In this document: positions 1 through 64,000 of the stretch, in pieces
Layout: each line of letters starts with the position of its first letter
Numbering within the stretch: position 1 is the stretch's first letter
Source of the DNA: Siphonodentalium dalli
Taxonomy: Eukaryota > Mollusca > Scaphopoda > Gadilida > Siphonodentaliidae
Length of the DNA: 64,000 nt
Assembly (NCBI GenBank): GCA_032622095.1
Contig: CP136061.1
Span: 15,812,440-15,876,439 of the forward strand
Direction of reading: 5' to 3'
The notes under the pieces: model-generated
Database searches by the model: none
What the model saw: the letters and a program-made list of their open reading frames with translations, nothing else
What the model was told of the DNA's origin: nothing
Translations under genes and position numbers: made by a program

Positions 1-123
1 GTGAGCATCACGAATTGAACATCGGTCCCATGATCAACGCTCCGAAAAAAACATTTCATGAGTCTAAAAACTTACTGTCTAAAAACTTACTGGACAAATT
101 TCGAACATCCACTCCTCTCATAC

Positions 124-395
124 ATAGTGTCATATCCAGGGATGAAACTGTTGTAGGTGGGTACAGTACGTTAGTACCAGGGTTTATTAGTCCGAGGGTT
201 CGATAGTCCGATAATAGTGTCATATCCAGGGATAAAACTGTTGTAGATGGGTACAGTACGTTAGTACCAGGGTTTATTAGTCCGATGGTTCGATAGTCCG
301 ACTATAGTGTCATATCCAGGGATGAAACTGTTGTAGGCTGGGTAAAGTAGGTTAGTACCAGGGTTTATTAGTCCGAGGGTTCGATAGTCCGATGG
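124..395. repeat. 90-bp tandem repeat, three copies
   Basis: Three copies of a 90-bp unit begin near 126, 216 and 306, each carrying the same block agtgtcatatccagggat and ending in a 'gttcgatagtccga' motif. The copies differ by only a few bases. They run directly into a shorter 15-16 bp array made of that terminal motif. No coding function is apparent. Confidence 0.85.
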
Positions 396-602
396 TTTGA
401 TAGTCCGATGGTTCGATAGTCCGAGGGTAGTCCGATGGTTTAATAGTCCAATGGTTCGACATTACGACGGTTCATTAGTCCGATGGTTCGATAGTAAGAC
501 GGTTCAGTCCGAGGGTTCGATAGTCAGAGGGTTCAATACTCCGAAGGTTCGATAGTCCGACCGTTCAGTCCGAGCATTCGATAGTCCGACGGTTCAGTAG
601 TA
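385..602. repeat. 15-16 bp minisatellite
   Basis: Degenerate tandem copies of ggttcgatagtccgac occupy this stretch, with single-base changes and short deletions. The motif is the tail of the 90-bp units just upstream, so the short array probably grew out of the longer one by slippage or unequal exchange. Confidence 0.8.
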
Positions 603-1394
603 CAACGTGGAATTATTTTTGGTTGTCTGTGCAATCGTTACTTGTACCTATTACAGTTTTGCCTATTTGCTTTCTCATAAGATAGTTTCATTTAGCGCGA
701 AAATATTGAACAATAATCAGGCACATGAAACGCGGATGCAACATGGGGACAGGAACGCTGGTGTCATACTGGATACGTGATACAAAATTGAAATATCATA
801 AGTATTTATGTTCGTACATAGATATATTGAATGATTGATTGATTTGGGGTTTAATGTAACTTTGAGCAACTAAGGCCATATCACGACATAGCCAGTTTTA
901 GTGGTGGATGAAATCCGACACACTTTAGGCTAATCTAACAGTTATTTCAATGGCTAATAATCTCGTCGACCAAGTGCGGCAAACCGCCGGCCATCGGCGA
1001 GTAACTGGCAACTCCACCAGATAACGAATTCGAGTCGGGCGAAACATCATGGAGTTGTACCGCTAACCGATTGACCCACCGAGGCCCCCTACACGCATAC
1101 ACACAATGCCCTCGGACTATTTAACCATCAGACTAACGCACTGTCTCCGATCTGGAGCCGGCGCTAAAGGATGTCCATGTGTAACAATGTGCACATGTTA
1201 AGATCCATGCATGCCGTTGGGAAGAAGTCAAGGGTTCGGCAAAATTCTTGGACAAATTCAAACTATGAACCTACTCGATCCCTCTCCGTATTGCTTGTAA
1301 AGGTAATGAAGATTAAATAGTAGTCGACCAAAGCTTTTTTTATGATTATGATATTTATATTCAACTTGCAATAACATTGATCTTATCTTATCTT
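603..1394. other. no recognisable gene
   Basis: About 790 bases of unremarkable AT-rich sequence. No reading frame, tRNA-like fold or clear repeat was found by eye. Confidence 0.5.
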
Positions 1395-1705
1395 TTTTTA
1401 TTTGATTCGAGTCGAGGAACCCACACATGAAAGCTCAAAGTTATTAGATATCGATTTTTGTGTTAATTTTCACCACCTGTATTATTTAGCGTCCGGCAAA
1501 AATTCGACGAGCCGACCGACATACTCTCGATATACCAAATTGCGTTGAACAAAATATTGATATATAACACGTTTTGGGAAATGTTATACTATAGTCGACT
1601 GTTGTTAGAATTATGTTTTGGTAATTAATCGATTCTGATAATTGAAGCGTCTTTTGAAGAAATGCTTCTTTTTTTTTGAATTTGATGATAGGGGGACCAT
1701 CCAAC
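1395..1705 (-). repeat. dispersed repeat, copy A (inverted relative to 24.0-24.3 kb)
   Basis: The reverse complement of this stretch aligns with 24,015-24,310. Shared blocks include a segment around gattctgataa, a 'gagagtacatgtcggtcggc'-like block and 'gtgggttcctc-actc-aatcaaat' at the far end, with a few indels. It is an interspersed repeat of roughly 300 bp whose class I cannot name; no terminal repeats or poly-A tail were identified. Confidence 0.7.
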
Positions 1706-2544
1706 CGGATTGTGTACCTTTAATATAAAGATTACGTTTTATTCACAAGGCGACTTATGTTGTAAACTACAACCTTGCACATACATCCTGTACTGTGGTA
1801 ACACGCAAGTTTTAACTTGATCAAAGAGAGATAACACTAAATATATCCGCTTGTTATGTGAATCCATACCAGGAATGGTACACATAATGCCGGCGTCCGG
1901 ATCAACCACCCGTCATTCATTGCACATAAAATATGAACACGATCCGACACAAAAATACTTCAGTTATTGCATCGGTTAGAATATGTCTATTGGCGGATGG
2001 AAGGTATCAGTACTTAATGAACTGATAAACTGATCTACACCAACAACTATACAGATGAGGGGTGTGTCATTATAAACAGGACATTTTATATAGGATGCGA
2101 TAACTCATTAACGTTTTGTCGGATCGTGCTCGTATTTTATGGGCAGGTTTATGATGACACAACCTCACCTGTATAATTTTGGTATCGATTGCCAATTACT
2201 GCTCTGGTGGCCTAACTATACAGCGTGTTACTTTTGTAAATTTACATATATTTACAGTTAATATTACATGTAAGAGCCATTCATTTATGATATCCATTAA
2301 GTGGCATAACGGTGAACATTTGAGTAAATCGTCAATATCTCTAGGGAACACTGTTACATTTTGATCGCAACTGTACCCAGCAAGACTTATCTGGCGACTC
2401 CAACATTTTCAAAATACATATCAGAGTCATACTTGATATGTGTGCCCATATTTCAACTCGCACAATCCGTGATGAGGATAATTATGACAGTTAATAGTTT
2501 TTTCTTAACAGGAAACGCTCTTTAAATTCTCAAAACCGTACAAA

Positions 2545-3215
2545 AACATTTTCCCACTAAAATTTCAACTGGACACAGGTAGACTCTGAAAGTAGAGAAG
2601 ACCTGCTATTGATATAAAAACCGTTCTTATGTCGTGTTTAACATTAAAGAAATTGCGCGACCATATTTTTTCGTCGGTTGGATTAGCTGATCTGCGATAT
2701 CTTTACCAAAATTTGATTTATCGGAGTTCTGTTTGTGGAATGTGATCAATATATTCTTGTAGATTGTTCACGTGTGTGTATCTGTGATATAGCTGATTTC
2801 AAGAATGTACAATATCTTAATATCTTAAAATTGAAATTGCAGTCATAAATACAATTTGATGATTTTATGATACAAATTCACATTAAGATGTGCAATTATG
2901 CATTTTGTGGCAACATCTCTCCCTGCATTTCAATCAGGAACAAAGAAAGGCACTTACCGAACTAGCTATGCGTTATAACATGTCATCGTATTACCAGGTG
3001 ACCTAGCCATGCGTAATAACATGTCAACGTATTACTAGGTGAACGGAAAACAATTAAAGGGGTCCACAAATAAACGTCTCACAAAAATATTGTTGCACTT
3101 AAATTTATAGCTGTAATCAGGTAGATTCTAAAAACAGACACACTGGATGTATAAAAACCGTTCTCACATCGCTCTTAACATTCCTAAAACGCGCAACCAT
3201 TTATCTCGACATAAG
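2545..3215. repeat. pair of ~120-bp direct repeats
   Basis: Two diverged direct copies lie at about 2,545-2,675 and 3,090-3,215. Both contain 'aggtaga-tct', then 'tataaaaaccgttct', then a block ending in gcgc-accat. A second small direct repeat (acctagccatgcgtaataac type) lies between them. No gene is seen from 1,706 to 3,390. Confidence 0.6.
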
Positions 3216-3394
3216 GACTCAGACTAATGTGTGTTCTCAGTAAAACGAGTTGTACTATTAACTTCTCCCGGAGGGACTTTGTTGGTGGTTCCAGCTTGCT
3301 TGGTTGTAAACAATTATGTAGTATTTTCGCATGCTATAAGATCAAATTGCCGGTTGAATTATAATAAATAGAGTATGCCTTGTCACTGACTACG

Positions 3395-3430
3395 TGGGTA
3401 TAGTGCCAAGTGGGGTGGCTATAGTTCACC

Positions 3431-3517
<87 letters not shown>

Positions 3518-4048
3518 CGCGAAGCGCCCGGGATGGTCGAAAAGTTCGAGTGATCTTCTCCTTCACCCCACGTTCACCCCGATTCGCGTCGCCAACCCTA
3601 TATACTGGACACTCCAGGCCGTGCTCTATCTATTATACATATTACCTCATACCAAACATCGCTCTATCTATTATAAATATTACCTCATACCAAACATCGC
3701 GCATTGTGATTTGTCGGGAGCCGTATCCTATATGATATAATGTCGTGCTAAATTTAGACACAACTAAACCAAACTCGTTTGCAGAAATAAGTGAATAGAG
3801 ACAATATTGAGCATGCTAAACGTTCGTTCGCGTACCCACCCCACTGGGCACTATTAGATAAATATTGCACGGCTTGGACAGAGGACCAATAGTTTGGCAT
3901 AGACAAACCGTGCAATATTTATTATAAAGATAGTATACAATGTTGTGTACATTATGTGTTTTTCTTGTACTCGCCCAGGTTGTGGTGAAAAGACGTATTG
4001 TACTCGACACGAGTACAAGAAAAACACACGCTGTACACAACATTGTAT
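3395..4048. repeat. cluster of three inverted repeats (foldback-like)
   Basis: Three inverted repeats are stacked here. Outer arms at about 3,400-3,418 and 3,838-3,856 share atagtgcc(a/c)agtggggtgg. A second pair, 3,858-3,873 and 3,907-3,922, is ataaatattgcacgg against its complement. A third, longer pair at 3,935-3,973 and 4,010-4,048 is almost perfect over about 38 bp. The cluster may be a foldback element or a pile of small MITEs; no TSD was found. Confidence 0.6.
3433..3508. repeat. (GA)n microsatellite
   Basis: An uninterrupted GA dinucleotide run of about 76 bases. The open frame through it (alternating Arg-Glu) is a translation artefact. Confidence 0.95.
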
Positions 4049-4710
4049 AATAACATTTTTGTTATCCATCTGTATGCTTATGCAAATTTTGGGAATAAAA
4101 CTTTTATGGTTATTTTTGGTATTTGTCGGCACTTGATTCTCTATAAAAGCCTGTATTCGATCATCAGAAAGCATTATTTGGAACAGTAAACGCTGAAGTG
4201 AAAAAAATCAATGCGGAAGTGAAACGTCGGCTAAATCAACTAGATTATTGAGTCCAATATGACTTTCGGGAATCCAATATGACTTTTTCCCGGATTATCA
4301 TGTGACGGCTTTTGCCCAATCAGAAATAGTGTTAGTTAAGGGGTGGATAATAATGTATTATATCGGACATTCTTCATGCTGTCCCAGATCTCATATTTAA
4401 TTAATTTCCTTCTCTTTGATGAAAGATTTTTGTTGTTCTTCAAATCCTCTTCAAAAAAGTTAAATAAATTGTCTTGCTTCTAACTGCAAATCTTAAATCT
4501 TCATCTTCATGAGGCATTGTTGCCATTTTGACTTATTTCGAAAGCAATGGAAAGCAGGCATCAAACAATGGCGTCAGATCAAAACAATACATTTTTTATT
4601 ACCAAACAGACTTGAAGATTCGTTTAGAAAACTTACACATGATACATCGTCACATGGGAAAACATCACACATAACATAAATAATTTGCTTACGAGCATGT
4701 ATGGTGCTCT

Positions 4711-6851
4711 GGGGCCTGTTTCATGAAGCAAGGTCATAAGATTATCTTAAGATGGACTTAATCTAAGATCTAAGGTGGATCTTATGATGTAACTTTTCCG
4801 TTTCAAGAACGCGTTTCACAAAACAAGATTAAGTCCTACTTAAGTAGTAAGTTAAGTTCCCGCTCATTTAGACTGGTTATCGACAATTTTCTACAGTCCG
4901 GAACAAAAAAATGTGGGCTTGTGCAATCTTTATGTACGGCATTGAGAGGTTATCGAGGAAAAGCCGAGTCCGGGTTGACATTATTGTGTGACAGGGATGC
5001 TGGATAGCGGCTGGGGTGTGGGTGGACGAATCAGCGCATGTATCTTAGAGTCTATAGTCAGTGGCCTTATATTCGCATATGGATCTTAGACTTGTATGAG
5101 TTCCACGATGTGAATTCGAACGAGCTTTGTGTTTACTGACGAGTGGCGGTGTCAGAAATAAGACAATATAATTATATGGATCGATGCATGACTGCGACCA
5201 TGCATTCACACCGAGTTAATCCACTGAGAGCAATGATCAGGCGGCGATTTTTTTATGTGAGCCGACATAACTCGTGTATTATCGACAACCGCTCTCTACG
5301 TGTAGCAATAATCAAAATAAATCGGCGATGTCATCAGGACACACATAGGTCATTTTTCGATTCAAAGGGAAATGAAAAATATTTGTTAGAGTAACTTTTT
5401 AAAATTATTTTTATGCAGATGTTTTATGCGGTTGTCATACCATGGATATATATATAACTACGTTTTCATTAACACACTCGTATTAAGGGGTGTCATCGTT
5501 ACGGGTGTGTATATCATATATACAGTATGCTGTACAACGGTCATCCCACCCCTGCAAAAAAAAAAATGACAAAAATTTGTACAGCCTTGAAAATCACGAC
5601 ATATGGGCGTGGACATAAACTCAATAAAAATAATATTCTCTATAGAATATTGTCACTATTTATAAAACATATTTTGATAAAGAGCGTTTGTGTTACCTTT
5701 CCTATATGACATATCTGCTTTGTAAACAGCCGACGGAAATTTGGAAAGAGGAAATAATCAATACATTAATTGATCTCATTTTACCCCATCTCCCCACACA
5801 CATATGAAATAACATAGAGGAGATTGTGAGCTTTGTGCTAGGCCATAATTCTTATCAAAAGTTTAATTCGTGGGTAATACAATTTTATAATATATATTAT
5901 ATATATGTCACATACACAGCTGATAATTGACTATATCCTACATTCGACGAGGCTCGGGGTGGCTAGTTGGTCTCTGTAGCGGGGGGTAGATCGTGCAATT
6001 TCCAACTGCACCCGCCCCTTAATTGAACCGGGCCAAACTTCCATGTTCGCGAAATGCCATGTCCACCCCACCCGTTGGATTTAAACTTTCCAATTGGTAT
6101 CTCAAATATTCCAACAGTTAGAAATTTCTAACCTGACGCCCCTAAAGTTGGTGATTTTCGGTTGCTGCTGTTTGTCTAAAACAACACATTCCTTTACTAG
6201 TTAGAAATTCAAACAATTGAAACCTATATATAGTGTACGATTAATGTTGTTGTCAGGCATGAAATTTCCAATTGCTAAACATTTTTACCAAAGTGTGTGT
6301 GTGGGGGGGGGGGGGTAGACAAAACACAAGCCCCATTCGCCACGTCCCTGGTGATAAGCCTGTGCTCTGATTTGTTTTTACCAAACTAACCATATGGTTA
6401 TACGGTGGGGGGGGGGGGGGGGGTTGCCATCTCCAAACTTTGGTTTTGGAAAGTTTGAGGTACCAGTTGGAATGTTTAAACCCAAAGAGAATTTGGTGTT
6501 GTTTAAGGCCCCGGGTGTACTTGGACATTTCGAGGCGAACACCCCCTCTCACTCTGTAGCCACGACCCTGTATACCAGACGACGAATTGCCCACCCAGAC
6601 AATGTACAGATATCTCCGTAATTGCAAAATAACATAGGCCGCCATACTTGTGATCGATATGCCACTTATCACGTGGGTCTTAACTTTCAGATTATCTTAT
6701 GACACCTCACAGCAGTCTTAAAGTTAAGACCAAAGTTAAGACCATCTTAAGTTAAGACCTTGTTCGTGAAACGCACTTATGACTGAAGTTTGAACTTATG
6801 ACCATCTTAAGTCCTAACTATGTCATAAGTTGATTTCATGAAACAGGGCCC
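4711..6851. mobile_element. ~2.1-kb DNA transposon or non-autonomous derivative with TIRs
   Basis: The ends are inverted copies of gg(g)cctgtttcatgaa (about 4,713-4,729 and 6,835-6,851). Both subterminal regions (4,730-4,860 and 6,675-6,830) are rich in repeated cttaag/aagatggtctta blocks in inverted orientation, which is typical of many animal cut-and-paste elements. No transposase reading frame is visible inside, so it is probably non-autonomous. A clean TSD could not be read. Two G-tracts (6,304-6,316 and 6,406-6,422) lie inside. Confidence 0.65.
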
Positions 6852-7590
6852 TGGTTGTCGATTACAAAGACATTTCGGACAAACAAATGCTGAACTTTTG
6901 CAGCGAGGCGGAGATGAGTTTCAACTGACCACCCGGAATAGCGGATATGCTAAAACTAGATGTCTGGATTTCCCAAGCGATAGTAGGTGTACTAAATTCA
7001 GGAAGCCCACTATCCTGTTGTGTACGAAACTGTCGGTAATAGTGAATGTCAAGCAACCAACCACAAGCGTGGATTAGGCTTAGATAGAAACGTGAGATAA
7101 AATATACCCGCGTAGTAAACGACAATACATGCTCTATTTGCACATTTCGTGTATCATTGGTGACTTAAGAAACCTCTGTGGAATGATGTATTAACTTACA
7201 ACACAGCTGCCGAATTACTAAATAATATTTTCCGCTGGGCACAGATAATTATACATTATGTTATGATTGACGAGCAAAGTTAAACTGTTTAAGTCTGAGT
7301 TTAAATTTGTTTGCCGAAAGCCTTATCTACGATTGCGCACTCTTAACCATGCAATATACCTCTGGTCTCATGATAATAGAACGATCATTCCGAACATGTA
7401 TCAAGGGTATACTATCACTACTGAAAAGTACCAGACAGTCCCTCGAATTTCTTTGATTGATGCCAGTTGAACAGGAAATTTATTCTAGAAAATTGTGCTT
7501 TCTTGGAAACCTTATCCATTTACTACTTCACATAAACCACTCCCCAGATTCGTTTACACTAAGTCGGCAATTATCAGACATAGACATTTA

Positions 7591-7792
7591 TTCTACTTTA
7601 TGAATATAAATAAATAACCGTCCACACTATGTATAAATATAGTATATATACATATGTACTATTTTTACCATCGAAACTTAAATTTCATTTTCTTACACAC
7701 ACTAACTTTACCCTGCAGGATGTTTTACAAGAGAATAGCTTGAATACCTAACATTCTACTTTATGAATATAAATAAATAACCGTCCACACTA
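7591..7792. repeat. 39-bp perfect direct repeat, 163 bp apart
   Basis: The 39-bp block starting ttctactttatgaatataaa occurs at 7,591-7,629 and again at 7,754-7,792. Otherwise 6,852-8,030 holds nothing recognisable. This lies in the region downstream of the minus-strand LRR gene. Confidence 0.8.
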
Positions 7793-8036
7793 TTTTATTT
7801 TCCGCTCGTACTACAATGGTACAATGTTAACTGGCTGCGTGCGACATATCATCAAACCACTGTAGTAATGCTGTGTGCACTGCCACTATAGTACTATATT
7901 TGTAACATTTATGTAGTTATATACCACAATGTTTTGTTTATAATCTTATATTTTGCATGTAACTACTCGAACTAATGTATATATATACTGTCATGTGATG
8001 GAAGTTAATACACAATTGTCTCTCCATTACTAATTT

Positions 8037-8205
8037 GTCAGATGCTACTATATATTAGCGCTCTCATTGGTCTCACCGGGTGCCCTCTGTTACTATAAGC
8101 GTTTCCATTGGCCTGTCGTGGTGTCAGCTATTACTATAGGCGTTCTCGTTGGTCTAAACGTGTGTCAAGTTTTACTACAATCGTTCTTATTGGTCTGTAC
8201 GGGTG
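8037..8205. repeat. ~45-bp degenerate tandem repeat overlapping the LRR gene 3' end
   Basis: About four degenerate copies of a unit containing gcgttctc-ttggtct and ttactata lie in tandem. The last copy overlaps the final codons of the LRR gene, so the end of that protein's cytoplasmic tail is encoded by repeat sequence. Confidence 0.65.
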
Positions 8206-9895
8206 TGACCTTCACTGCTTTGTTTCTGTGGAAAACGAACCAAATCTCGGCGATCGCGAGGAGCGCACCAATACACGAGCAACCGACAATTAACCATATA
8301 TATCTCCCGCATCCTGGATTATTTTCTTCAACGAAAACGTTAGAACCAAGCTCATCAGTCGGGTCGGCGCTATGCAGCATTACTCGTGTTGTTGTTGTTA
8401 TCGTCGTCCTGATTGCTTTCGTCATCGGTTTCGTTGTTGCCGTTGTTGTTATCACCGTTGTTGTTGTTGCTGTTGTGGTTGTTGTCGTCGTTGGTGTTGT
8501 CGTTGTTGTCGACATGGTTGTAGGCGTTGTTGTTGCTATAGTGGTTGTTGTCGTCATCGTCGCTGTTGTCGTCGTGGTTGTTGTCGTCGGAACATTTGTT
8601 GTTGTTGTTGTCAACGTTCTCGTCGATGTCGTTGTTGTCGTCTTTGTTGTTGTCGATGTCATTGTCGACACACATGTACTGTTTACAGCACGGGCAAACT
8701 CTTGTAAAGAAATGCTAACTTTTCCGGACGGTGAAGCGCATGCTGGATCCGAGGAAAAGCTCCGCTGTTTATATTTCCAGGTATTTTTCCCAACGCTCAT
8801 AATAAAATCTCCGAGCCATTTTAAGTCACAGTCGCAATGCCATGGATTATTGCCAATATATATATGATCAGAAGCCATGAAAAGCTGTAACATTGGTGAT
8901 GGAAGCAGTCTTATTTTGTTGTACTCCAAATTGGCACCAACAATTTGGGCGGACTTAAAAGCGTCTACCTCGACTTGTGATATCTGACATCGTGATAAAT
9001 CTAACTCTGTGAGATTGAATCCTTCGAAGTCTCCGTTGTGTAACCGTGCGATCGGATTTTGTTTCAGTTTGATCTTTCTAATGGTTGAGCGGCACACTCT
9101 CAACGCTTCGGCAGGAATCAAATTAAGATTATTGTGTGAAATATCAATTTCTCTCAAATCTGTTCCTTTGAATGATGAGTCAGCTATTTTCTGGATTTGG
9201 TTGTTAGCTAGATCAAGAACAGATAGCTTAGTAAGACTCTGTAAACACGAATCGATGGAAACAATATGGTTATGTGCCATGTGTATCTCAACCAAAAGCG
9301 GCACGTGATCAAACGACTGCCTCGATATGAAACTGATTTTATTTCGTGAGAGGTCAAGGACGTTGAGTTGTCCGAGTCCGCTGAATATTGAGGAATTTAA
9401 ATCAGTGATGTGGTTCCCATTGAGAGAAAGAATCTGCAGCCGACCTAAATCCGAGAACACGTCTGGTGGTATTGTTTCTATATTATTGCTCTCTAACTTT
9501 AGTGATGTCAGCGATGGGAGAGAGCGGAATGCATCAGGGACGCTAGAAAAGTTGTTTAAGCTAACGTCGAGGTATTCCAGGTTTGTATGACCAATAAAAG
9601 CATCCCGAAGAACACACGTGATCTTGCATCCGAATAGCCTCAGTGAAATTAGATGCGTAAATCGACTAAGGTGTATTGGTGATAGGATACCTCCTGGAAT
9701 ACAGTCCGTCTTAAGAGTTAGATTGTGTACTGTCACAGGCACACTGGAGGGACCGATTCCGTTACATTCAGCCGCGATAACTTCACCATTCAACGAATGG
9801 CACACATGACACTGCGTCGGACACGTTTGGTTCATAACAGGGTTTACAAGAAATAGAACAACGATCAATAACAACGCGTAAACGTCCCTTCGCAT
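8165..9895 (-). CDS. single-exon LRR transmembrane protein with mucin-like stalk
   Basis: This predicts a type I membrane protein of 576 residues. The frame is open to 10,045, but I prefer the ATG at 9,895, because it is followed at once by a signal peptide (basic MRRD, then a hydrophobic run ending near MNQ). An LRR N-cap with paired cysteines (CPTQCHVC) comes next, then about ten 23-25-residue LxxLxLxxN repeats and an LRR C-cap (NPWHCDCDLKWL plus later cysteines). A stalk of roughly 125 residues made almost only of Thr with some Ala, Pro and Met follows, probably heavily O-glycosylated. One transmembrane helix (YIWLIVGCSCIGALLAIAEI) and a short tail of about 20 residues finish it. There is no TIR or kinase domain, so it is not a Toll receptor. 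It resembles invertebrate LRR-only surface receptors (adhesion or pattern recognition). No introns are seen. Ligand unknown. Confidence 0.85.
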   Translation of the reverse strand: MRRDVYALLLIVVLFLVNPVMNQTCPTQCHVCHSLNGEVIAAECNGIGPSSVPVTVHNLTLKTDCIPGGILSPIHLSRFTHLISLRLFGCKITCVLRDAFIGHTNLEYLDVSLNNFSSVPDAFRSLPSLTSLKLESNNIETIPPDVFSDLGRLQILSLNGNHITDLNSSIFSGLGQLNVLDLSRNKISFISRQSFDHVPLLVEIHMAHNHIVSIDSCLQSLTKLSVLDLANNQIQKIADSSFKGTDLREIDISHNNLNLIPAEALRVCRSTIRKIKLKQNPIARLHNGDFEGFNLTELDLSRCQISQVEVDAFKSAQIVGANLEYNKIRLLPSPMLQLFMASDHIYIGNNPWHCDCDLKWLGDFIMSVGKNTWKYKQRSFSSDPACASPSGKVSISLQEFARAVNSTCVSTMTSTTTKTTTTTSTRTLTTTTTNVPTTTTTTTTATMTTTTTIATTTPTTMSTTTTTPTTTTTTTATTTTVITTTATTKPMTKAIRTTITTTTRVMLHSADPTDELGSNVFVEENNPGCGRYIWLIVGCSCIGALLAIAEIWFVFHRNKAVKVTPVQTNKNDCSKT

Positions 9896-10045
9896 AGCAA
9901 TGATGAAATTATAAGGAAATTCCATTTCCGTTTTGTCAAGACATATGCTGGTCATGTAAAAACAATCCCATTTCCTTTTCACGCTGTCCGTGTTTAAACC
10001 GTGTTTAGTATGGTTCGATTCATGATCGCGATATACAATAAGCAT

Positions 10046-12945
10046 TGATGTCCCGAAATCGCTATCAATAATTATGGGCAGACACTACTTATCAACCAGA
10101 TATCAAACCTCATTGCAACAAAATATTTGTGTACTCATTCTCAACTCTAAATAGATAAGACTTACTAACGGGTCGATATATTTTCTGAGATGTTTACAAT
10201 CTGGCAATTACGCAGATAAAACACCAAGCAAATTCGTCTCTAAACATCTGCATACCTGGGGCGGTATTCACCAACTGAATTTATTTTATAAACCAGGTAG
10301 TTTATTTGATAACGGCTGAATGCTAGCGCTTACGCCACCCTCATTCACTGTGACCAGCTGTCAGCAACAAGAAAACCATAGTCAGAAATGGTAACGCCAC
10401 CAAGATCATATTATTAGCCATAAATATAAATTATAATATAATTATAATATAAAATGTTAAATAACATCTAATACATATTCATCTTATTTACAACTTTAAG
10501 GAGTCCTTCTGGCACACGAGAATATTTATCGCCGTTTGATTTGCACCAATTGAACTCGGCGCATATATAATTGATATAACAGACCTCTATTATGATGATC
10601 GTGTCATTATTTGTTTAAAATACGTATCAATTGACATTATACGCACCCGTTCCCTCATTAAAATCTACATATATCGCCCATTTTAGGGAACCTCCGCGAA
10701 TTCGGGGATTTCCGCAAAGTGACCTCCGCAAATAGGGCCCTACTGCAAATCGTCGCACCCAATGCAATTTGTAAACAAATACGATTGACATGCGTTTTGA
10801 CGAGGTGAGCATTAATTAAATGAAAGAAGCAATGCTACATAATCTATTTGTCATGGACTCAGCCAGTGTGCCATATATCTGTGTCAACTAAGGTAGCTTT
10901 GCGTGGTAAAAGTGAAAAGTGAAAGTGGAAATTCGGAAAATCCTATTGAAAATGAAAGTAGCCTACACTTTTGGGAATTCCGCGGCAGATTCAGAGAATC
11001 TATACTATTGAAAGTGAATGTACGATTCCTAGAATTCTATCAGATATCGCGACTCTGCTCGTTTTCGTGATAATAGGTTATATATAGGGCCTATGTGACC
11101 ACGAAGACGAGTCCAGTCACGATACATCCATCGGTACAAACACATTGTGTATACGATACAATTTTGACTTGATGACCAGAAAATAAAAAATAGCGGTTAC
11201 TCCAACAGAACAGGCATGCGCACTCCAATTAAAATTACCCATAATTCACTTCACTACATCAGGGGCTCCCAATGGGTTATACATTATTCTCAGGCTATCA
11301 GATTATTTAATTTTCAAAAACATATAATTACACCGGTGACTTTAGGTTTACAATTTACAGAGTCAAATATAGTTACTTTTGCCAGTTTTGAAATGCAAGC
11401 GCGGCTAAGTAATAGTCGGTTAAAACGGGGGGGGGGGGGGGGTAATACAAAATTTGCAGGAAGGAATACCGAGGTGGGTTGGTGGTCCGAACGGTTAAAA
11501 AATACAGATTTTACAACCTCCTGCAATTTTGTTTTACTAAAGACCTTTGGTGCCCATATTTGACATTTGTAACAGTTTAAATCATACGCTAACTGTAAAA
11601 CACCATATTTATGTTACTGGGACCTCATATGGGCCTTAGTGGAGATATTTTTATCTATGGAATATTTCATTGAGGGCGAGGTGAAAAACTTCCTTCTCGA
11701 CATTTGGAAAGAAGCTGAGAATTGTAAAACTGAAATCAATAAACTTGACCTGATGTAACTAAGACATAATGCTAGCAATGGCTAGACAATAACTATCAGT
11801 GCATCAAGCCAATCAGTGAATTATCTGCATGTCGAACAACTCAAATGATATGTTACTCTCACACAACATCTAAAGTATCCAACTCTGCCACAGTGACTGC
11901 TTGTCATTTAGTATAATAGATAGAAGTTGTTGCAGTAAACTAACACAAGTGGTATGGAATAATTCCAGATAATGTGCTGGTTGACGGAAAAATCGAGAAA
12001 ATAGTTCGTAATTATGGGATTATTGGTATCCATGCACAGTGATCTAGGTTTGCAGATATCAGCAATTTATAACAATAATATTTCCAATTAGAGCCTATTA
12101 GATATCATCTCTATGTATTTATTTTCAAAATATGCCAACTCTAGTTGAATTGGAGCTTAAAAGCTGATATCTCAACAGTGACTCGAAGGTCAGTTCACTG
12201 TCCTGTAATGTTATCAGCTTAACGTGTATTACAGCAAAATAGTCAAAGCACAGGTTATGTTCTCGTAAATAGCTTGCAGGTGAAAAGGACATATCATGAT
12301 ATCACTGTATATGTGGAGCATATGCTTGGATATGTATCAATTGGATGTATATACATTATACTAGTATTTTATGTGCACATATCAGCTTCTGATGTGTTAC
12401 TGTATTTGTCCAATATATGATTGCATTAGAATTTCCATTTAGCAGCCTGGAATTTGACCACCCAGGTAGACCTATCATCACACATTGACATTAAACTCCA
12501 ATCCATGTATGTGGTAGACAAATGCATATCAGCCAGTATTTGAACAAAATCTTCATATTTGCCTGTATTAACCATTCCTGTCAAATAAAACTTCTTCTGA
12601 ACAGGTTAATCTGTCATTTAAACTAAAGGCGAGATATTTCCCATATTGTGCTATAGGTAGGTTGTTTATGTGGTGTTAGACCATAATTAGTTAAATTTGG
12701 GAGGGGATGTGTAAACAATTGGAAGTAAGCAAATATATTTGCAGGTTTGGTTTGATGAGTCCCCGAAAATGCCAAATGCACAAAAAAACTGCATACCTTC
12801 GTACATACTTTTTACTACTTCCTGGTTAAAATCTTTTTATTTTATATCCAACTTTAAATAAAATGTATCTTATTAGATGTATTTTATGCCAGCATTGAAA
12901 CACAACTGTTTTGCTAATTGCTAAATACCATAACACAACACACAC
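10046..12945. other. no recognisable gene
   Basis: About 2.9 kb of AT-rich sequence lies upstream of the LRR gene and beyond. It holds an AT palindrome at about 10,425-10,455 and a G-tract at 11,427-11,441. No coding exon, RNA gene or bounded repeat could be supported. The LRR promoter should lie just above 9,895, but I cannot point to a TATA box. Confidence 0.5.
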
Positions 12946-12949
12946 CAAC

Positions 12950-13642
12950 GGCCAGTGGTCAGATGGCGGTAGTCTGTGTATTTAACACATAGTTATACGC
13001 GAGATATACGCAATCGGTCTGATGCCGTAGCCTGTATATTTTACACATGATTATATGCGGTATATACACAAGCGGTCAGATGTCGCTACCCTGTGTATTT
13101 TATATTTGGTTATATGCGGGATATACACACGCGCCCAGGTGTCGGTAGCCTGTGTATTTTACACATGTTTATATCGGAATACACAAGCGGTCTGATGCCC
13201 TGTATATTTTAGTTATGGTTATATACGATATATATACAAGCGGTCTGATGGCGTTAGCCTGTTCATTTTACACCTGGTTATATGCCGGATATACACAATC
13301 GACCAGATGTCAGTAGCTTGTGTATTTTATATGTGGTTATATGTGGGATATACACAACCGGTCAGATGTCGCTAGCCTGTGTGGTTATGTGCGAGATATA
13401 CACAAGCGGTCAGATGTCGGTAGACTAGATTTTTACACATGGTTATATGCGAGATGTACACAAGCGGTCAGATGTCGCTAGCCTGTGTGGTTATGTGCGA
13501 GATATACACAAGTGGTCAGATGTCTGCAGACTATGTATTTTACACTTGGTTATATGCGAGATATACACAAGCGGACAGGCGTCGGTAGCCTGTGTATTGT
13601 GTGCGATATATACAGAAGCAATACACGTTTCATATATTGCAT
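12950..13642. repeat. ~60-bp minisatellite, about 11-12 copies
   Basis: Tandem copies carry 'cggtcagatgtcg-tagcctgtgtattttacac' followed by 'ggttatatgcgagatatacacaag'. Some copies lack the middle part, so unit length varies from about 46 to 62 bp. Open frames across it are by-products. It ends exactly where the next element inserts. Confidence 0.85.
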
Positions 13643-13651
13643 CAACAAGTC

Positions 13652-14583
13652 TAGTCCCAGTCTTCTTGTACTAAAACCAGCTAAGATATTGGGATGGCGA
13701 TTTGCTGTTTTTAGTCCCAGCCCGCTTGCATACCAATCCTATCACACGAGTTACGCCCACGATCTGTGGCGGGAATCTGTGGTGTATTTTACTAGATTTA
13801 CCTAATGAATCAATACATGATGCTATATACATCGGAAAGAGAGACATATCATGGTCATAATGGTGTATAATAATCTAACTTTCATGTTAAATTACGCATA
13901 GAATATTCCGGTTGATTGTCACCAACATCGCTGTTTTTTCTGTTTGTTTACTTAACTGAAAGCCGAACTCAGGTTCCGAAGAACTTCGGCATTGTCCGGT
14001 GTTTGTTTTGGCCGAGACGAATTTCGATACAAACAAAATGGCGGCCCCCATGATATTCTAATGGTCATTGTGTTTACACTGTTTTAAACTGTGAGATGGT
14101 TATAATTCCCGTAATTTATTTAATGTATTACATTTATATCTTCAATATGTATTTAATCTATGTAATAATTTATTTATTGTCACGTATAATTACGATTACA
14201 ATGGAGAATTCATCGTGCGTGGTTGATTGAAAATCTACGGAATATTTTCACCGGAAAATGCCGAACGCAGTTCGCAAGGTCAACTGAGTTCGCATACTTT
14301 AAAAAATATGTAAACACTGCGGCAAAAGTTTCTTTTCACATTAAATTACCGCTTTCAATTCACAACCGATGTGGGTTTCAGATCAAATAGCATGTCTTCT
14401 GCGGAAACTATCCGTTTATTGTAGCAATTGTGATATTTTATTTCATATAATTGTGGTTTTATTTGAGCGGGTCACTAACGCTTAACTCGTGTCAAAGGAA
14501 TGCATGGGCCTGGAACTCGGACTAAAGACCGGCACCTCCATCCCAATATCTTAGCCGGTTTTAGTACGAGAAGACTTGGACTA
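13652..14583. mobile_element. Mutator-like non-autonomous DNA transposon, 932 bp
   Basis: The two ends are inverted repeats of about 47 bp with only a few mismatches; both contain the core gctaagatattgggatgg or its complement. The element is flanked by a perfect 9-bp target-site duplication, caacaagtc, at 13,643-13,651 and 14,584-14,592. A 9-bp duplication with TIRs of this length fits the Mutator-like superfamily, though the family call rests only on these features. No transposase is encoded. Confidence 0.75.
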
Positions 14584-14592
14584 CAACAAGTC

Positions 14593-15173
14593 ATGCGTTG
14601 TGTATTAGGATGTCGCGTTGTTGGACGACCCGTCGTCCGTATAGTTTCGACAACACAATCATTACCTTATAGGGTTGCACGACGTTACCATGCGGTAGGC
14701 ACCCGTTCGTTTTTATTTAATGTAAGCTACACAATGTATAGCTGCCGGTGAAAGAAATAGTTTATTCTCCGATCCAAAAATGCCGAAAGCAAAACGTGCG
14801 TCTATGTCAGGCATAGTTCAAACATGAAATATGACCCGCAACATAGACCCGACTGGACATAAAAAACTGTTGAGGCCATTATAAAAGGACACTAACGTCG
14901 GACAGCAGGTTACGACCGTTTATCGTCACATTTAACATGGCTAAATGCACGAACAAAAGGACGCCTGTTTTTGAACTGTTATATTTTGTGAATGCATACA
15001 CCTTGCCACGCAGTTCGGTATGCTATTCATAGATGGCCACAACTACTCGTGAACAGTAACCACGTGGGCATGAATTTCATGCGCTCACGGTATATCTAGT
15101 ATGGTAGAGCTTATTTGTGTCTTGAAAGAAGGTTGAGTCGTTCTGGGGAATTAGCTATAATTTATTCACAAAC
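14593..15173. other. no recognisable gene
   Basis: About 580 bases without a supportable reading frame or repeat. Confidence 0.5.
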
Positions 15174-15380
15174 AGTTACCATGTTAACCCTTTCTATATT
15201 AAAGTATCATTGACGGGTAGTTGCCTTATTAACCCTGCATATACCTAAGTATCAGTGTCGTGTAGTTACCTTATTAACCCTTTCTATTCTAAGTATCATT
15301 GGCGGTTTGTTACCTTATTAACCCGTTCTATACTAAGTATCATTGACGTGTAGTTACCTTATTAACCCTTTCTATATAAA
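15174..15380. repeat. ~45-bp minisatellite running into the assembly gap
   Basis: About five copies of a unit containing gttaccttattaaccc, tctata and aagtatcattgacg. The last copy is cut off by the gap, so the true array length is unknown. Confidence 0.85.
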
Positions 15381-15480
15381 NNNNNNNNNNNNNNNNNNNN
15401 NNNNNNNNNNNNNNNNNNNNNNNNNNNNNNNNNNNNNNNNNNNNNNNNNNNNNNNNNNNNNNNNNNNNNNNNNNNNNNNN
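15381..15480. other. assembly gap, 100 N
   Basis: Exactly 100 N, the usual placeholder for a gap of unknown size. It directly follows a minisatellite, which is the likely reason that assembly failed. Confidence 0.98.
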
Positions 15481-15489
15481 TCCTTGACA

Positions 15490-16860
15490 AAGAACACTTG
15501 CTTTCTTGTCACCAATGATAGGTTTTTTCTTAGTCGCATAGTCATATTGAATGATAAAATTAGTCTATCTGCCCATTAGTTGTTGAGGTATTAAAGAACA
15601 AATTCAGACGGGGGTTGTGGGGGGGATGCGCAGGCGGGAGATAAACTTTTACAACAGTATAGAAAGAAAACACTGGAAGCAAAGCAATTTTCGGTCTAGA
15701 TCTGTTTTAGACGGTGATTGTGTATCGCTTCACCGTGCAGTCATTTTCAATAAAAATACATGAATAATAAAAAACCCTGAATTCAACAGATGCCTATGAG
15801 TAACCACAGAAAATTCAGCTTTATAATTTCTTCATTCAGTGTTTATTTTTTCCTGATAATGTTGTTTGATATGCAAGAACCTTTTGAATAAATAAACACT
15901 GAATGAAGAAACTCTATGTTATTGTCAAGTTTGTACGCTGTGTTATGTAAACAAAATCCAGGTTCTGTAACATTTTTGGCTTTTGTTTACATAAGAAAGT
16001 ATATGAACTTGACCATAACATACTAAATATGATCAGTATGAGAAAAAATTTGTCAATATTTTAATATTCTTTTTGTTTTAGCGGCTGTAAAAGGCAATAA
16101 TTGAAGGGCCGAGAATTTTGATTGAAAATTACCAAGTTCGTTATACCGTTATACCCCCCCATGAATATTTCTTACGTTGACATGTAGGCGTGGCAGTTAT
16201 CATTCTGTAAGACTTAGAAAAAATATCATTGGTGAGAAGGAAACATGTATTTTCTTCAGCAGAAACATTACAGTTCAGAATTTTGTGTGCGGAAAATTGC
16301 TTAGTGTATCTAGCCTGAACACCCCCCCCCCCCCCCCCCCCGGTCTCAATTTTGATTTATATCAACATATAATGGCAAGAGATAAGCTAGGTAATTTTCT
16401 ATGAAAATTCTCTGAACTTCAATTATTGCCTATTCCTAATTCTGAACTGTAATGCCCCTGCCAAAGAAAAAACATGCTTCCTTGCCAGCAATGATAGAAC
16501 TATTAAGTCATATAGTCATATTGAATGATAAAATGAAACAAACTGGCCACAGCATTTAAAGTAAGAAAAATTCAGGCAGGTGGGGGGATAACCTAGGTTA
16601 TCATCCCCACTGGGGGAGGAGGGGGGAAATGTGCAGATCGGGAGAGATAAACTCTGTTACAATGGTACAGAATGAAGATGCTGGAAGCAAGCAAAGCAAT
16701 TTTCGGTCTAGTTCTGTTTTAGACTGTGATTGTATATCGCTTCACAGAAAATGCAGCTTTAGAGTTTCTTCATTCCGTGTTTTTTTCTTCCTGATTTAAT
16801 ATGTTGTTTGATAAGCAACAGGATTTGAAAAAAATAACTACTGAATGAAGAAACTCTAAA
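15490..16860. repeat. ~420-bp direct duplication with conserved hairpin
   Basis: Segments at about 15,490-15,915 and 16,445-16,860 are diverged direct copies. Shared blocks include 'catattgaatgataaaat', 'gcaaagcaattttcggtcta' and 'ctgttttagac-gtgattgt'. Each copy ends in an inverted repeat built from tttcttcattc-gtg and its complement (arms about 15,827-15,848 with 15,890-15,912, and 16,762-16,785 with 16,835-16,857). The hairpin arms mark the likely element end. A C-tract sits between the copies at about 16,322-16,341. Confidence 0.7.
15919..16021. repeat. palindromic dispersed repeat (copy 1)
   Basis: About 100 bp with inverted arms: ttattgtcaagtttgta at the left, tatgaacttgaccataa at the right, and an inner pair gttatgtaaacaaaa / ttttgtttacataa. 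A close second copy lies at about 17,271-17,373 and a diverged third at about 23,300-23,545. It behaves like a small MITE family. Confidence 0.7.
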
Positions 16861-17270
16861 GTAGCATTCAGAAGAGAACGTTGTGTTGAAATTGGATAAA
16901 TAGACAATAATACCAAGGTGTTCAGACAGATGTAATGCCTCTGTTAACACACACAACAGATTCTATTTTCAATGCAACAAACCATAACACATACATATAT
17001 GGCACGAGTCACGACGTTTCTTGTTTTCAATCGATAAACATGGCGCCTGTCTTCAAAGCGAAGGGAAATCAACTTGTATTTATGTCAATAAAGTGTTAGA
17101 TGTTTGGATTTGACATTATCATACAATTAATTTATTACAGATATATTGATATGGAATTTTTCCAAAAGTGACTGTCAAACTTATTAGCTGCAATAATATT
17201 ATTATGGCATGGATGTCCTTTTCGGAGGGTAGTCACATCTGTTAGAACTGACATAAATAGTATGTTACAT

Positions 17271-17373
17271 GTACTGTCAAGTTTGTAAGCTGTGTTATGT
17301 AAACAAAAACTAGGTTCGGTAACATTTTTGGCTTTTGTTTACATAAAAAAAGTGTATGAACTTGACGATAACA
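17271..17373. repeat. palindromic dispersed repeat (copy 2)
   Basis: Nearly the same as the copy at 15.9 kb, including the inner tgttatgtaaacaaaa arm and the right tatgaacttgac arm. Similarity continues about 100 bp further downstream (a gattggtataagaacaaa block). Confidence 0.7.
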
Positions 17374-17479
17374 TTCTATTTACGTGATATTTATGATTGG
17401 TATAAGAACAAAATATGTCAATATGTTAATATTCTTTCTGTGTATGGTGGTTTTAGCGGATGTGACTATTTTAACAACA

Positions 17480-18635
17480 ATACCCACCACGAAGGCCATG
17501 CATGCCTTTAATCGGAAGCTCTGAGTTATAATGCAAAGTAAGCGCTTGTGTGAACGGCTTAATGCAGACAAAGGATCGTGTCAAAGCAACATGTACAGAT
17601 TACAGACTGAGGCAACGGACACATCTGAACACTCCTTTTATACCACCTTTTATAATAGCTTAAAAGTTTTTAGAGATTTCACCTCTAAATTTTAATCAAA
17701 TACAGCAAACCCACTTTGTTTTTGCCACTTTTGGAACTTTATTAATAACTGCCAAAAATTATCAACATGCATCTGCCTAAGATAATTTTTGATGAACAAT
17801 AGGTTGACCAAAAATTTTCAGAGGGCAATTAATAATTTTTATGGTTTTATGTTACTCACTTTTAAATCTCACCAAAAATAGTAAATTGGCAAAACTTTGA
17901 TTTAGTTTGGAATAGTTTTCACTAGAATAAAAAAATAATAATTGGGATTTCCATGCAATCTTCAGAGCAAAAGTTAGAGTTGCAATTGTTTCCAGGTGTG
18001 ACTGTATGTCATATAGGAATTAAGAGGGATGTAAAGTGCAACAACAAAGGAGGCTTAACAGTTAACTGACGATTGGGCTAGGTAGTAAATTATAATTTTT
18101 TGCTATAAATAAATTAAAAAAAATAAATTCTGGAGACCTGTACAGAAGTTGACATTCTTTTGAAAAATCATTATAAAATATATACCAGTTCCGAGCCAGA
18201 TAAATATATACTAGTATTGTTTTTAAAAATAGGGGAAGTGTTGTAATTCCATTTAGAAGAAAATGATCAACAATTAATTTATAGCAAGAATTAATAATTT
18301 ACTGCCCTCCCCCATCCCGACCCACCAGTTAAATGCTACAACTGTTTAGGCAAAAGTTCTTCAAATTGGTATCATATCATATAATTAAAAAATTATAATC
18401 TGGTAAACAAAAACCAATGTGCTGATAAAATATCTGTTGATTTCTTGATAAAAAATTTGACTTATTTAAAAACTAATGGAAACGTTTCTCTGTTGGCTCA
18501 ATTTCCTCATTAATTACAAGAAAATAAAGGTATAAATAGCTTAACAAATATTATAAAAAACAAATTATGTCCCGCTTGTATACCAGCTGCCCCTAATTTA
18601 TTCTCACATATAACCCCGACCACAAATTTTCTTTT
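17480..18635. other. no recognisable gene
   Basis: Strongly AT-rich sequence with no supportable frame, RNA gene or bounded repeat. Confidence 0.5.
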
Positions 18636-19035
18636 CTTTGGCCTTAACACAGTCTGCAGTGGATACAATCCGATTCAGTCTCTTAAGTCCAGTTCAGAAT
18701 TATTATTATCTGGTTCGATAGCACAAAATACATTAAAGACACGTTTAAAGACATATTATGCACTTGTTTGGGTGCGTGAAACTGATCAGTTAGTATCCAG
18801 TCGCTATGCCAACTGGAGGAATATAGCATTCTACTAACATCACCGAAAATCTCATGCAAATCAACCATGCCACTCCATAGAAAACATCGTCTGAACTACG
18901 CTCAATTGTAAATATTTACTATGACGCATCTATCGCCGGTAAACTAACGAAAATGATTTCACCATCGAGAGTCACTGGATTTAATTATTATATAAGAATG
19001 ACGGCGTGTGTTGTCAATTTGGATATAATATTTGT

Positions 19036-19650
19036 AAAAACAAGGAGTCGCAGACGGCAAGTGCATTCTCAACAAGAGGTGGAATTTTGTCAAAAAGCCT
19101 GCCTTGCGAACTCATTTTAAGACTGACATTTGTGGAAATTAGTCATGTGACATCCATTTGCACTAAAAATAATAAACAAAGTCCAATAACTCTGCTGAAA
19201 ATATCCGGCCGGACCTGGTTTGCAAACTCGTTCTAGATACTGGTCATGTGAACTCATATACCAAAAATCTTTGAAATCCGTTGACATTTGTGGAAATGAG
19301 CCCTGTTACGTCGTCCATTTGCACACACAAAATAAACAAAGTGCAATAACTCTGCTGAAAATATCTGGCTGGACCTGGCTTACGAACTCATTCTAGGTAA
19401 TGGTCAGGTGAACTCAAATACCAAAGATCTTTAAAATCCGTTGAGATTTGTGGAAATGAGCCCTGTGACGTCGTCTATTTGGTAAATTCGACAAAATAAT
19501 AAACAAAGTCCAATAACTCCGGTAAAAATATCTGGCTGGACCTGGCTTGCAAACTCATTCTAGGTAATGGTCAGGTGAACTCATATACCAAAAATCCGAC
19601 GGACGGAACCCATTCCTATATCCCCCGCAAATTTTCAATTTGGCATGGGA
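19036..19650. repeat. tandem-core (pearl/Helentron-like) array 1
   Basis: About three and a half copies of a ~165-bp unit carry 'aactctgctgaaaatatc', 'ctggacctgg' and 'gaactcatataccaaa', ending in a short gacggacgg tract. It splits the left inverted arm of the surrounding element, so it inserted afterwards. The layout matches the bivalve pearl repeats (tandem core plus GGAC-type tract); assignment is by architecture only. Confidence 0.6.
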
Positions 19651-19959
19651 TAATTACTACTTTGAACGAGATTATTCTCCATTTATATTTGATCACCCTA
19701 CCGGAGTGTTTCACATCACTTTAAGCATAAAGATGATAAAATAAGTTACTAAATTCGATTTTTTGTTATTCGGTTAGAATGTTTTTTCAAGACATGAGCA
19801 CAACATTGATCGGAATACAAAACAATTTGGCAATAGATGTAGAATTAACAAGAGGTGTGCACTCGAGTGCTAGCATACCCCCACCGTGGCAAATTCAACC
19901 CGCATTATCCGTAAACTCAACCAAAAAGATTTTTAACTTTAAAGAAATATTCGGACTAA

Positions 19960-20465
19960 TAATATCGATATGGTGTCACAAGAAGCTTGTACAGAAAAAA
20001 TTATTGAAATCGGTTCATATTTGTTAAAGTTATTAAGTCAGACAGAATTTTCTAAGTCAAAATAAGTCGAAAATGAGGTGTAATATTACGAAAAATAGTC
20101 TGAGCCAATCCCTAGCCGCATCATGTAGAGAGGGTATTGTGAGAAGCATGTTTACCAAATATTATTGAAATCGGTTCATATTTGTTAAAGTTATTAAGTT
20201 GGACAGAATTTTCTAAGTCAAAATAAGTCGAAAAAGAGGCGTAACTTGAAAAAGAAAAGTCGGACCGAACCGCAATTAGCATCACGCGGAGAGACTGTCC
20301 TAAGGAGATTGCATACAAAAAATTATTGAAATCGGTTCATAGTTGTTCGAGTTATGAGGTCGGATGGACGGACGGACGGACGAAGAAAGCGTGACGGACG
20401 GACGGACGGACAGACGCAGTCAATCCAGAATACCCCCCATTTTCTTCGAAAGTGGGGGTATAATT
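19960..20465. repeat. tandem-core array 2 with GGAC tract and terminal hairpin
   Basis: Three copies of a ~165-bp unit contain ttattgaaatcggttcata, gttattaagt and agtcaaaataagtcgaaaa. A (GGAC)n tract follows at about 20,358-20,412, then a terminal hairpin, taccccccattttcttcg followed by its complement, at 20,432-20,461. The order core - tetranucleotide tract - hairpin recurs in arrays 3 and 4. Confidence 0.65.
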
Positions 20466-21205
20466 AAGCTTTTGCAGTTTTACTGGGTGCATCAGAAATT
20501 CAGAATACGGTGAAAAATTATTGTCTCGCATTCAATGATATATGATTTAATAGCTCATGTCATGTGTTTAATTCATAGAAATATCATTTAAATCTAAATA
20601 TGAATCCCATAAACATGAAGGATTCACAATAAATAACTCGGTAAGTGTGTGCTGATTGTGTACCGTATGCAGGGCATTTTTGATAGCGTGCACGTAACTC
20701 AACAAATATATAACTATGATACATGTATAGATACCAACACTCTTATAACTAGTAATCAATAGAACACCAACTCATTTATCACTTAAAGTGATGTGAAACA
20801 CTCTGGTAGGGTGATCAAAAGAAATTGAGAATAATCTTGCTCAAAGTAGTTATTTTTTATGAATATAAATCCAAATTGACAACACAAACAGTCATTCTTA
20901 TATATTAATTAAATGCAATGACTCTCGATGGCGAAATCCAGATTGAGATGTAAATATTTACAAATGAGCGTAGTTCAGACAATGTTTGCTATGGAGTGGT
21001 ACATTCAATTTCTATGAAATGTTCAGCGAGAATGCTACATTCCCAGGTTTGGATAGCGCTTGAGTACTAGCTTATCAATTTCACGCACCAAACAAGTCCA
21101 TAATACGTCTTTAAATTTTTTTGGGTTACAAAACATTGAACCGGACATTGAAAGTGGAACCAGATTGTATCGATTGCAGTGTAGGCTTAGGGATATTCCT
21201 ATTTC

Positions 21206-22730
21206 AGTTCCCAGATAATTTTTTACATAACTTTTGCTCGGTTTGCTTACATTTGAATCATACTGTCACTTTGAGAGGTTAATTGAGTTCTTATATATGT
21301 AAACATTGTGATAAAATATATTTTCACATTACATTACTACTGAAATTGACATCTCTTGTGAAGTTCAGAACAAAGATATTTTCTTGAGAATAAACCGGTT
21401 TACAGACACAATTGTGACATTTTAATAATTACAGTTTATATTCAGGAGTTTATGTGAGTGGACAACGATGCTAAACCCTGATATAGAATGACATATACAC
21501 AGGACTTTAACATAAACCAGCATTATCCAAAACAATTTCCCTACTTGCATACGTCAAAGGACACTTACACTTGACCATGCAATATGAGATATAAACTATA
21601 CCTACAAGTCAAAACGAATATAAATTTGCTGAGAAATGGCCAAAGTAATATAAATTATATTTTCATATGGACGATGCTAAATCTATCCATAAAATTCATG
21701 CAGTCATGAATAAAATCAGTCATAAAGTTCTGTAATGTTGTCATCCTAAATTCTAGGGATGGTCTATAAGAGCAGTGATGCACTAGAGGGGGTGGGCAGT
21801 GGAGCACATTACAAGCCTATGTGGCAGAAACAGTAATCCCGAAATAAAATGGTATCACATCAAAGATGAATGCTTATTTTGTAACAATTAGCATGTTATG
21901 TTCAATTACTTAGTTTTACGTCATATCGTTATGTAATTCAAGGTCCCATCGATACAATGATGAACATCATATTTACAATAATACAGGAAATATGTTTATC
22001 TTTCAATATACACACTGGTGGAAAATCTTTTATCTATTTCAGTTAATTTTTTTCCTCGCAAGAAGCAGGACCCACCCCAAGATATATATTGTGTTATACA
22101 AAACAATTATTAGATACATATTGAAATTGGGAACCCCCTACTCTTGATTAATGCTATATATTAACACAGTTTATAAGCCTGAACATTTAAAATCATTGGT
22201 ACTTGAAAAATGATGTCGTCAACAACTAAATTCTATATTTAGCACGCAAAGTAGCAGTTCCGGCACGCAAATTTTTTAGGTGCAGATCAGGCCATTTGAT
22301 TTCGCAATGTGAAAAGAGCTTAATTCAGATTTTTGGCTTCGGCAACCCTTTGCCATGGTCAAGTTTGCTGAATGATTTACCCAATTATAGGGCTGTATAA
22401 AATATCAATAATTATGTATGTTTATAAAATCACACTCCCTTTATTTTCACACAATGTGAACCTGCATGTCTGAATCAGTTTATTTTGTCATACGGTTTAC
22501 ACGAACGTTTCCAAGGTTCATAAACTAATAACTGAAGTTGACACTTCATAAAAAGCTATGAACCACCTACATCATTTCCAGTCAATCATTTGCCCTTGCT
22601 CGCTGCTTTTTGTCATTGGGAGACAATTGGAATTTGAACAATATGTTACTTACAATTGTTTTGGTAGTTTTGAAAAGATGTTTGTTTATATATATAATGT
22701 TTTATTACAATGGAATGGTATATGATTATA
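21206..22730. other. no recognisable gene
   Basis: AT-rich sequence without supportable coding frames or bounded repeats. Confidence 0.5.
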
Positions 22731-22866
22731 AGGAATGACTTGAATATCGATTGGGCTCATTTGTTTTGACTGGCAGACTAATTAAAAAAGTTTGTGTGAA
22801 TCTCTTTGTTTAATTATCTAGCGATCAAAAACCCAATGACCCAATCGACATTCAAGTCATTTCTTA
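22731..22866. repeat. small foldback repeat
   Basis: Inverted arms aggaatgacttgaatatcga and its near complement (tcgacattcaagtcatttct) flank about 75 bp. It is probably a remnant MITE. Confidence 0.55.
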
Positions 22867-23299
22867 AATAATTACAACTACTGTAATTAAAAATGTATGC
22901 ATTTGATTGGTTAAGAGGCTAGGGCATGATCTGATCAATCATTGTACTATATATGTTGCAGTGGATGAGTCAACTCGTGTAGTGATACTTGAAAAACAAT
23001 GGGCGAGTCTAACTTCCGGCATGACGTCACAGAATTTGAGAAAGCGCAGAACGAAAATTCCGGCGGAATCGCAGTGAGAAAAAAAACTACTCAATAACTC
23101 AATGCTAGAAACATTTGACAAAGTAGTTGACAATTATATTATGTGTTTCTGTTCCTTAAATGCACGGGCGGCGTTCGTTGCAGAAATATTTATATTTATT
23201 CAAATCGCCATCAACAGAAGGAACACCAAAATATATACAGTTCCGCTCATATGCCAAACATAATCAGCGCATAAATAGTATATTGTCATCAAGACGTAT

Positions 23300-23650
23300 G
23301 ATTGTGTATGTAAACAAGAGCCTGCTCGTGTTACAGAAGTTGTGCTTCTGTTTACATAACACAGCGCAATTCTATTGGTTAATCACACACAAATGATATA
23401 AACGCTCTTTATTATTTCCATATCAGGAAACAGTAACAAATAACGCTCTTTATGTTTACCATATCCGGATTTAAACACAAGCCACGAAACGTAACTTTTT
23501 TTGCTTTTGTTTACATAACAAAGGGGAAACCATTGACAATAACATACTGTTTATGCCATATTTATGATTGGCATAAGAACAAAGTCTGTATATCTTACTA
23601 TTCCTTCTGTTTATGGCGGTTTTTGATGGAGGTGAATATTTAACAGCATA
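23300..23650. repeat. palindromic dispersed repeat (copy 3, diverged)
   Basis: Shares tgtttacataaca and gcttttgtttacataac with copies 1 and 2, and downstream the 'tgattggcataagaacaaa' and 'tggcggtttt' blocks seen after copy 2. Confidence 0.55.
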
Positions 23651-24014
23651 CCCACCGCCAACGCCGCCCGTATCTTTAAGGAAACTGAACTCTACATCTG
23701 TCATATCATTTCAGACAAGTTCATGATTGTGTAATGATTGACTGAACACTCAAAATTCGTGCCACGTTTTTCAGAAAAAGTCCATAACAATGTATAATTA
23801 CTGCGAAAACAAATTAATCAGACTGATCAATGAATAATTTTATTGGGAATAAATAAAAGGTACATGTATCACCAAATTAGTACCCCAATAAAAAAAAGTT
23901 CTGCTTCATACTAGTAATGTGCGTTTTTTAAATTTAAATTTCGGTAGTATGGTTTTGTAGAAAAGCCAGGTTTTGGATTTGATTATAGTTTTACTTAAAG
24001 AAACTTAATCCAAT

Positions 24015-24310
24015 TTGATGGTCCACTAATCATCCGATTGTAACAACAACAAAATTTCATCAAAGGCCGCTTTAGTTATCAGAATCGATTAATTATAAAA
24101 AAAATAATGCTAGGCACTGTCAACTATATAGTATAAAATTACCCAAAACGCGTTGTGTATCAACATTTTGTTCAACACAATTTGGTATCGAGAGTACATG
24201 TCGGTCGGCTTTTTCGGCAAACGTTCACTTTTTACCAGGCAACCAAAAATTATTTTTAAATCGATATCTAATAAATCTGAGTTTTGATGGGTGGGTTCCT
24301 CAACTCAAAT
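24015..24310 (+). repeat. dispersed repeat, copy B
   Basis: Inverted relative to 1,395-1,705. Shares gaatcgattaat, the tcgagagtacatgtcggtcg block and aaatcgatatctaataa. See copy A. Confidence 0.7.
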
Positions 24311-24867
24311 CAAATATTTTTACCAAAGAAATAGTAATTTAGAGACGTTTAATCTGATTCTACATCTTTAATACGCTAACTACATGTTTTGGAAAAGCGA
24401 TGAGAGGGGTCAGACAATTGAAACCGGAAGAATAGGTTTTATAGAATATATCAGTAATCAGTTGTGGTTTGGTTTTGAAACCGAAAAAAAAACCCAGAGT
24501 AACTGTAAAACAGCACATCACTACTTCATACCAATGATAATGATGTATGGCACCGGTCACAAGAACATTAAATGAAACCAAGGTATTTGATTACATAAGG
24601 AGTGATAAATATAGCTGGAGATTGCTAACCAGTCAGGGGGGGGGGGGGCATCACTTCAGATTCGACTGTCTGTGATGATAATTATTAAGACATTTTTAGG
24701 CCAACAAGAAGTATTTTCTTGATCATGGATAGTTTATTGAAGAGAATTGATGTTGAGGTGTATTTATTTCCTGAATATTTCGCTTGGTCATTGTGAATTT
24801 ATTTTCTGAGATGGATTATTAGTCGATCGTTGAAAATTAAGTTTTTTTTTCGTTGTAATTATAAGCC

Positions 24868-25020
24868 ATCAACATTGCTTTTCAATTGATCTAAGAGCGC
24901 ATAGATGTATCAGTAGAACAGCATAAAAGTATAATTCCACTTTGCAGAATATACAGTGTGTTGTTTATTTACTGATACAGTGATACGCTCATAGATAAAT
25001 TGAAAAATTATGTTGATGGC
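24868..25020. repeat. small foldback repeat
   Basis: Arms at about 24,868-24,917 and 24,973-25,020 (tttcaattgatctaagagcg against cgctcatagataaattgaaa) flank about 55 bp. A probable remnant MITE. Confidence 0.55.
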
Positions 25021-25153
25021 ATAAGATGATTCATGATGAGTCATCATAGCTATTCTTCCAAAGCAGTGTATATCCAACGCATAATAGCCATTCTTCCATT
25101 AGCAGTGTCTATTCCTGTCTTCCCGAGCTAGCTGTGCCCACTTCACTGACAGC

Positions 25154-25259
25154 TTAAATGAAAGTCCCACAGGACGAGTCACACTTGTAGACAATGGTAC
25201 AATATTTATGTCCTCTGTATCCTACACACATTCTGGTACTAAAAGTTCCAATGCCAACT
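25154..25259 (-). CDS. candidate terminal exon, cysteine-rich, unrecognised
   Basis: On the minus strand a strong acceptor (pyrimidine run ending ttcttttcag, just above 25,259) is followed by 35 open codons ending in TAA at 25,154. The encoded piece begins VGIGTFSTRMCVGYRG and has four cysteines in its last 24 residues (MC, YC, KC, SSC). I do not recognise a family. It may be a last exon of a gene whose other exons lie at higher coordinates, but the link is not shown. A chance open stretch of this length is possible. Confidence 0.3.
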
Positions 25260-25269
25260 CTGAAAAGAA

Positions 25270-26763
25270 ATGCATAAAATTTTATTTTTAATAAAAGTTA
25301 AATTTAGAACATAGTACATTATTTATCAGGTAAATCCAACACAGGATTATCAAAGTATTTTCTTAGACATGATCACATCAAGGATCTGCCCATTTCAACA
25401 TTTTGGAATTATGCTATTTTTCACAGCTGTTTGTCATTATAAATTTATGAAATTTTTCATTATATTTATGCATGTTGACAGCCTATAGTTACAGGTAAGT
25501 ATCATCACTCATATGATATAATATTGGGGTAAACAACGTTAAAGTTATTTTCGTGTGCGATCCCGACAAAGTATCGGCAGGGGTCGAGTTAATGTTTTTT
25601 ATTTTTTTAGCATTTTGTAGCACTGGGTAGATTTTCAAAAGCTTTCCCTGCCAATACATGACTTTTCATTGTAAATTGGTTAGCAGAAATTGGAAATAGC
25701 ATCGCATATTGTAATGCGAATCCAGTTAAATCGAGCCCTTAATGGTCATAAATACTATGGAGAGACTTCCAAATAGTTGGATGCAACAAGCTCCTAACTT
25801 CTGGAGCATGCGCAGTCTATTTTGCGGCCGATGATATCACAACTGAGCATGTGTATGAGGTTTTATGTGATACAGGCAGAGGTGTAACATTTTATATAAT
25901 GTCACGGCTGAACAGTATTTCCAATTTAAAATATCGCGATAGTTTGAAATTATCACCGCGATATCATGGTATATCGTGCACAGTACTGTTTGTGCAAAAA
26001 CATAGTTCTTTTTCTAAAATCGCGTATATTCAGATAACTTGTGTGTTTTACAATGACAACCACAGATAGGTTGTTAGATAAACAATATTAAAACATAAAA
26101 TGTCAGGCTTTTTATTATTGTTGTAGAACGAACAGGAAACCGTAACTGTGTTTATCAGAATGTCCCTGACTGTTATATTGTGATGGAACATTCCATTGAA
26201 TCCAGTACTGTGCGCACATCGTACTTTCGCTTTCATTTTCATGTCGTCGTTGGAATTGGGTAGGAATTGAAAAGACTGGGCAGTCTTGGTCTGTTTGTCA
26301 TATAAAGTTACCTGTATGTTGGACGACAGTTCAATGATATATATGTAATTTTAAAGTCATGTTCAATTTAAAAGTAAGACTCAGACTCGTGCATTTATAT
26401 ACATAATTTACAAACAACAGCTGCTAATCCCATAAAAGACCCCTCCCACACCAGGTACTAACAGTAGAATGCCCCACACATGCGCTAGACGCAAGATAAT
26501 ATATGCACAGCACCTAATTGTAAATACCATAGCCTACATGAAGTAAAATTTGAATCATCCTGCCACCCACATGTATGGACCATGCCATAAAAGTAAACAT
26601 GGAGTGCCAGGATAAATAAAGATCTCAGTGAGCACATCACATCATTAATCCAGCCCAATGTTAGGACTAAAAGTCCAGTGCAATATTTGGTAGATATGAT
26701 ACGATTGGCACAATATCACAAGTTCACAACATATCCATTGTGTTCAAACATAGATCAAGTATT
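25270..26763. other. no recognisable gene
   Basis: No supportable feature in about 1.5 kb, apart from AT-rich low-complexity sequence. Confidence 0.5.
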
Positions 26764-26771
26764 TGTGTGAG

Positions 26772-27611
26772 CAGAGGCGGACTGGGCCTAAAAACTGGCC
26801 CGGGAAATGAATATAATACCGGCCCATCCGTACCCCCCTTAAATCGGAATCTTTTCAGGGGGTGTCCACCTTGGGAAATTCCAACTGCACCCCCCCCTCC
26901 CTGAATCAGAATCTGTTCGGGGGGGTGGGGGGGGGGGGTGTCCACCTTGGGAAATTCCAACTGCCCCCCCTCCTTGAATCAGAATCAGACCAAATACATG
27001 TTTTTGCATAATTCCATTTGCACCCACCCCCTTGCACCTCAGTGCTCGGGCGTAATATCCTATATATTCAAAAACCATGGTTCTATATATTACCGGTATG
27101 AGACCATTAAGATATTTTTACCTGAAAAATTGCATAAATTCTAACATCTGGCGGTCCAACTCCAGACAAATGCACACGGCTACGGACAAGAGACCAGGAC
27201 ACACTGGGCTGTCCATGGTTGTTCGGCCCGGGGTGAGAAAATTTTGAAAACTATACAAGAAAATCGCTAATCCTAGCATCTAGACTGGCCTCAACTGAAG
27301 CGTTCCTATTGTGTTGGAAATTTCAATTGGGGGAGGGTCCGGGAGGGGTGCGTGAGAAATATTTTGGAATTTACAGCTGCATGTTACCGTTAAAATCTCG
27401 AGATTAACGGGGTCTTTACGTGGTGTTATATGATGCTGACAAGTTCATTTAATGACAAAAATTACGATTAGCCAATTTGGCTGGTTAAACAACACATGTG
27501 ACGGCCCACGTCGGTTTCATTTGCGGCCCAACCACATATACCCCCCCTCCCCCCACAGCCTCCGGCCAATCAGGAATTTTCCCGGTCTCCCGATCGGCCA
27601 GTCCACCTCTG
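26772..27611. mobile_element. hAT-like non-autonomous element, 840 bp
   Basis: Starts cagaggcggactgggcc and ends in the complement of cagaggtggactggcc. It is flanked by a perfect 8-bp target-site duplication, tgtgtgag, at 26,764-26,771 and 27,612-27,619. An 8-bp TSD and a CAGNGG terminus fit hAT. Inside are two to three ~80-bp tandem blocks ('gtccaccttgggaaattcca' with C/G tracts). No transposase is encoded. Confidence 0.85.
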
Positions 27612-27619
27612 TGTGTGAG

Positions 27620-28450
27620 AATGTTTGATTGGTTATCGGTCAAAAATACATGACCTGTCGCAATTGAACTGCCGATATACAGAGAAGAAAATAATTTGGC
27701 CGGTGTAAGACAGTGTTGACGATTAATCAAAATGCCGTACAGCCCAATAATCATGTATGGGGTTTGGTGCCATAGAATGGAATTTCAATAGTATTTTGAC
27801 ATCTCATGTTTAGTTTGACCCCAATCTCTGCGCATAGCGGATGGTCGGGTGGACACACAGGGGATCCACAGCTGTATTCATACTCGGACAATAAGTATGC
27901 AAGCAGTAGTCGTCAAGAGAAAAAATCACTCCCATCATAGCATTATTGCAAGAAACATACTCAGTGTTAACAGTACACGATCCGCGGGCATTGCATATCG
28001 GTGCTTTCCATTATTTATTTTTTTGTCAACCGAGAAAAATAATTATGGGTCACAAAAGAAAATAAGGTCATTTGGATTATTAAAGGTTTTAAAATCTTCT
28101 GTATTTCACAAAAATAAACAAATATTTCGCAAAAATAAACGATATATGGTATAGAGTTTCAGACTGACTTGCTTCCAAGTTCCATGTTGCCACCCTGTAC
28201 CGGTACTATTATTCCGCTCTGTACTCTTATTAATTTATCAGATTCAGACCCCGAAATTAGGAAAAAAAATTAATGGCAAATTTAATGCTGTGGCATGTTA
28301 GCAGGTCCAGCACTTACCCCAATTGCTGTATATTTACGTTTATGCATGTAAACCTCTATGGGACAATGATTTTGTTATGAAAGATGTTGACCTATTTTTT
28401 GTCAAATCAGCTTTTTATTGATAAAACCAACTGTGTAACTAATTAAAAAT
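27620..28450. other. no recognisable gene
   Basis: Nothing supportable was seen here; short frames lack coding character. Confidence 0.45.
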
Positions 28451-28451
28451 A

Positions 28452-29890
28452 AAATGTCCCCCAACGGTTTGAAGGATTTATGGGTTCCAGATCACTATAG
28501 TACAAACTGTCTTTAACCCTTTGAACCCTGTCAAAAATAGCCTATGCTCGAGCATGCGCATATAGCCCTACTAGTACCTGATACTAGTGGGTAATTCCAT
28601 ATACACGCCTGGCTGCCGCCGACCTGTTTTTGGGCCCATTAAATTATATTTTAGTTGGTTTGTCGTGCATCAGTATGCTATAAACCATTTATTTCTCATT
28701 GCGCTATTGTGTGTATGTGCAAATAAATCAAATTGACATATGATAGACCCTTCCCCATATGTGGAATAACACTGATTAATAAATGTGAGGGTACTAGTAC
28801 TTTAATCTGAAAATATTTGTTTAAATTATGTCTGTTCTACAAACATGTGGAACATGACACTATATGCCATAAATTTAGCATCACAGTTCGCTTAAAATAT
28901 TGTGTGTTCTTTGTAGATTATATGATATATGCATGCGCATATATTCTACCCAATAATAGCAATCAACCAGTCCATACACACCTTGGGCAACGCCGACATA
29001 TCTGGGTGCCATTTAAATATAAATCAGTGGGTCTGATGCGGGTTATACTATATTTAAATTTGCTATCAACTCATGTCATCGCTGCACTGAACTGTCGGTG
29101 TTACTGGATGTAGTCATAGTTCATTTGCACTGAAATATCGGTGTTACGGATTCAAAGGGTTAATGTGTCAAGAAAAAAATAACATGTCAAGTTTATTGGC
29201 AGTTGAAAAAAACTTCTGCCAATAACTTGACGATAAGGCCCACACAAGGCCCAAAATGTCGGACAAACCTGGTTTTCGAACTCGTCCGAAATATTGTTGC
29301 AAGAGACTCATATTTTAAATATGGTTTGAATCAGTTAATATTTAATTGTATTATCGCTCTAACAGTGAAAAACATGCTAAAAATAGACAAACTCCGGGGG
29401 AAAAATTTGAACAAACCTGGTTTTCGAACTCGTCCAAGATATTGTTGCAAGAGACTCATATATCAAATATGGTTTGAATCAGTTAATATTTTATTCAGTT
29501 ATCGTGCTAACGGTGTAAAAAATGCTAAAAATAGACAAACTAAGACCCATAACTCCGGAAAAAAAATTCGGACAAACCTGGTTTTCGAACTCGTCTGATA
29601 TATTTTTGCAAGAGTCTCATATTGGTTAATATTTGCGTGAGTTATCGCGCCAACGGTGAAAAACTTAAAAAAAAGTCATCAAAGATGGATAACTCTTGTC
29701 AAAAAGTTCGGACGTGACCCATTTTCTACAGGCAGTAAATAGTCATTGGGAGCAACTCACATACCAAATTTTTTAACAAATCCATTAACAAATGTCAAAG
29801 TTATAAGGCATTCTTTAGGTCCGTCCGCCCGCCAACCGTCCCTCGTCAAACCATAAGTCGAGTTTTTGAAAAACTCGACTAATAAAAGGT
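28452..29890. repeat. tandem-core array 3 (head, core repeats, terminal hairpin), split by a MITE
   Basis: The head (aatgtccc..ggtttgaaggatttatggg, 28,452-28,516) is interrupted by a TTAA-flanked MITE and resumes at 29,160 with a short hairpin (gtcaagtttattggcag and complement). Three copies of a ~125-bp core then follow (acaaacctggttttcgaact, gcaagagactcatat). A cgtccgcccgcc-type tract and a perfect hairpin agtcgagtttttgaaaaact at 29,858-29,882 end it. The same head recurs at 29,901. Confidence 0.65.
28517..29159. mobile_element. piggyBac-like MITE, 643 bp, TTAA target
   Basis: The element begins ccctttgaaccc and ends gg(a)ttcaaaggg. It is flanked on both sides by TTAA (28,513-28,516 and 29,160-29,163), the diagnostic piggyBac target duplication. 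Comparison with the uninterrupted head sequence at 29,901-29,985 supports insertion here: the flanking repeat continues on the other side of the element. No transposase. Confidence 0.85.
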
Positions 29891-29900
29891 CGCTGACCAA

Positions 29901-30238
29901 AATGTCCCCTAATGGTTTGAAGGATTTATGGGTTTCAAATGCCAATACTACATTCTGTCTTTAAATGTGTAAAAGTGTCGAGAAAGGGCCAATATATAAA
30001 CTCGAAAATAAAAAAACATAAAAAAATAAGTCAAAAATTGCAATAACTCTGCCAAAATTACTCAAAAGTCGCAGGTGAGCAGGTTCTCATTCTGGTTGAC
30101 ATCGGTGAAGTTTTTTTTAAAATTGACTGGAAAATGATGGAATACAGGCTCGGACAAAGTTCTGGATGGACACACGGAGGGCTAGACACAAGGACAAGGG
30201 TAATTACTATATAGTCCTCCAATGGAATGTCGGAGGAC
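29901..30238. repeat. tandem-core element 4 (head plus core plus hairpin)
   Basis: The head matches 28,452-28,516 and lies immediately after the terminal hairpin of array 3. A single core-like unit (gcaataactctgccaaaatta) and a ggacacacggagggc tract follow. An inverted repeat gtcctcc / ggaggac at about 30,212-30,238 closes it. It is a shorter relative of array 3. Confidence 0.55.
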
Positions 30239-30239
30239 A

Positions 30240-30903
30240 AAAATATGTCCTACCTGTTTTAAGCCAATCAATTATCAGTCTGTCCTTAACTGCTGTCTCT
30301 ATCTGAAGATGATGTTAAGTACATCTTCTAAATCTGTAAATTAAGATATAACCACATTTTACCATATATTCAGGTCAGCTAACATATACATATATTAAAT
30401 TATTGGCTTTGACGCATAAAATTTCACCTTTCCTAATGTGCTTTGCCTCTAATTACATGTATGATTATATATGTGCACACTAAGCATATACCTCTATATA
30501 GAACTAAACAACCTATTGCATATATAAGTTATAATGCCGATTGGACTCATGGAGTATATACAGCAAATGGGGAAATTGCTCCACGTGATAATGAGATCAA
30601 ATTTTTCCAAAACGGCATTTCTCTACTCTCTAGAGCTGCAATACGTAACTTTGTTACGATGGTCCTGTAACTATCTGGATAGAGCCAAGGAAACCTTATT
30701 TTTAACAGAAACAAGAACTTTCCCAGATATCCTGTCTGTGAAAAAGCGCTGCGATCCAGACAAATTTATAGTGCCCTAGTACTATATATGAAAATGAGAG
30801 ATTGGTATATAAACAGTAATATATCAACTTGTCAAGTGAGAATAATGATGAACTAATATAAGCAAATGTGGAATACTACTAGTAGTATATGCATCAGAAT
30901 TAA
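30240..30903. other. no recognisable gene
   Basis: Two short overlapping plus-strand frames at 30,443-30,779 look peptide-like but match no family I know and have no convincing splice context. Confidence 0.45.
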
Positions 30904-30907
30904 TTAA

Positions 30908-31155
30908 CCCTTTCATAACAGGAGAATCGCTGGTGCAGCAGTAAACATCCAATGCCAGTGCATTATCCTATATATATACCAGTTTACCATAGGGAGCCAT
31001 GCATATTTAAGAGAATGCAAGGTCAAGGTAAATATTGATAGGCCAGTGTATTCTCTTACATATGTGAGGCTCCCAATGGGAGACTCGCTTATTTAAGAGA
31101 ATGAATTGGCACAGGGTTTTTCGCTAAATTTTAGGAAACTCCAGTCATGAAAGGG
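30908..31155. mobile_element. piggyBac-like MITE, 248 bp, TTAA target
   Basis: Begins ccctttcat and ends atgaaaggg, flanked by TTAA at 30,904-30,907 and 31,156-31,159. Its termini resemble, but are not the same as, those of the 643-bp MITE at 28.5 kb. Confidence 0.8.
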
Positions 31156-31548
31156 TTAAGCAAGTACCTTACTCCTATTTAAATTCACGCAGTACTACTA
31201 CCCATCGGCAGCGATGAGCGAACATAATAATACGATTTGTGAGTTTATACCAAACAATCGGAAAAATAAGAGGGCTATTTTAGATAGTTATTTGACAATT
31301 ATATTTACATGTGGGCAACCAATCGAAACACATGTACATGTAAAGCGTCAAATCATGGTTTGATCTTTGACGTTGATAACTTGCAATGCTTCTAAGAAAT
31401 ATATATTTAATTGTATCAAAAGCAATAAAGTGAATCGCGAAATGTATTGATCATATTGTGGGTTTGTATTGTGAAAGATATTACAGAAGCTGCGAAACAA
31501 TAGCACTAAACTGTTTGAATGATTTGTTCAATGAACGGCCACTTACAA

Positions 31549-31713
31549 CTATCTAGAGACTTCAGGGACGGTACCCTCCCTATATTCAGCGACCAGATGA
31601 TCTCCAGTATATGTTTCATCACTGAAGTAGAGCACCTTGTACATGAACATGTAGCTGGATTGGAGATTGCTGTCTTGACCCTTCACACTTGCCCTCATGC
31701 CAGTTTGTTCCTC
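31549..31713 (-). CDS. candidate exon, unrecognised
   Basis: A minus-strand acceptor (ttttgtag) at 31,714 opens a frame of 54 codons ending TAG at 31,549. The middle reads MFMYKVLYFSDETYTGD, faintly like the beta-strand core of F5/8 type C (discoidin) domains; I would not rely on that. A consensus donor (gtaagt, 31,541-31,546) lies just after the stop, which is odd if this is the real frame. Another frame of the same exon is open for 30 codons and is the one phase-compatible with the candidate exon at 33.7 kb. Confidence 0.25.
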   Translation of the reverse strand, partial: EEQTGMRASVKGQDSNLQSSYMFMYKVLYFSDETYTGDHLVAEYREGTVPEVSR

Positions 31714-31774
31714 CTACAAAAGAGATCATAATTAATGTATTGCAATAATAACATCTTACGTGTACCGTTAACTG

Positions 31775-31892
31775 TTGTCGAGAGCTTTCCGATGAATGAC
31801 AACAAGCCATATTTCCGACTAAATCCTGAAAAGTTACTGTTACCCATAATTCTTCTGTGGTTAAGGAGACAATTACTTTGGGCATAACTGTA
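31775..31892. repeat. half copy of the 34.0-kb hairpin MITE
   Basis: Matches the right arm of the hairpin element at 34,030-34,281 (gagagctttcc, caagccatatttccgactaa, acccataattct), with small indels, and ends in the same actgta terminus. Only one arm is present. Confidence 0.7.
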
Positions 31893-32109
31893 TATAATGC
31901 AAATCAATCCATATAGACAATCGCATGGAAAATCAAGTTTCTAATTACTAGTATGGCTATTAATATAATGAATATACTAGTATGGGTTATTCTTAGCTAA
32001 TAGTATATCATTGTATGTCGTATTAGAGCTGACTCTGAAATAGTATGGAATCTGAAGAGGTTTGCCGAATGGTGCTTGCCAGTGAGTTCGAGTGGGACTG
32101 AATATTTTG

Positions 32110-32966
32110 TAGGGGTGCGAGATATCGCCGGTGCACAGGTGTATCGCGAATCAGAGTTCTACGATACACGCACCGGTTCCATAGCCAAATAATCGCGCAT
32201 CGCGATACACAATTCTGTTCATCTATTACCGGTGTCCATTATTCGTTCTTTAAAATTGCTATATTAACGCTGGAGAATAAGAATTAAATGCAACGGCATG
32301 CAAGAAGCATGATCAAGTCATTCTACTTCAAAGCGCCGATTAAATAGGTCAGCCACCTGTTCGTCGGTCATGCGCGTGGGCATTGTTGTTTTTGTGTAAA
32401 GTTTGATATACCATTGTCACCGTTGGCACACAGAAGAGTTCGTTCATAGAAATGATGTCGCCAAAAGGCTCAAAATGTACATCATGCTAATCATTTGTCG
32501 TTCATTGGAGTTGAAGTGCATATTTGAGAATTAAATCATTCCCGTTAACAGTCACCGATACCCAATTGACATAAACGTGTCTCATCGCAAGACTCGTAGT
32601 AAACCGCATCAATACAGACAGCGTTCCGAACTTCCGACGTGGTATTTTTGAATTACTCCCCCTGGACTGTATTTAAATGAATTAAACAACAAACGTGGTA
32701 TATGTTTTTGTACTTGAAAGTCGTGTAATCCCATACGACCTTGGCCTTATATAAAACAGTAGCTGGTATTGAAGGATTAATCAAATTAATGAACTATTAA
32801 ATAATGACTATGATTGAATATATGTTTTTTTTCAACCAATTCATGAATTCCATATGAAGGGCTGCATCCAGAAATACTAGGGTATCGTATCTAGATAAGT
32901 ATTGTATCGCGACCGCATATCGTGATATGTATCGTATCGCGACACTGGTAGTACCTCCCACCCCTA
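32110..32966. mobile_element. hAT-like non-autonomous element, 857 bp
   Basis: Starts taggggtgcgagatatcg and ends in cctcccacccctaa-type sequence (complement taggggtgggaggta). A perfect 8-bp target-site duplication, atattttg, lies at 32,102-32,109 and 32,967-32,974. Subterminal regions carry many gtatcgcgatac blocks in both orientations, as in other hAT elements. No transposase frame. Confidence 0.88.
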
Positions 32967-33039
32967 ATATTTTGTGCAAACTTGAAAGCATAATCATATA
33001 ATAGCCGATGAGCCCGACGTTGTCCGGGCTATTCAAAAA

Positions 33040-33640
33040 CCAAATTTCAAGTCCGGGCTATTCAAAAACGCAATTACCCGTTACCGAGATCTGGTCTGTG
33101 CATGCGCGAAGCTGGCGTCGCACGGGCTCGGCGACCCGATAAAATTTGTATCCGGGGCAGATACATTCACATACCAAATTTCAAGTCGATAGCTCCATCC
33201 GTTTTCCGAGATCTCGTCTGCGCATGCGCGAAGCTGGCGTCGCAACGGGCTCGGCGACCCGATAAAATTCTTATCCGGGGCAAGATACATTCACACACCA
33301 AATTTCAAGTCGATAGCTCCACCCGTTTCCGAGATCTCGTCTGCGCATGTGCGAAGCTGGCGTCGCACGGGCTCGGCGACCCAATAAAATTCGTATCCGG
33401 GGCAAGATACATTCACATAGCAAATTTCAAGTCGATAGCTCCACCCGTTTCCGAGATCTCGTCTGCACATGCGCTGCACGGGCGTCGCACAGGCTCGCCA
33501 ATACGACAACGACCACCGCCTGGTCAAACTACACACACGTACCAAGTTTCGTCCCGATCGGTCGAGAATCGTAGATTTGTATTAATGACAGACAGACAGA
33601 CAAACAGACAGAGGTCTTCAAAATATATATGAGATTAGTT
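33040..33640. repeat. tandem-core array 5 with GACA tract
   Basis: About three and a half copies of a 122-bp unit (gcgaagctggcgtcgcacgg, ataccaaatttcaagtcgat, gagatctcgtctgc), then a (GACA)n tract at about 33,588-33,610. The atacca-aatttcaa core motif is shared with arrays 1 to 3. A 176-codon open frame across it is a by-product of the repeat. Confidence 0.75.
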
Positions 33641-33663
33641 TATAATAGATAATTCATAAATAC

Positions 33664-33739
33664 CTGTGAAAAATTCAACCAGATTCCTCAAGCCTTGATA
33701 TTCCAACCACCATGAATCATCTGTGATCGTCCACTCCAT
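33664..33739 (-). CDS. candidate first coding exon, unrecognised
   Basis: On the minus strand an ATG in good context (acaatgg) opens 25 codons beginning MEWTITDDSWWLEYQGLRNL. They end at a consensus donor, cacag|gtattt, at 33,664, in phase 1. The other two frames are blocked before the donor. A compatible downstream frame exists at 31,713, but joining them gives a short product with no family I can name, so this remains a weak candidate. Confidence 0.25.
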
Positions 33740-34029
33740 TGTACAGACGTCATAAACGAGTCGAAATTTAGCATGGAAATGATGCAATTATTTGTAGACC
33801 AGAATAATGTTGTTTTAAAAAGATTCTTCAAAAATGGCACGCAGTCAGCAAAAAAAATAGATGTTCCACATTAACAATTTTGGATTTTAATACAGAATCT
33901 AGAATTATTTAAAAGCAGACTGTCCACATGTTATCTGTAGAATTGTAGCTCATATATATCAAGACTAAACACGCTGAATGAATATTCTAGCTTCACAGAC
34001 GACCATGATGATGCAAATGCTTGTGTATA

Positions 34030-34281
34030 CAGTAATGCCCTAATTAATCAACTCCCTAACCACAGCAGAATTATGGGTAACTTTTCAGGATTTAGTCGGA
34101 AATATGGCTTGTTGCTATTCATCGGAAAACTCTCCTAGAAATATGGCTTGTTGCCATTCATCAGAAAACTCTCTGCGAGAGCTTTCCAATGAATGGCAAC
34201 AAGCCATATTTCCGACTAAATCCTGAAAAGTTACCCATAATTCTGCTGTGGTTAGGGAGTCGATTAATTAGGGCATTACTG
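34030..34281. mobile_element. hairpin MITE, 252 bp, TA target
   Basis: A near-perfect inverted repeat with ~104-bp arms. The left arm begins cagtaatgccctaattaatc and the right arm is its complement, with three or four differences. Flanking TA on both sides (34,028-34,029 and 34,282-34,283) and a CAGT terminus fit the Tc1/mariner-pogo group. The centre holds a third, partial copy of the inner arm. A solitary half copy lies at 31.8 kb. Confidence 0.85.
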
Positions 34282-34283
34282 TA

Positions 34284-36317
34284 GTAGTGATTACCAGTCA
34301 ACATAGAACATTACTTGACCCAGATAATGATGATTTAATTTTAAATTAATACGATATCCATTATTATGAAGATTTTAATTTTGATTACTTATTATATACT
34401 AGAGGTTCCAATTTCATCACTTTCACATAAATGCAGAAGTTATCACATTGTGACAATTGTATACCATTGTGAAAAGAACCACTAAATTTGTTATTTTGTA
34501 TTAAACTTAAACTGCCGGTATGGGCCTAAATGAATGGTCAACACTTGGGATTTGTTCGACTACATGTATATTTTATATCTATAGTTGCTCTATATATATA
34601 GTGAATTATGATGATGAAGATGATAAAGTGGAGACGATGGTGAAGATGAGTTTATAGATTATTAAAAAACAAAAGGATTCCAATATGCTTTTATATTGCC
34701 AAGCTAAATTTTACATGTCTATGCTCACCATTATGGCATATCTGACATCAATGAATCATGATAATTATTTCATTGTGTCAATAGTTGCGACTGGATCTGG
34801 ACACTATATTTTTGAGTCAGTCATATGACAACAAAGGCTGAGTTAATGAACCCCAAGCACACAAGTCCCTCACATAAAAGTCATATCTCTAACTGTATAT
34901 ATGACTACAAGTCTAAAATAATTCAGGAACAATCAAAGTAAACTGTTAGAAGTTAGAAGTTTTTAACAAAATGCGAATGATATTTACGAGGATGTGCAAT
35001 GATCTCTGTATGAGAACATATGAAACTAACCACAATTTTTGACGAATACTTTGTGTTGATTTGCGAAAATTCCCCCCTGTACTATTATTGCGCCCCCATA
35101 CTATTATTTATTTTAAAGGAAATTTCACCCCTGTACTATTATTCCGCCCCCTACTATTTAGTCTATTATTTGGATCCCGAGAGTAGCATATAACTGCTTG
35201 AAATTTAGCACCAGCCGTCAAAGCCACCTCGCCTTTTTAACAATCGACATGAGGATATTTGGATCAATTCCAAGTCACCTCGCCATATCGCTTCATGACA
35301 TGAGGATCTTTCGAGAGCTGTGCCTTGAGCAGTTTTAATATGAGATTGAGACACAAAAGTAGGCCTACTTTGAATCATCAGATCATGCAACTTGAAAGAT
35401 CACGGGACCCCAATTTTAAATTTGCATGGTTGAACCAACCAAGCTATTACTATTAGTCAAAATAAATTGTTCTGAACAACAAATCTGGAAAAACAATTGC
35501 CATACAGCCTACAGGTACATGTGAGTTCACTTGTGAGCAAGTCACCCAATTTCGATGCACATTTATGGATTCAAAATTATTTCTGGGTATTCATCTCTGA
35601 ACAGACTGAATTTAAAACAAATAATACTGATGCCGTACGTCAGTTGTCACATTGACATTGTGTAATATATTAATTATTTTGTCGGCAAACACGACGGTGA
35701 TGATGATGATGACTGACTGATGTCAGACGATAGACGATGATGATAAAAAAAACTTTAAAATTCATGAAATCTCACGCGAAGGTGAAGGTCAATGAGGACT
35801 CCAGAGGGGTAATTTAAAAAATGGGAATATTTTAGCAACTAATACGGAAATTACGATGTTCTGTTTAGTTACTTAGAAGTTAGATTTTCATCAAATTGTT
35901 AATAACATACTATCATACTATGAGTATGATACTAGTAAAGATGATGATGTAAATTATTTCAAATCTAAAGTAGTCATACATATTAATACTAATAGCAATA
36001 TAATTTACCGTTAATTAATATGTTATATAGTACTTGCAATATCTTTCAATGAAATTCCAATTTCCACATCTAAATGTCCTAAATGATATATCAATGATAA
36101 AAAATCCGCCCTCGCTTCGGCAAGTTCGGGATGAAGGACGTGTAGCTAATTTCAGGCGGCGCTGGTTAGGAACATAAATTATAGTCCGGGGAAAATAATA
36201 AAATATATAGGCTAGAGCCTAGATGATAATGGCATAATACTAGTCTATAGTAATCAAATGATAATGATGTAAATTATTAATTTAATTATTCAAAATCTAA
36301 AGTAAAGTTGGCCTACC
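34284..36317. other. no recognisable gene
   Basis: About 2 kb of AT-rich sequence with low-complexity gat/tga runs (around 34,600 and 35,700) and two copies of a small cccctgtactattatt block (35,080 and 35,130). It forms the left flank of the retrotransposon insertion. Confidence 0.5.
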
Positions 36318-36321
36318 TAGT

Positions 36322-36829
36322 TGTTATAACTTTGCCTATTTTGCTGCGATGTGACAAAGTATAACTACAGTAATATTGCGTTTATACCAAACATGAAATA
36401 CAAACGGGGCAGAGAAGGGGTCAAGAAAAGATGTCTCACCTAATCTGCTCGTCTGTGTTCTGTTTGGTCCGGTGGTCTGTTGTCGTGAATCTTTGGGCAA
36501 GTCCGTGTCGTTATCCTGGATGATGGCGTATTGTATGAGTGATGATAGATGATTGTTGGATGTAGGCCAACGTCCTAGAAAACTGTGATGAAGTCCGAAT
36601 GTAACTTAGAACAACATGCGACTGTTCTTGTCGAGAATCGTAACCACAAGAGATCGATAGGGAGATGTATTCTTCCGCGCCACGGAAACCTTCCTTCGCT
36701 CAGTCCGTGCGCCACTCAACGTCCTGGATTCGGTCACCTGATACTTTGACCTTTGACATGATCATTCATAACAACAATAGTCAACAAAACACATGTGCAC
36801 AGTCCACGTGTACCTCAACATTCACCACA
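36322..36829 (-). repeat. 3' LTR (508 bp)
   Basis: Matches the copy at 51,648-52,155 with no difference that I could find. The sense strand starts tgtggtgaatg and ends gttataaca. It is preceded in sense by the polypurine tract. Confidence 0.95.
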
Positions 36830-36840
36830 CTCCTCCCCGT
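36830..36840 (-). other. polypurine tract
   Basis: The sense-strand sequence acggggaggag directly abuts the 3' LTR, the expected position for second-strand priming. Confidence 0.8.
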
Positions 36841-37181
36841 TCCATTCTTTGAGATGGTGGAATATCTCCAAGAAGGTGGTGTTGACTATGTTGAACTCCA
36901 TCCAAGACGCCAAGCAACAGGCAGAGTGAATAACGATGGGCTGCATTATTTTGGGACGCCCACTATCCCTCAGAATACAAGTTCTCCCCTAAAGTCCCTA
37001 AATGGTGCCAGGCACTGATCACAAGCTGCATTATTGGGACGCTTGTTATCCCTTCCGAAAGTCCCTGAAAGTTCTTAGGAGTTCCCGAGATAAACTTCCT
37101 TCGTTTCCAGGAATGTCAAAACTGTTATAGGTGTGGAATCCATTATCTGGGGCTTCCACTACCCCGGCCGAACTTCTGCAG
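36841..37181 (-). other. 3' untranslated region of the retrotransposon with an internal duplication
   Basis: About 340 bp between the end of the fourth frame and the polypurine tract. Two diverged copies of a ~55-bp block (ctgcattatt, gggacgc, tatccct, gtccct) lie at about 36,940-37,000 and 37,025-37,075. No coding sequence is seen. Confidence 0.5.
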
Positions 37182-40100
37182 TCACTTCAAATTGTACAAG
37201 ATTCGCGCATTTTCAGAGGTTATCCTACAAATGTGATGAAGCGAATCCCCTCGAATTTTGGCAACTGCAGCAGCCGTTTCTCCCACAAACAACGGAGTGG
37301 TTGGTCGTTTTCCCCCGAAGTAAGGGGCGTCCGTTTCCAGTAGTAACCGATCATCCGGAACTGCACATAACGCGAGTCGTTGGTCTCGATCAAAGAATCG
37401 CGCCATAGCCGTGAATCCAAAGTAAACCCTAGGAAAAGTCAACCATTGAGCCACAGAAGATTTTCGCTGTCCGAAACAGTGAAGATGCACTGGATAACTG
37501 GTGAGCTGCATCTCCTGGAAGATGGTGAAAACCCGCGAACATACAGCGTCACCGTAAGTATCCGCCCCTCGAAGGTGTAACACGATGGGCTTGTCGGGTG
37601 TAGCAATCTTCAACAGTTCCCTAAGCACATTCTCCTGCGACCCGTGAGTTGAGGCGGGCTCGGTGTAATCTAGCCCAATTTCTCCTAAGGCATTAACTCG
37701 TGGATCCATGACGAATTTCTGCAGTTGATCCTTCAGACGATTACAAAAGAAATGCCACTTCTTTGGATGAAGCCCTACAGCTACTCCCCACTTCATGTTG
37801 AGCTCCTCCTCGGTCGGAAACGTGTTGGGATCACAGAACACAGCCACCCCTCCGTGGAGTTTAATAGGCACTGCTCCTGTGGGTCCTTCCTCTAGTAACC
37901 GATCGAATGAGTCCCTAAAAGCGGGAAATTTCTGCAGGGTCCTATCCATATGGAAATGACTGTCTATGCAAGCTGGTAATGTTGATTCCACGCCGTCCGT
38001 CGAAGTCACCTCTTCTCCCATCCAGTCCTCAAGATCATCATCCTCCAGCGACAAATACTCAGTTGTTGTGGTTTTGACCGGGTCAGGGTCCCCAAAAACG
38101 TTGTCGGATAAACCAGAGGATACTTCTTCCGATTCCTGGACGGGATCAGCAGTCTCTTCTTGAGTTTCGACGTGTCCAACTTCCATAGGCACCTCTTCTC
38201 TAGCTGCGGATTCCGAAAGTAGATCCTTAACCGGGCGAACCAGTCCAGTTCCCACTTCTTCCTCCTCAGCCATCGTTTCAGATTCCGGAAGTAGACCCTT
38301 AACCGGGCGAGCCAGTCCAGTTCCTACTTCTTCCTCTTCTCGTGGTTCGGATTCCGAGGGAAGGCCCTTAACCGGGCGAGCCAGTCCAGGTCCCACCTCT
38401 TCCTCCTCCCCTTCTGTCATAAGTCCCTGCTCCGTTTCGTCTATCTTCCCACCGTATCTCTTGCTCCATACCTCACTCCTGGTCTCTTCGGTAGAATCCC
38501 TGTTGATAAGTGATCTACGTTGAGATGCCGAACATTTGTTTAGCAAGGGGACTAGCGCCCTCCAGTGAACAAGGCAGGCCTTAGAGTTAATAGGATTCAG
38601 TAGAAACGGTCCCTCAGGTTGAATGAAGCCTTCATGTCGAAATTCACTACACAAGAATTCCATCAGTCGAGAATAAGCATGACTCGCAATAGAGCTTTCG
38701 GTTGGAATCCCTCCTTGACCATTAATCTCCTCAACCAACTCTGCATACGAAGAATCCCTCATTTCGACCGATTCCAATCCTTCTGCCATGACGACAAGGT
38801 CATCCAACCCCGTGAGATACACAGGGGCCATCACAGAAAAGTCCATGTCCTCCATTGGCTCCCACAATTTCCGCGAAACATGCGCACCCAGAACATGCCT
38901 CTTCAACTTCTGCGTTGTTGCGGAACAGCCGCTGATAGGACAAGGATACACCAGTTTTCCAGCTTTACGCCGAACTACTCGTCTCCTCCGGTTTTTTAGA
39001 GTTGATCTTCTTGACGACACATCAGTTGAGTCCGGGATGGGCGATTCCATGGTGAAGTTGAGCTTCTGCCTGGACTTCCGCTCGTATACTTCCTTGAATC
39101 CCCACGAAGGAATAATCCCGTCCTCATTGCCTGCGCACAAAATCACACCATTCCGGGCCTTATAAAATTTCAAGCCATTCTTCATACACTTCTCTACGTC
39201 GATGGAAATGACTACCGTGCTGATGGACCTCATGCCCGAAATGACAATTACTTTGTCATCTGGCTCAGCTGTAGCGAAGTGGATGTGTTGACGTTTCATT
39301 TTGCTCAGCCCGGTGGTGCAAATCTTCTGCCAAGCCGCCACCGATGTGCCGTGTAGAACCTTCTCCAACTCCGTGGGAGACGAGATCTCAAGCAACTCCA
39401 GTTCTGGCACTGGAAAGTCGTGCCCCTGCACCGCTCGGATTTTCCAAGTCCCGTCCGCCCGATTGACAAGTTGAAACCTCTGCTTCGCACAATTGGCAAC
39501 CACCCGCTTCACATCTTCCACGTCGACCCCGACCATAGGGGAGCACTCGAGAAGTTTGGTCAGCTCTCCAAATCCTTCCGAGTCTATCCCGACCGTACAA
39601 TCCCTTTGTGGAGTATGTCGGAGCACGCGGGAGAAGAAGCGGCCAATTTCCTCATCAGAAGGTTTCCTCTTCTTTGGTTGAGACGGCACTTGGAGCTCCG
39701 GTTGAGTAGAGATCCTTTTGATTTTACGGGTACATGCAGTAGTGGCAGCCGATGGAATATTTTGTCGTGTCTGCCTTGGCGTTCCTGAAGAAGACTTTTC
39801 TGGAAGTACAGAAGGTATCGTTAAATCATGTACAACATGGGTGGAAGGTGTTACCCCTGATACCCTGACTACTCTCTGTTTAGTTCTACTTCCAATTTTA
39901 ATAAAGTCTTCTTGACCACTAGATTTCGCCGATTCAACAAATTTCTTATTTGCATCCACCGAAAACTTGACATGAATATTTGGCCATTGAGAGGGATTAG
40001 CCCGGCATGGCACAGGCCCATCCCCCACCCTAGCCAAGCATTCCAAAATTACATTTGTATCTGGACAAATTTTAGAAGTTTCGCTTCTCAATGACGATGA

Positions 40101-41642
40101 AGCGGTCGGTGGTGCACCCACGGCTGATGACAAAACCATCTGATTTGGCCCCACTATTTCCATCGGCTTCTGAACTGAATCCACCGCATCGGACCCACTT
40201 AGCCCGGATGAACCAGGCCTGTTGGGAACCGATCCAGGGAAACCTTTCCTGGTCTTACTTGGACAAGCAATCGGCTTTAAAAAGGAATCCACTGTACCAG
40301 ACCCACCTAGCCCGGATGAACCAGCCCTGTTGGGCACCGATACAGGGAAAGCTTTTCTCGGCTTACTTGTACAAGTATTCACAGATTCATCCTTGTATTC
40401 CAGTTTCCCCATAACTGACATGCCTGGTACCGGTTTTCCCATACCTCTCCTGATTCCACACAACAAACCGGGCTGAAAAAGACCTCTTCCTATTGAGCGT
40501 TTTCCCACACCCATGTTTTCTTTATTTCCATCTCCAGCTATTCCGGCAGTGCCAGAACCACTAGCGATGGAAACTCCCTGCTTCTGAGTGATCGAGACAG
40601 TATCATTCCCAGAAGCCCTTTCCTTCACCCCCACAACCGTATCCCCAGTTATTCCGGCAGGGCCAGAACCACTCGAGACAGGCCATACAGGTGATTGCGG
40701 TGTCGAAGAAGCGAACAGAGATTCCGGTGTCCAATCTCCAGCTATTCCGGCAGAGCCAGAACCACTACAGACAAAGCTCCCGGATCCCTGAATAACGGTT
40801 GCAGCTGTATTCTCAATTTCTGGGGCCCTTCCCATCACTGGTATCGCCCCATCTCCAGCTATTCCGGCAGAGCCAGAACCGCTCAAGACGGGCCACACAA
40901 GTGCTGGTGAGATTGCGACTTTAGGTGTCCTATCTCCAGCTATTCCGGCAGAGCCAGAACCACCTGAGATAGGCCACCCAGATGTTGGAATGATTGCAGA
41001 AGCGAGTTGAGATTCCGGTGCCTTATCCCTAGTTATTCCGGCAGAGCCAGAACCACCAGAGACACGACCCCCTGATCCCTGAATGACCGAAGCCCCCTGT
41101 TCTGATGAGTGGGTATACTGAATGGCTACCATTTTCCCTGTTGTTGTTGTATCTGTGCTTTTGACAGGAAGTGTTGATCTTACCACTTTTTTCGTGGAAG
41201 GTTTTGTTGAGGCTTTACAGAAATCGCCCAGATGTTCTACAATGAAACTCTTATCAAAGTGGTAATTTGCATGATCGTATGCTGCCCGTAGCCACCCAGT
41301 ATTTCCCTCGCTCTTTGCAATCTTTATTTGACCTGCAAATAGGGCTTGTTGTTGTTTCCCAGTGATATTGTTGTCACATATCAAAGGATAGACAGCTTGC
41401 TTTACCGGTACCAGGACATGTTTGGCATTCTGCCCACGCAGAAATTCACCAAAAGGCGTAGCTCCGGACCAACCTAGTTGGCCGGGGGTTATGGGTGCAC
41501 TACTACCTTCACTGCTGGGTTTAGACGAGTCCCTTCCGCCTTTCCACGTCGCCTTCCGCGAGTCCCGGCGATCATTAGAGTTCACCCTATTCGTGGGTCG
41601 GCTCCGTCTATACTTGTCACGGGATCCTCGTCCTGAATCCAT
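37182..41642 (-). CDS. retrotransposon ORF4: Tpt1/KptA RNA 2'-phosphotransferase - zinc finger - TatD nuclease
   Basis: A 1,486-residue protein starting at the ATG at 41,642, 43 nt after the pol stop and in another frame. Residues 1-50 are basic and disordered; 55-143 form an unrecognised compact domain. Residues 180-375 hold six GSGSAGIAGD-like repeats and 435-485 two PNR(A/P)GSSGL repeats. Residues 657-856 are a Tpt1/KptA domain (transfers an RNA 2'-phosphate to NAD+). The family's Arg-His-Arg-Arg catalytic set appears as R675-H676 (LRH), R722 (QRF) and R805 (GMR), with QGH 739-741, HGT 764-766, HIH 786-788 and NGVIL 831-835. Residues 900-921 look like a C2H2 finger (C901, C906, H916, H921) with a short loop. 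Residues 1075-1150 hold three acidic EEEVGTGLARPVKGL repeats. Residues 1222-1486 are a TatD metal-dependent nuclease with all expected ligands: H1229, H1231, E1321, H1356, H1388 (or H1386), D1438. No signal peptide or membrane helix is seen, so it is not an envelope protein. Confidence 0.92.
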   Translation of the reverse strand: MDSGRGSRDKYRRSRPTNRVNSNDRRDSRKATWKGGRDSSKPSSEGSSAPITPGQLGWSGATPFGEFLRGQNAKHVLVPVKQAVYPLICDNNITGKQQQALFAGQIKIAKSEGNTGWLRAAYDHANYHFDKSFIVEHLGDFCKASTKPSTKKVVRSTLPVKSTDTTTTGKMVAIQYTHSSEQGASVIQGSGGRVSGGSGSAGITRDKAPESQLASAIIPTSGWPISGGSGSAGIAGDRTPKVAISPALVWPVLSGSGSAGIAGDGAIPVMGRAPEIENTAATVIQGSGSFVCSGSGSAGIAGDWTPESLFASSTPQSPVWPVSSGSGPAGITGDTVVGVKERASGNDTVSITQKQGVSIASGSGTAGIAGDGNKENMGVGKRSIGRGLFQPGLLCGIRRGMGKPVPGMSVMGKLEYKDESVNTCTSKPRKAFPVSVPNRAGSSGLGGSGTVDSFLKPIACPSKTRKGFPGSVPNRPGSSGLSGSDAVDSVQKPMEIVGPNQMVLSSAVGAPPTASSSLRSETSKICPDTNVILECLARVGDGPVPCRANPSQWPNIHVKFSVDANKKFVESAKSSGQEDFIKIGSRTKQRVVRVSGVTPSTHVVHDLTIPSVLPEKSSSGTPRQTRQNIPSAATTACTRKIKRISTQPELQVPSQPKKRKPSDEEIGRFFSRVLRHTPQRDCTVGIDSEGFGELTKLLECSPMVGVDVEDVKRVVANCAKQRFQLVNRADGTWKIRAVQGHDFPVPELELLEISSPTELEKVLHGTSVAAWQKICTTGLSKMKRQHIHFATAEPDDKVIVISGMRSISTVVISIDVEKCMKNGLKFYKARNGVILCAGNEDGIIPSWGFKEVYERKSRQKLNFTMESPIPDSTDVSSRRSTLKNRRRRVVRRKAGKLVYPCPISGCSATTQKLKRHVLGAHVSRKLWEPMEDMDFSVMAPVYLTGLDDLVVMAEGLESVEMRDSSYAELVEEINGQGGIPTESSIASHAYSRLMEFLCSEFRHEGFIQPEGPFLLNPINSKACLVHWRALVPLLNKCSASQRRSLINRDSTEETRSEVWSKRYGGKIDETEQGLMTEGEEEEVGPGLARPVKGLPSESEPREEEEVGTGLARPVKGLLPESETMAEEEEVGTGLVRPVKDLLSESAAREEVPMEVGHVETQEETADPVQESEEVSSGLSDNVFGDPDPVKTTTTEYLSLEDDDLEDWMGEEVTSTDGVESTLPACIDSHFHMDRTLQKFPAFRDSFDRLLEEGPTGAVPIKLHGGVAVFCDPNTFPTEEELNMKWGVAVGLHPKKWHFFCNRLKDQLQKFVMDPRVNALGEIGLDYTEPASTHGSQENVLRELLKIATPDKPIVLHLRGADTYGDAVCSRVFTIFQEMQLTSYPVHLHCFGQRKSSVAQWLTFPRVYFGFTAMARFFDRDQRLALCAVPDDRLLLETDAPYFGGKRPTTPLFVGETAAAVAKIRGDSLHHICRITSENARILYNLK

Positions 41643-41650
41643 GTCTGGAT

Positions 41651-41682
41651 ACTGGAATGATCATACAAGGATATTAGAAAAT
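41651..41682 (-). promoter_or_regulatory. candidate splice acceptor before ORF4
   Basis: In the sense direction the 43-nt gap between pol and ORF4 contains a branch-point-like ttctaat, then a pyrimidine-leaning stretch ending attccag, with the exon starting 9 nt before the ORF4 ATG (AG at 41,653-41,652). This would let ORF4 be made from a spliced subgenomic RNA, as env is in retroviruses. Splicing is inferred. Confidence 0.5.
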
Positions 41683-41685
41683 CTG

Positions 41686-44600
41686 TCACTCATTACACTC
41701 AGGACAGAAATACTTATTTATTTTCTTAGCAGCTTTCTGCGTAACTTGAACACACGCCCCGTGATACCATTCGAGACACCCATCGCATTGAATCATGAAT
41801 TCATTATCATAGGGTTGTCTACAAATACAATAGAGGGGTTGAGTTGATCCCGACCCACTATCTGCAAGCGACTTCTGAACTATCTGAACCCACCGAGGGA
41901 AGCTAAGCTCCCTACACAATTTTATGCGATCATAATGTAAAACCACTTCAGTGCTTCTTAAACGCACTTTAAAAAGATTTGATGTTATGACATTTATAAT
42001 CACACCGGGACCCTTCCAGTTCGCTTGCAGCTTTTTGCATTTACCCTTTATAGTGGCGGTATCTCTCATGTATATCACATCCCCCTTTTTGAAGGGACGT
42101 TTAAGAGTACGGGTGTTAAAGTTACCTTTCATCACCTTTTGAGCCGTCTGTAAGTTCTCTCTCGCTACCTCATGGGCGCTTAGAATGGCCTCCTCCAGAT
42201 CCAACACAAATTGTGGAATATTGTCGTGGACTGGCTTACCTTTTGAGGGAATAATGAGGTCTACTGGTTTATTCACCTCACGACCCAACATTAAAACATT
42301 TGCCGTATAACCAGTTTGCCTATTCACAGCGGATCGGAGTGCCCCAGCTAATTGTGGTAAAAATACATCCCACGATTTTTGTTTCTTAGCTGTGAAGCAA
42401 CGCACGGCGTCCATGAGGGTCCGGTTATACCTCTCAACCTGTCCGTTCCCAGACGGCCGATAAGGGGTACAACGGGATTTGTGGATATTCATAACTTTAC
42501 ATACAGCCGCAAAAAGGTTACTTTCAAAATTTCTGCCCTGATCGGTAAATATCTCAAACGGGAAACCAAACCGTGAGAAAAATTCATTAACTGCTGCTAA
42601 GGCAGTAACTTCTGCAGTTTGGGATGGCAGGGGGATACACTCTACCCATTTAGAGAATTGGTCCACCATCATGAGGATGTACTCATTGCCCTTCTCTGTT
42701 TTCGGCAGAGGACCCAAAAAATCAAGGTGGACCCTTTCCATGGGGTAACCCGCCTGATAAGATTGTAAGGCAGCCTTTGGGTGTCTATTTGGTTTCTTAC
42801 TTAAATTGCATGCCTTACAAGCTGCCACCCAACCCTCCACATCTTTAGTCAGCCCATACCAGTAATACGAGTCCTGAACTCGTTGTTTTGTCCGTGCAAT
42901 GCCCTGGTGACCGGACAAAGGAATATCATGGCACAACATGAGGACCTCCCTTTTCAATTTCCCGGGAACCACCACCACTTCTCTCCCAGACTTCCTCACT
43001 TTGTACAACAAGTTATCTCTGAGCATAAAAATCTCCTTATTTAGCCAAAAATACTTAGACGCTGGGCCTGCTATAAATAGCTCAGATTCCGATGGTTCCC
43101 TTTGGGTCTCCAACCAATCCAGGATTATCCTGAGATCTCGATCCTGGGATTGGAATTCCCTGAGTTCCTCCCCAGTATAAGTGGGCAAAGACACAGAACT
43201 TACTGCAATGAGTGGTCCCGAAATGTCCACACTGGTAATGGGTATACAAGTATGAGGAGAAGACGGTCTGACGATTACAGGCTTATGTGTCTCCAGAACT
43301 TCACTTGGCAGGGATAGCGGTTCTGAGAAGGGTTCTCTATACCGCCTACCTGTGCCAGGATCAACAGTTCCCCACATAGCTGTAGCATTTGGGGCTTCAC
43401 CAGGTGCGGTTTGTCCTACACCCGGGTCAATAGCCCCCCCTGTTTCAGAAGTTTCATCCCAGCGAGTTTGGTCCTTGGGTGCACTCTCCCGTAAGAGAGA
43501 TTTGTTAACACCCTCCCTACTCAGCTGAGAATCATGCACCTCTAGTCCCAAAGAATGGCTCGGAACCCTGTCTCTCCCATTTGATTGGAAAGGTTCCCCT
43601 TCATCCTTGGGATTCGATTCGAACTCAATCCCTCCCGGGTCCCAGACCATACGTTCCATCCCCAAATTCGAAACTGCTGGGGGCACTTGACAACTTGGTG
43701 ACCCCCCTGGGTCCCCCACCGGATGGACGATGCCTGGAGACCGAGTTTCGTCGTCCCCTCCATGCGGCCTGGAAACAGGTCCTGACACCCCTGACTGAAG
43801 ACCTTCCATTCCCACCCCCGAATCTTCCTCCTCCCATAGGTGATAGATGTCCAAAGGATCATCATCGAGGCTGGTGGGTACAGAAAGGGGCGTCCCTGGC
43901 CTTACTCTTATCTGTCGTACGGCTCGAAAACCGCCTGACGCCAGTGGAATTACATAATCTACCTCGTCCGAAAACCTCTCCCACCTCTCCTGGGCCCTGG
44001 AACAATACTTGCAGCCCTCACAGGGTAATGATTTCACCCCCAATTTCGGGCAACACTCCCCCCATGGAATCCGACTGAGAGCATCAGCATTGATGTGCAG
44101 ATCTCCCTTCCGGTGTTTTATTACCATGTTATATTGGCTGAGCTCTTCGAGCCATCGAGCCAACTGACCTTGGGGCTCCCGAAATCCCATCAACCAAGCA
44201 AGGCTACCGTGATCCGTCCGGACCGTAAATTCCCGACCCAGGAGATAATGTCGATATTGACGGGTAAATAGAACCACAGCGAGCAACTCTTTACGGGTTG
44301 TGCAATAGTTACGCTGTTCTTTCGTTAGAGATAGACTACCGTAATGGATAACTCGTTCCCTCCCCTCCTGGAACTGAATTAATTCAGCACCAACACAGAA
44401 ACCAGAACTATCTGTGTCAAGAATGAATGGGTCTACATTGTTTGGCAATGTTAAAGCCGGGGGCTTGGTTAGGGCCTGTCGGATTGATTCAAAAGCCCTG
44501 GCTTGGTCCTCCCCCCACACAAAAGGATTCCTACTTGTAACTAAGTAAAGTGGTTGGGCTAACTTTGCATAATCCTTTACGAAAGTTCGGTGGTAGTTAG

Positions 44601-46329
44601 CCAAGCCCAAAAACTTTTCCACATCCTTTCCATTTCGGGGGGTAGGCCACTCCAGGATAGCCTCAGAAGCACCCTCACCCATTTCCACCCCATCCTGACT
44701 TACTGTTCGACCCAAAAACTGAATTTTCTTCTGGAACAGCACAGATTTACGGGGTTTTAGTTTCAACCTGTGCTGCCGAAACCTCGTCAAGACTACACTC
44801 AGGTTTTTTAAATGATCCAAATAGTCTAAACCCATAACAACGCAATCATCCACGAACGCCAAAGCTACTTTCCACATCAGTCCTTGAAGAACTAGATTAA
44901 TAGCCCTACAATAACTAGCTGGCGCCCCTGACAAACCGAAACTCATTCGTTTAAATTCAAACAGCCCGTATTTTGTAATGAAAGCGGACTTACATTGGTC
45001 TTCTGGTTTGATTCGTAATTGGTAATACGCCTGGTTAGAATCGACTTTGCTTAGCCATTTGTTACCGGCTAACGCATCTAAACACTGGTCAACTAACGGA
45101 ACCGGGTATAAATCTCGTTTAGTGACTGAATTCAGCTTCCGATAATCCAAGCACCACCTGACGGAGCCATCAGATTTGCGAATTAACACGGGGGCGGAAC
45201 ACCAATCACTAGAACTTGGTTGAATTATACCGGCTTCAAGCAATTTGTTTAAGTGCGATTCTTCCTCCTCTACAAAATGAGCTGGGGTACGACGCATCCG
45301 GAGTTTAACCGGAAGCGCATCCCCAGTTGGGATTTCATGTTGAATTAAATCCAAATCCCCAAGGTCATAATCATGTTGGGCAAATACATCTTGGAATTCA
45401 ATCAACAATTTTCGCAAGCCCAATTGTTCAAGTTCTGATAAGTGACCTCGCGACCTCTCGTACAAGTCCACTAGATAAGAAGGTATCTCATCAGCGTTTT
45501 GTGCAACCGATACTTTATTGGCACATGGCATTGGTAATGTTTGTGTGATTGAGTCCATGACAGCCGCACCTGGTGTGGCAATAGCCTGAGTGACCAACTG
45601 ACCCCTCCGTAATCGTATCGCCCTGTCAGTCAGATTAACCACACATGCAACTGGAGATTCCGTGTTAGAGTGAAAACTACTGGCCACCAAAAGTGAGGGC
45701 TCATGAAAAGAACGCTCCAAAACGAAATCACCATTCAATTTTGATGTTTTACACTTAACCAAGGCTATCATATGAGGTGGGATGGTTCTAGTCGATTTCA
45801 TATATACGTCCGAACAAATGTTATCAACTTGCCTCAGTAACTCATTGGGTGCCGACAAAATATCAGGTCCCTGTGAACCCACAGGTTGAATATCGCCCGG
45901 TGACGAATCAATATTATCACAATAGTTTTCCGGGTTTGTTGAACATGACTTAGAAATCGAGACCTCTCCCCCAAACTCCGAACATTCTTGCCTACGTACC
46001 TTCTTATCATTTGAAATTGGAAATGGGCAGTGCTGTGAGTCGAAGTTCAGCCCGGATGAACCAGGCCAAGCCTCTCCCCCAAACCCTGAGCATTTTGCTT
46101 CCCCTGTCACTTTTTCACACGACATGGGACGCATCCGTTGCAGTGAGTCAAGATTCAGCCCGGACTGGCCAGGCCAAGCCTCTTCCCCATGCTCCGAACG
46201 CTCTTTATCATGCGATAGCTCTGTTCCCCTTGGTTCCTCAGTTGAAATTGCAATTGGAAATGGGCAGTGCTGTGAGTCGAAGTTCAGCCCGGATGAACCA
46301 GGCCAAGCCTCTCCCACAAACCCTGAGCA
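41686..46329 (-). CDS. pol: retrotransposon Pol: RT, RNase H, integrase, C-terminal PHD finger
   Basis: The frame is open from 46,329 with no ATG near its start; residue numbers count from the GTG at 46,317 (1,543 codons). Residues 1-100 hold three EAWPGSSGL-type repeats. The reverse transcriptase spans about 330-515, with D426 in the palm motif (VDSNQAYYQ) and FVDD at 488-491. RNase H spans 630-748 (D634, E677, D702, D745). Next come a cysteine cluster (C755, C756, C766, C769, C772) and an unusual ~270-residue Pro/Gly-rich disordered insert. The integrase has an HHCC zinc site (H1130, H1137, C1167, C1170) and the DD35E triad D1199, D1259, E1295, then a GPY/F-like WKGPG at 1434. Residues 1496-1541 form a C4HC3 PHD finger ending just before the stop. 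The order is Ty3/Gypsy-type; a PHD in place of a chromodomain is unusual. Confidence 0.95.
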   Translation of the reverse strand, partial: CSGFVGEAWPGSSGLNFDSQHCPFPIAISTEEPRGTELSHDKERSEHGEEAWPGQSGLNLDSLQRMRPMSCEKVTGEAKCSGFGGEAWPGSSGLNFDSQHCPFPISNDKKVRRQECSEFGGEVSISKSCSTNPENYCDNIDSSPGDIQPVGSQGPDILSAPNELLRQVDNICSDVYMKSTRTIPPHMIALVKCKTSKLNGDFVLERSFHEPSLLVASSFHSNTESPVACVVNLTDRAIRLRRGQLVTQAIATPGAAVMDSITQTLPMPCANKVSVAQNADEIPSYLVDLYERSRGHLSELEQLGLRKLLIEFQDVFAQHDYDLGDLDLIQHEIPTGDALPVKLRMRRTPAHFVEEEESHLNKLLEAGIIQPSSSDWCSAPVLIRKSDGSVRWCLDYRKLNSVTKRDLYPVPLVDQCLDALAGNKWLSKVDSNQAYYQLRIKPEDQCKSAFITKYGLFEFKRMSFGLSGAPASYCRAINLVLQGLMWKVALAFVDDCVVMGLDYLDHLKNLSVVLTRFRQHRLKLKPRKSVLFQKKIQFLGRTVSQDGVEMGEGASEAILEWPTPRNGKDVEKFLGLANYHRTFVKDYAKLAQPLYLVTSRNPFVWGEDQARAFESIRQALTKPPALTLPNNVDPFILDTDSSGFCVGAELIQFQEGRERVIHYGSLSLTKEQRNYCTTRKELLAVVLFTRQYRHYLLGREFTVRTDHGSLAWLMGFREPQGQLARWLEELSQYNMVIKHRKGDLHINADALSRIPWGECCPKLGVKSLPCEGCKYCSRAQERWERFSDEVDYVIPLASGGFRAVRQIRVRPGTPLSVPTSLDDDPLDIYHLWEEEDSGVGMEGLQSGVSGPVSRPHGGDDETRSPGIVHPVGDPGGSPSCQVPPAVSNLGMERMVWDPGGIEFESNPKDEGEPFQSNGRDRVPSHSLGLEVHDSQLSREGVNKSLLRESAPKDQTRWDETSETGGAIDPGVGQTAPGEAPNATAMWGTVDPGTGRRYREPFSEPLSLPSEVLETHKPVIVRPSSPHTCIPITSVDISGPLIAVSSVSLPTYTGEELREFQSQDRDLRIILDWLETQREPSESELFIAGPASKYFWLNKEIFMLRDNLLYKVRKSGREVVVVPGKLKREVLMLCHDIPLSGHQGIARTKQRVQDSYYWYGLTKDVEGWVAACKACNLSKKPNRHPKAALQSYQAGYPMERVHLDFLGPLPKTEKGNEYILMMVDQFSKWVECIPLPSQTAEVTALAAVNEFFSRFGFPFEIFTDQGRNFESNLFAAVCKVMNIHKSRCTPYRPSGNGQVERYNRTLMDAVRCFTAKKQKSWDVFLPQLAGALRSAVNRQTGYTANVLMLGREVNKPVDLIIPSKGKPVHDNIPQFVLDLEEAILSAHEVARENLQTAQKVMKGNFNTRTLKRPFKKGDVIYMRDTATIKGKCKKLQANWKGPGVIINVITSNLFKVRLRSTEVVLHYDRIKLCRELSFPRWVQIVQKSLADSGSGSTQPLYCICRQPYDNEFMIQCDGCLEWYHGACVQVTQKAAKKINKYFCPECNE

Positions 46330-46334
46330 TTAAA

Positions 46335-47213
46335 TCATGTTTGTGTCGCTTTTTCACATGATATGTGACACGTCCGTTGCAGTGAGTCAAGGCCTAGCCC
46401 GGGTGAACCAGGCCCAGCCTCCCCCACATGCTCCGAACGCCTCACATATTCCATTTCACATGGTTGTTCTGTCCCCATTTGCTTATGGGCTAAATTCTCA
46501 TCGATCTGGGCCAAAGACTTACTACAACCCGGGGGCCCAACACTACAATTCCCCCTTCCTATCTCATCAGGTTCTGATGGAACATATTCCTCAAACCTGA
46601 TCATTTCGCCACCCTCAGTGGGAATGCTTTCACCCCCAACAGACAACTCTTTGGCTAGCAAATCGAGAGAAATGCCATGTTTTTTCATAAAGTCCAACCC
46701 CAACAACATATCATCTTCAATAGGAGCGACATATATATATTCCTCAAATGTTTGACATCCAATATTTATTTGGATGGGCCCTACGTATGAACCAGTGAAT
46801 TTTGAATTTCTAGCAGCCATCCTCATAGGTACTTGTTTAATGACACTAGGTTTACAATTCAATTTGTTAAAAATTGTGTCTGATATAATGGTGACATCAG
46901 CTGCCGTGTCAACAATTGCATGTAGTTCTAGCCCATTTACTAATAAGGGTAGATTTATCATTGACCTCTGAATTCGGCGAATGAAAATTTCCTTCAAATC
47001 GGATGCACCTGGGTCAAATACCTGTTCATCTTGGAAGAATTTACTGGAGTTCTCAGTTACCTCCATACAAAAATCCACTGGATCATGTGTTGATTTATGG
47101 TCGGGTCCCTCCCCACAAACATTGAGACTTGAAGAACTTATGTCTAACAAATTCCGATCCCACCCAGAATGGTGATCTACCTGTGGCTGTGGTACGCGGG
47201 GTTGGCAAGTCAT
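46335..47213 (-). CDS. retrotransposon protease (retropepsin)
   Basis: The 292-codon frame from the ATG at 47,213 encodes an aspartic protease. The catalytic D102-T-A lies in HAIVDTAADVTIIS, followed by a flap region and the LLGLDFMKKHGI helix typical of Ty3/Gypsy retropepsins (residues 170-181). The frame is also open upstream of this ATG, past the gag stop, back to the slippery heptamer at 47,330. It is therefore more likely made as a Gag-protease fusion by -1 frameshifting. The last ~50 residues carry one EAGPGSPGL repeat. The frame ends in TGA inside another repeat of that family, just before pol. Confidence 0.88.
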   Translation of the reverse strand: MTCQPRVPQPQVDHHSGWDRNLLDISSSSLNVCGEGPDHKSTHDPVDFCMEVTENSSKFFQDEQVFDPGASDLKEIFIRRIQRSMINLPLLVNGLELHAIVDTAADVTIISDTIFNKLNCKPSVIKQVPMRMAARNSKFTGSYVGPIQINIGCQTFEEYIYVAPIEDDMLLGLDFMKKHGISLDLLAKELSVGGESIPTEGGEMIRFEEYVPSEPDEIGRGNCSVGPPGCSKSLAQIDENLAHKQMGTEQPCEMEYVRRSEHVGEAGPGSPGLGLDSLQRTCHISCEKATQT

Positions 47214-47296
47214 TGACCGACTTTGCCCATGCTCGCACAGCCACCTGTCTTCATCACTCTGCGTGGGGTCCGGGAGGTCATTTGAACAACCGCGAC

Positions 47297-50200
47297 TTAC
47301 TCTCTGACCTCTCGAGGAGTCGCGCTGTAGTTTCCCTGTGCATATCTATTTTGTTGGTTCTTGGCTGGACAGTGTGCCCTTATGTGGCCAAAACCCTGAC
47401 ATCCAAAACAGCGAATATTCGTCAAATTCTTTGTGTACTGGGCTGTATTTGGGTTATTCGGGTTCTTATTTTGATTGGCCTCGTAATTGGTTTTCTTCTG
47501 GTAATTGTATTGCCCCTTTTGATTATGATTTCCCATGGCAATCTGACCCTGTGCCCTGTCATCAGAGGACTTCCTTACGAATGATGCTAGTTTACCAATT
47601 TCTGTTGTCAAATTGGACATACTCTGGGACATACTCGACTTAAATTTGTCCATATCCCCCTGGAGGGTTGCAATTCTATCCTCCTCCTCCCGGGTAAGAG
47701 ACACGGCCGGCATTCCGAATGAGACTTGCCGGGCCTCTCTCTTTTTCCCATTTCCCTCACCCCGACTTGACAACATATATTGAACACTAGTTTTGGCCTC
47801 TTCCATTGACTCATGCCTAATGCCCTGGTGAAAACTGGCTACCTCTTTGTCCCTCAACCCACGGCAAAACCTCGATGCCAAATGTCCCTCCAACACTTTG
47901 GTTGATGACCCCTCAAAGACTCTGCACCCTAGATCTTGCAATCTATCGGCCCAATCCTCCAGGGACTCATGAGGTTCCTGACAGGCGTTATAAAAGACAT
48001 TAGCCAAAGTATCTGGTGGCAATGTTTCCCCAAATCTAGTGGCCAATTTTCCCATCATCCATTTGAATCTCCCCTCTGGTTTTTGTTTTTTTATCATCGT
48101 GAAATACTCTGAGGCCTTCCCATCCAAAGCCCAACAAAGAGTATTACGTTTTTCGGAATCTTCCATATGTCCCGTACTAACAAACGCCATAATCTTATCA
48201 CGGAAAGCCGCAAATTTCCCCTTTCCGTCGTACTTAAGTACACAATGCGGCCTTCTGCCTTTATTTCCCCCATACATGTAGGTACCACCCTGGGAAACAT
48301 CGCGACCACCCCCCTGGTTGCGAACTGGTGATGGCGATGAGCTACTACTGCTACTAGAGCTAATAGTGCTCCTTTTCCGATGACTACTCTTTGCATGTTT
48401 TTTACTTCGCACCACAGGTGATGCTTCTCTACGGGATTCGCGCTCCTTATGGGACTTGGTCCCCTTATAACTTGATTTACGTCTACAGTCGTGCTCCCTA
48501 CTATCCCGTTCTGTCAATCGCCTTATGCGGTGGCTGATTTCATCGAACTCTCCCATATGGTCGGAAGTTATGTGCTGAACCCTGTACGGAACAATGTCTT
48601 TACATGTATATGGAATCGGTGAATACATGTTGGCAGTTGTTTGCTCAAGATTCAGCCCGGGCTGGCCAGGCCAAGTCCCTCGCAAACATTGCTGCCTGTA
48701 CAGATTCGTGGAGTCGAATTGACCTGTGGCAGGTGTTCGCTCAAAGCCTAGCCCGGGTGAACCAGGCCCAGCCCCTCGCAAACATTCCTGTCTGTGCAGA
48801 TTTGTGAAGTTTAGTGGAACTGTAGTATTTTCATATATGTTGGCAGGTGTTCGTTCGAGGCCTAGCCCGGGTGAACCAGGCCCAGCCCCTCGCAAACATT
48901 CCTGTCTGTGCAGATTTGTGGAGTTTAGTGGAACTGTAGTATTTTCATATATGTTGGCAGGTGTTCGCTCAAGGCCTAGCCCGGGTGAACCAGGCCCAGC
49001 CCCTCGCAAACATTCCTGTCTGTGCAGATTTGTGGAGTTTAGTGGAACTGTAGTATTTTCATATATGTTGGCAGGTGTTCGCTCAAGGCCTAGCCCGGGT
49101 GAACCAGGCCCAGCCCCTCGCAAACATTCCTGTCTGTGCAGATTTGTGGAGTTTAGTGGAACTGTAGTATTTTCATATATGTTGGCAGGTGTTCGCTCAA
49201 GGCCTAGCCCGGGTGAACCAGGCCCAGCCCCTCGCAAACATTCCGGTCTGTGCAGATTTGTGGAGTTTAGTGGAACTGTAGTATTTTCATATATGTTGGC
49301 AGGTGTTCGCTCAAGGCCTAGCCCGGGTGAACCAGGCCCAGCCCCTCGCAAACATTCCTGTCTGTGCAGATTTGTGGAGTTATGCCGATTTATGGTATCT
49401 GGCAATGAGGTATGTATGGAATGTGGTTCTCGAGTTTTACTGTTATGTAAGATTTCCGGTTTTTGCTGAATGACGATGGGGTCATACTTTGCACGCATCT
49501 GCTCGGGGCTCAGCCCGGACTGGCCAGGCCAAGCTCCTTGCCGATGTGTGTTGGGGTCAAACCTAGTTGCCTGCATCTGCTCAAGACTCAGCCCGGATGA
49601 ACCAGCCCAAGCCCCTTGCTGATGCATCTTTTGGTCGAACATAGTTGCCGGCCTCTGCTCAAGGCTCAGCCCGGATGAACCAGCCCAAGCCCCTTGCTGA
49701 TGTGCCGGATTATCAACTACCCCCGAAAATTCCTTCACCATAATGTCACCCAGCCCCTCGCTCTCCGAGACTGTGGAGTCATTTCTTGAACGAAACGTGG
49801 AGCAAGTCAGAGTCCCTGACGAGTCCAGTTCCGATGATACCCTTGACGAATTAGAATCCCTTGAAGAATTAACCCTGTGACGTTTTGGTGAATTATTGTC
49901 AACCTTGGTGATAACCAATGAATTTCGGGCAGCTCGTGTTTTAAGAGACTTATGTTTCCCTGTCGACCTTGATGACCCAGACGACCTTGATGTAACTGAT
50001 GAATGTGATGCATCTGATGACCTCGGCATGGCCGATGAACTCGACCGCCCCGATGACCTTGATACCCCCGATGAACATGATACCCTTGACCTGCTGGAAA
50101 TTCTCGAGTCATCCAATCCATCCTCGGTCCTACCCCTATTCCCCTCCACCACAAATTTCTTGGATTTGGAAACTTCACTTGACTTCCGAGGGGTGGATTG

Positions 50201-50971
50201 GGCCATTGGCTGTACTCCAGACAGGTCCATGTATTTAGATTGGGGTTCGGGAAGTTTAACGTCTTTGGTTGGACGAAACTCATGTGGCTCCACCATGGGG
50301 GCATTTGTGGCCATAATTGGTTTGGAATCCCCTCTCTCATTTGTGTAATAGCCCACTGGTATTTCTGATCTAGGGGCTCCTCGAACAAGATAACTGTGGG
50401 CAGGTTCTAAACCAGGCCTCTTCATCAACAACTTGTGGGGCTCCCTCAACTCCGGTGTCGCCTCCCCATCACCCCAAGATATCCACCCTGGGGAGACACT
50501 TGGGTTACTCTGAAGTGATGCCTCAGGGGTCACCCCGGTTGCAGTCGGTTGATGCCATGCGCCAGAAAGGTTCAAAACTTCCTGCCCTGACGTAACGGGG
50601 GTCAACAATTTGATTTCCCCTCCCTCAACCTTGTCCACAACACCCTCCGAGATGCTATCTCCCAATAGTCCTCCCGGGCGAGCTTGGGCGACACCCACTC
50701 TAGAGTCTGCACAATGCCCCAGGTATAATGTGTCTGTTCGAAGCACAGTTTCACTGTCCTCGAATCTAGGCCCCCTTTTATCCTTTGCATCATATGGCTC
50801 GTATGAGAAGCATTGCCTAATCTGAGGCTGAATGCATAAGTCGATGAGGTGGTTCTCATCGAGATTCCCATACATGTGTCTATTTAACAGAATTAAATCC
50901 GCCCTCTTTACCCCAACTCTCGGAACATTTAATAATTCCCCATAAGAACATAAATTTATCTGAACCGTCAT
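47297..50971 (-). CDS. gag: retrotransposon Gag with helix-hairpin-helix, tandem repeats and CCHC knuckle
   Basis: Starts at the ATG at 50,971 and gives 1,224 residues, far longer than typical Ty3/Gypsy Gags. Residues 3-46 look like a ComEA-type helix-hairpin-helix (INLCSYGELLNVPRVGVKRA then IDLC). Residues 260-400 are Ser/Arg-rich. From about 425 to 780 come three GAW(A/P)G-GLS repeats, six near-identical 38-residue repeats and one more TWPGQPGLNLEQ unit. A basic Arg/Lys/Ser stretch follows, then the Gag capsid-like domain at roughly 890-1060 (FAAFRDKIMAF, LATRFGE, SLEDWADRL). One zinc knuckle, CX2CX4HX4C (CFGCQGFGHIRAHC), lies near the end. The protein should assemble the particle and bind the genome. 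Translation can shift into protease at 47,336-47,330. Confidence 0.9.
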   Translation of the reverse strand: MTVQINLCSYGELLNVPRVGVKRADLILLNRHMYGNLDENHLIDLCIQPQIRQCFSYEPYDAKDKRGPRFEDSETVLRTDTLYLGHCADSRVGVAQARPGGLLGDSISEGVVDKVEGGEIKLLTPVTSGQEVLNLSGAWHQPTATGVTPEASLQSNPSVSPGWISWGDGEATPELREPHKLLMKRPGLEPAHSYLVRGAPRSEIPVGYYTNERGDSKPIMATNAPMVEPHEFRPTKDVKLPEPQSKYMDLSGVQPMAQSTPRKSSEVSKSKKFVVEGNRGRTEDGLDDSRISSRSRVSCSSGVSRSSGRSSSSAMPRSSDASHSSVTSRSSGSSRSTGKHKSLKTRAARNSLVITKVDNNSPKRHRVNSSRDSNSSRVSSELDSSGTLTCSTFRSRNDSTVSESEGLGDIMVKEFSGVVDNPAHQQGAWAGSSGLSLEQRPATMFDQKMHQQGAWAGSSGLSLEQMQATRFDPNTHRQGAWPGQSGLSPEQMRAKYDPIVIQQKPEILHNSKTREPHSIHTSLPDTINRHNSTNLHRQECLRGAGPGSPGLGLERTPANIYENTTVPLNSTNLHRPECLRGAGPGSPGLGLERTPANIYENTTVPLNSTNLHRQECLRGAGPGSPGLGLERTPANIYENTTVPLNSTNLHRQECLRGAGPGSPGLGLERTPANIYENTTVPLNSTNLHRQECLRGAGPGSPGLGLERTPANIYENTTVPLNFTNLHRQECLRGAGPGSPGLGFERTPATGQFDSTNLYRQQCLRGTWPGQPGLNLEQTTANMYSPIPYTCKDIVPYRVQHITSDHMGEFDEISHRIRRLTERDSREHDCRRKSSYKGTKSHKERESRREASPVVRSKKHAKSSHRKRSTISSSSSSSSSPSPVRNQGGGRDVSQGGTYMYGGNKGRRPHCVLKYDGKGKFAAFRDKIMAFVSTGHMEDSEKRNTLCWALDGKASEYFTMIKKQKPEGRFKWMMGKLATRFGETLPPDTLANVFYNACQEPHESLEDWADRLQDLGCRVFEGSSTKVLEGHLASRFCRGLRDKEVASFHQGIRHESMEEAKTSVQYMLSSRGEGNGKKREARQVSFGMPAVSLTREEEDRIATLQGDMDKFKSSMSQSMSNLTTEIGKLASFVRKSSDDRAQGQIAMGNHNQKGQYNYQKKTNYEANQNKNPNNPNTAQYTKNLTNIRCFGCQGFGHIRAHCPAKNQQNRYAQGNYSATPREVRE
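47330..47336 (-). promoter_or_regulatory. -1 ribosomal frameshift site GGGAAAC (gag to protease)
   Basis: In the sense direction the gag codons read CAG GGA AAC, so the heptamer is G GGA AAC in exact X XXY YYZ phase, 11 codons before the gag stop. The -1 frame is closed by a TAG just upstream of the heptamer and is then open through the whole protease frame. GGGAAAC is a known working slippery sequence class in retroviruses. A downstream pseudoknot was not verified. Confidence 0.75.
48726..49385 (-). repeat. six 114-bp tandem repeats inside gag
   Basis: Units of exactly 114 bp (38 codons) start near 48,733, 48,847, 48,961, 49,075, 49,189 and 49,303 and are nearly identical at the DNA level. 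Each encodes a PGSPGLGLERTPANIYENTT-containing unit. Near-identity at all positions points to recent expansion rather than old selection. The opposite strand is also open across the array, which is a by-product. Confidence 0.95.
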
Positions 50972-51631
50972 GTCTGCCGTCAAATATTGCCACTACTGAC
51001 TAACTGAGCAAATAGCCGATCTAAGTAACACTTCGCGTTTGTAATATAGACAAAACTGTACACTGAAACAATACCTGTCCTAATATCACCAACTAGTATT
51101 CCAGTGATATTTAACACCAACTCCACAGTGGTACAAGTATTACCCCAAACTGGTTATAGTAGTATCAACAAGAGACCTTCACTTCACCAAAATAATGATA
51201 TTTTGGCCTGACCCTATAACCAATTTAACAGTGACTATACATACACAAGAAAACTGCAAGTAACACTTCGTGTTTGTAAATATTGACAAAACTGTACTCC
51301 TGAAACAATACTTGTCCTAATATTATAAAATATTTGACACAAACACCACAGAAGTACAAGTATTAATCTCAACGGGCTATATCTATCAGCTAACAGTAGC
51401 CATTTACTTCACCAGAATGTTGCATTCTGGCCGCACACATTGGCAAAACATGAGAAACTGATCAAAATAAACAAAATGTCTCAGCTGGAATTATTTTTGT
51501 TTACCGGGCGAATCACCACTTCTTCAAGATGGCGGCAATTATGAAAAATAGATCACCAATTTTCGTGACCAACAAACTCAACGGAAATAAACACAATAAA
51601 CCGAGTGAAATCACGCAGATAAAGTTTTCAA
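50972..51631 (-). other. retrotransposon leader with duplicated covarying hairpins
   Basis: This is the ~650-nt untranslated leader between primer site and gag. It consists largely of two diverged direct copies, about 51,022-51,256 and 51,257-51,460. Each copy has a small palindrome: ccaaaat-attttgg (51,187-51,206) and ccagaat-attctgg (51,412-51,430). The two stems differ by a compensating pair, which suggests a selected RNA hairpin, perhaps for packaging or dimerisation. Confidence 0.55.
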
Positions 51632-51646
51632 CTGCTCGCAGCGCCA
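51632..51646 (-). other. primer-binding site, tRNA-Ser-like
   Basis: One base after the 5' LTR the sense strand reads tggcgctgcgagcag, the complement of a tRNA 3' end ctgctcgcagcgcca. From memory of the animal tRNA-Ser (CGA/UGA) family, 3' ends of the form ctgctcacagcgcca differ at about one base, so a serine tRNA is the best candidate primer. The host tRNA set is needed to confirm this. Confidence 0.7.
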
Positions 51647-51647
51647 T

Positions 51648-52155
51648 TGTTATAACTTTGCCTATTTTGCTGCGATGTGACAAAGTATAACTACAGTAAT
51701 ATTGCGTTTATACCAAACATGAAATACAAACGGGGCAGAGAAGGGGTCAAGAAAAGATGTCTCACCTAATCTGCTCGTCTGTGTTCTGTTTGGTCCGGTG
51801 GTCTGTTGTCGTGAATCTTTGGGCAAGTCCGTGTCGTTATCCTGGATGATGGCGTATTGTATGAGTGATGATAGATGATTGTTGGATGTAGGCCAACGTC
51901 CTAGAAAACTGTGATGAAGTCCGAATGTAACTTAGAACAACATGCGACTGTTCTTGTCGAGAATCGTAACCACAAGAGATCGATAGGGAGATGTATTCTT
52001 CCGCGCCACGGAAACCTTCCTTCGCTCAGTCCGTGCGCCACTCAACGTCCTGGATTCGGTCACCTGATACTTTGACCTTTGACATGATCATTCATAACAA
52101 CAATAGTCAACAAAACACATGTGCACAGTCCACGTGTACCTCAACATTCACCACA
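51648..52155 (-). repeat. 5' LTR (508 bp) with promoter-like motifs
   Basis: The sense-strand U3 side carries a CACGTG E-box (52,131-52,136) and a direct pair of nuclear-receptor-like half-sites (gtcaaaggtcaaag, 52,084-52,070). A TATA-like ggtataaacg lies late, at 51,714-51,704, and a donor-like ttag|gtgaga at 51,766/51,765. Which TATA or initiator is used, and so where R begins, cannot be decided from the sequence. No canonical AATAAA is seen. Confidence 0.9.
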
Positions 52156-52159
52156 TAGT

Positions 52160-52825
52160 CAAGAATAGTAGCTTACGATTTATGTTGGTGTTTTCAATGA
52201 AATTTCACAACTTAATGAAAAATAATGAAGTCAAAACATTGCCGCGTTTCCGTTACCACGATTCCGACATGTGGACAGTCTGTAATTACATGAAAATTCC
52301 ATGATTCCAATGGATAAAGAATAGTTTACTTTCCATGCATTGAGACAAAATGGCGTCACCGTCGAAAAAATGACGCTGCGAAAAAATGACGTTGCACATC
52401 GGCACGTGATCGCTAAATACGCCACGTTACTCTTTATTTGAGTACTTATTAATCAATTGTACTCTTTTATAGTGTAATTAGTTGTCGCGCGCCATACGTC
52501 TTGTGGCATTTCTACACAATGGATGTGTAAATACGATATCTACAAAATAATAGAGTACACGTTTCTACTCTTTATTTATTTCCGTGTACGGCCTTTCCGT
52601 TTGTCAACATAAGTAGAGTGAAAGAATTAATGGCTTTCAACCTATCCGTCATATAATTTCCCCACATAATGAAGGTGGTGCACGAATGTGTGGATGTCAA
52701 AAGAAATGGGAGATGGTCTGCTGTAGGTATATTAAAGAAGATTCGAGGCTAAATGTGTTGATGACCAAGGTCCCAATTTCTCGCAGACAAATTGCTCCTC
52801 GTTCTGATGACATGAATTTTGAGGT
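52160..52825. other. retrotransposon right flank, no recognisable gene
   Basis: About 670 bp of AT-rich sequence between the element and the satellite. It contains several tactctttat-type blocks (52,428, 52,460 and 52,565) and no supportable frame. Confidence 0.5.
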
Positions 52826-55800
52826 ATACCATGTGTAGCATCATAATTTTATATACCATGTGTAGCATCACGTTTTTATATACCATGTGTTGCATAACGA
52901 TTTAATATACCATGTTTAGCATCACGATTTGATATACCATGTGTAGTATCACAATTTTATATGCCATGTGTAGCATCACGAATTCATATACCATCTTGTA
53001 GTATCACAATTGTATATACCATGTGTCGTATCACGATTCTACATACCCTGTGTAGCATCCCGATTTTATATATTGTATATACCATGTGTGGTATCATGAT
53101 TTTATGTACCATGTGTCGCATCACGATTGTATATACCATTTTTATCGTCACGATTTCATATACCATGTGTAGTATCACAATTTTAAATGCCATAGCATCA
53201 CGATTTTATATTCCATGTTTAGCATCACGAATTCATATACCATGTTGTAGTATAACAATTTTAATTGCCATGTGTTGCATCACGATTTGATTTACCATGT
53301 TTAGCATCACGATTTCACATACCATGTGTCGCATCACAATTTTAAATGCCATGTGTAGTATCACGATTTTAAGTACCGTGTGTCGCGTCCTGATTTTACA
53401 TACCATGTGTCCTATCACGATTCTACATACCCTGTGTATCATCATTTTATATACCATGTATCGCATCACGATTTAATATACCATGAGTCGCAGCACGATT
53501 TATTTTAAATGCCGTGTGTCGAATCATGATTTATTACACGATTCTACTCTTATTCCATTCAAACGTTCGTTTAATAACAGTAAATAGTGCCAGATGATCT
53601 TTGACTTCCGGTTTGTCGTCTGTTTACATTCTGCGTTCTACGTCTCAACAATACTATGGCTTCCATTATTTTTTCAACAAACTATAATGAATGAAGCGTT
53701 TGAAAAGTTACGTCATCAAATATACGCCATTAAATATGCCGAAGAGTCTTTATTTAACTGGGTCTATTTCTATACGCGGCAAACAACGCAAAGTTACGTG
53801 AAACGGCATTGCATGCCTTATTGAATAATGTTAATTTAGCGTCCCATTTGTTGTTTTATGCATGTTTTGTCGAAGTTTTGGATCATGTAATAAATAGAAT
53901 CTACAACTCTTCCCCAGTTTATAGCGAAATTTCAAAACTCGTTCAGTAAATTAGGTATGGAACTCGCCAAAGGCCCGGTCCAGACCTAATTTACTGAACT
54001 CGTTTTGTAAATTCCGTTATAAAATGGGGACTCGTTATAGATCCTCTATTTGATATACCGCGCGTCGCATCACGATTCTGAATGCCGTGTTTCGCGTCAC
54101 GATTTTAAATATCAAGTGTCGCATCACGATTTTGTATACCATGTGTCGCGTCACGATTTTATATGCCATGTTTAGCATCACGATTTGATATACCATGTGT
54201 AGTACCACGATTTTATACACCATGTGTAGTATCGCGATTTCATATACCATGTCTAGTATAATGATTTTAAATACCATGTGTCGCATCACGATTTTATATA
54301 CCATGTGTAGCATCACGATTTTATATGCCATGTTTAGCATCACGATTTTATATACCATGTGTTGCATAACGATTTAATATACCATGTTTAGCATCACGAT
54401 TTTATATACCATGTGTAGTATCACAATTTTATATGCCATGTGTAGCATCACGAATTCATATACCATCTTGTAGTATCACAATTGTATACACCATGTGTCG
54501 TATCACGATTCTACATACCCTGTGTAGCATCCCGATTTTATATATTGTATATACCATGTGTGGTATCATGATTTTATGTACCATGTGTCGCATCACGATT
54601 GTATATACCATTTTTAGCGTCACGATTTCATATACCATGTGTAGTATCACAATTTTAAATGCCATTGCATCACGATTTTATATTCCATGTTTAGCATCAC
54701 GAATTCATATACCATGTTGTAGTATAACAATTTTAATTGCCATGTGTCGCATCACGATTTTATTTACCATGTTTAGCATCACGATTTCACATACCATGTG
54801 TCGCATCACAATTTTAAATGCCATGTGTAGTATCACGATTTAAGTACCGTGTGTCGCGTCCTGATTTTACATACCATGTGTCCTATCACGATTCTACATA
54901 CCCTGTGTATCATCACAACTTTAAATGCCGCGTGTAGAATCCCGATTTTATATATTTTATATACCATGTATCGCATCACGATTTAATATACCATGAGTCG
55001 CAGCACGATTTATTTTAAATGCCGTGTGTCGAATCATGATTTATTACACGATTCTACTCTTATTCCATTCAAACGTTCGTTTAATAACAGTAAATAGTGC
55101 CAGATGATCTTTGACTTCCGGTTTGTCGTCTGTTTACATTCTGCGTTCTACGTCTCAACAATACTATGGCTTCCATTATTTTTTCAACAAACTATAATGA
55201 ATGAAGCGTTTGAAAAGTTACGTCATCAAATATACGCCATTAAATATGCCGAAGAGTCTTTATTTAACTGGGACTATTTCTATACGCGGCAAACAACGCA
55301 AAGTTACGTGAAACGGCATTGTATGCCTTATTGAATAATGTTAATTTAGCGTCCCATTTGTTGTTTTATGCATGTTTTGTCGAAGTTTTGGATCATGTAA
55401 TAAATAGAATCTACAACTCTTCCCCAGTTTATAGCGAAATTTCAAAACTCGTTCAGTAAATTAGGTATGGAACTCGCCAAAGGCCCGGTCCAGACCTAAT
55501 TTACTGAACTCGTTTTGTAAATTCCGTTATAAAATGGGGACTCGTTATAGATCCTCTATTTGATATACCGCGCGTCGCATCACGATTCTGAATGCCGTGT
55601 TTCGCGTCACGATTTTAAATATCAAGTGTCGCATCACGATTTTGTATACCATGTGTCGCGTCACGATTTTATATGCCATGTTTAGCATCACGATTTGATA
55701 TACCATGTGTAGTACCACGATTTTATACACCATGTGTAGTATCGCGATTTCATATACCATGTCTAGTATAATTATTTTAAATACCATGTGTCGCATCACG

Positions 55801-55919
55801 ATTTTATATACCATGTGTAGCATCACGATTTTATATGCCATGTTTAGCATCACGATTTTATATACCATGTGTAGCACCACGATTTTATATACCATGTGTC
55901 GCGTCACGATTTCATATAC
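52826..55919. repeat. diverged 27-bp satellite with 1.5-kb tandem segmental duplication
   Basis: Degenerate 27-bp units of the type taccatgtgtcgcatcacgattttata fill the stretch. A segment of ~1,472 bp (about 52,880-54,351) is repeated directly at about 54,352-55,861 with very few changes; copy 2 carries 38 extra bp near 54,914. Each copy includes ~500 bp of non-satellite sequence (53,545-54,045 and 55,055-55,555). Within that is a strong hairpin (aaactcgttcagtaaattag and its complement, 53,935-54,006 and 55,445-55,516). The 76-codon frames in these cores are probably chance. Confidence 0.85.
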
Positions 55920-57477
55920 AATGTGATTTTATATACCATTTTATACACCATGTGTAGCATCACGATTTTATATACCATGTGTAACATCATGATTTTATAT
56001 ACCATGTGTAGCATCATGATTGTATATACCATGTGTAGCAACATGATTTTATATACCATGTGTAGCATCACGATTTTATATACCATGAGTAGCATCATGA
56101 TTTTATATACCATGAGTAGCATCATGATTTTATATACCATGAGTAGCATCTTGATTTTATATACCACGTGTATCATCATGATTTAATATTCCATGAGTAG
56201 CATCGTGATTTAATATACCATGTGTAACATCTTGATTTAATATATCATGAGTAGCATCATGATCTTATATACCATGAGTAGCATCATGATTTTATATACC
56301 ATGTGTAGCATCACGATTTTATATACCATGTGTAGCATCATGATTATATATACCACGTGTAGCATCATGATTTTATATACCATGAGTAGCATCATGATTT
56401 TATATACCATGTGTAGCATCATTATTTTATATACCATGTGTAGCATCATTATTTTATATACCATGTGTAGCATCATGATTATATATACCATGTGTAGCAT
56501 CATTATTTAATATACCATGTGTAGCATCATGATTTAATATACCATGTGTAGCATCATGATTTAATATACCATGTGTAGCATCATGATTTAATATACCATG
56601 TGTAGCATCATGATTTTATATACCACGTGTATCATCATGATTTTATATACCATGAGTAGCATCATGATTTTATATACCATGTGTAGCATCATGATTTTAT
56701 ATACCATGTGTAGCATCATGATTTTATATACCATGAGTAGCATCATGATTTTATATACCATGTGTAGCATCATGATTTTATATACCATGAGTAGCATCAT
56801 GATTTTATATACCATGAGTAGCATCATGATTTTATATACCATGTGTAGCATCATGATTTTATATACCACGTGTAGCATCATGATTTAATATACCATGTGT
56901 AGCAACATGATTTTATATACCATGTGTAGCATCATGATTTAATATACCATGAGTAGCATCATGATTATATATACCATGTGCAGCATTATGATTTTATATA
57001 CCATGAGTAGCATCATGATTTTATATACCATGAGTATCATCATGATTTTATATACCATGAGTAGCATCATGATTTAATATACCATGAATAGCATCATGAT
57101 TTAATATACCATGTGTAGCATCATGATTTAATATACCATGTGTAGCATCATGATTTTATATACCATGTGTAGCATCATGATTTTATATACCATGTGTAAC
57201 ATCATGATTTTATATACCATGTGTAGCATCATGATTTTATATACCATGTGTAACATCATGATTTTATATACCATGTGTAACATCATGATTTTATATACCA
57301 TGTGTAACATCATGATTTTATATACCATGTGTAGCATCATGATTTTATATACCATGAGTAGCATCATGATTTTATATACCATGAGTAGCATCATGATTTA
57401 ATATACCATGTGTAGCATCATGATTTAATATACCATATGTAGCATCATGATTTAATATACCATGTGTATCATCATGA
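55920..57477. repeat. 27-bp satellite array, left block
   Basis: Regular 27-bp units (atgatt-ttatataccat-gtgtagcatc). The variants 'attttatata' and 'atttaatata', and 'gtgtagc' and 'gagtagc', alternate. Because 27 is nine codons, runs of the tttata variant stay open in several frames on both strands; none is a gene. Confidence 0.95.
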
Positions 57478-58604
57478 GCGTTAAGGGCCGAAACCTATCA
57501 CACAAACAGGCTGTATTTGATGTCTGTTATACCAGAGTTACGCTCTTGAGAACTCTTTGCTGGTATAGTTTTTTCGATCCCAACTTTTTAAATGCTATCT
57601 TTTGGACATGGTCTTAGTAAACGTTTTCCAAAATTGGTTAATTATTTTTCCTCCAAAACCATCAGGATATACTGATAGTCAAACACTGCATAACAATAAA
57701 CATATACATAAACATACCACCAGAAAAGGTGTGCCATTTATAATAAGGTTTATAAAATCAAAATATATAATATCTGACAGCGATAAACTGTTGCTGTATG
57801 TATGCATCTATGGAAACCATTTAACTCTATCCATATATTTATGAATTTACTAACAATTTTCATCCTATGGGCAGCGATAACCCTTAACGATATTATGAGT
57901 AACTGCTCGTCCAATAAGAGACGGTAACCTTCAACTATATATAGTTTGCCCAAATTATCATATCTGACATACACGTTAACATGTTGGCATAGAACTTAAC
58001 TAATGGGAAAGGAGTGATATACATTATAACTGTAAGATGTGCGTCGTATACATCATACATAAATGGGGAGGGTTACTATGCATCATAAATATGGATGGAA
58101 ATGTGGTAATATACGTCATAAACATATATTTGTGAATTTGCAAACAATATCCATACATCTAATATACTACGATGACCTTTAACTATATATATCGGGAGCT
58201 ACATGTATATATTCTCATCCATTGCACACTACGATGACCTTTAACTATATTTATCGGGAACTACAGGTATATATACTCATCCAATGCATGCTACGATGAC
58301 CTTTATCTATATTTGTGTAACTATGGGTGTGTAACTTCTCTGTATACTCAATATATACATGTATATGCCTTATACTATTATCGCATAATTAAAACTTCAC
58401 ATAACCGATGAATAATCAACCGTTCTACTATCCTAACTGTTTTTGTTGACTTTTAGATAGCCGTGGGTTCACGCCTTCCGGTTACCAGTCGATGCATCAC
58501 GCGGGTTTTTATCTGCCTGCTCGGTGTGGTGCTTGCGGACCTTGCCAATAAGTTATCATTCCTGACATCCCCTTTGGCATAAATGCCATAAACCACAAAA
58601 AAAA
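57478..58604. mobile_element. ~1.1-kb insertion splitting the satellite, A-rich right end
   Basis: Non-satellite sequence interrupts the array exactly in phase: left ...catcatga, right atgatttta..., so at most a 4-bp atga duplication. The right end is a run of nine A (58,596-58,604), as in a LINE or SINE tail. Inside, at about 58,168-58,320, are three copies of a ~55-bp unit (ctacgatgacctttaactat). A tRNA-promoter-like ggttcacgcc occurs at 58,467. The family is not recognised and no reverse transcriptase is encoded. Confidence 0.55.
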
Positions 58605-61600
58605 ATGATTTTATATACCATGAGTAGCATCATGATTTTATATACCATGTGTAGCATCATGATTTTATATACCATGAGTAGCATCATGATTTTATATACC
58701 ATGTGTAGCATCATGATTTTATATACCATGAGTAGCATCATGATTTTATATACCATGTGTAACATCATGATTTTATATACCATGAGTAGCATCATGATTT
58801 AATATACCATGAGTAGCATCATGATTTAATATACCATGAGTAGCATCATGATTTTATATACCATGTGTAGCATCATGATTTTATATACCATGAGTAGCAT
58901 CATGATTTTATATACCATGTGTAGCATCATGATTTTATATACCATGAGTAGCATCATGATTTAATATACCTTGTGTAGCATCATGATTTAATATACCATG
59001 AGTAGCATCATGATTTTATATACCATGTGTAGCATCTTGATTTTATATACCACGTGTAGCATCATGATTTAATATACCATGAGTAGCATCATGATTTTAT
59101 ATACCACGTGTAGCATCATGATTTTATATACCATGTGTAGCAACATGATTTTATATACCATGTGTAGCATCATGATTTAATATACCTTGTGTAGCATCAT
59201 GATTTAATATACCATGTGTAGCATCATGATTTAATATACCTTGTGTAGCATCATGATTTAATATACCATGTGTAGCATCATGATTTTATATACCATGTGT
59301 AACATCATGATTTTATATACCATGAGTAGCATCATGATTTAATATACCATGAGTAGCATCATGATTTAATATACCATGAGTAGCATCATGATTTAATATA
59401 CCATGAGTAGCATCATGATTTAATATACCTTGTGTAGCATCATGATTTAATATACCATGAGTAGCATAATGATTTAATATACCATGAGTAGCATCATTAT
59501 TTAATATACCATGTGTAGCATCATGATTTTATAAACCACGTGTAGCATCATGATTTAATATACCATGTGTAGCATAATGATTTAATATACCATGAGTAGC
59601 ATCACGATTTTATATACCATGTGTAGCATCATGATTTCATATACCATGTGTAGCATCATGATTTAATATACCATGAGTAGCATCATGATTTTATATACCA
59701 TGTGTAGCATCATGATTTAATATACCATGAGTAGCATCATGATTTTATATACCATGTGTAGCATCATGATGTTATATACCATGTGTAGCATCATGATTTA
59801 ATATACCTTGTGTAGCATCATGATTTAATATACCATGTGTAGCATCATGATTTAATATACCATGTGTAGCATCATTATTTAATATACCATGTGTAGCATC
59901 ATGATTTTATATACCATGTGTAGCATCATGATTTAATATACCTTGTGTAGCATCATGATTTAATATACCATGTGTAGCATCATGATTTAATATTCCATGT
60001 GTAGCATCATTATTTAATATACCATGTGTAGCATCATGATTTTATAAACCACGTGTAGCATCATGATTTAATATACCATGTGTAGCATCATGATTTAATA
60101 TACCATGAGTAGCATCATGATTTAATATACCATGAGTAGCATCACGATTTTATATACCATGTGTAGCATCATGATTTAATATACCATGTGTAGCATCATG
60201 ATTTTATATACCATGTGTAGCATCACGCTTTTATATACCATGTGTAGCATCACGATTTTATATACCATGTGTAGCATCACGATTTTATATACCATGTGTA
60301 GTATCATGATTATATATACCACGTGTAGCATCATGATTATATATACCATGTGTAGCATCATGATTTTATATACCATGTGTAGCATCATGATTTTATATAC
60401 CATGTGTAGCATCATAATTATATATACCATGTGTAGCATCATGATTTAATATACCATGTGTAGCATCATGATTATATATACCATGTGTAGCATCATGATT
60501 TTATATACCATGTGTAGCATCATTATTTAATATACCACGTGTAGCATCATTATTTAATATACCATGTGTAGCATCATGATTTTATATACCATGTGTAGCA
60601 TCATTATTTAATATACCACGTGTAGCATCATTATTTAATATACCATGTGTAGCATCATGATTTAATATACCATGTGTAGCATCATGATTTTATATACCAT
60701 GTGTAGCATCATGATTTAATATACTATGTGTAGCATCATGATTATATATACCATGTGTAGCATCATGATTATATATACCATGTGTAGCATCATGATTTAA
60801 TATACTATGTGTAGCATCATGATTATATATACCATGTGTAGCATCATGATTATATATACCATGTGTAGCATCATGATTTAATATACTATGTGTAGCATCA
60901 TGATTATATATACCATGTGTAGCATCATGATTATATATACCATGTGTAACATCATGATTTAATATACCATGTGTAGCATCATGATTATATATACCATGTG
61001 TAGCATCATTATTTAATATACCACGTGTAGCATCATTATTTAATATACCATGTGTAGCATCACGATTTAATATACCATGTGTAGCATCATTATTTAATAT
61101 ACCATGTGTAGCATCATGATTTAATATACCATGTATAGCATCATGTTTTAATACACCATGTGTAGCATCATGATTTTATATACCATGTGTAGCATCATGC
61201 TTTTATATACCATGTGTAGCATCATGATTTAATATACCATGTGTAGCATCATGATTTTATATACCGCGTGTAGCATCATGATTTAATATACCATGTGTAG
61301 CATCATGATTTAATATACCATGTGTAGCAACATGATTTAATATACCATGTGTAGCAACATGATTTTATATACCATGTGTAGCAACATGATTTTATATTTA
61401 CCATGTGTAGGATCACGATTTTATATACCATGTGTAGCATCACGATTTTATATACCATGTGTAGCATCACGATTTTATATACCATGTGTAGCATCATGAT
61501 TTAATATACCATGTGTAGCAACATGATTTTATATACCATGTGTAGCATCATGATTTAATATACCATGTGTAGCATCATGATTTTAAATACCATGTGTAGC

Positions 61601-64000
61601 ATCATGATTTAATATACCATGTGTAGCATCATGATTTTATATACCATGTGTAGCATCATGATTTAATATACCATGTGTAGCATCGTGATTTTATATACCA
61701 TGTGTAGCATCATGATTTAATATACCATGTGTAGCATCATGCTTTTATATACCATGTGTAGCGTCATGATTTAATATACCATGTGTAGCATCATGATTTA
61801 ATATACCATTTGTAGCATCATGATTTAATATACCATGTGTAGCGTCATGATTTTATATACCATGTGTAGCATCATTATTTAATATACCATGTGTAGCATC
61901 ATGATTTAATATACCATGTGTAGCATCATGATTTAATATACCATTTGTAGCATCATGATTTTATAAACCATGAGTAGCATTATGATTAATATACCATTTG
62001 TAACATCATGATTTCATATACCATGTGTAGCATCATGCTTTTATATACCATGTGTAGCATCACGATTTAATATACCATGAGCAGCATCATTATTTAATAT
62101 ACCATGTGTATCATCATGATTTAATATACCATGTGTAGCATCATGATTTTATATACCATGTGTAGCATCATGATTTTATATACCATGTGTAGCATCACGA
62201 TTTAATATACCATGAGTAGCATCATTATTTAATATACCATGTTTAGCATCATCATGATTTAATATACCATGTGTAGCATCACGATTTAATATACCATGTG
62301 TATCATCATGATTTTATATACCATATGTAGCATCATGATTTAATATAACATGAGTAGCATCATGATTTAATATACCATGAGTAGCATCATGATTTAATAT
62401 ACCATGTGTAGCATCATGATTTAATATACCATGTGTAGCGTCATGATTTTATATACCATGAGTAGCATCATGATTTAATATAACATGAGTAGCATCATGA
62501 ATTTATATACCATGTGTAGCATCATGATTTTATATGCCATGATTTAATATACCATGTGTAGCATCACGATTTTATATACCATGAGTAGCATCATGATTTT
62601 ATATACCATGTGTGGCATCATGATTTTATTTACCATGTGTAGCATCATGATTTTATATACCATGTGTAGCATCACGATTTAATATACCATGAGTAGCATC
62701 ATTATTTAATATACCATGTTTAGCATCATGATTTAATATACCATGTGTAGCATCACGATTTAATATACCATGTGTAGCAACATGATTTTATATACCATGT
62801 GTAACATCATGATTTTATATACCATGTGTAGCATCATGATTTAATATAACATGAGTAGCATCATGATTTAATATACCATGAGTAGCATCATGATTTAATA
62901 TACCATGTGTAGCATCATGATTTAATATACCATGTGTAGCGTCATGATTTTATATACCATGAGTAGCATCATGATTTAATATAACATGAGTAGCATCATG
63001 AATTTATATACCATGTGTAGCATCATGATTTTATATACCATGTGTGGCATCATGATTTAATATACCATGTGTAGCGCCATGATTTAATATACCATGTGTA
63101 GCATCACGATTTTATATACCATGAGTAGCATCACGATTTTATATACCATGAGTAGCATCATGATTTTATATACCATGTGTGGCATCATGATTTTATTTAC
63201 CATGTGTAGCATCATGATTTTATATACCATGTGTAGCATCACGATTTTATATACCATGTGTAGCATCATGATTTTATATACCATGTGTAGCATCATTATT
63301 TAATATACCATGTGTAGCATCACGATTTTATATACCATGTGTAGCATCATGATTTTATATACCATGTGTAGCATCATTATTTAATATACCATGTGTAGCA
63401 TCATGATTTTATATACCATGTGTAGCATCATGATTTAATATACCATGTGTAGCATCATGATTTTTAATACCATGTGTAGCATCATGCTTTTAAATACCAT
63501 GTGTAGCATCATGATTTAATATACCATGTGTAGCATCATGATTTTTAATACCATGTGTAGCATCATGATTTTATATACCACGTGTAACACCATGATTTGA
63601 TATACCACGTGTAACACCATGATTTTATATACCATGTGTAACATCATGATTTTATATCCATGTGTAGCATCATGATTTTATATACCACGTGTAGCATCAT
63701 GATTTTATATACCACATGTAACATCATGATTTTATATACCACGTGTATGATCATGATTTAATATACCATGAGTAACATCATGATTTTATATACCATGTGT
63801 AGCACCATGATTTTATATACCATGAGTAGCATCATGATTGAATGGGTAGCATCATGATTTAATATACCATGTGTAGCATCATGATTTAATATACCACGTG
63901 TAACAACATGATTTTATATACCATGTGTAGCACCATGATTTTATATACCATGAGTAGCATCATGATTGAATGGGTAGCATCATGATTTAATATACCATGT
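58605..64000. repeat. 27-bp satellite array, right block, to window edge
   Basis: About 200 further units of the same 27-bp satellite continue to the end of the window, so the array is truncated by the window. Higher-order structure is visible: an 81-bp trimer repeated three times near 60,712-60,955, a ~501-bp block repeated at about 62,310-62,540 and 62,805-63,035, and a 128-bp block (with a shortened 20-bp unit attgaatgggtagc) repeated at 63,837 and 63,965. Confidence 0.95.

What the first reader, a model, noticed from the sequence alone, without database searches (positions are those of the whole stretch)
37182..41642. A Ty3/Gypsy element carrying a Tpt1/KptA - TatD fusion protein in the env position
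The fourth frame holds two complete nucleic-acid enzymes: an RNA 2'-phosphotransferase domain with its Arg-His-Arg-Arg set (R675, H676, R722, R805), and a TatD nuclease with its metal ligands (H1229, H1231, E1321, H1356, H1388, D1438). They lie inside intact LTRs with matching sequence, so this is cargo or machinery of the element, not a neighbouring gene. I know of no described retroelement with this pair. Known chemistry: Tpt1 removes an internal 2'-phosphate left by healing-type RNA ligation (using NAD+), and can ADP-ribosylate RNA ends; TatD proteins trim 3' ends of DNA or RNA. Inference: the element may repair cleaved primer tRNA or genomic RNA, trim cDNA, or counter a host RNA-cleaving or ADP-ribosylating defence.
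Basis: partly seen in the sequence, partly recalled or inferred. Interest (0 to 1): 0.93.

Follow-up and report, generated by a model that had tools for sequence, protein, structure and literature searches.

The report
Retrotransposon carrying Tpt1 and TatD enzymes
A young, multi-copy jumping element in an animal genome carries, where retroviruses keep their envelope gene, a protein made of an RNA-repair enzyme (Tpt1) joined to a nuclease (TatD), and related element families in the same genome carry it too, so it looks like a conserved part of the element and not a stray gene.

Summary
Confirmed and extended. Window 36321-52155 (- strand) holds a complete 15.8 kb Ty3-type LTR element: identical 509-bp repeats, 4-bp target duplication, gag, protease, RT-RNase H-integrase-PHD, and a fourth ORF (37182-41642, 1486 aa) with Tpt1/KptA (E 7.5e-48) and TatD (E 4e-36); all ten named catalytic residues are present. 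The host genome holds near-identical copies and three further families with Tpt1 and TatD in one ORF behind integrase-PHD, sharing a C2H2-containing middle domain (MID). Two other loci behind integrase-PHD have MID and TatD but no Tpt1, so TatD-MID looks like the core and Tpt1 an add-on. Constraint: dN/dS 0.20 against a diverged relative, 0.35 between two subfamilies (pol 0.16, gag 0.43). A splice-acceptor-like site precedes the ORF in all four Tpt1 families (weak in one); no donor stood out. No transmembrane segment is evident. Elsewhere Tpt1 sits beside retropepsin or RT in other positions (Mytilus, a metagenome). Likely role: end-processing or repair of element nucleic acids; activity unshown. 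LTR elements with an enzymatic ORF3 are known from bdelloid rotifers; this enzyme pair did not turn up in ten paper searches.

The parts
51647..52155 (-). 5' LTR (509-bp repeat; LTR proper probably 508 bp)
   Evidence: 100% identical to 3' LTR
36321..36829 (-). 3' LTR
52156..52159 (-). target-site duplication ACTA, 5' side
   Evidence: 4-bp duplications also read from the flanks of four other copies
36318..36321 (-). target-site duplication ACTA, 3' side
51632..51646 (-). primer-binding-site-like stretch starting TGG, one base after the LTR
   Evidence: which tRNA was not determined
36830..36843 (-). purine-rich tract before the 3' LTR
47297..50983 (-). gag ORF (1228 aa): weak Retrotrans_gag match (E 0.0017, below its cut-off), CCHC knuckle, long repeat-rich N-terminal part
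46335..47213 (-). retropepsin-like aspartyl protease ORF (292 aa)
   Evidence: PF13975 E 7e-10
41686..46317 (-). pol ORF (1543 aa): RT, RNase H, integrase H2C2 and core, PHD finger
   Evidence: Pfam; Ty3 Gag-Pol 7q5b E 9e-97
41695..41829 (-). PHD finger at the end of pol, nearest PDB chains PHF2, BPTF, PHF8
41652..41685 (-). 3'-splice-site-like stretch between pol stop and ORF4 start (TTCTAAT ... CCAG)
   Evidence: rank 5 of 616 AGs of pol+ORF4 by a simple score; like sites in three other families
37182..41642 (-). ORF4 (1486 aa): N domain, repeats, Tpt1, MID, acidic linker, TatD
41208..41456 (-). ORF4 N domain (about residues 63-145), helical
   Evidence: profile match; AlphaFold2 blocks over 90 pLDDT; no PDB fold match
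40527..41090 (-). six 69-nt repeats, spaced in multiples of three, in the low-complexity part of ORF4
39129..39656 (-). Tpt1/KptA domain (residues 663-838), R-H-R-R present
38454..38972 (-). MID domain (residues 891-1063): C2H2 finger (C901, C906, H916, H921) plus helical domain
   Evidence: Cys-Cys-His columns invariant and last His at least 90% in 20 aligned rows; AlphaFold2 mean pLDDT 81.8; no PDB fold match
37191..37967 (-). TatD domain (residues 1226-1484) with all six metal-ligand residues

Best explanation
Shown: a recently inserted, multi-copy Ty3-type LTR element with a PHD finger behind its integrase carries, after pol, an ORF whose core (MID plus TatD, often with an N domain) is shared by several element families of the genome and which in at least four families also holds a eukaryote-type Tpt1 domain; the ORF is under purifying selection. 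Inferred: the protein is made from a spliced subgenomic RNA (acceptor-like site just upstream of its start codon) and works on the element's own nucleic acids around reverse transcription. TatD would trim 3' ends of RNA or DNA (primer, template or cDNA ends). Tpt1 would remove 2'-phosphates that a healing-type repair of cleaved RNA leaves in the genomic RNA or primer tRNA, which may otherwise stop reverse transcriptase. N and MID would be the adaptors holding it to nucleic acid or Gag. So: an element-borne RNA/DNA end-repair tool, with TatD the older function and Tpt1 a later addition.
For: LTRs, duplication, gag, PR, pol and ORF4 in one unit. Near-identical copies elsewhere, four of them with 4-bp duplications of their own. 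Second family at about 35% ORF4 identity: LTRs, gag, PR and integrase-PHD matches at 6 of 6 places, RT at 5 of 6; all ten catalytic residues in 4 of the 5 ORF4s read. Third and fourth families: integrase-PHD, then Tpt1-N-MID-TatD. R-H-R-R in 18 of 19 aligned Tpt1 rows; six TatD ligands in 44 of 49 aligned rows, one of the other five being a row cut short (8 proteins not put in: 3 without TatD, 5 others). dN/dS 0.205 against L094 (Tpt1 0.17, MID 0.17; Fisher p 9e-38); subfamilies B2-C2: ORF4 0.35, pol 0.16, gag 0.43. Acceptor-like site in 4 of 4 Tpt1 families, rank 1 of 386, 1 of 458, 5 of 616 and 16 of 680 AGs. In P0005 Tpt1 lies in one frame with PR, RT and RNase H, where it would be made with RT.
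Against: No activity, expression or particle data. Tpt1 is absent from related element loci that keep TatD, so it is not needed in general; 117 of 150 scored TatD matches have no Tpt1 match within 6 kb upstream, and only 37 of 83 Tpt1 matches have a scored TatD downstream (lists capped). No convincing splice donor in the leader (best score 1.7), and the family-two acceptor is weak (20 of 271 windows have as good a site). Some copies have lost a catalytic residue: H676Y in L094, D1438Y in one family-two copy. For recent copies dN/dS is uninformative or high (0.82-1.13 for L065-L069, inflated by repeats; 0.46, p 0.18, for the family-three pair).
Confidence: 0.42

Rival explanations
1. Counter-defence: the host cleaves RNA or tRNA, or marks nucleic acid by ADP-ribosylation, and ORF4 undoes it in trans, so it protects the element rather than serving its chemistry.
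For: Tpt1 comes and goes between element families and sits in different places, as arms-race modules do; KptA/TPT homologues are reported in the baculoviruses NeleNPV, NeseNPV and NeabNPV (PMC3230848, one passage), and 58 loci of a viral-contig collection encode a relative (their surroundings were not studied).
Against: No host trigger is known here; constraint on Tpt1 (0.17) is purifying, though no site-by-site test was run.
Confidence: 0.25
2. Tpt1 works as an ADP-ribosyl transferase: it caps 5'-phosphate ends of element RNA or cDNA with ADP-ribose, shielding or marking them, while TatD trims 3' ends.
For: The best PDB matches are 7yw3 and 7yw2, named tRNA 2'-phosphotransferase 1; that these are vertebrate TRPT1 and that TRPT1 ADP-ribosylates nucleic-acid ends is recalled, not from a call.
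Against: Sequence cannot separate this from 2'-phosphate removal, which uses the same site.
Confidence: 0.15
3. Captured host gene riding along without use (passenger).
For: Domain order varies and some copies are damaged.
Against: Three further families whose Tpt1 and TatD domains are 33-45% identical to the window's keep the catalytic residues, two TatD ligands of family four lying outside the fetched piece; dN/dS is 0.2-0.35, in B2-C2 below that of gag.
Confidence: 0.06
4. ORF4 is an envelope or entry protein and the enzyme domains are decoration.
For: Env position and a spliced-message-like start.
Against: The highest 19-residue hydropathy mean is 1.74 and lies inside the Tpt1 domain: no transmembrane segment is evident; no glycoprotein domain in Pfam.
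Confidence: 0.03
5. Assembly artefact or a neighbouring host gene beside an LTR element.
For: One 100-N gap in the window, but it lies at 15381-15480, far off.
Against: ORF4 lies between identical LTRs with a target duplication, and near-identical copies recur on contigs C1, C2, C3, C5 and C7 of the assembly.
Confidence: 0.01

Closest known systems
Bdelloid rotifer Juno/Vesta LTR elements with DEDDy-exonuclease or GDSL-esterase ORF3 (PMC5408684: abstract and passages seen)
   Same: Enzymatic ORF in the env position of LTR elements; a nuclease for nucleic-acid 3' ends; several families; a passage says ORF3s are expressed from spliced messages.
   Different: Different enzymes (TatD and Tpt1, not DEDDy or GDSL; the words TatD and phosphotransferase do not occur in it); it reports no significant departure from neutrality, here dN/dS is 0.2-0.35; a PHD finger lies behind integrase here.
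Ty3 (PDB 7q5b Gag-Pol)
   Same: RT-RNase H match E 9e-97; RT-RNase H-integrase order.
   Different: By recall, Ty3 has no ORF4 and no PHD finger.
TRPT1/Tpt1/KptA
   Same: HMM match, R-H-R-R; in the tree with the eukaryotic rows, 100/99 split from viral-contig and prokaryotic rows (origins of the PDB rows recalled).
   Different: Embedded in a 1486-aa retroelement protein; activity untested.
TATDN2-like long TatD proteins of animals
   Same: C-terminal TatD after a long low-complexity part.
   Different: Element TatDs fall in a group of 26 rows, split 100/100 from 21 rows that include proteins named TATDN2 by their sources (47 rows in all).
Chromoviruses (Gypsy elements with a chromodomain at the end of pol; passage in PMC12440569)
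   Same: Histone-reader-type domain at the end of pol.
   Different: A PHD finger closest to PHF2/BPTF/PHF8 instead.
Gammabaculovirus KptA/TPT homologues (PMC3230848, one passage)
   Same: Tpt1 in a virus-like genetic element of animals.
   Different: DNA virus; not a fusion in what I saw.

Membership tests
Ty3/Gypsy LTR retrotransposon | Two LTRs and a short target-site duplication | tested here: met
   509-bp identical repeats, ACTA on both sides
Ty3/Gypsy LTR retrotransposon | gag, protease, then RT-RNase H-integrase in that order | tested here: met
   (the gag Pfam match is weak)
Ty3/Gypsy LTR retrotransposon | Placement in a named Gypsy clade | not tested
   no reference set of named clades at hand
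Tpt1/KptA | PF01885 above the curated cut-off | tested here: met
   163 bits against cut-off 26
Tpt1/KptA | Arg-His-Arg-Arg catalytic set (roles recalled) | tested here: met
Tpt1/KptA | NAD+-dependent 2'-phosphate removal | not testable with these tools
   bench assay needed
TatD | PF01026 above the cut-off and metal ligands (roles recalled) | tested here: met
   125 bits against 27; six ligands
TatD | Nuclease activity | not testable with these tools
   bench assay needed
TATDN2 orthologue | Groups with TATDN2-named proteins | tested here: not met
   100/100 split
Retroviral/errantiviral env | Transmembrane anchor, glycoprotein domain | tested here: not met
   no clearly hydrophobic segment, no env Pfam match
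Chromovirus | Chromodomain after integrase | tested here: not met
   Pfam finds a PHD finger there and no chromodomain
Rotifer-type DEDDy/GDSL ORF3 | DEDDy exonuclease or GDSL domain | tested here: not met
   not in the Pfam scan of ORF4

The most novel reading that the evidence does not exclude
A widespread lineage of invertebrate LTR elements carries its own nucleic-acid repair enzyme: TatD-MID as an old replication or end-processing factor, to which Tpt1 was added, perhaps more than once and in different places (ORF4, before protease, after protease), making these the first retroelements with an RNA-repair step of their own, either to mend cleaved template or tRNA or to beat a host RNA-cleaving defence.
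Probability: 0.35. Interest if true: 0.9.

Novelty: new variant of a known kind. Interest (0 to 1): 0.75.

Why it matters
Tpt1's job in animals is a long-standing puzzle, since animal tRNA splicing as usually described does not need it (recalled). A replicating element that keeps Tpt1 under selection gives a tractable setting to find a real substrate. It also adds two enzymes and two unassigned domains (N, MID) to what LTR elements are known to carry, and may explain some of the invertebrate TatD proteins that sources leave as uncharacterized.

Tried and rejected
Host-gene or artefact reading: rejected by LTRs, duplications and copies. Env reading: no transmembrane segment. Plain TATDN2 capture: not supported by the tree, which left out P0001, P0003, P0009, P0041, P0042, P0052 and P0053. 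Viral-contig scans gave nothing for ORF4 or P0005; A1 gave three TatD loci at 28-29% identity that I did not study, and A2 gave 58 Tpt1 loci of which I used six as outgroups. The Tpt1 tree is too poorly resolved to say whether Tpt1 was gained once or several times; the four Tpt1-bearing families group in the TatD tree at only 64/65. MID and N models matched no PDB fold (best E 0.84 and 0.66). No splice donor stood out.

Papers. Ten searches showed no LTR element with Tpt1 or TatD in the titles and abstract starts listed; two showed only part of their hits (20 of 50, 25 of 1,896), and most listed papers were not opened. Word searches inside papers: no TatD and no phosphotransferase in PMC12440569, PMC6338049, PMC6431247 and PMC5408684; no KptA in PMC5718144, whose 'phosphotransferase' means transposase-type enzymes. 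In PMC6238403 I searched other words; its listing shows TatD 0 times. PMC3286476 names a PHD finger protein only as a gene near an insertion; PMC6962438 names TATDN2 only as a gene in a figure legend. Repbase and most subscription journals were not searched.

Numbers to discard: the rows for L062, L064, L065 and L069 were read on the wrong strand. In one search dN/dS of copies with deletions is inflated where repeats were matched out of register: L066 and L067 got 0.94 and 0.90 there, but differ from the window by only 2 changes, both nonsynonymous, in the 1232 codons aligned; L068 got 1.13 there and 0.36 (6 synonymous, 7 nonsynonymous, 1023 codons).

Full report
What is there. On the - strand, 36321-52155, lies a 15.8 kb LTR element. 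Its two 509-bp repeats are identical. The LTR proper reads TG...CA over 508 bases and is flanked by ACTA on both sides; a TGG-starting stretch follows the 5' LTR and a purine tract precedes the 3' LTR. Four separate frames follow: gag (47297-50983) with a weak gag match and a CCHC knuckle, an aspartyl protease (46335-47213), pol (41686-46317) with RT, RNase H and integrase (Ty3 is the best PDB match at E 9e-97), and ORF4 (37182-41642).

ORF4. Pfam finds Tpt1/KptA at 663-838 (E 7.5e-48) and TatD at 1226-1484 (E 4.3e-36). There are two more domains that it did not see. MID (residues 891-1063) has a C2H2 finger and a helical part; its two Cys and first His are invariant, and the second His at least 90% kept, in an alignment of 20 rows; it models well (mean pLDDT 81.8) and matches no solved fold (best Foldseek E 0.84). 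The N domain (about 63-145) is helical and matches none either (best E 0.66).

Copies and families. In the window's own assembly (2.23 Gb, 9 contigs; organism not named and not determined) ORF4 gave 43 matching stretches (31 of 744 candidates scored). Besides the window, I looked for both LTRs at six copies: 5' and 3' LTRs with a 4-bp duplication were read at four (L063, L064, L067, L068), the 5' LTR of L066 was cut by the end of my piece, and none was found for L065. A second family (ORF4 about 35% identical, 894 or 950 aa where intact) was opened at six places. All six show a pair of LTR-like repeats of 278-290 bp, 98.6-100% identical, and matches to gag, PR and integrase-PHD; the RT core is matched at five, while the sixth (L082/L083) has pol rearranged, part of it inverted. 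One of the six ORF4s (L086) is interrupted. The other five were read for catalytic residues: four keep all ten and one has D1438Y. Families three (L101, L102) and four (L103) show integrase-PHD, then an ORF4 with Tpt1, N, MID and TatD; RT of family three is 59% identical to the window's. For the family-four copy the TatD ran off the fetched piece, but the genome search places a full-length TatD match and the Tpt1 match in one open frame of 1371 codons; no RT matched in the 2 kb piece fetched upstream, and 0.8 kb between the pieces was not fetched.

Domain order differs: N-repeats-Tpt1-MID-TatD in family one, Tpt1-MID-TatD with no N match in family two, Tpt1-N-MID-TatD in families three and four. 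Genome-wide, PF01885 gave 83 matches (150 of 154 candidates scored) and PF01026 gave 150 (150 of 529 candidates scored). Of the 150 TatD matches 33 have a Tpt1 match within 6 kb upstream on the same strand; of the other 117, 48 lie in frames of 700 aa or more; 37 of the 83 Tpt1 matches have a scored TatD downstream. I opened three of the Tpt1-less long frames: two (L107, L109) have MID and TatD with integrase-PHD directly upstream, the third (L108) has N, MID and TatD but no integrase match in the 1 kb fetched upstream. So TatD-MID looks like the core and Tpt1 an addition.

Outside this genome, 21 long TatD proteins could be aligned with ORF4, all 22 rows sharing the Cys-Cys-His columns of MID; some are named as from Crassostrea, Pecten, Diadema and Strongylocentrotus, others come from sources without a name. 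Their genomic context was not seen. Tpt1 stands in one protein with retropepsin in Mytilus trossulus (P0004: PR, then Tpt1) and in one frame with PR, RT and RNase H in a metagenome protein (P0005: Tpt1 first; RT region 57% identical to the window's). So Tpt1 has probably joined Ty3-type elements in at least three arrangements.

Origin. In a 19-row tree element Tpt1s fall with the eukaryotic rows, split 100/99 from viral-contig and prokaryotic rows; the order inside is unresolved (origins of PDB rows recalled). In a 47-row TatD tree the element TatDs fall with the MID-bearing proteins (26 rows), split 100/100 from 21 rows that include TATDN2-named proteins; the four Tpt1-bearing families group together at 64/65.

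Selection. Window against L094 (68% identical stretch, itself H676Y): dN/dS 0.205, Tpt1 0.17, MID 0.17, dS about 1, Fisher p 9e-38. Family-two subfamilies B2-C2: ORF4 0.35 (p 3e-4), pol 0.16, gag 0.43; by part, from few changes, Tpt1 0.36, MID 0.31, TatD 0.23, acidic linker 0.84. All ten pairs of five family-two copies give 0.19-0.42, eight of them with p below 0.05; the family-three pair gives 0.46, p 0.18. The newest copies of family one differ too little to tell; the high values for them are explained under Tried and rejected. These are simple Nei-Gojobori counts, and damaged copies are included, which should push them up.

Expression. Between pol stop and ORF4 start there is a pyrimidine-rich AG in all four Tpt1 families: for families three, four, one and two it ranks 1 of 386, 1 of 458, 5 of 616 and 16 of 680 AGs by a simple score of my own; as good a site occurs in 2 of 122, 2 of 136, 8 of 247 and 20 of 271 windows of the same width. 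This fits a spliced message, as a passage on ORF3s of LTR elements says is typical (PMC5408684). No clear donor was found.

How it may work. Shown: anatomy, conservation, constraint. From known families (recalled): Tpt1 removes internal 2'-phosphates with NAD+ or ADP-ribosylates nucleic-acid ends; TatD proteins cut or trim DNA or RNA. Inferred: the protein processes ends of element RNA, primer or cDNA; Tpt1 clears 2'-phosphates left by repair of cleaved RNA. The P0005 layout, Tpt1 with PR and RT, argues for work inside the particle. Counter-defence is the main rival. I put about 0.42 on the end-repair reading.

PHD finger. Pol ends in a PHD finger whose nearest chains are PHF2, BPTF and PHF8; sequence matches covering it are seen in families two to four and at both Tpt1-less loci with integrase. 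By analogy with chromodomains it may steer integration to marked chromatin; that is inference.

Comparison. LTR elements with an enzymatic ORF in the env place are known in bdelloid rotifers (DEDDy, GDSL; PMC5408684, abstract and passages). Tpt1 or TatD in an LTR element did not turn up in ten searches of the held library (limits under Tried and rejected). Hence a new variant of a known kind, with good evidence that it is a working part of the element.

Noticed in passing
window 41695-41829 (-); L082, L084, L086, L089, L090, L092, L101-L103, L107, L109: PHD finger of the PHF2/BPTF/PHF8 type at the end of pol in the window, with matching sequence behind integrase in the other element loci opened; may direct integration to marked histones.
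   Followed up: partly
window 46335-50983 (-) and start of pol: A short peptide motif (GAWPGSSGL / GAGPGSPGL type) occurs 9 times in gag, once in PR and 3 times at the start of pol, but not in ORF4. No function assigned.
   Followed up: partly
P0001, P0003: MID-TatD relatives with two MID copies whose TatD has lost most metal ligands (HYDKCD instead of HHEHHD): probable pseudo-enzymes.
   Followed up: partly
window 52825-60000: Large tandem arrays, many copies about 75-95% identical, starting about 0.7 kb beyond the element's 5' end.
   Followed up: no
window 8168-10084 (-): Long open frame (639 codons) that reads like a leucine-rich-repeat protein, probably a host gene (not scanned).
   Followed up: no
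window 33076-33526: Array of about 122-bp repeats.
   Followed up: no
window 34028-34283: Inverted repeat with 112-nt arms, 95% complementary, 32 nt apart, related to a copy at 31770-31894.
   Followed up: no
G000:C5:114004847-114020401: A partial ORF4 copy (L071) lies just upstream of a near-complete copy (L066) on the same strand: nested or tandem insertions.
   Followed up: no
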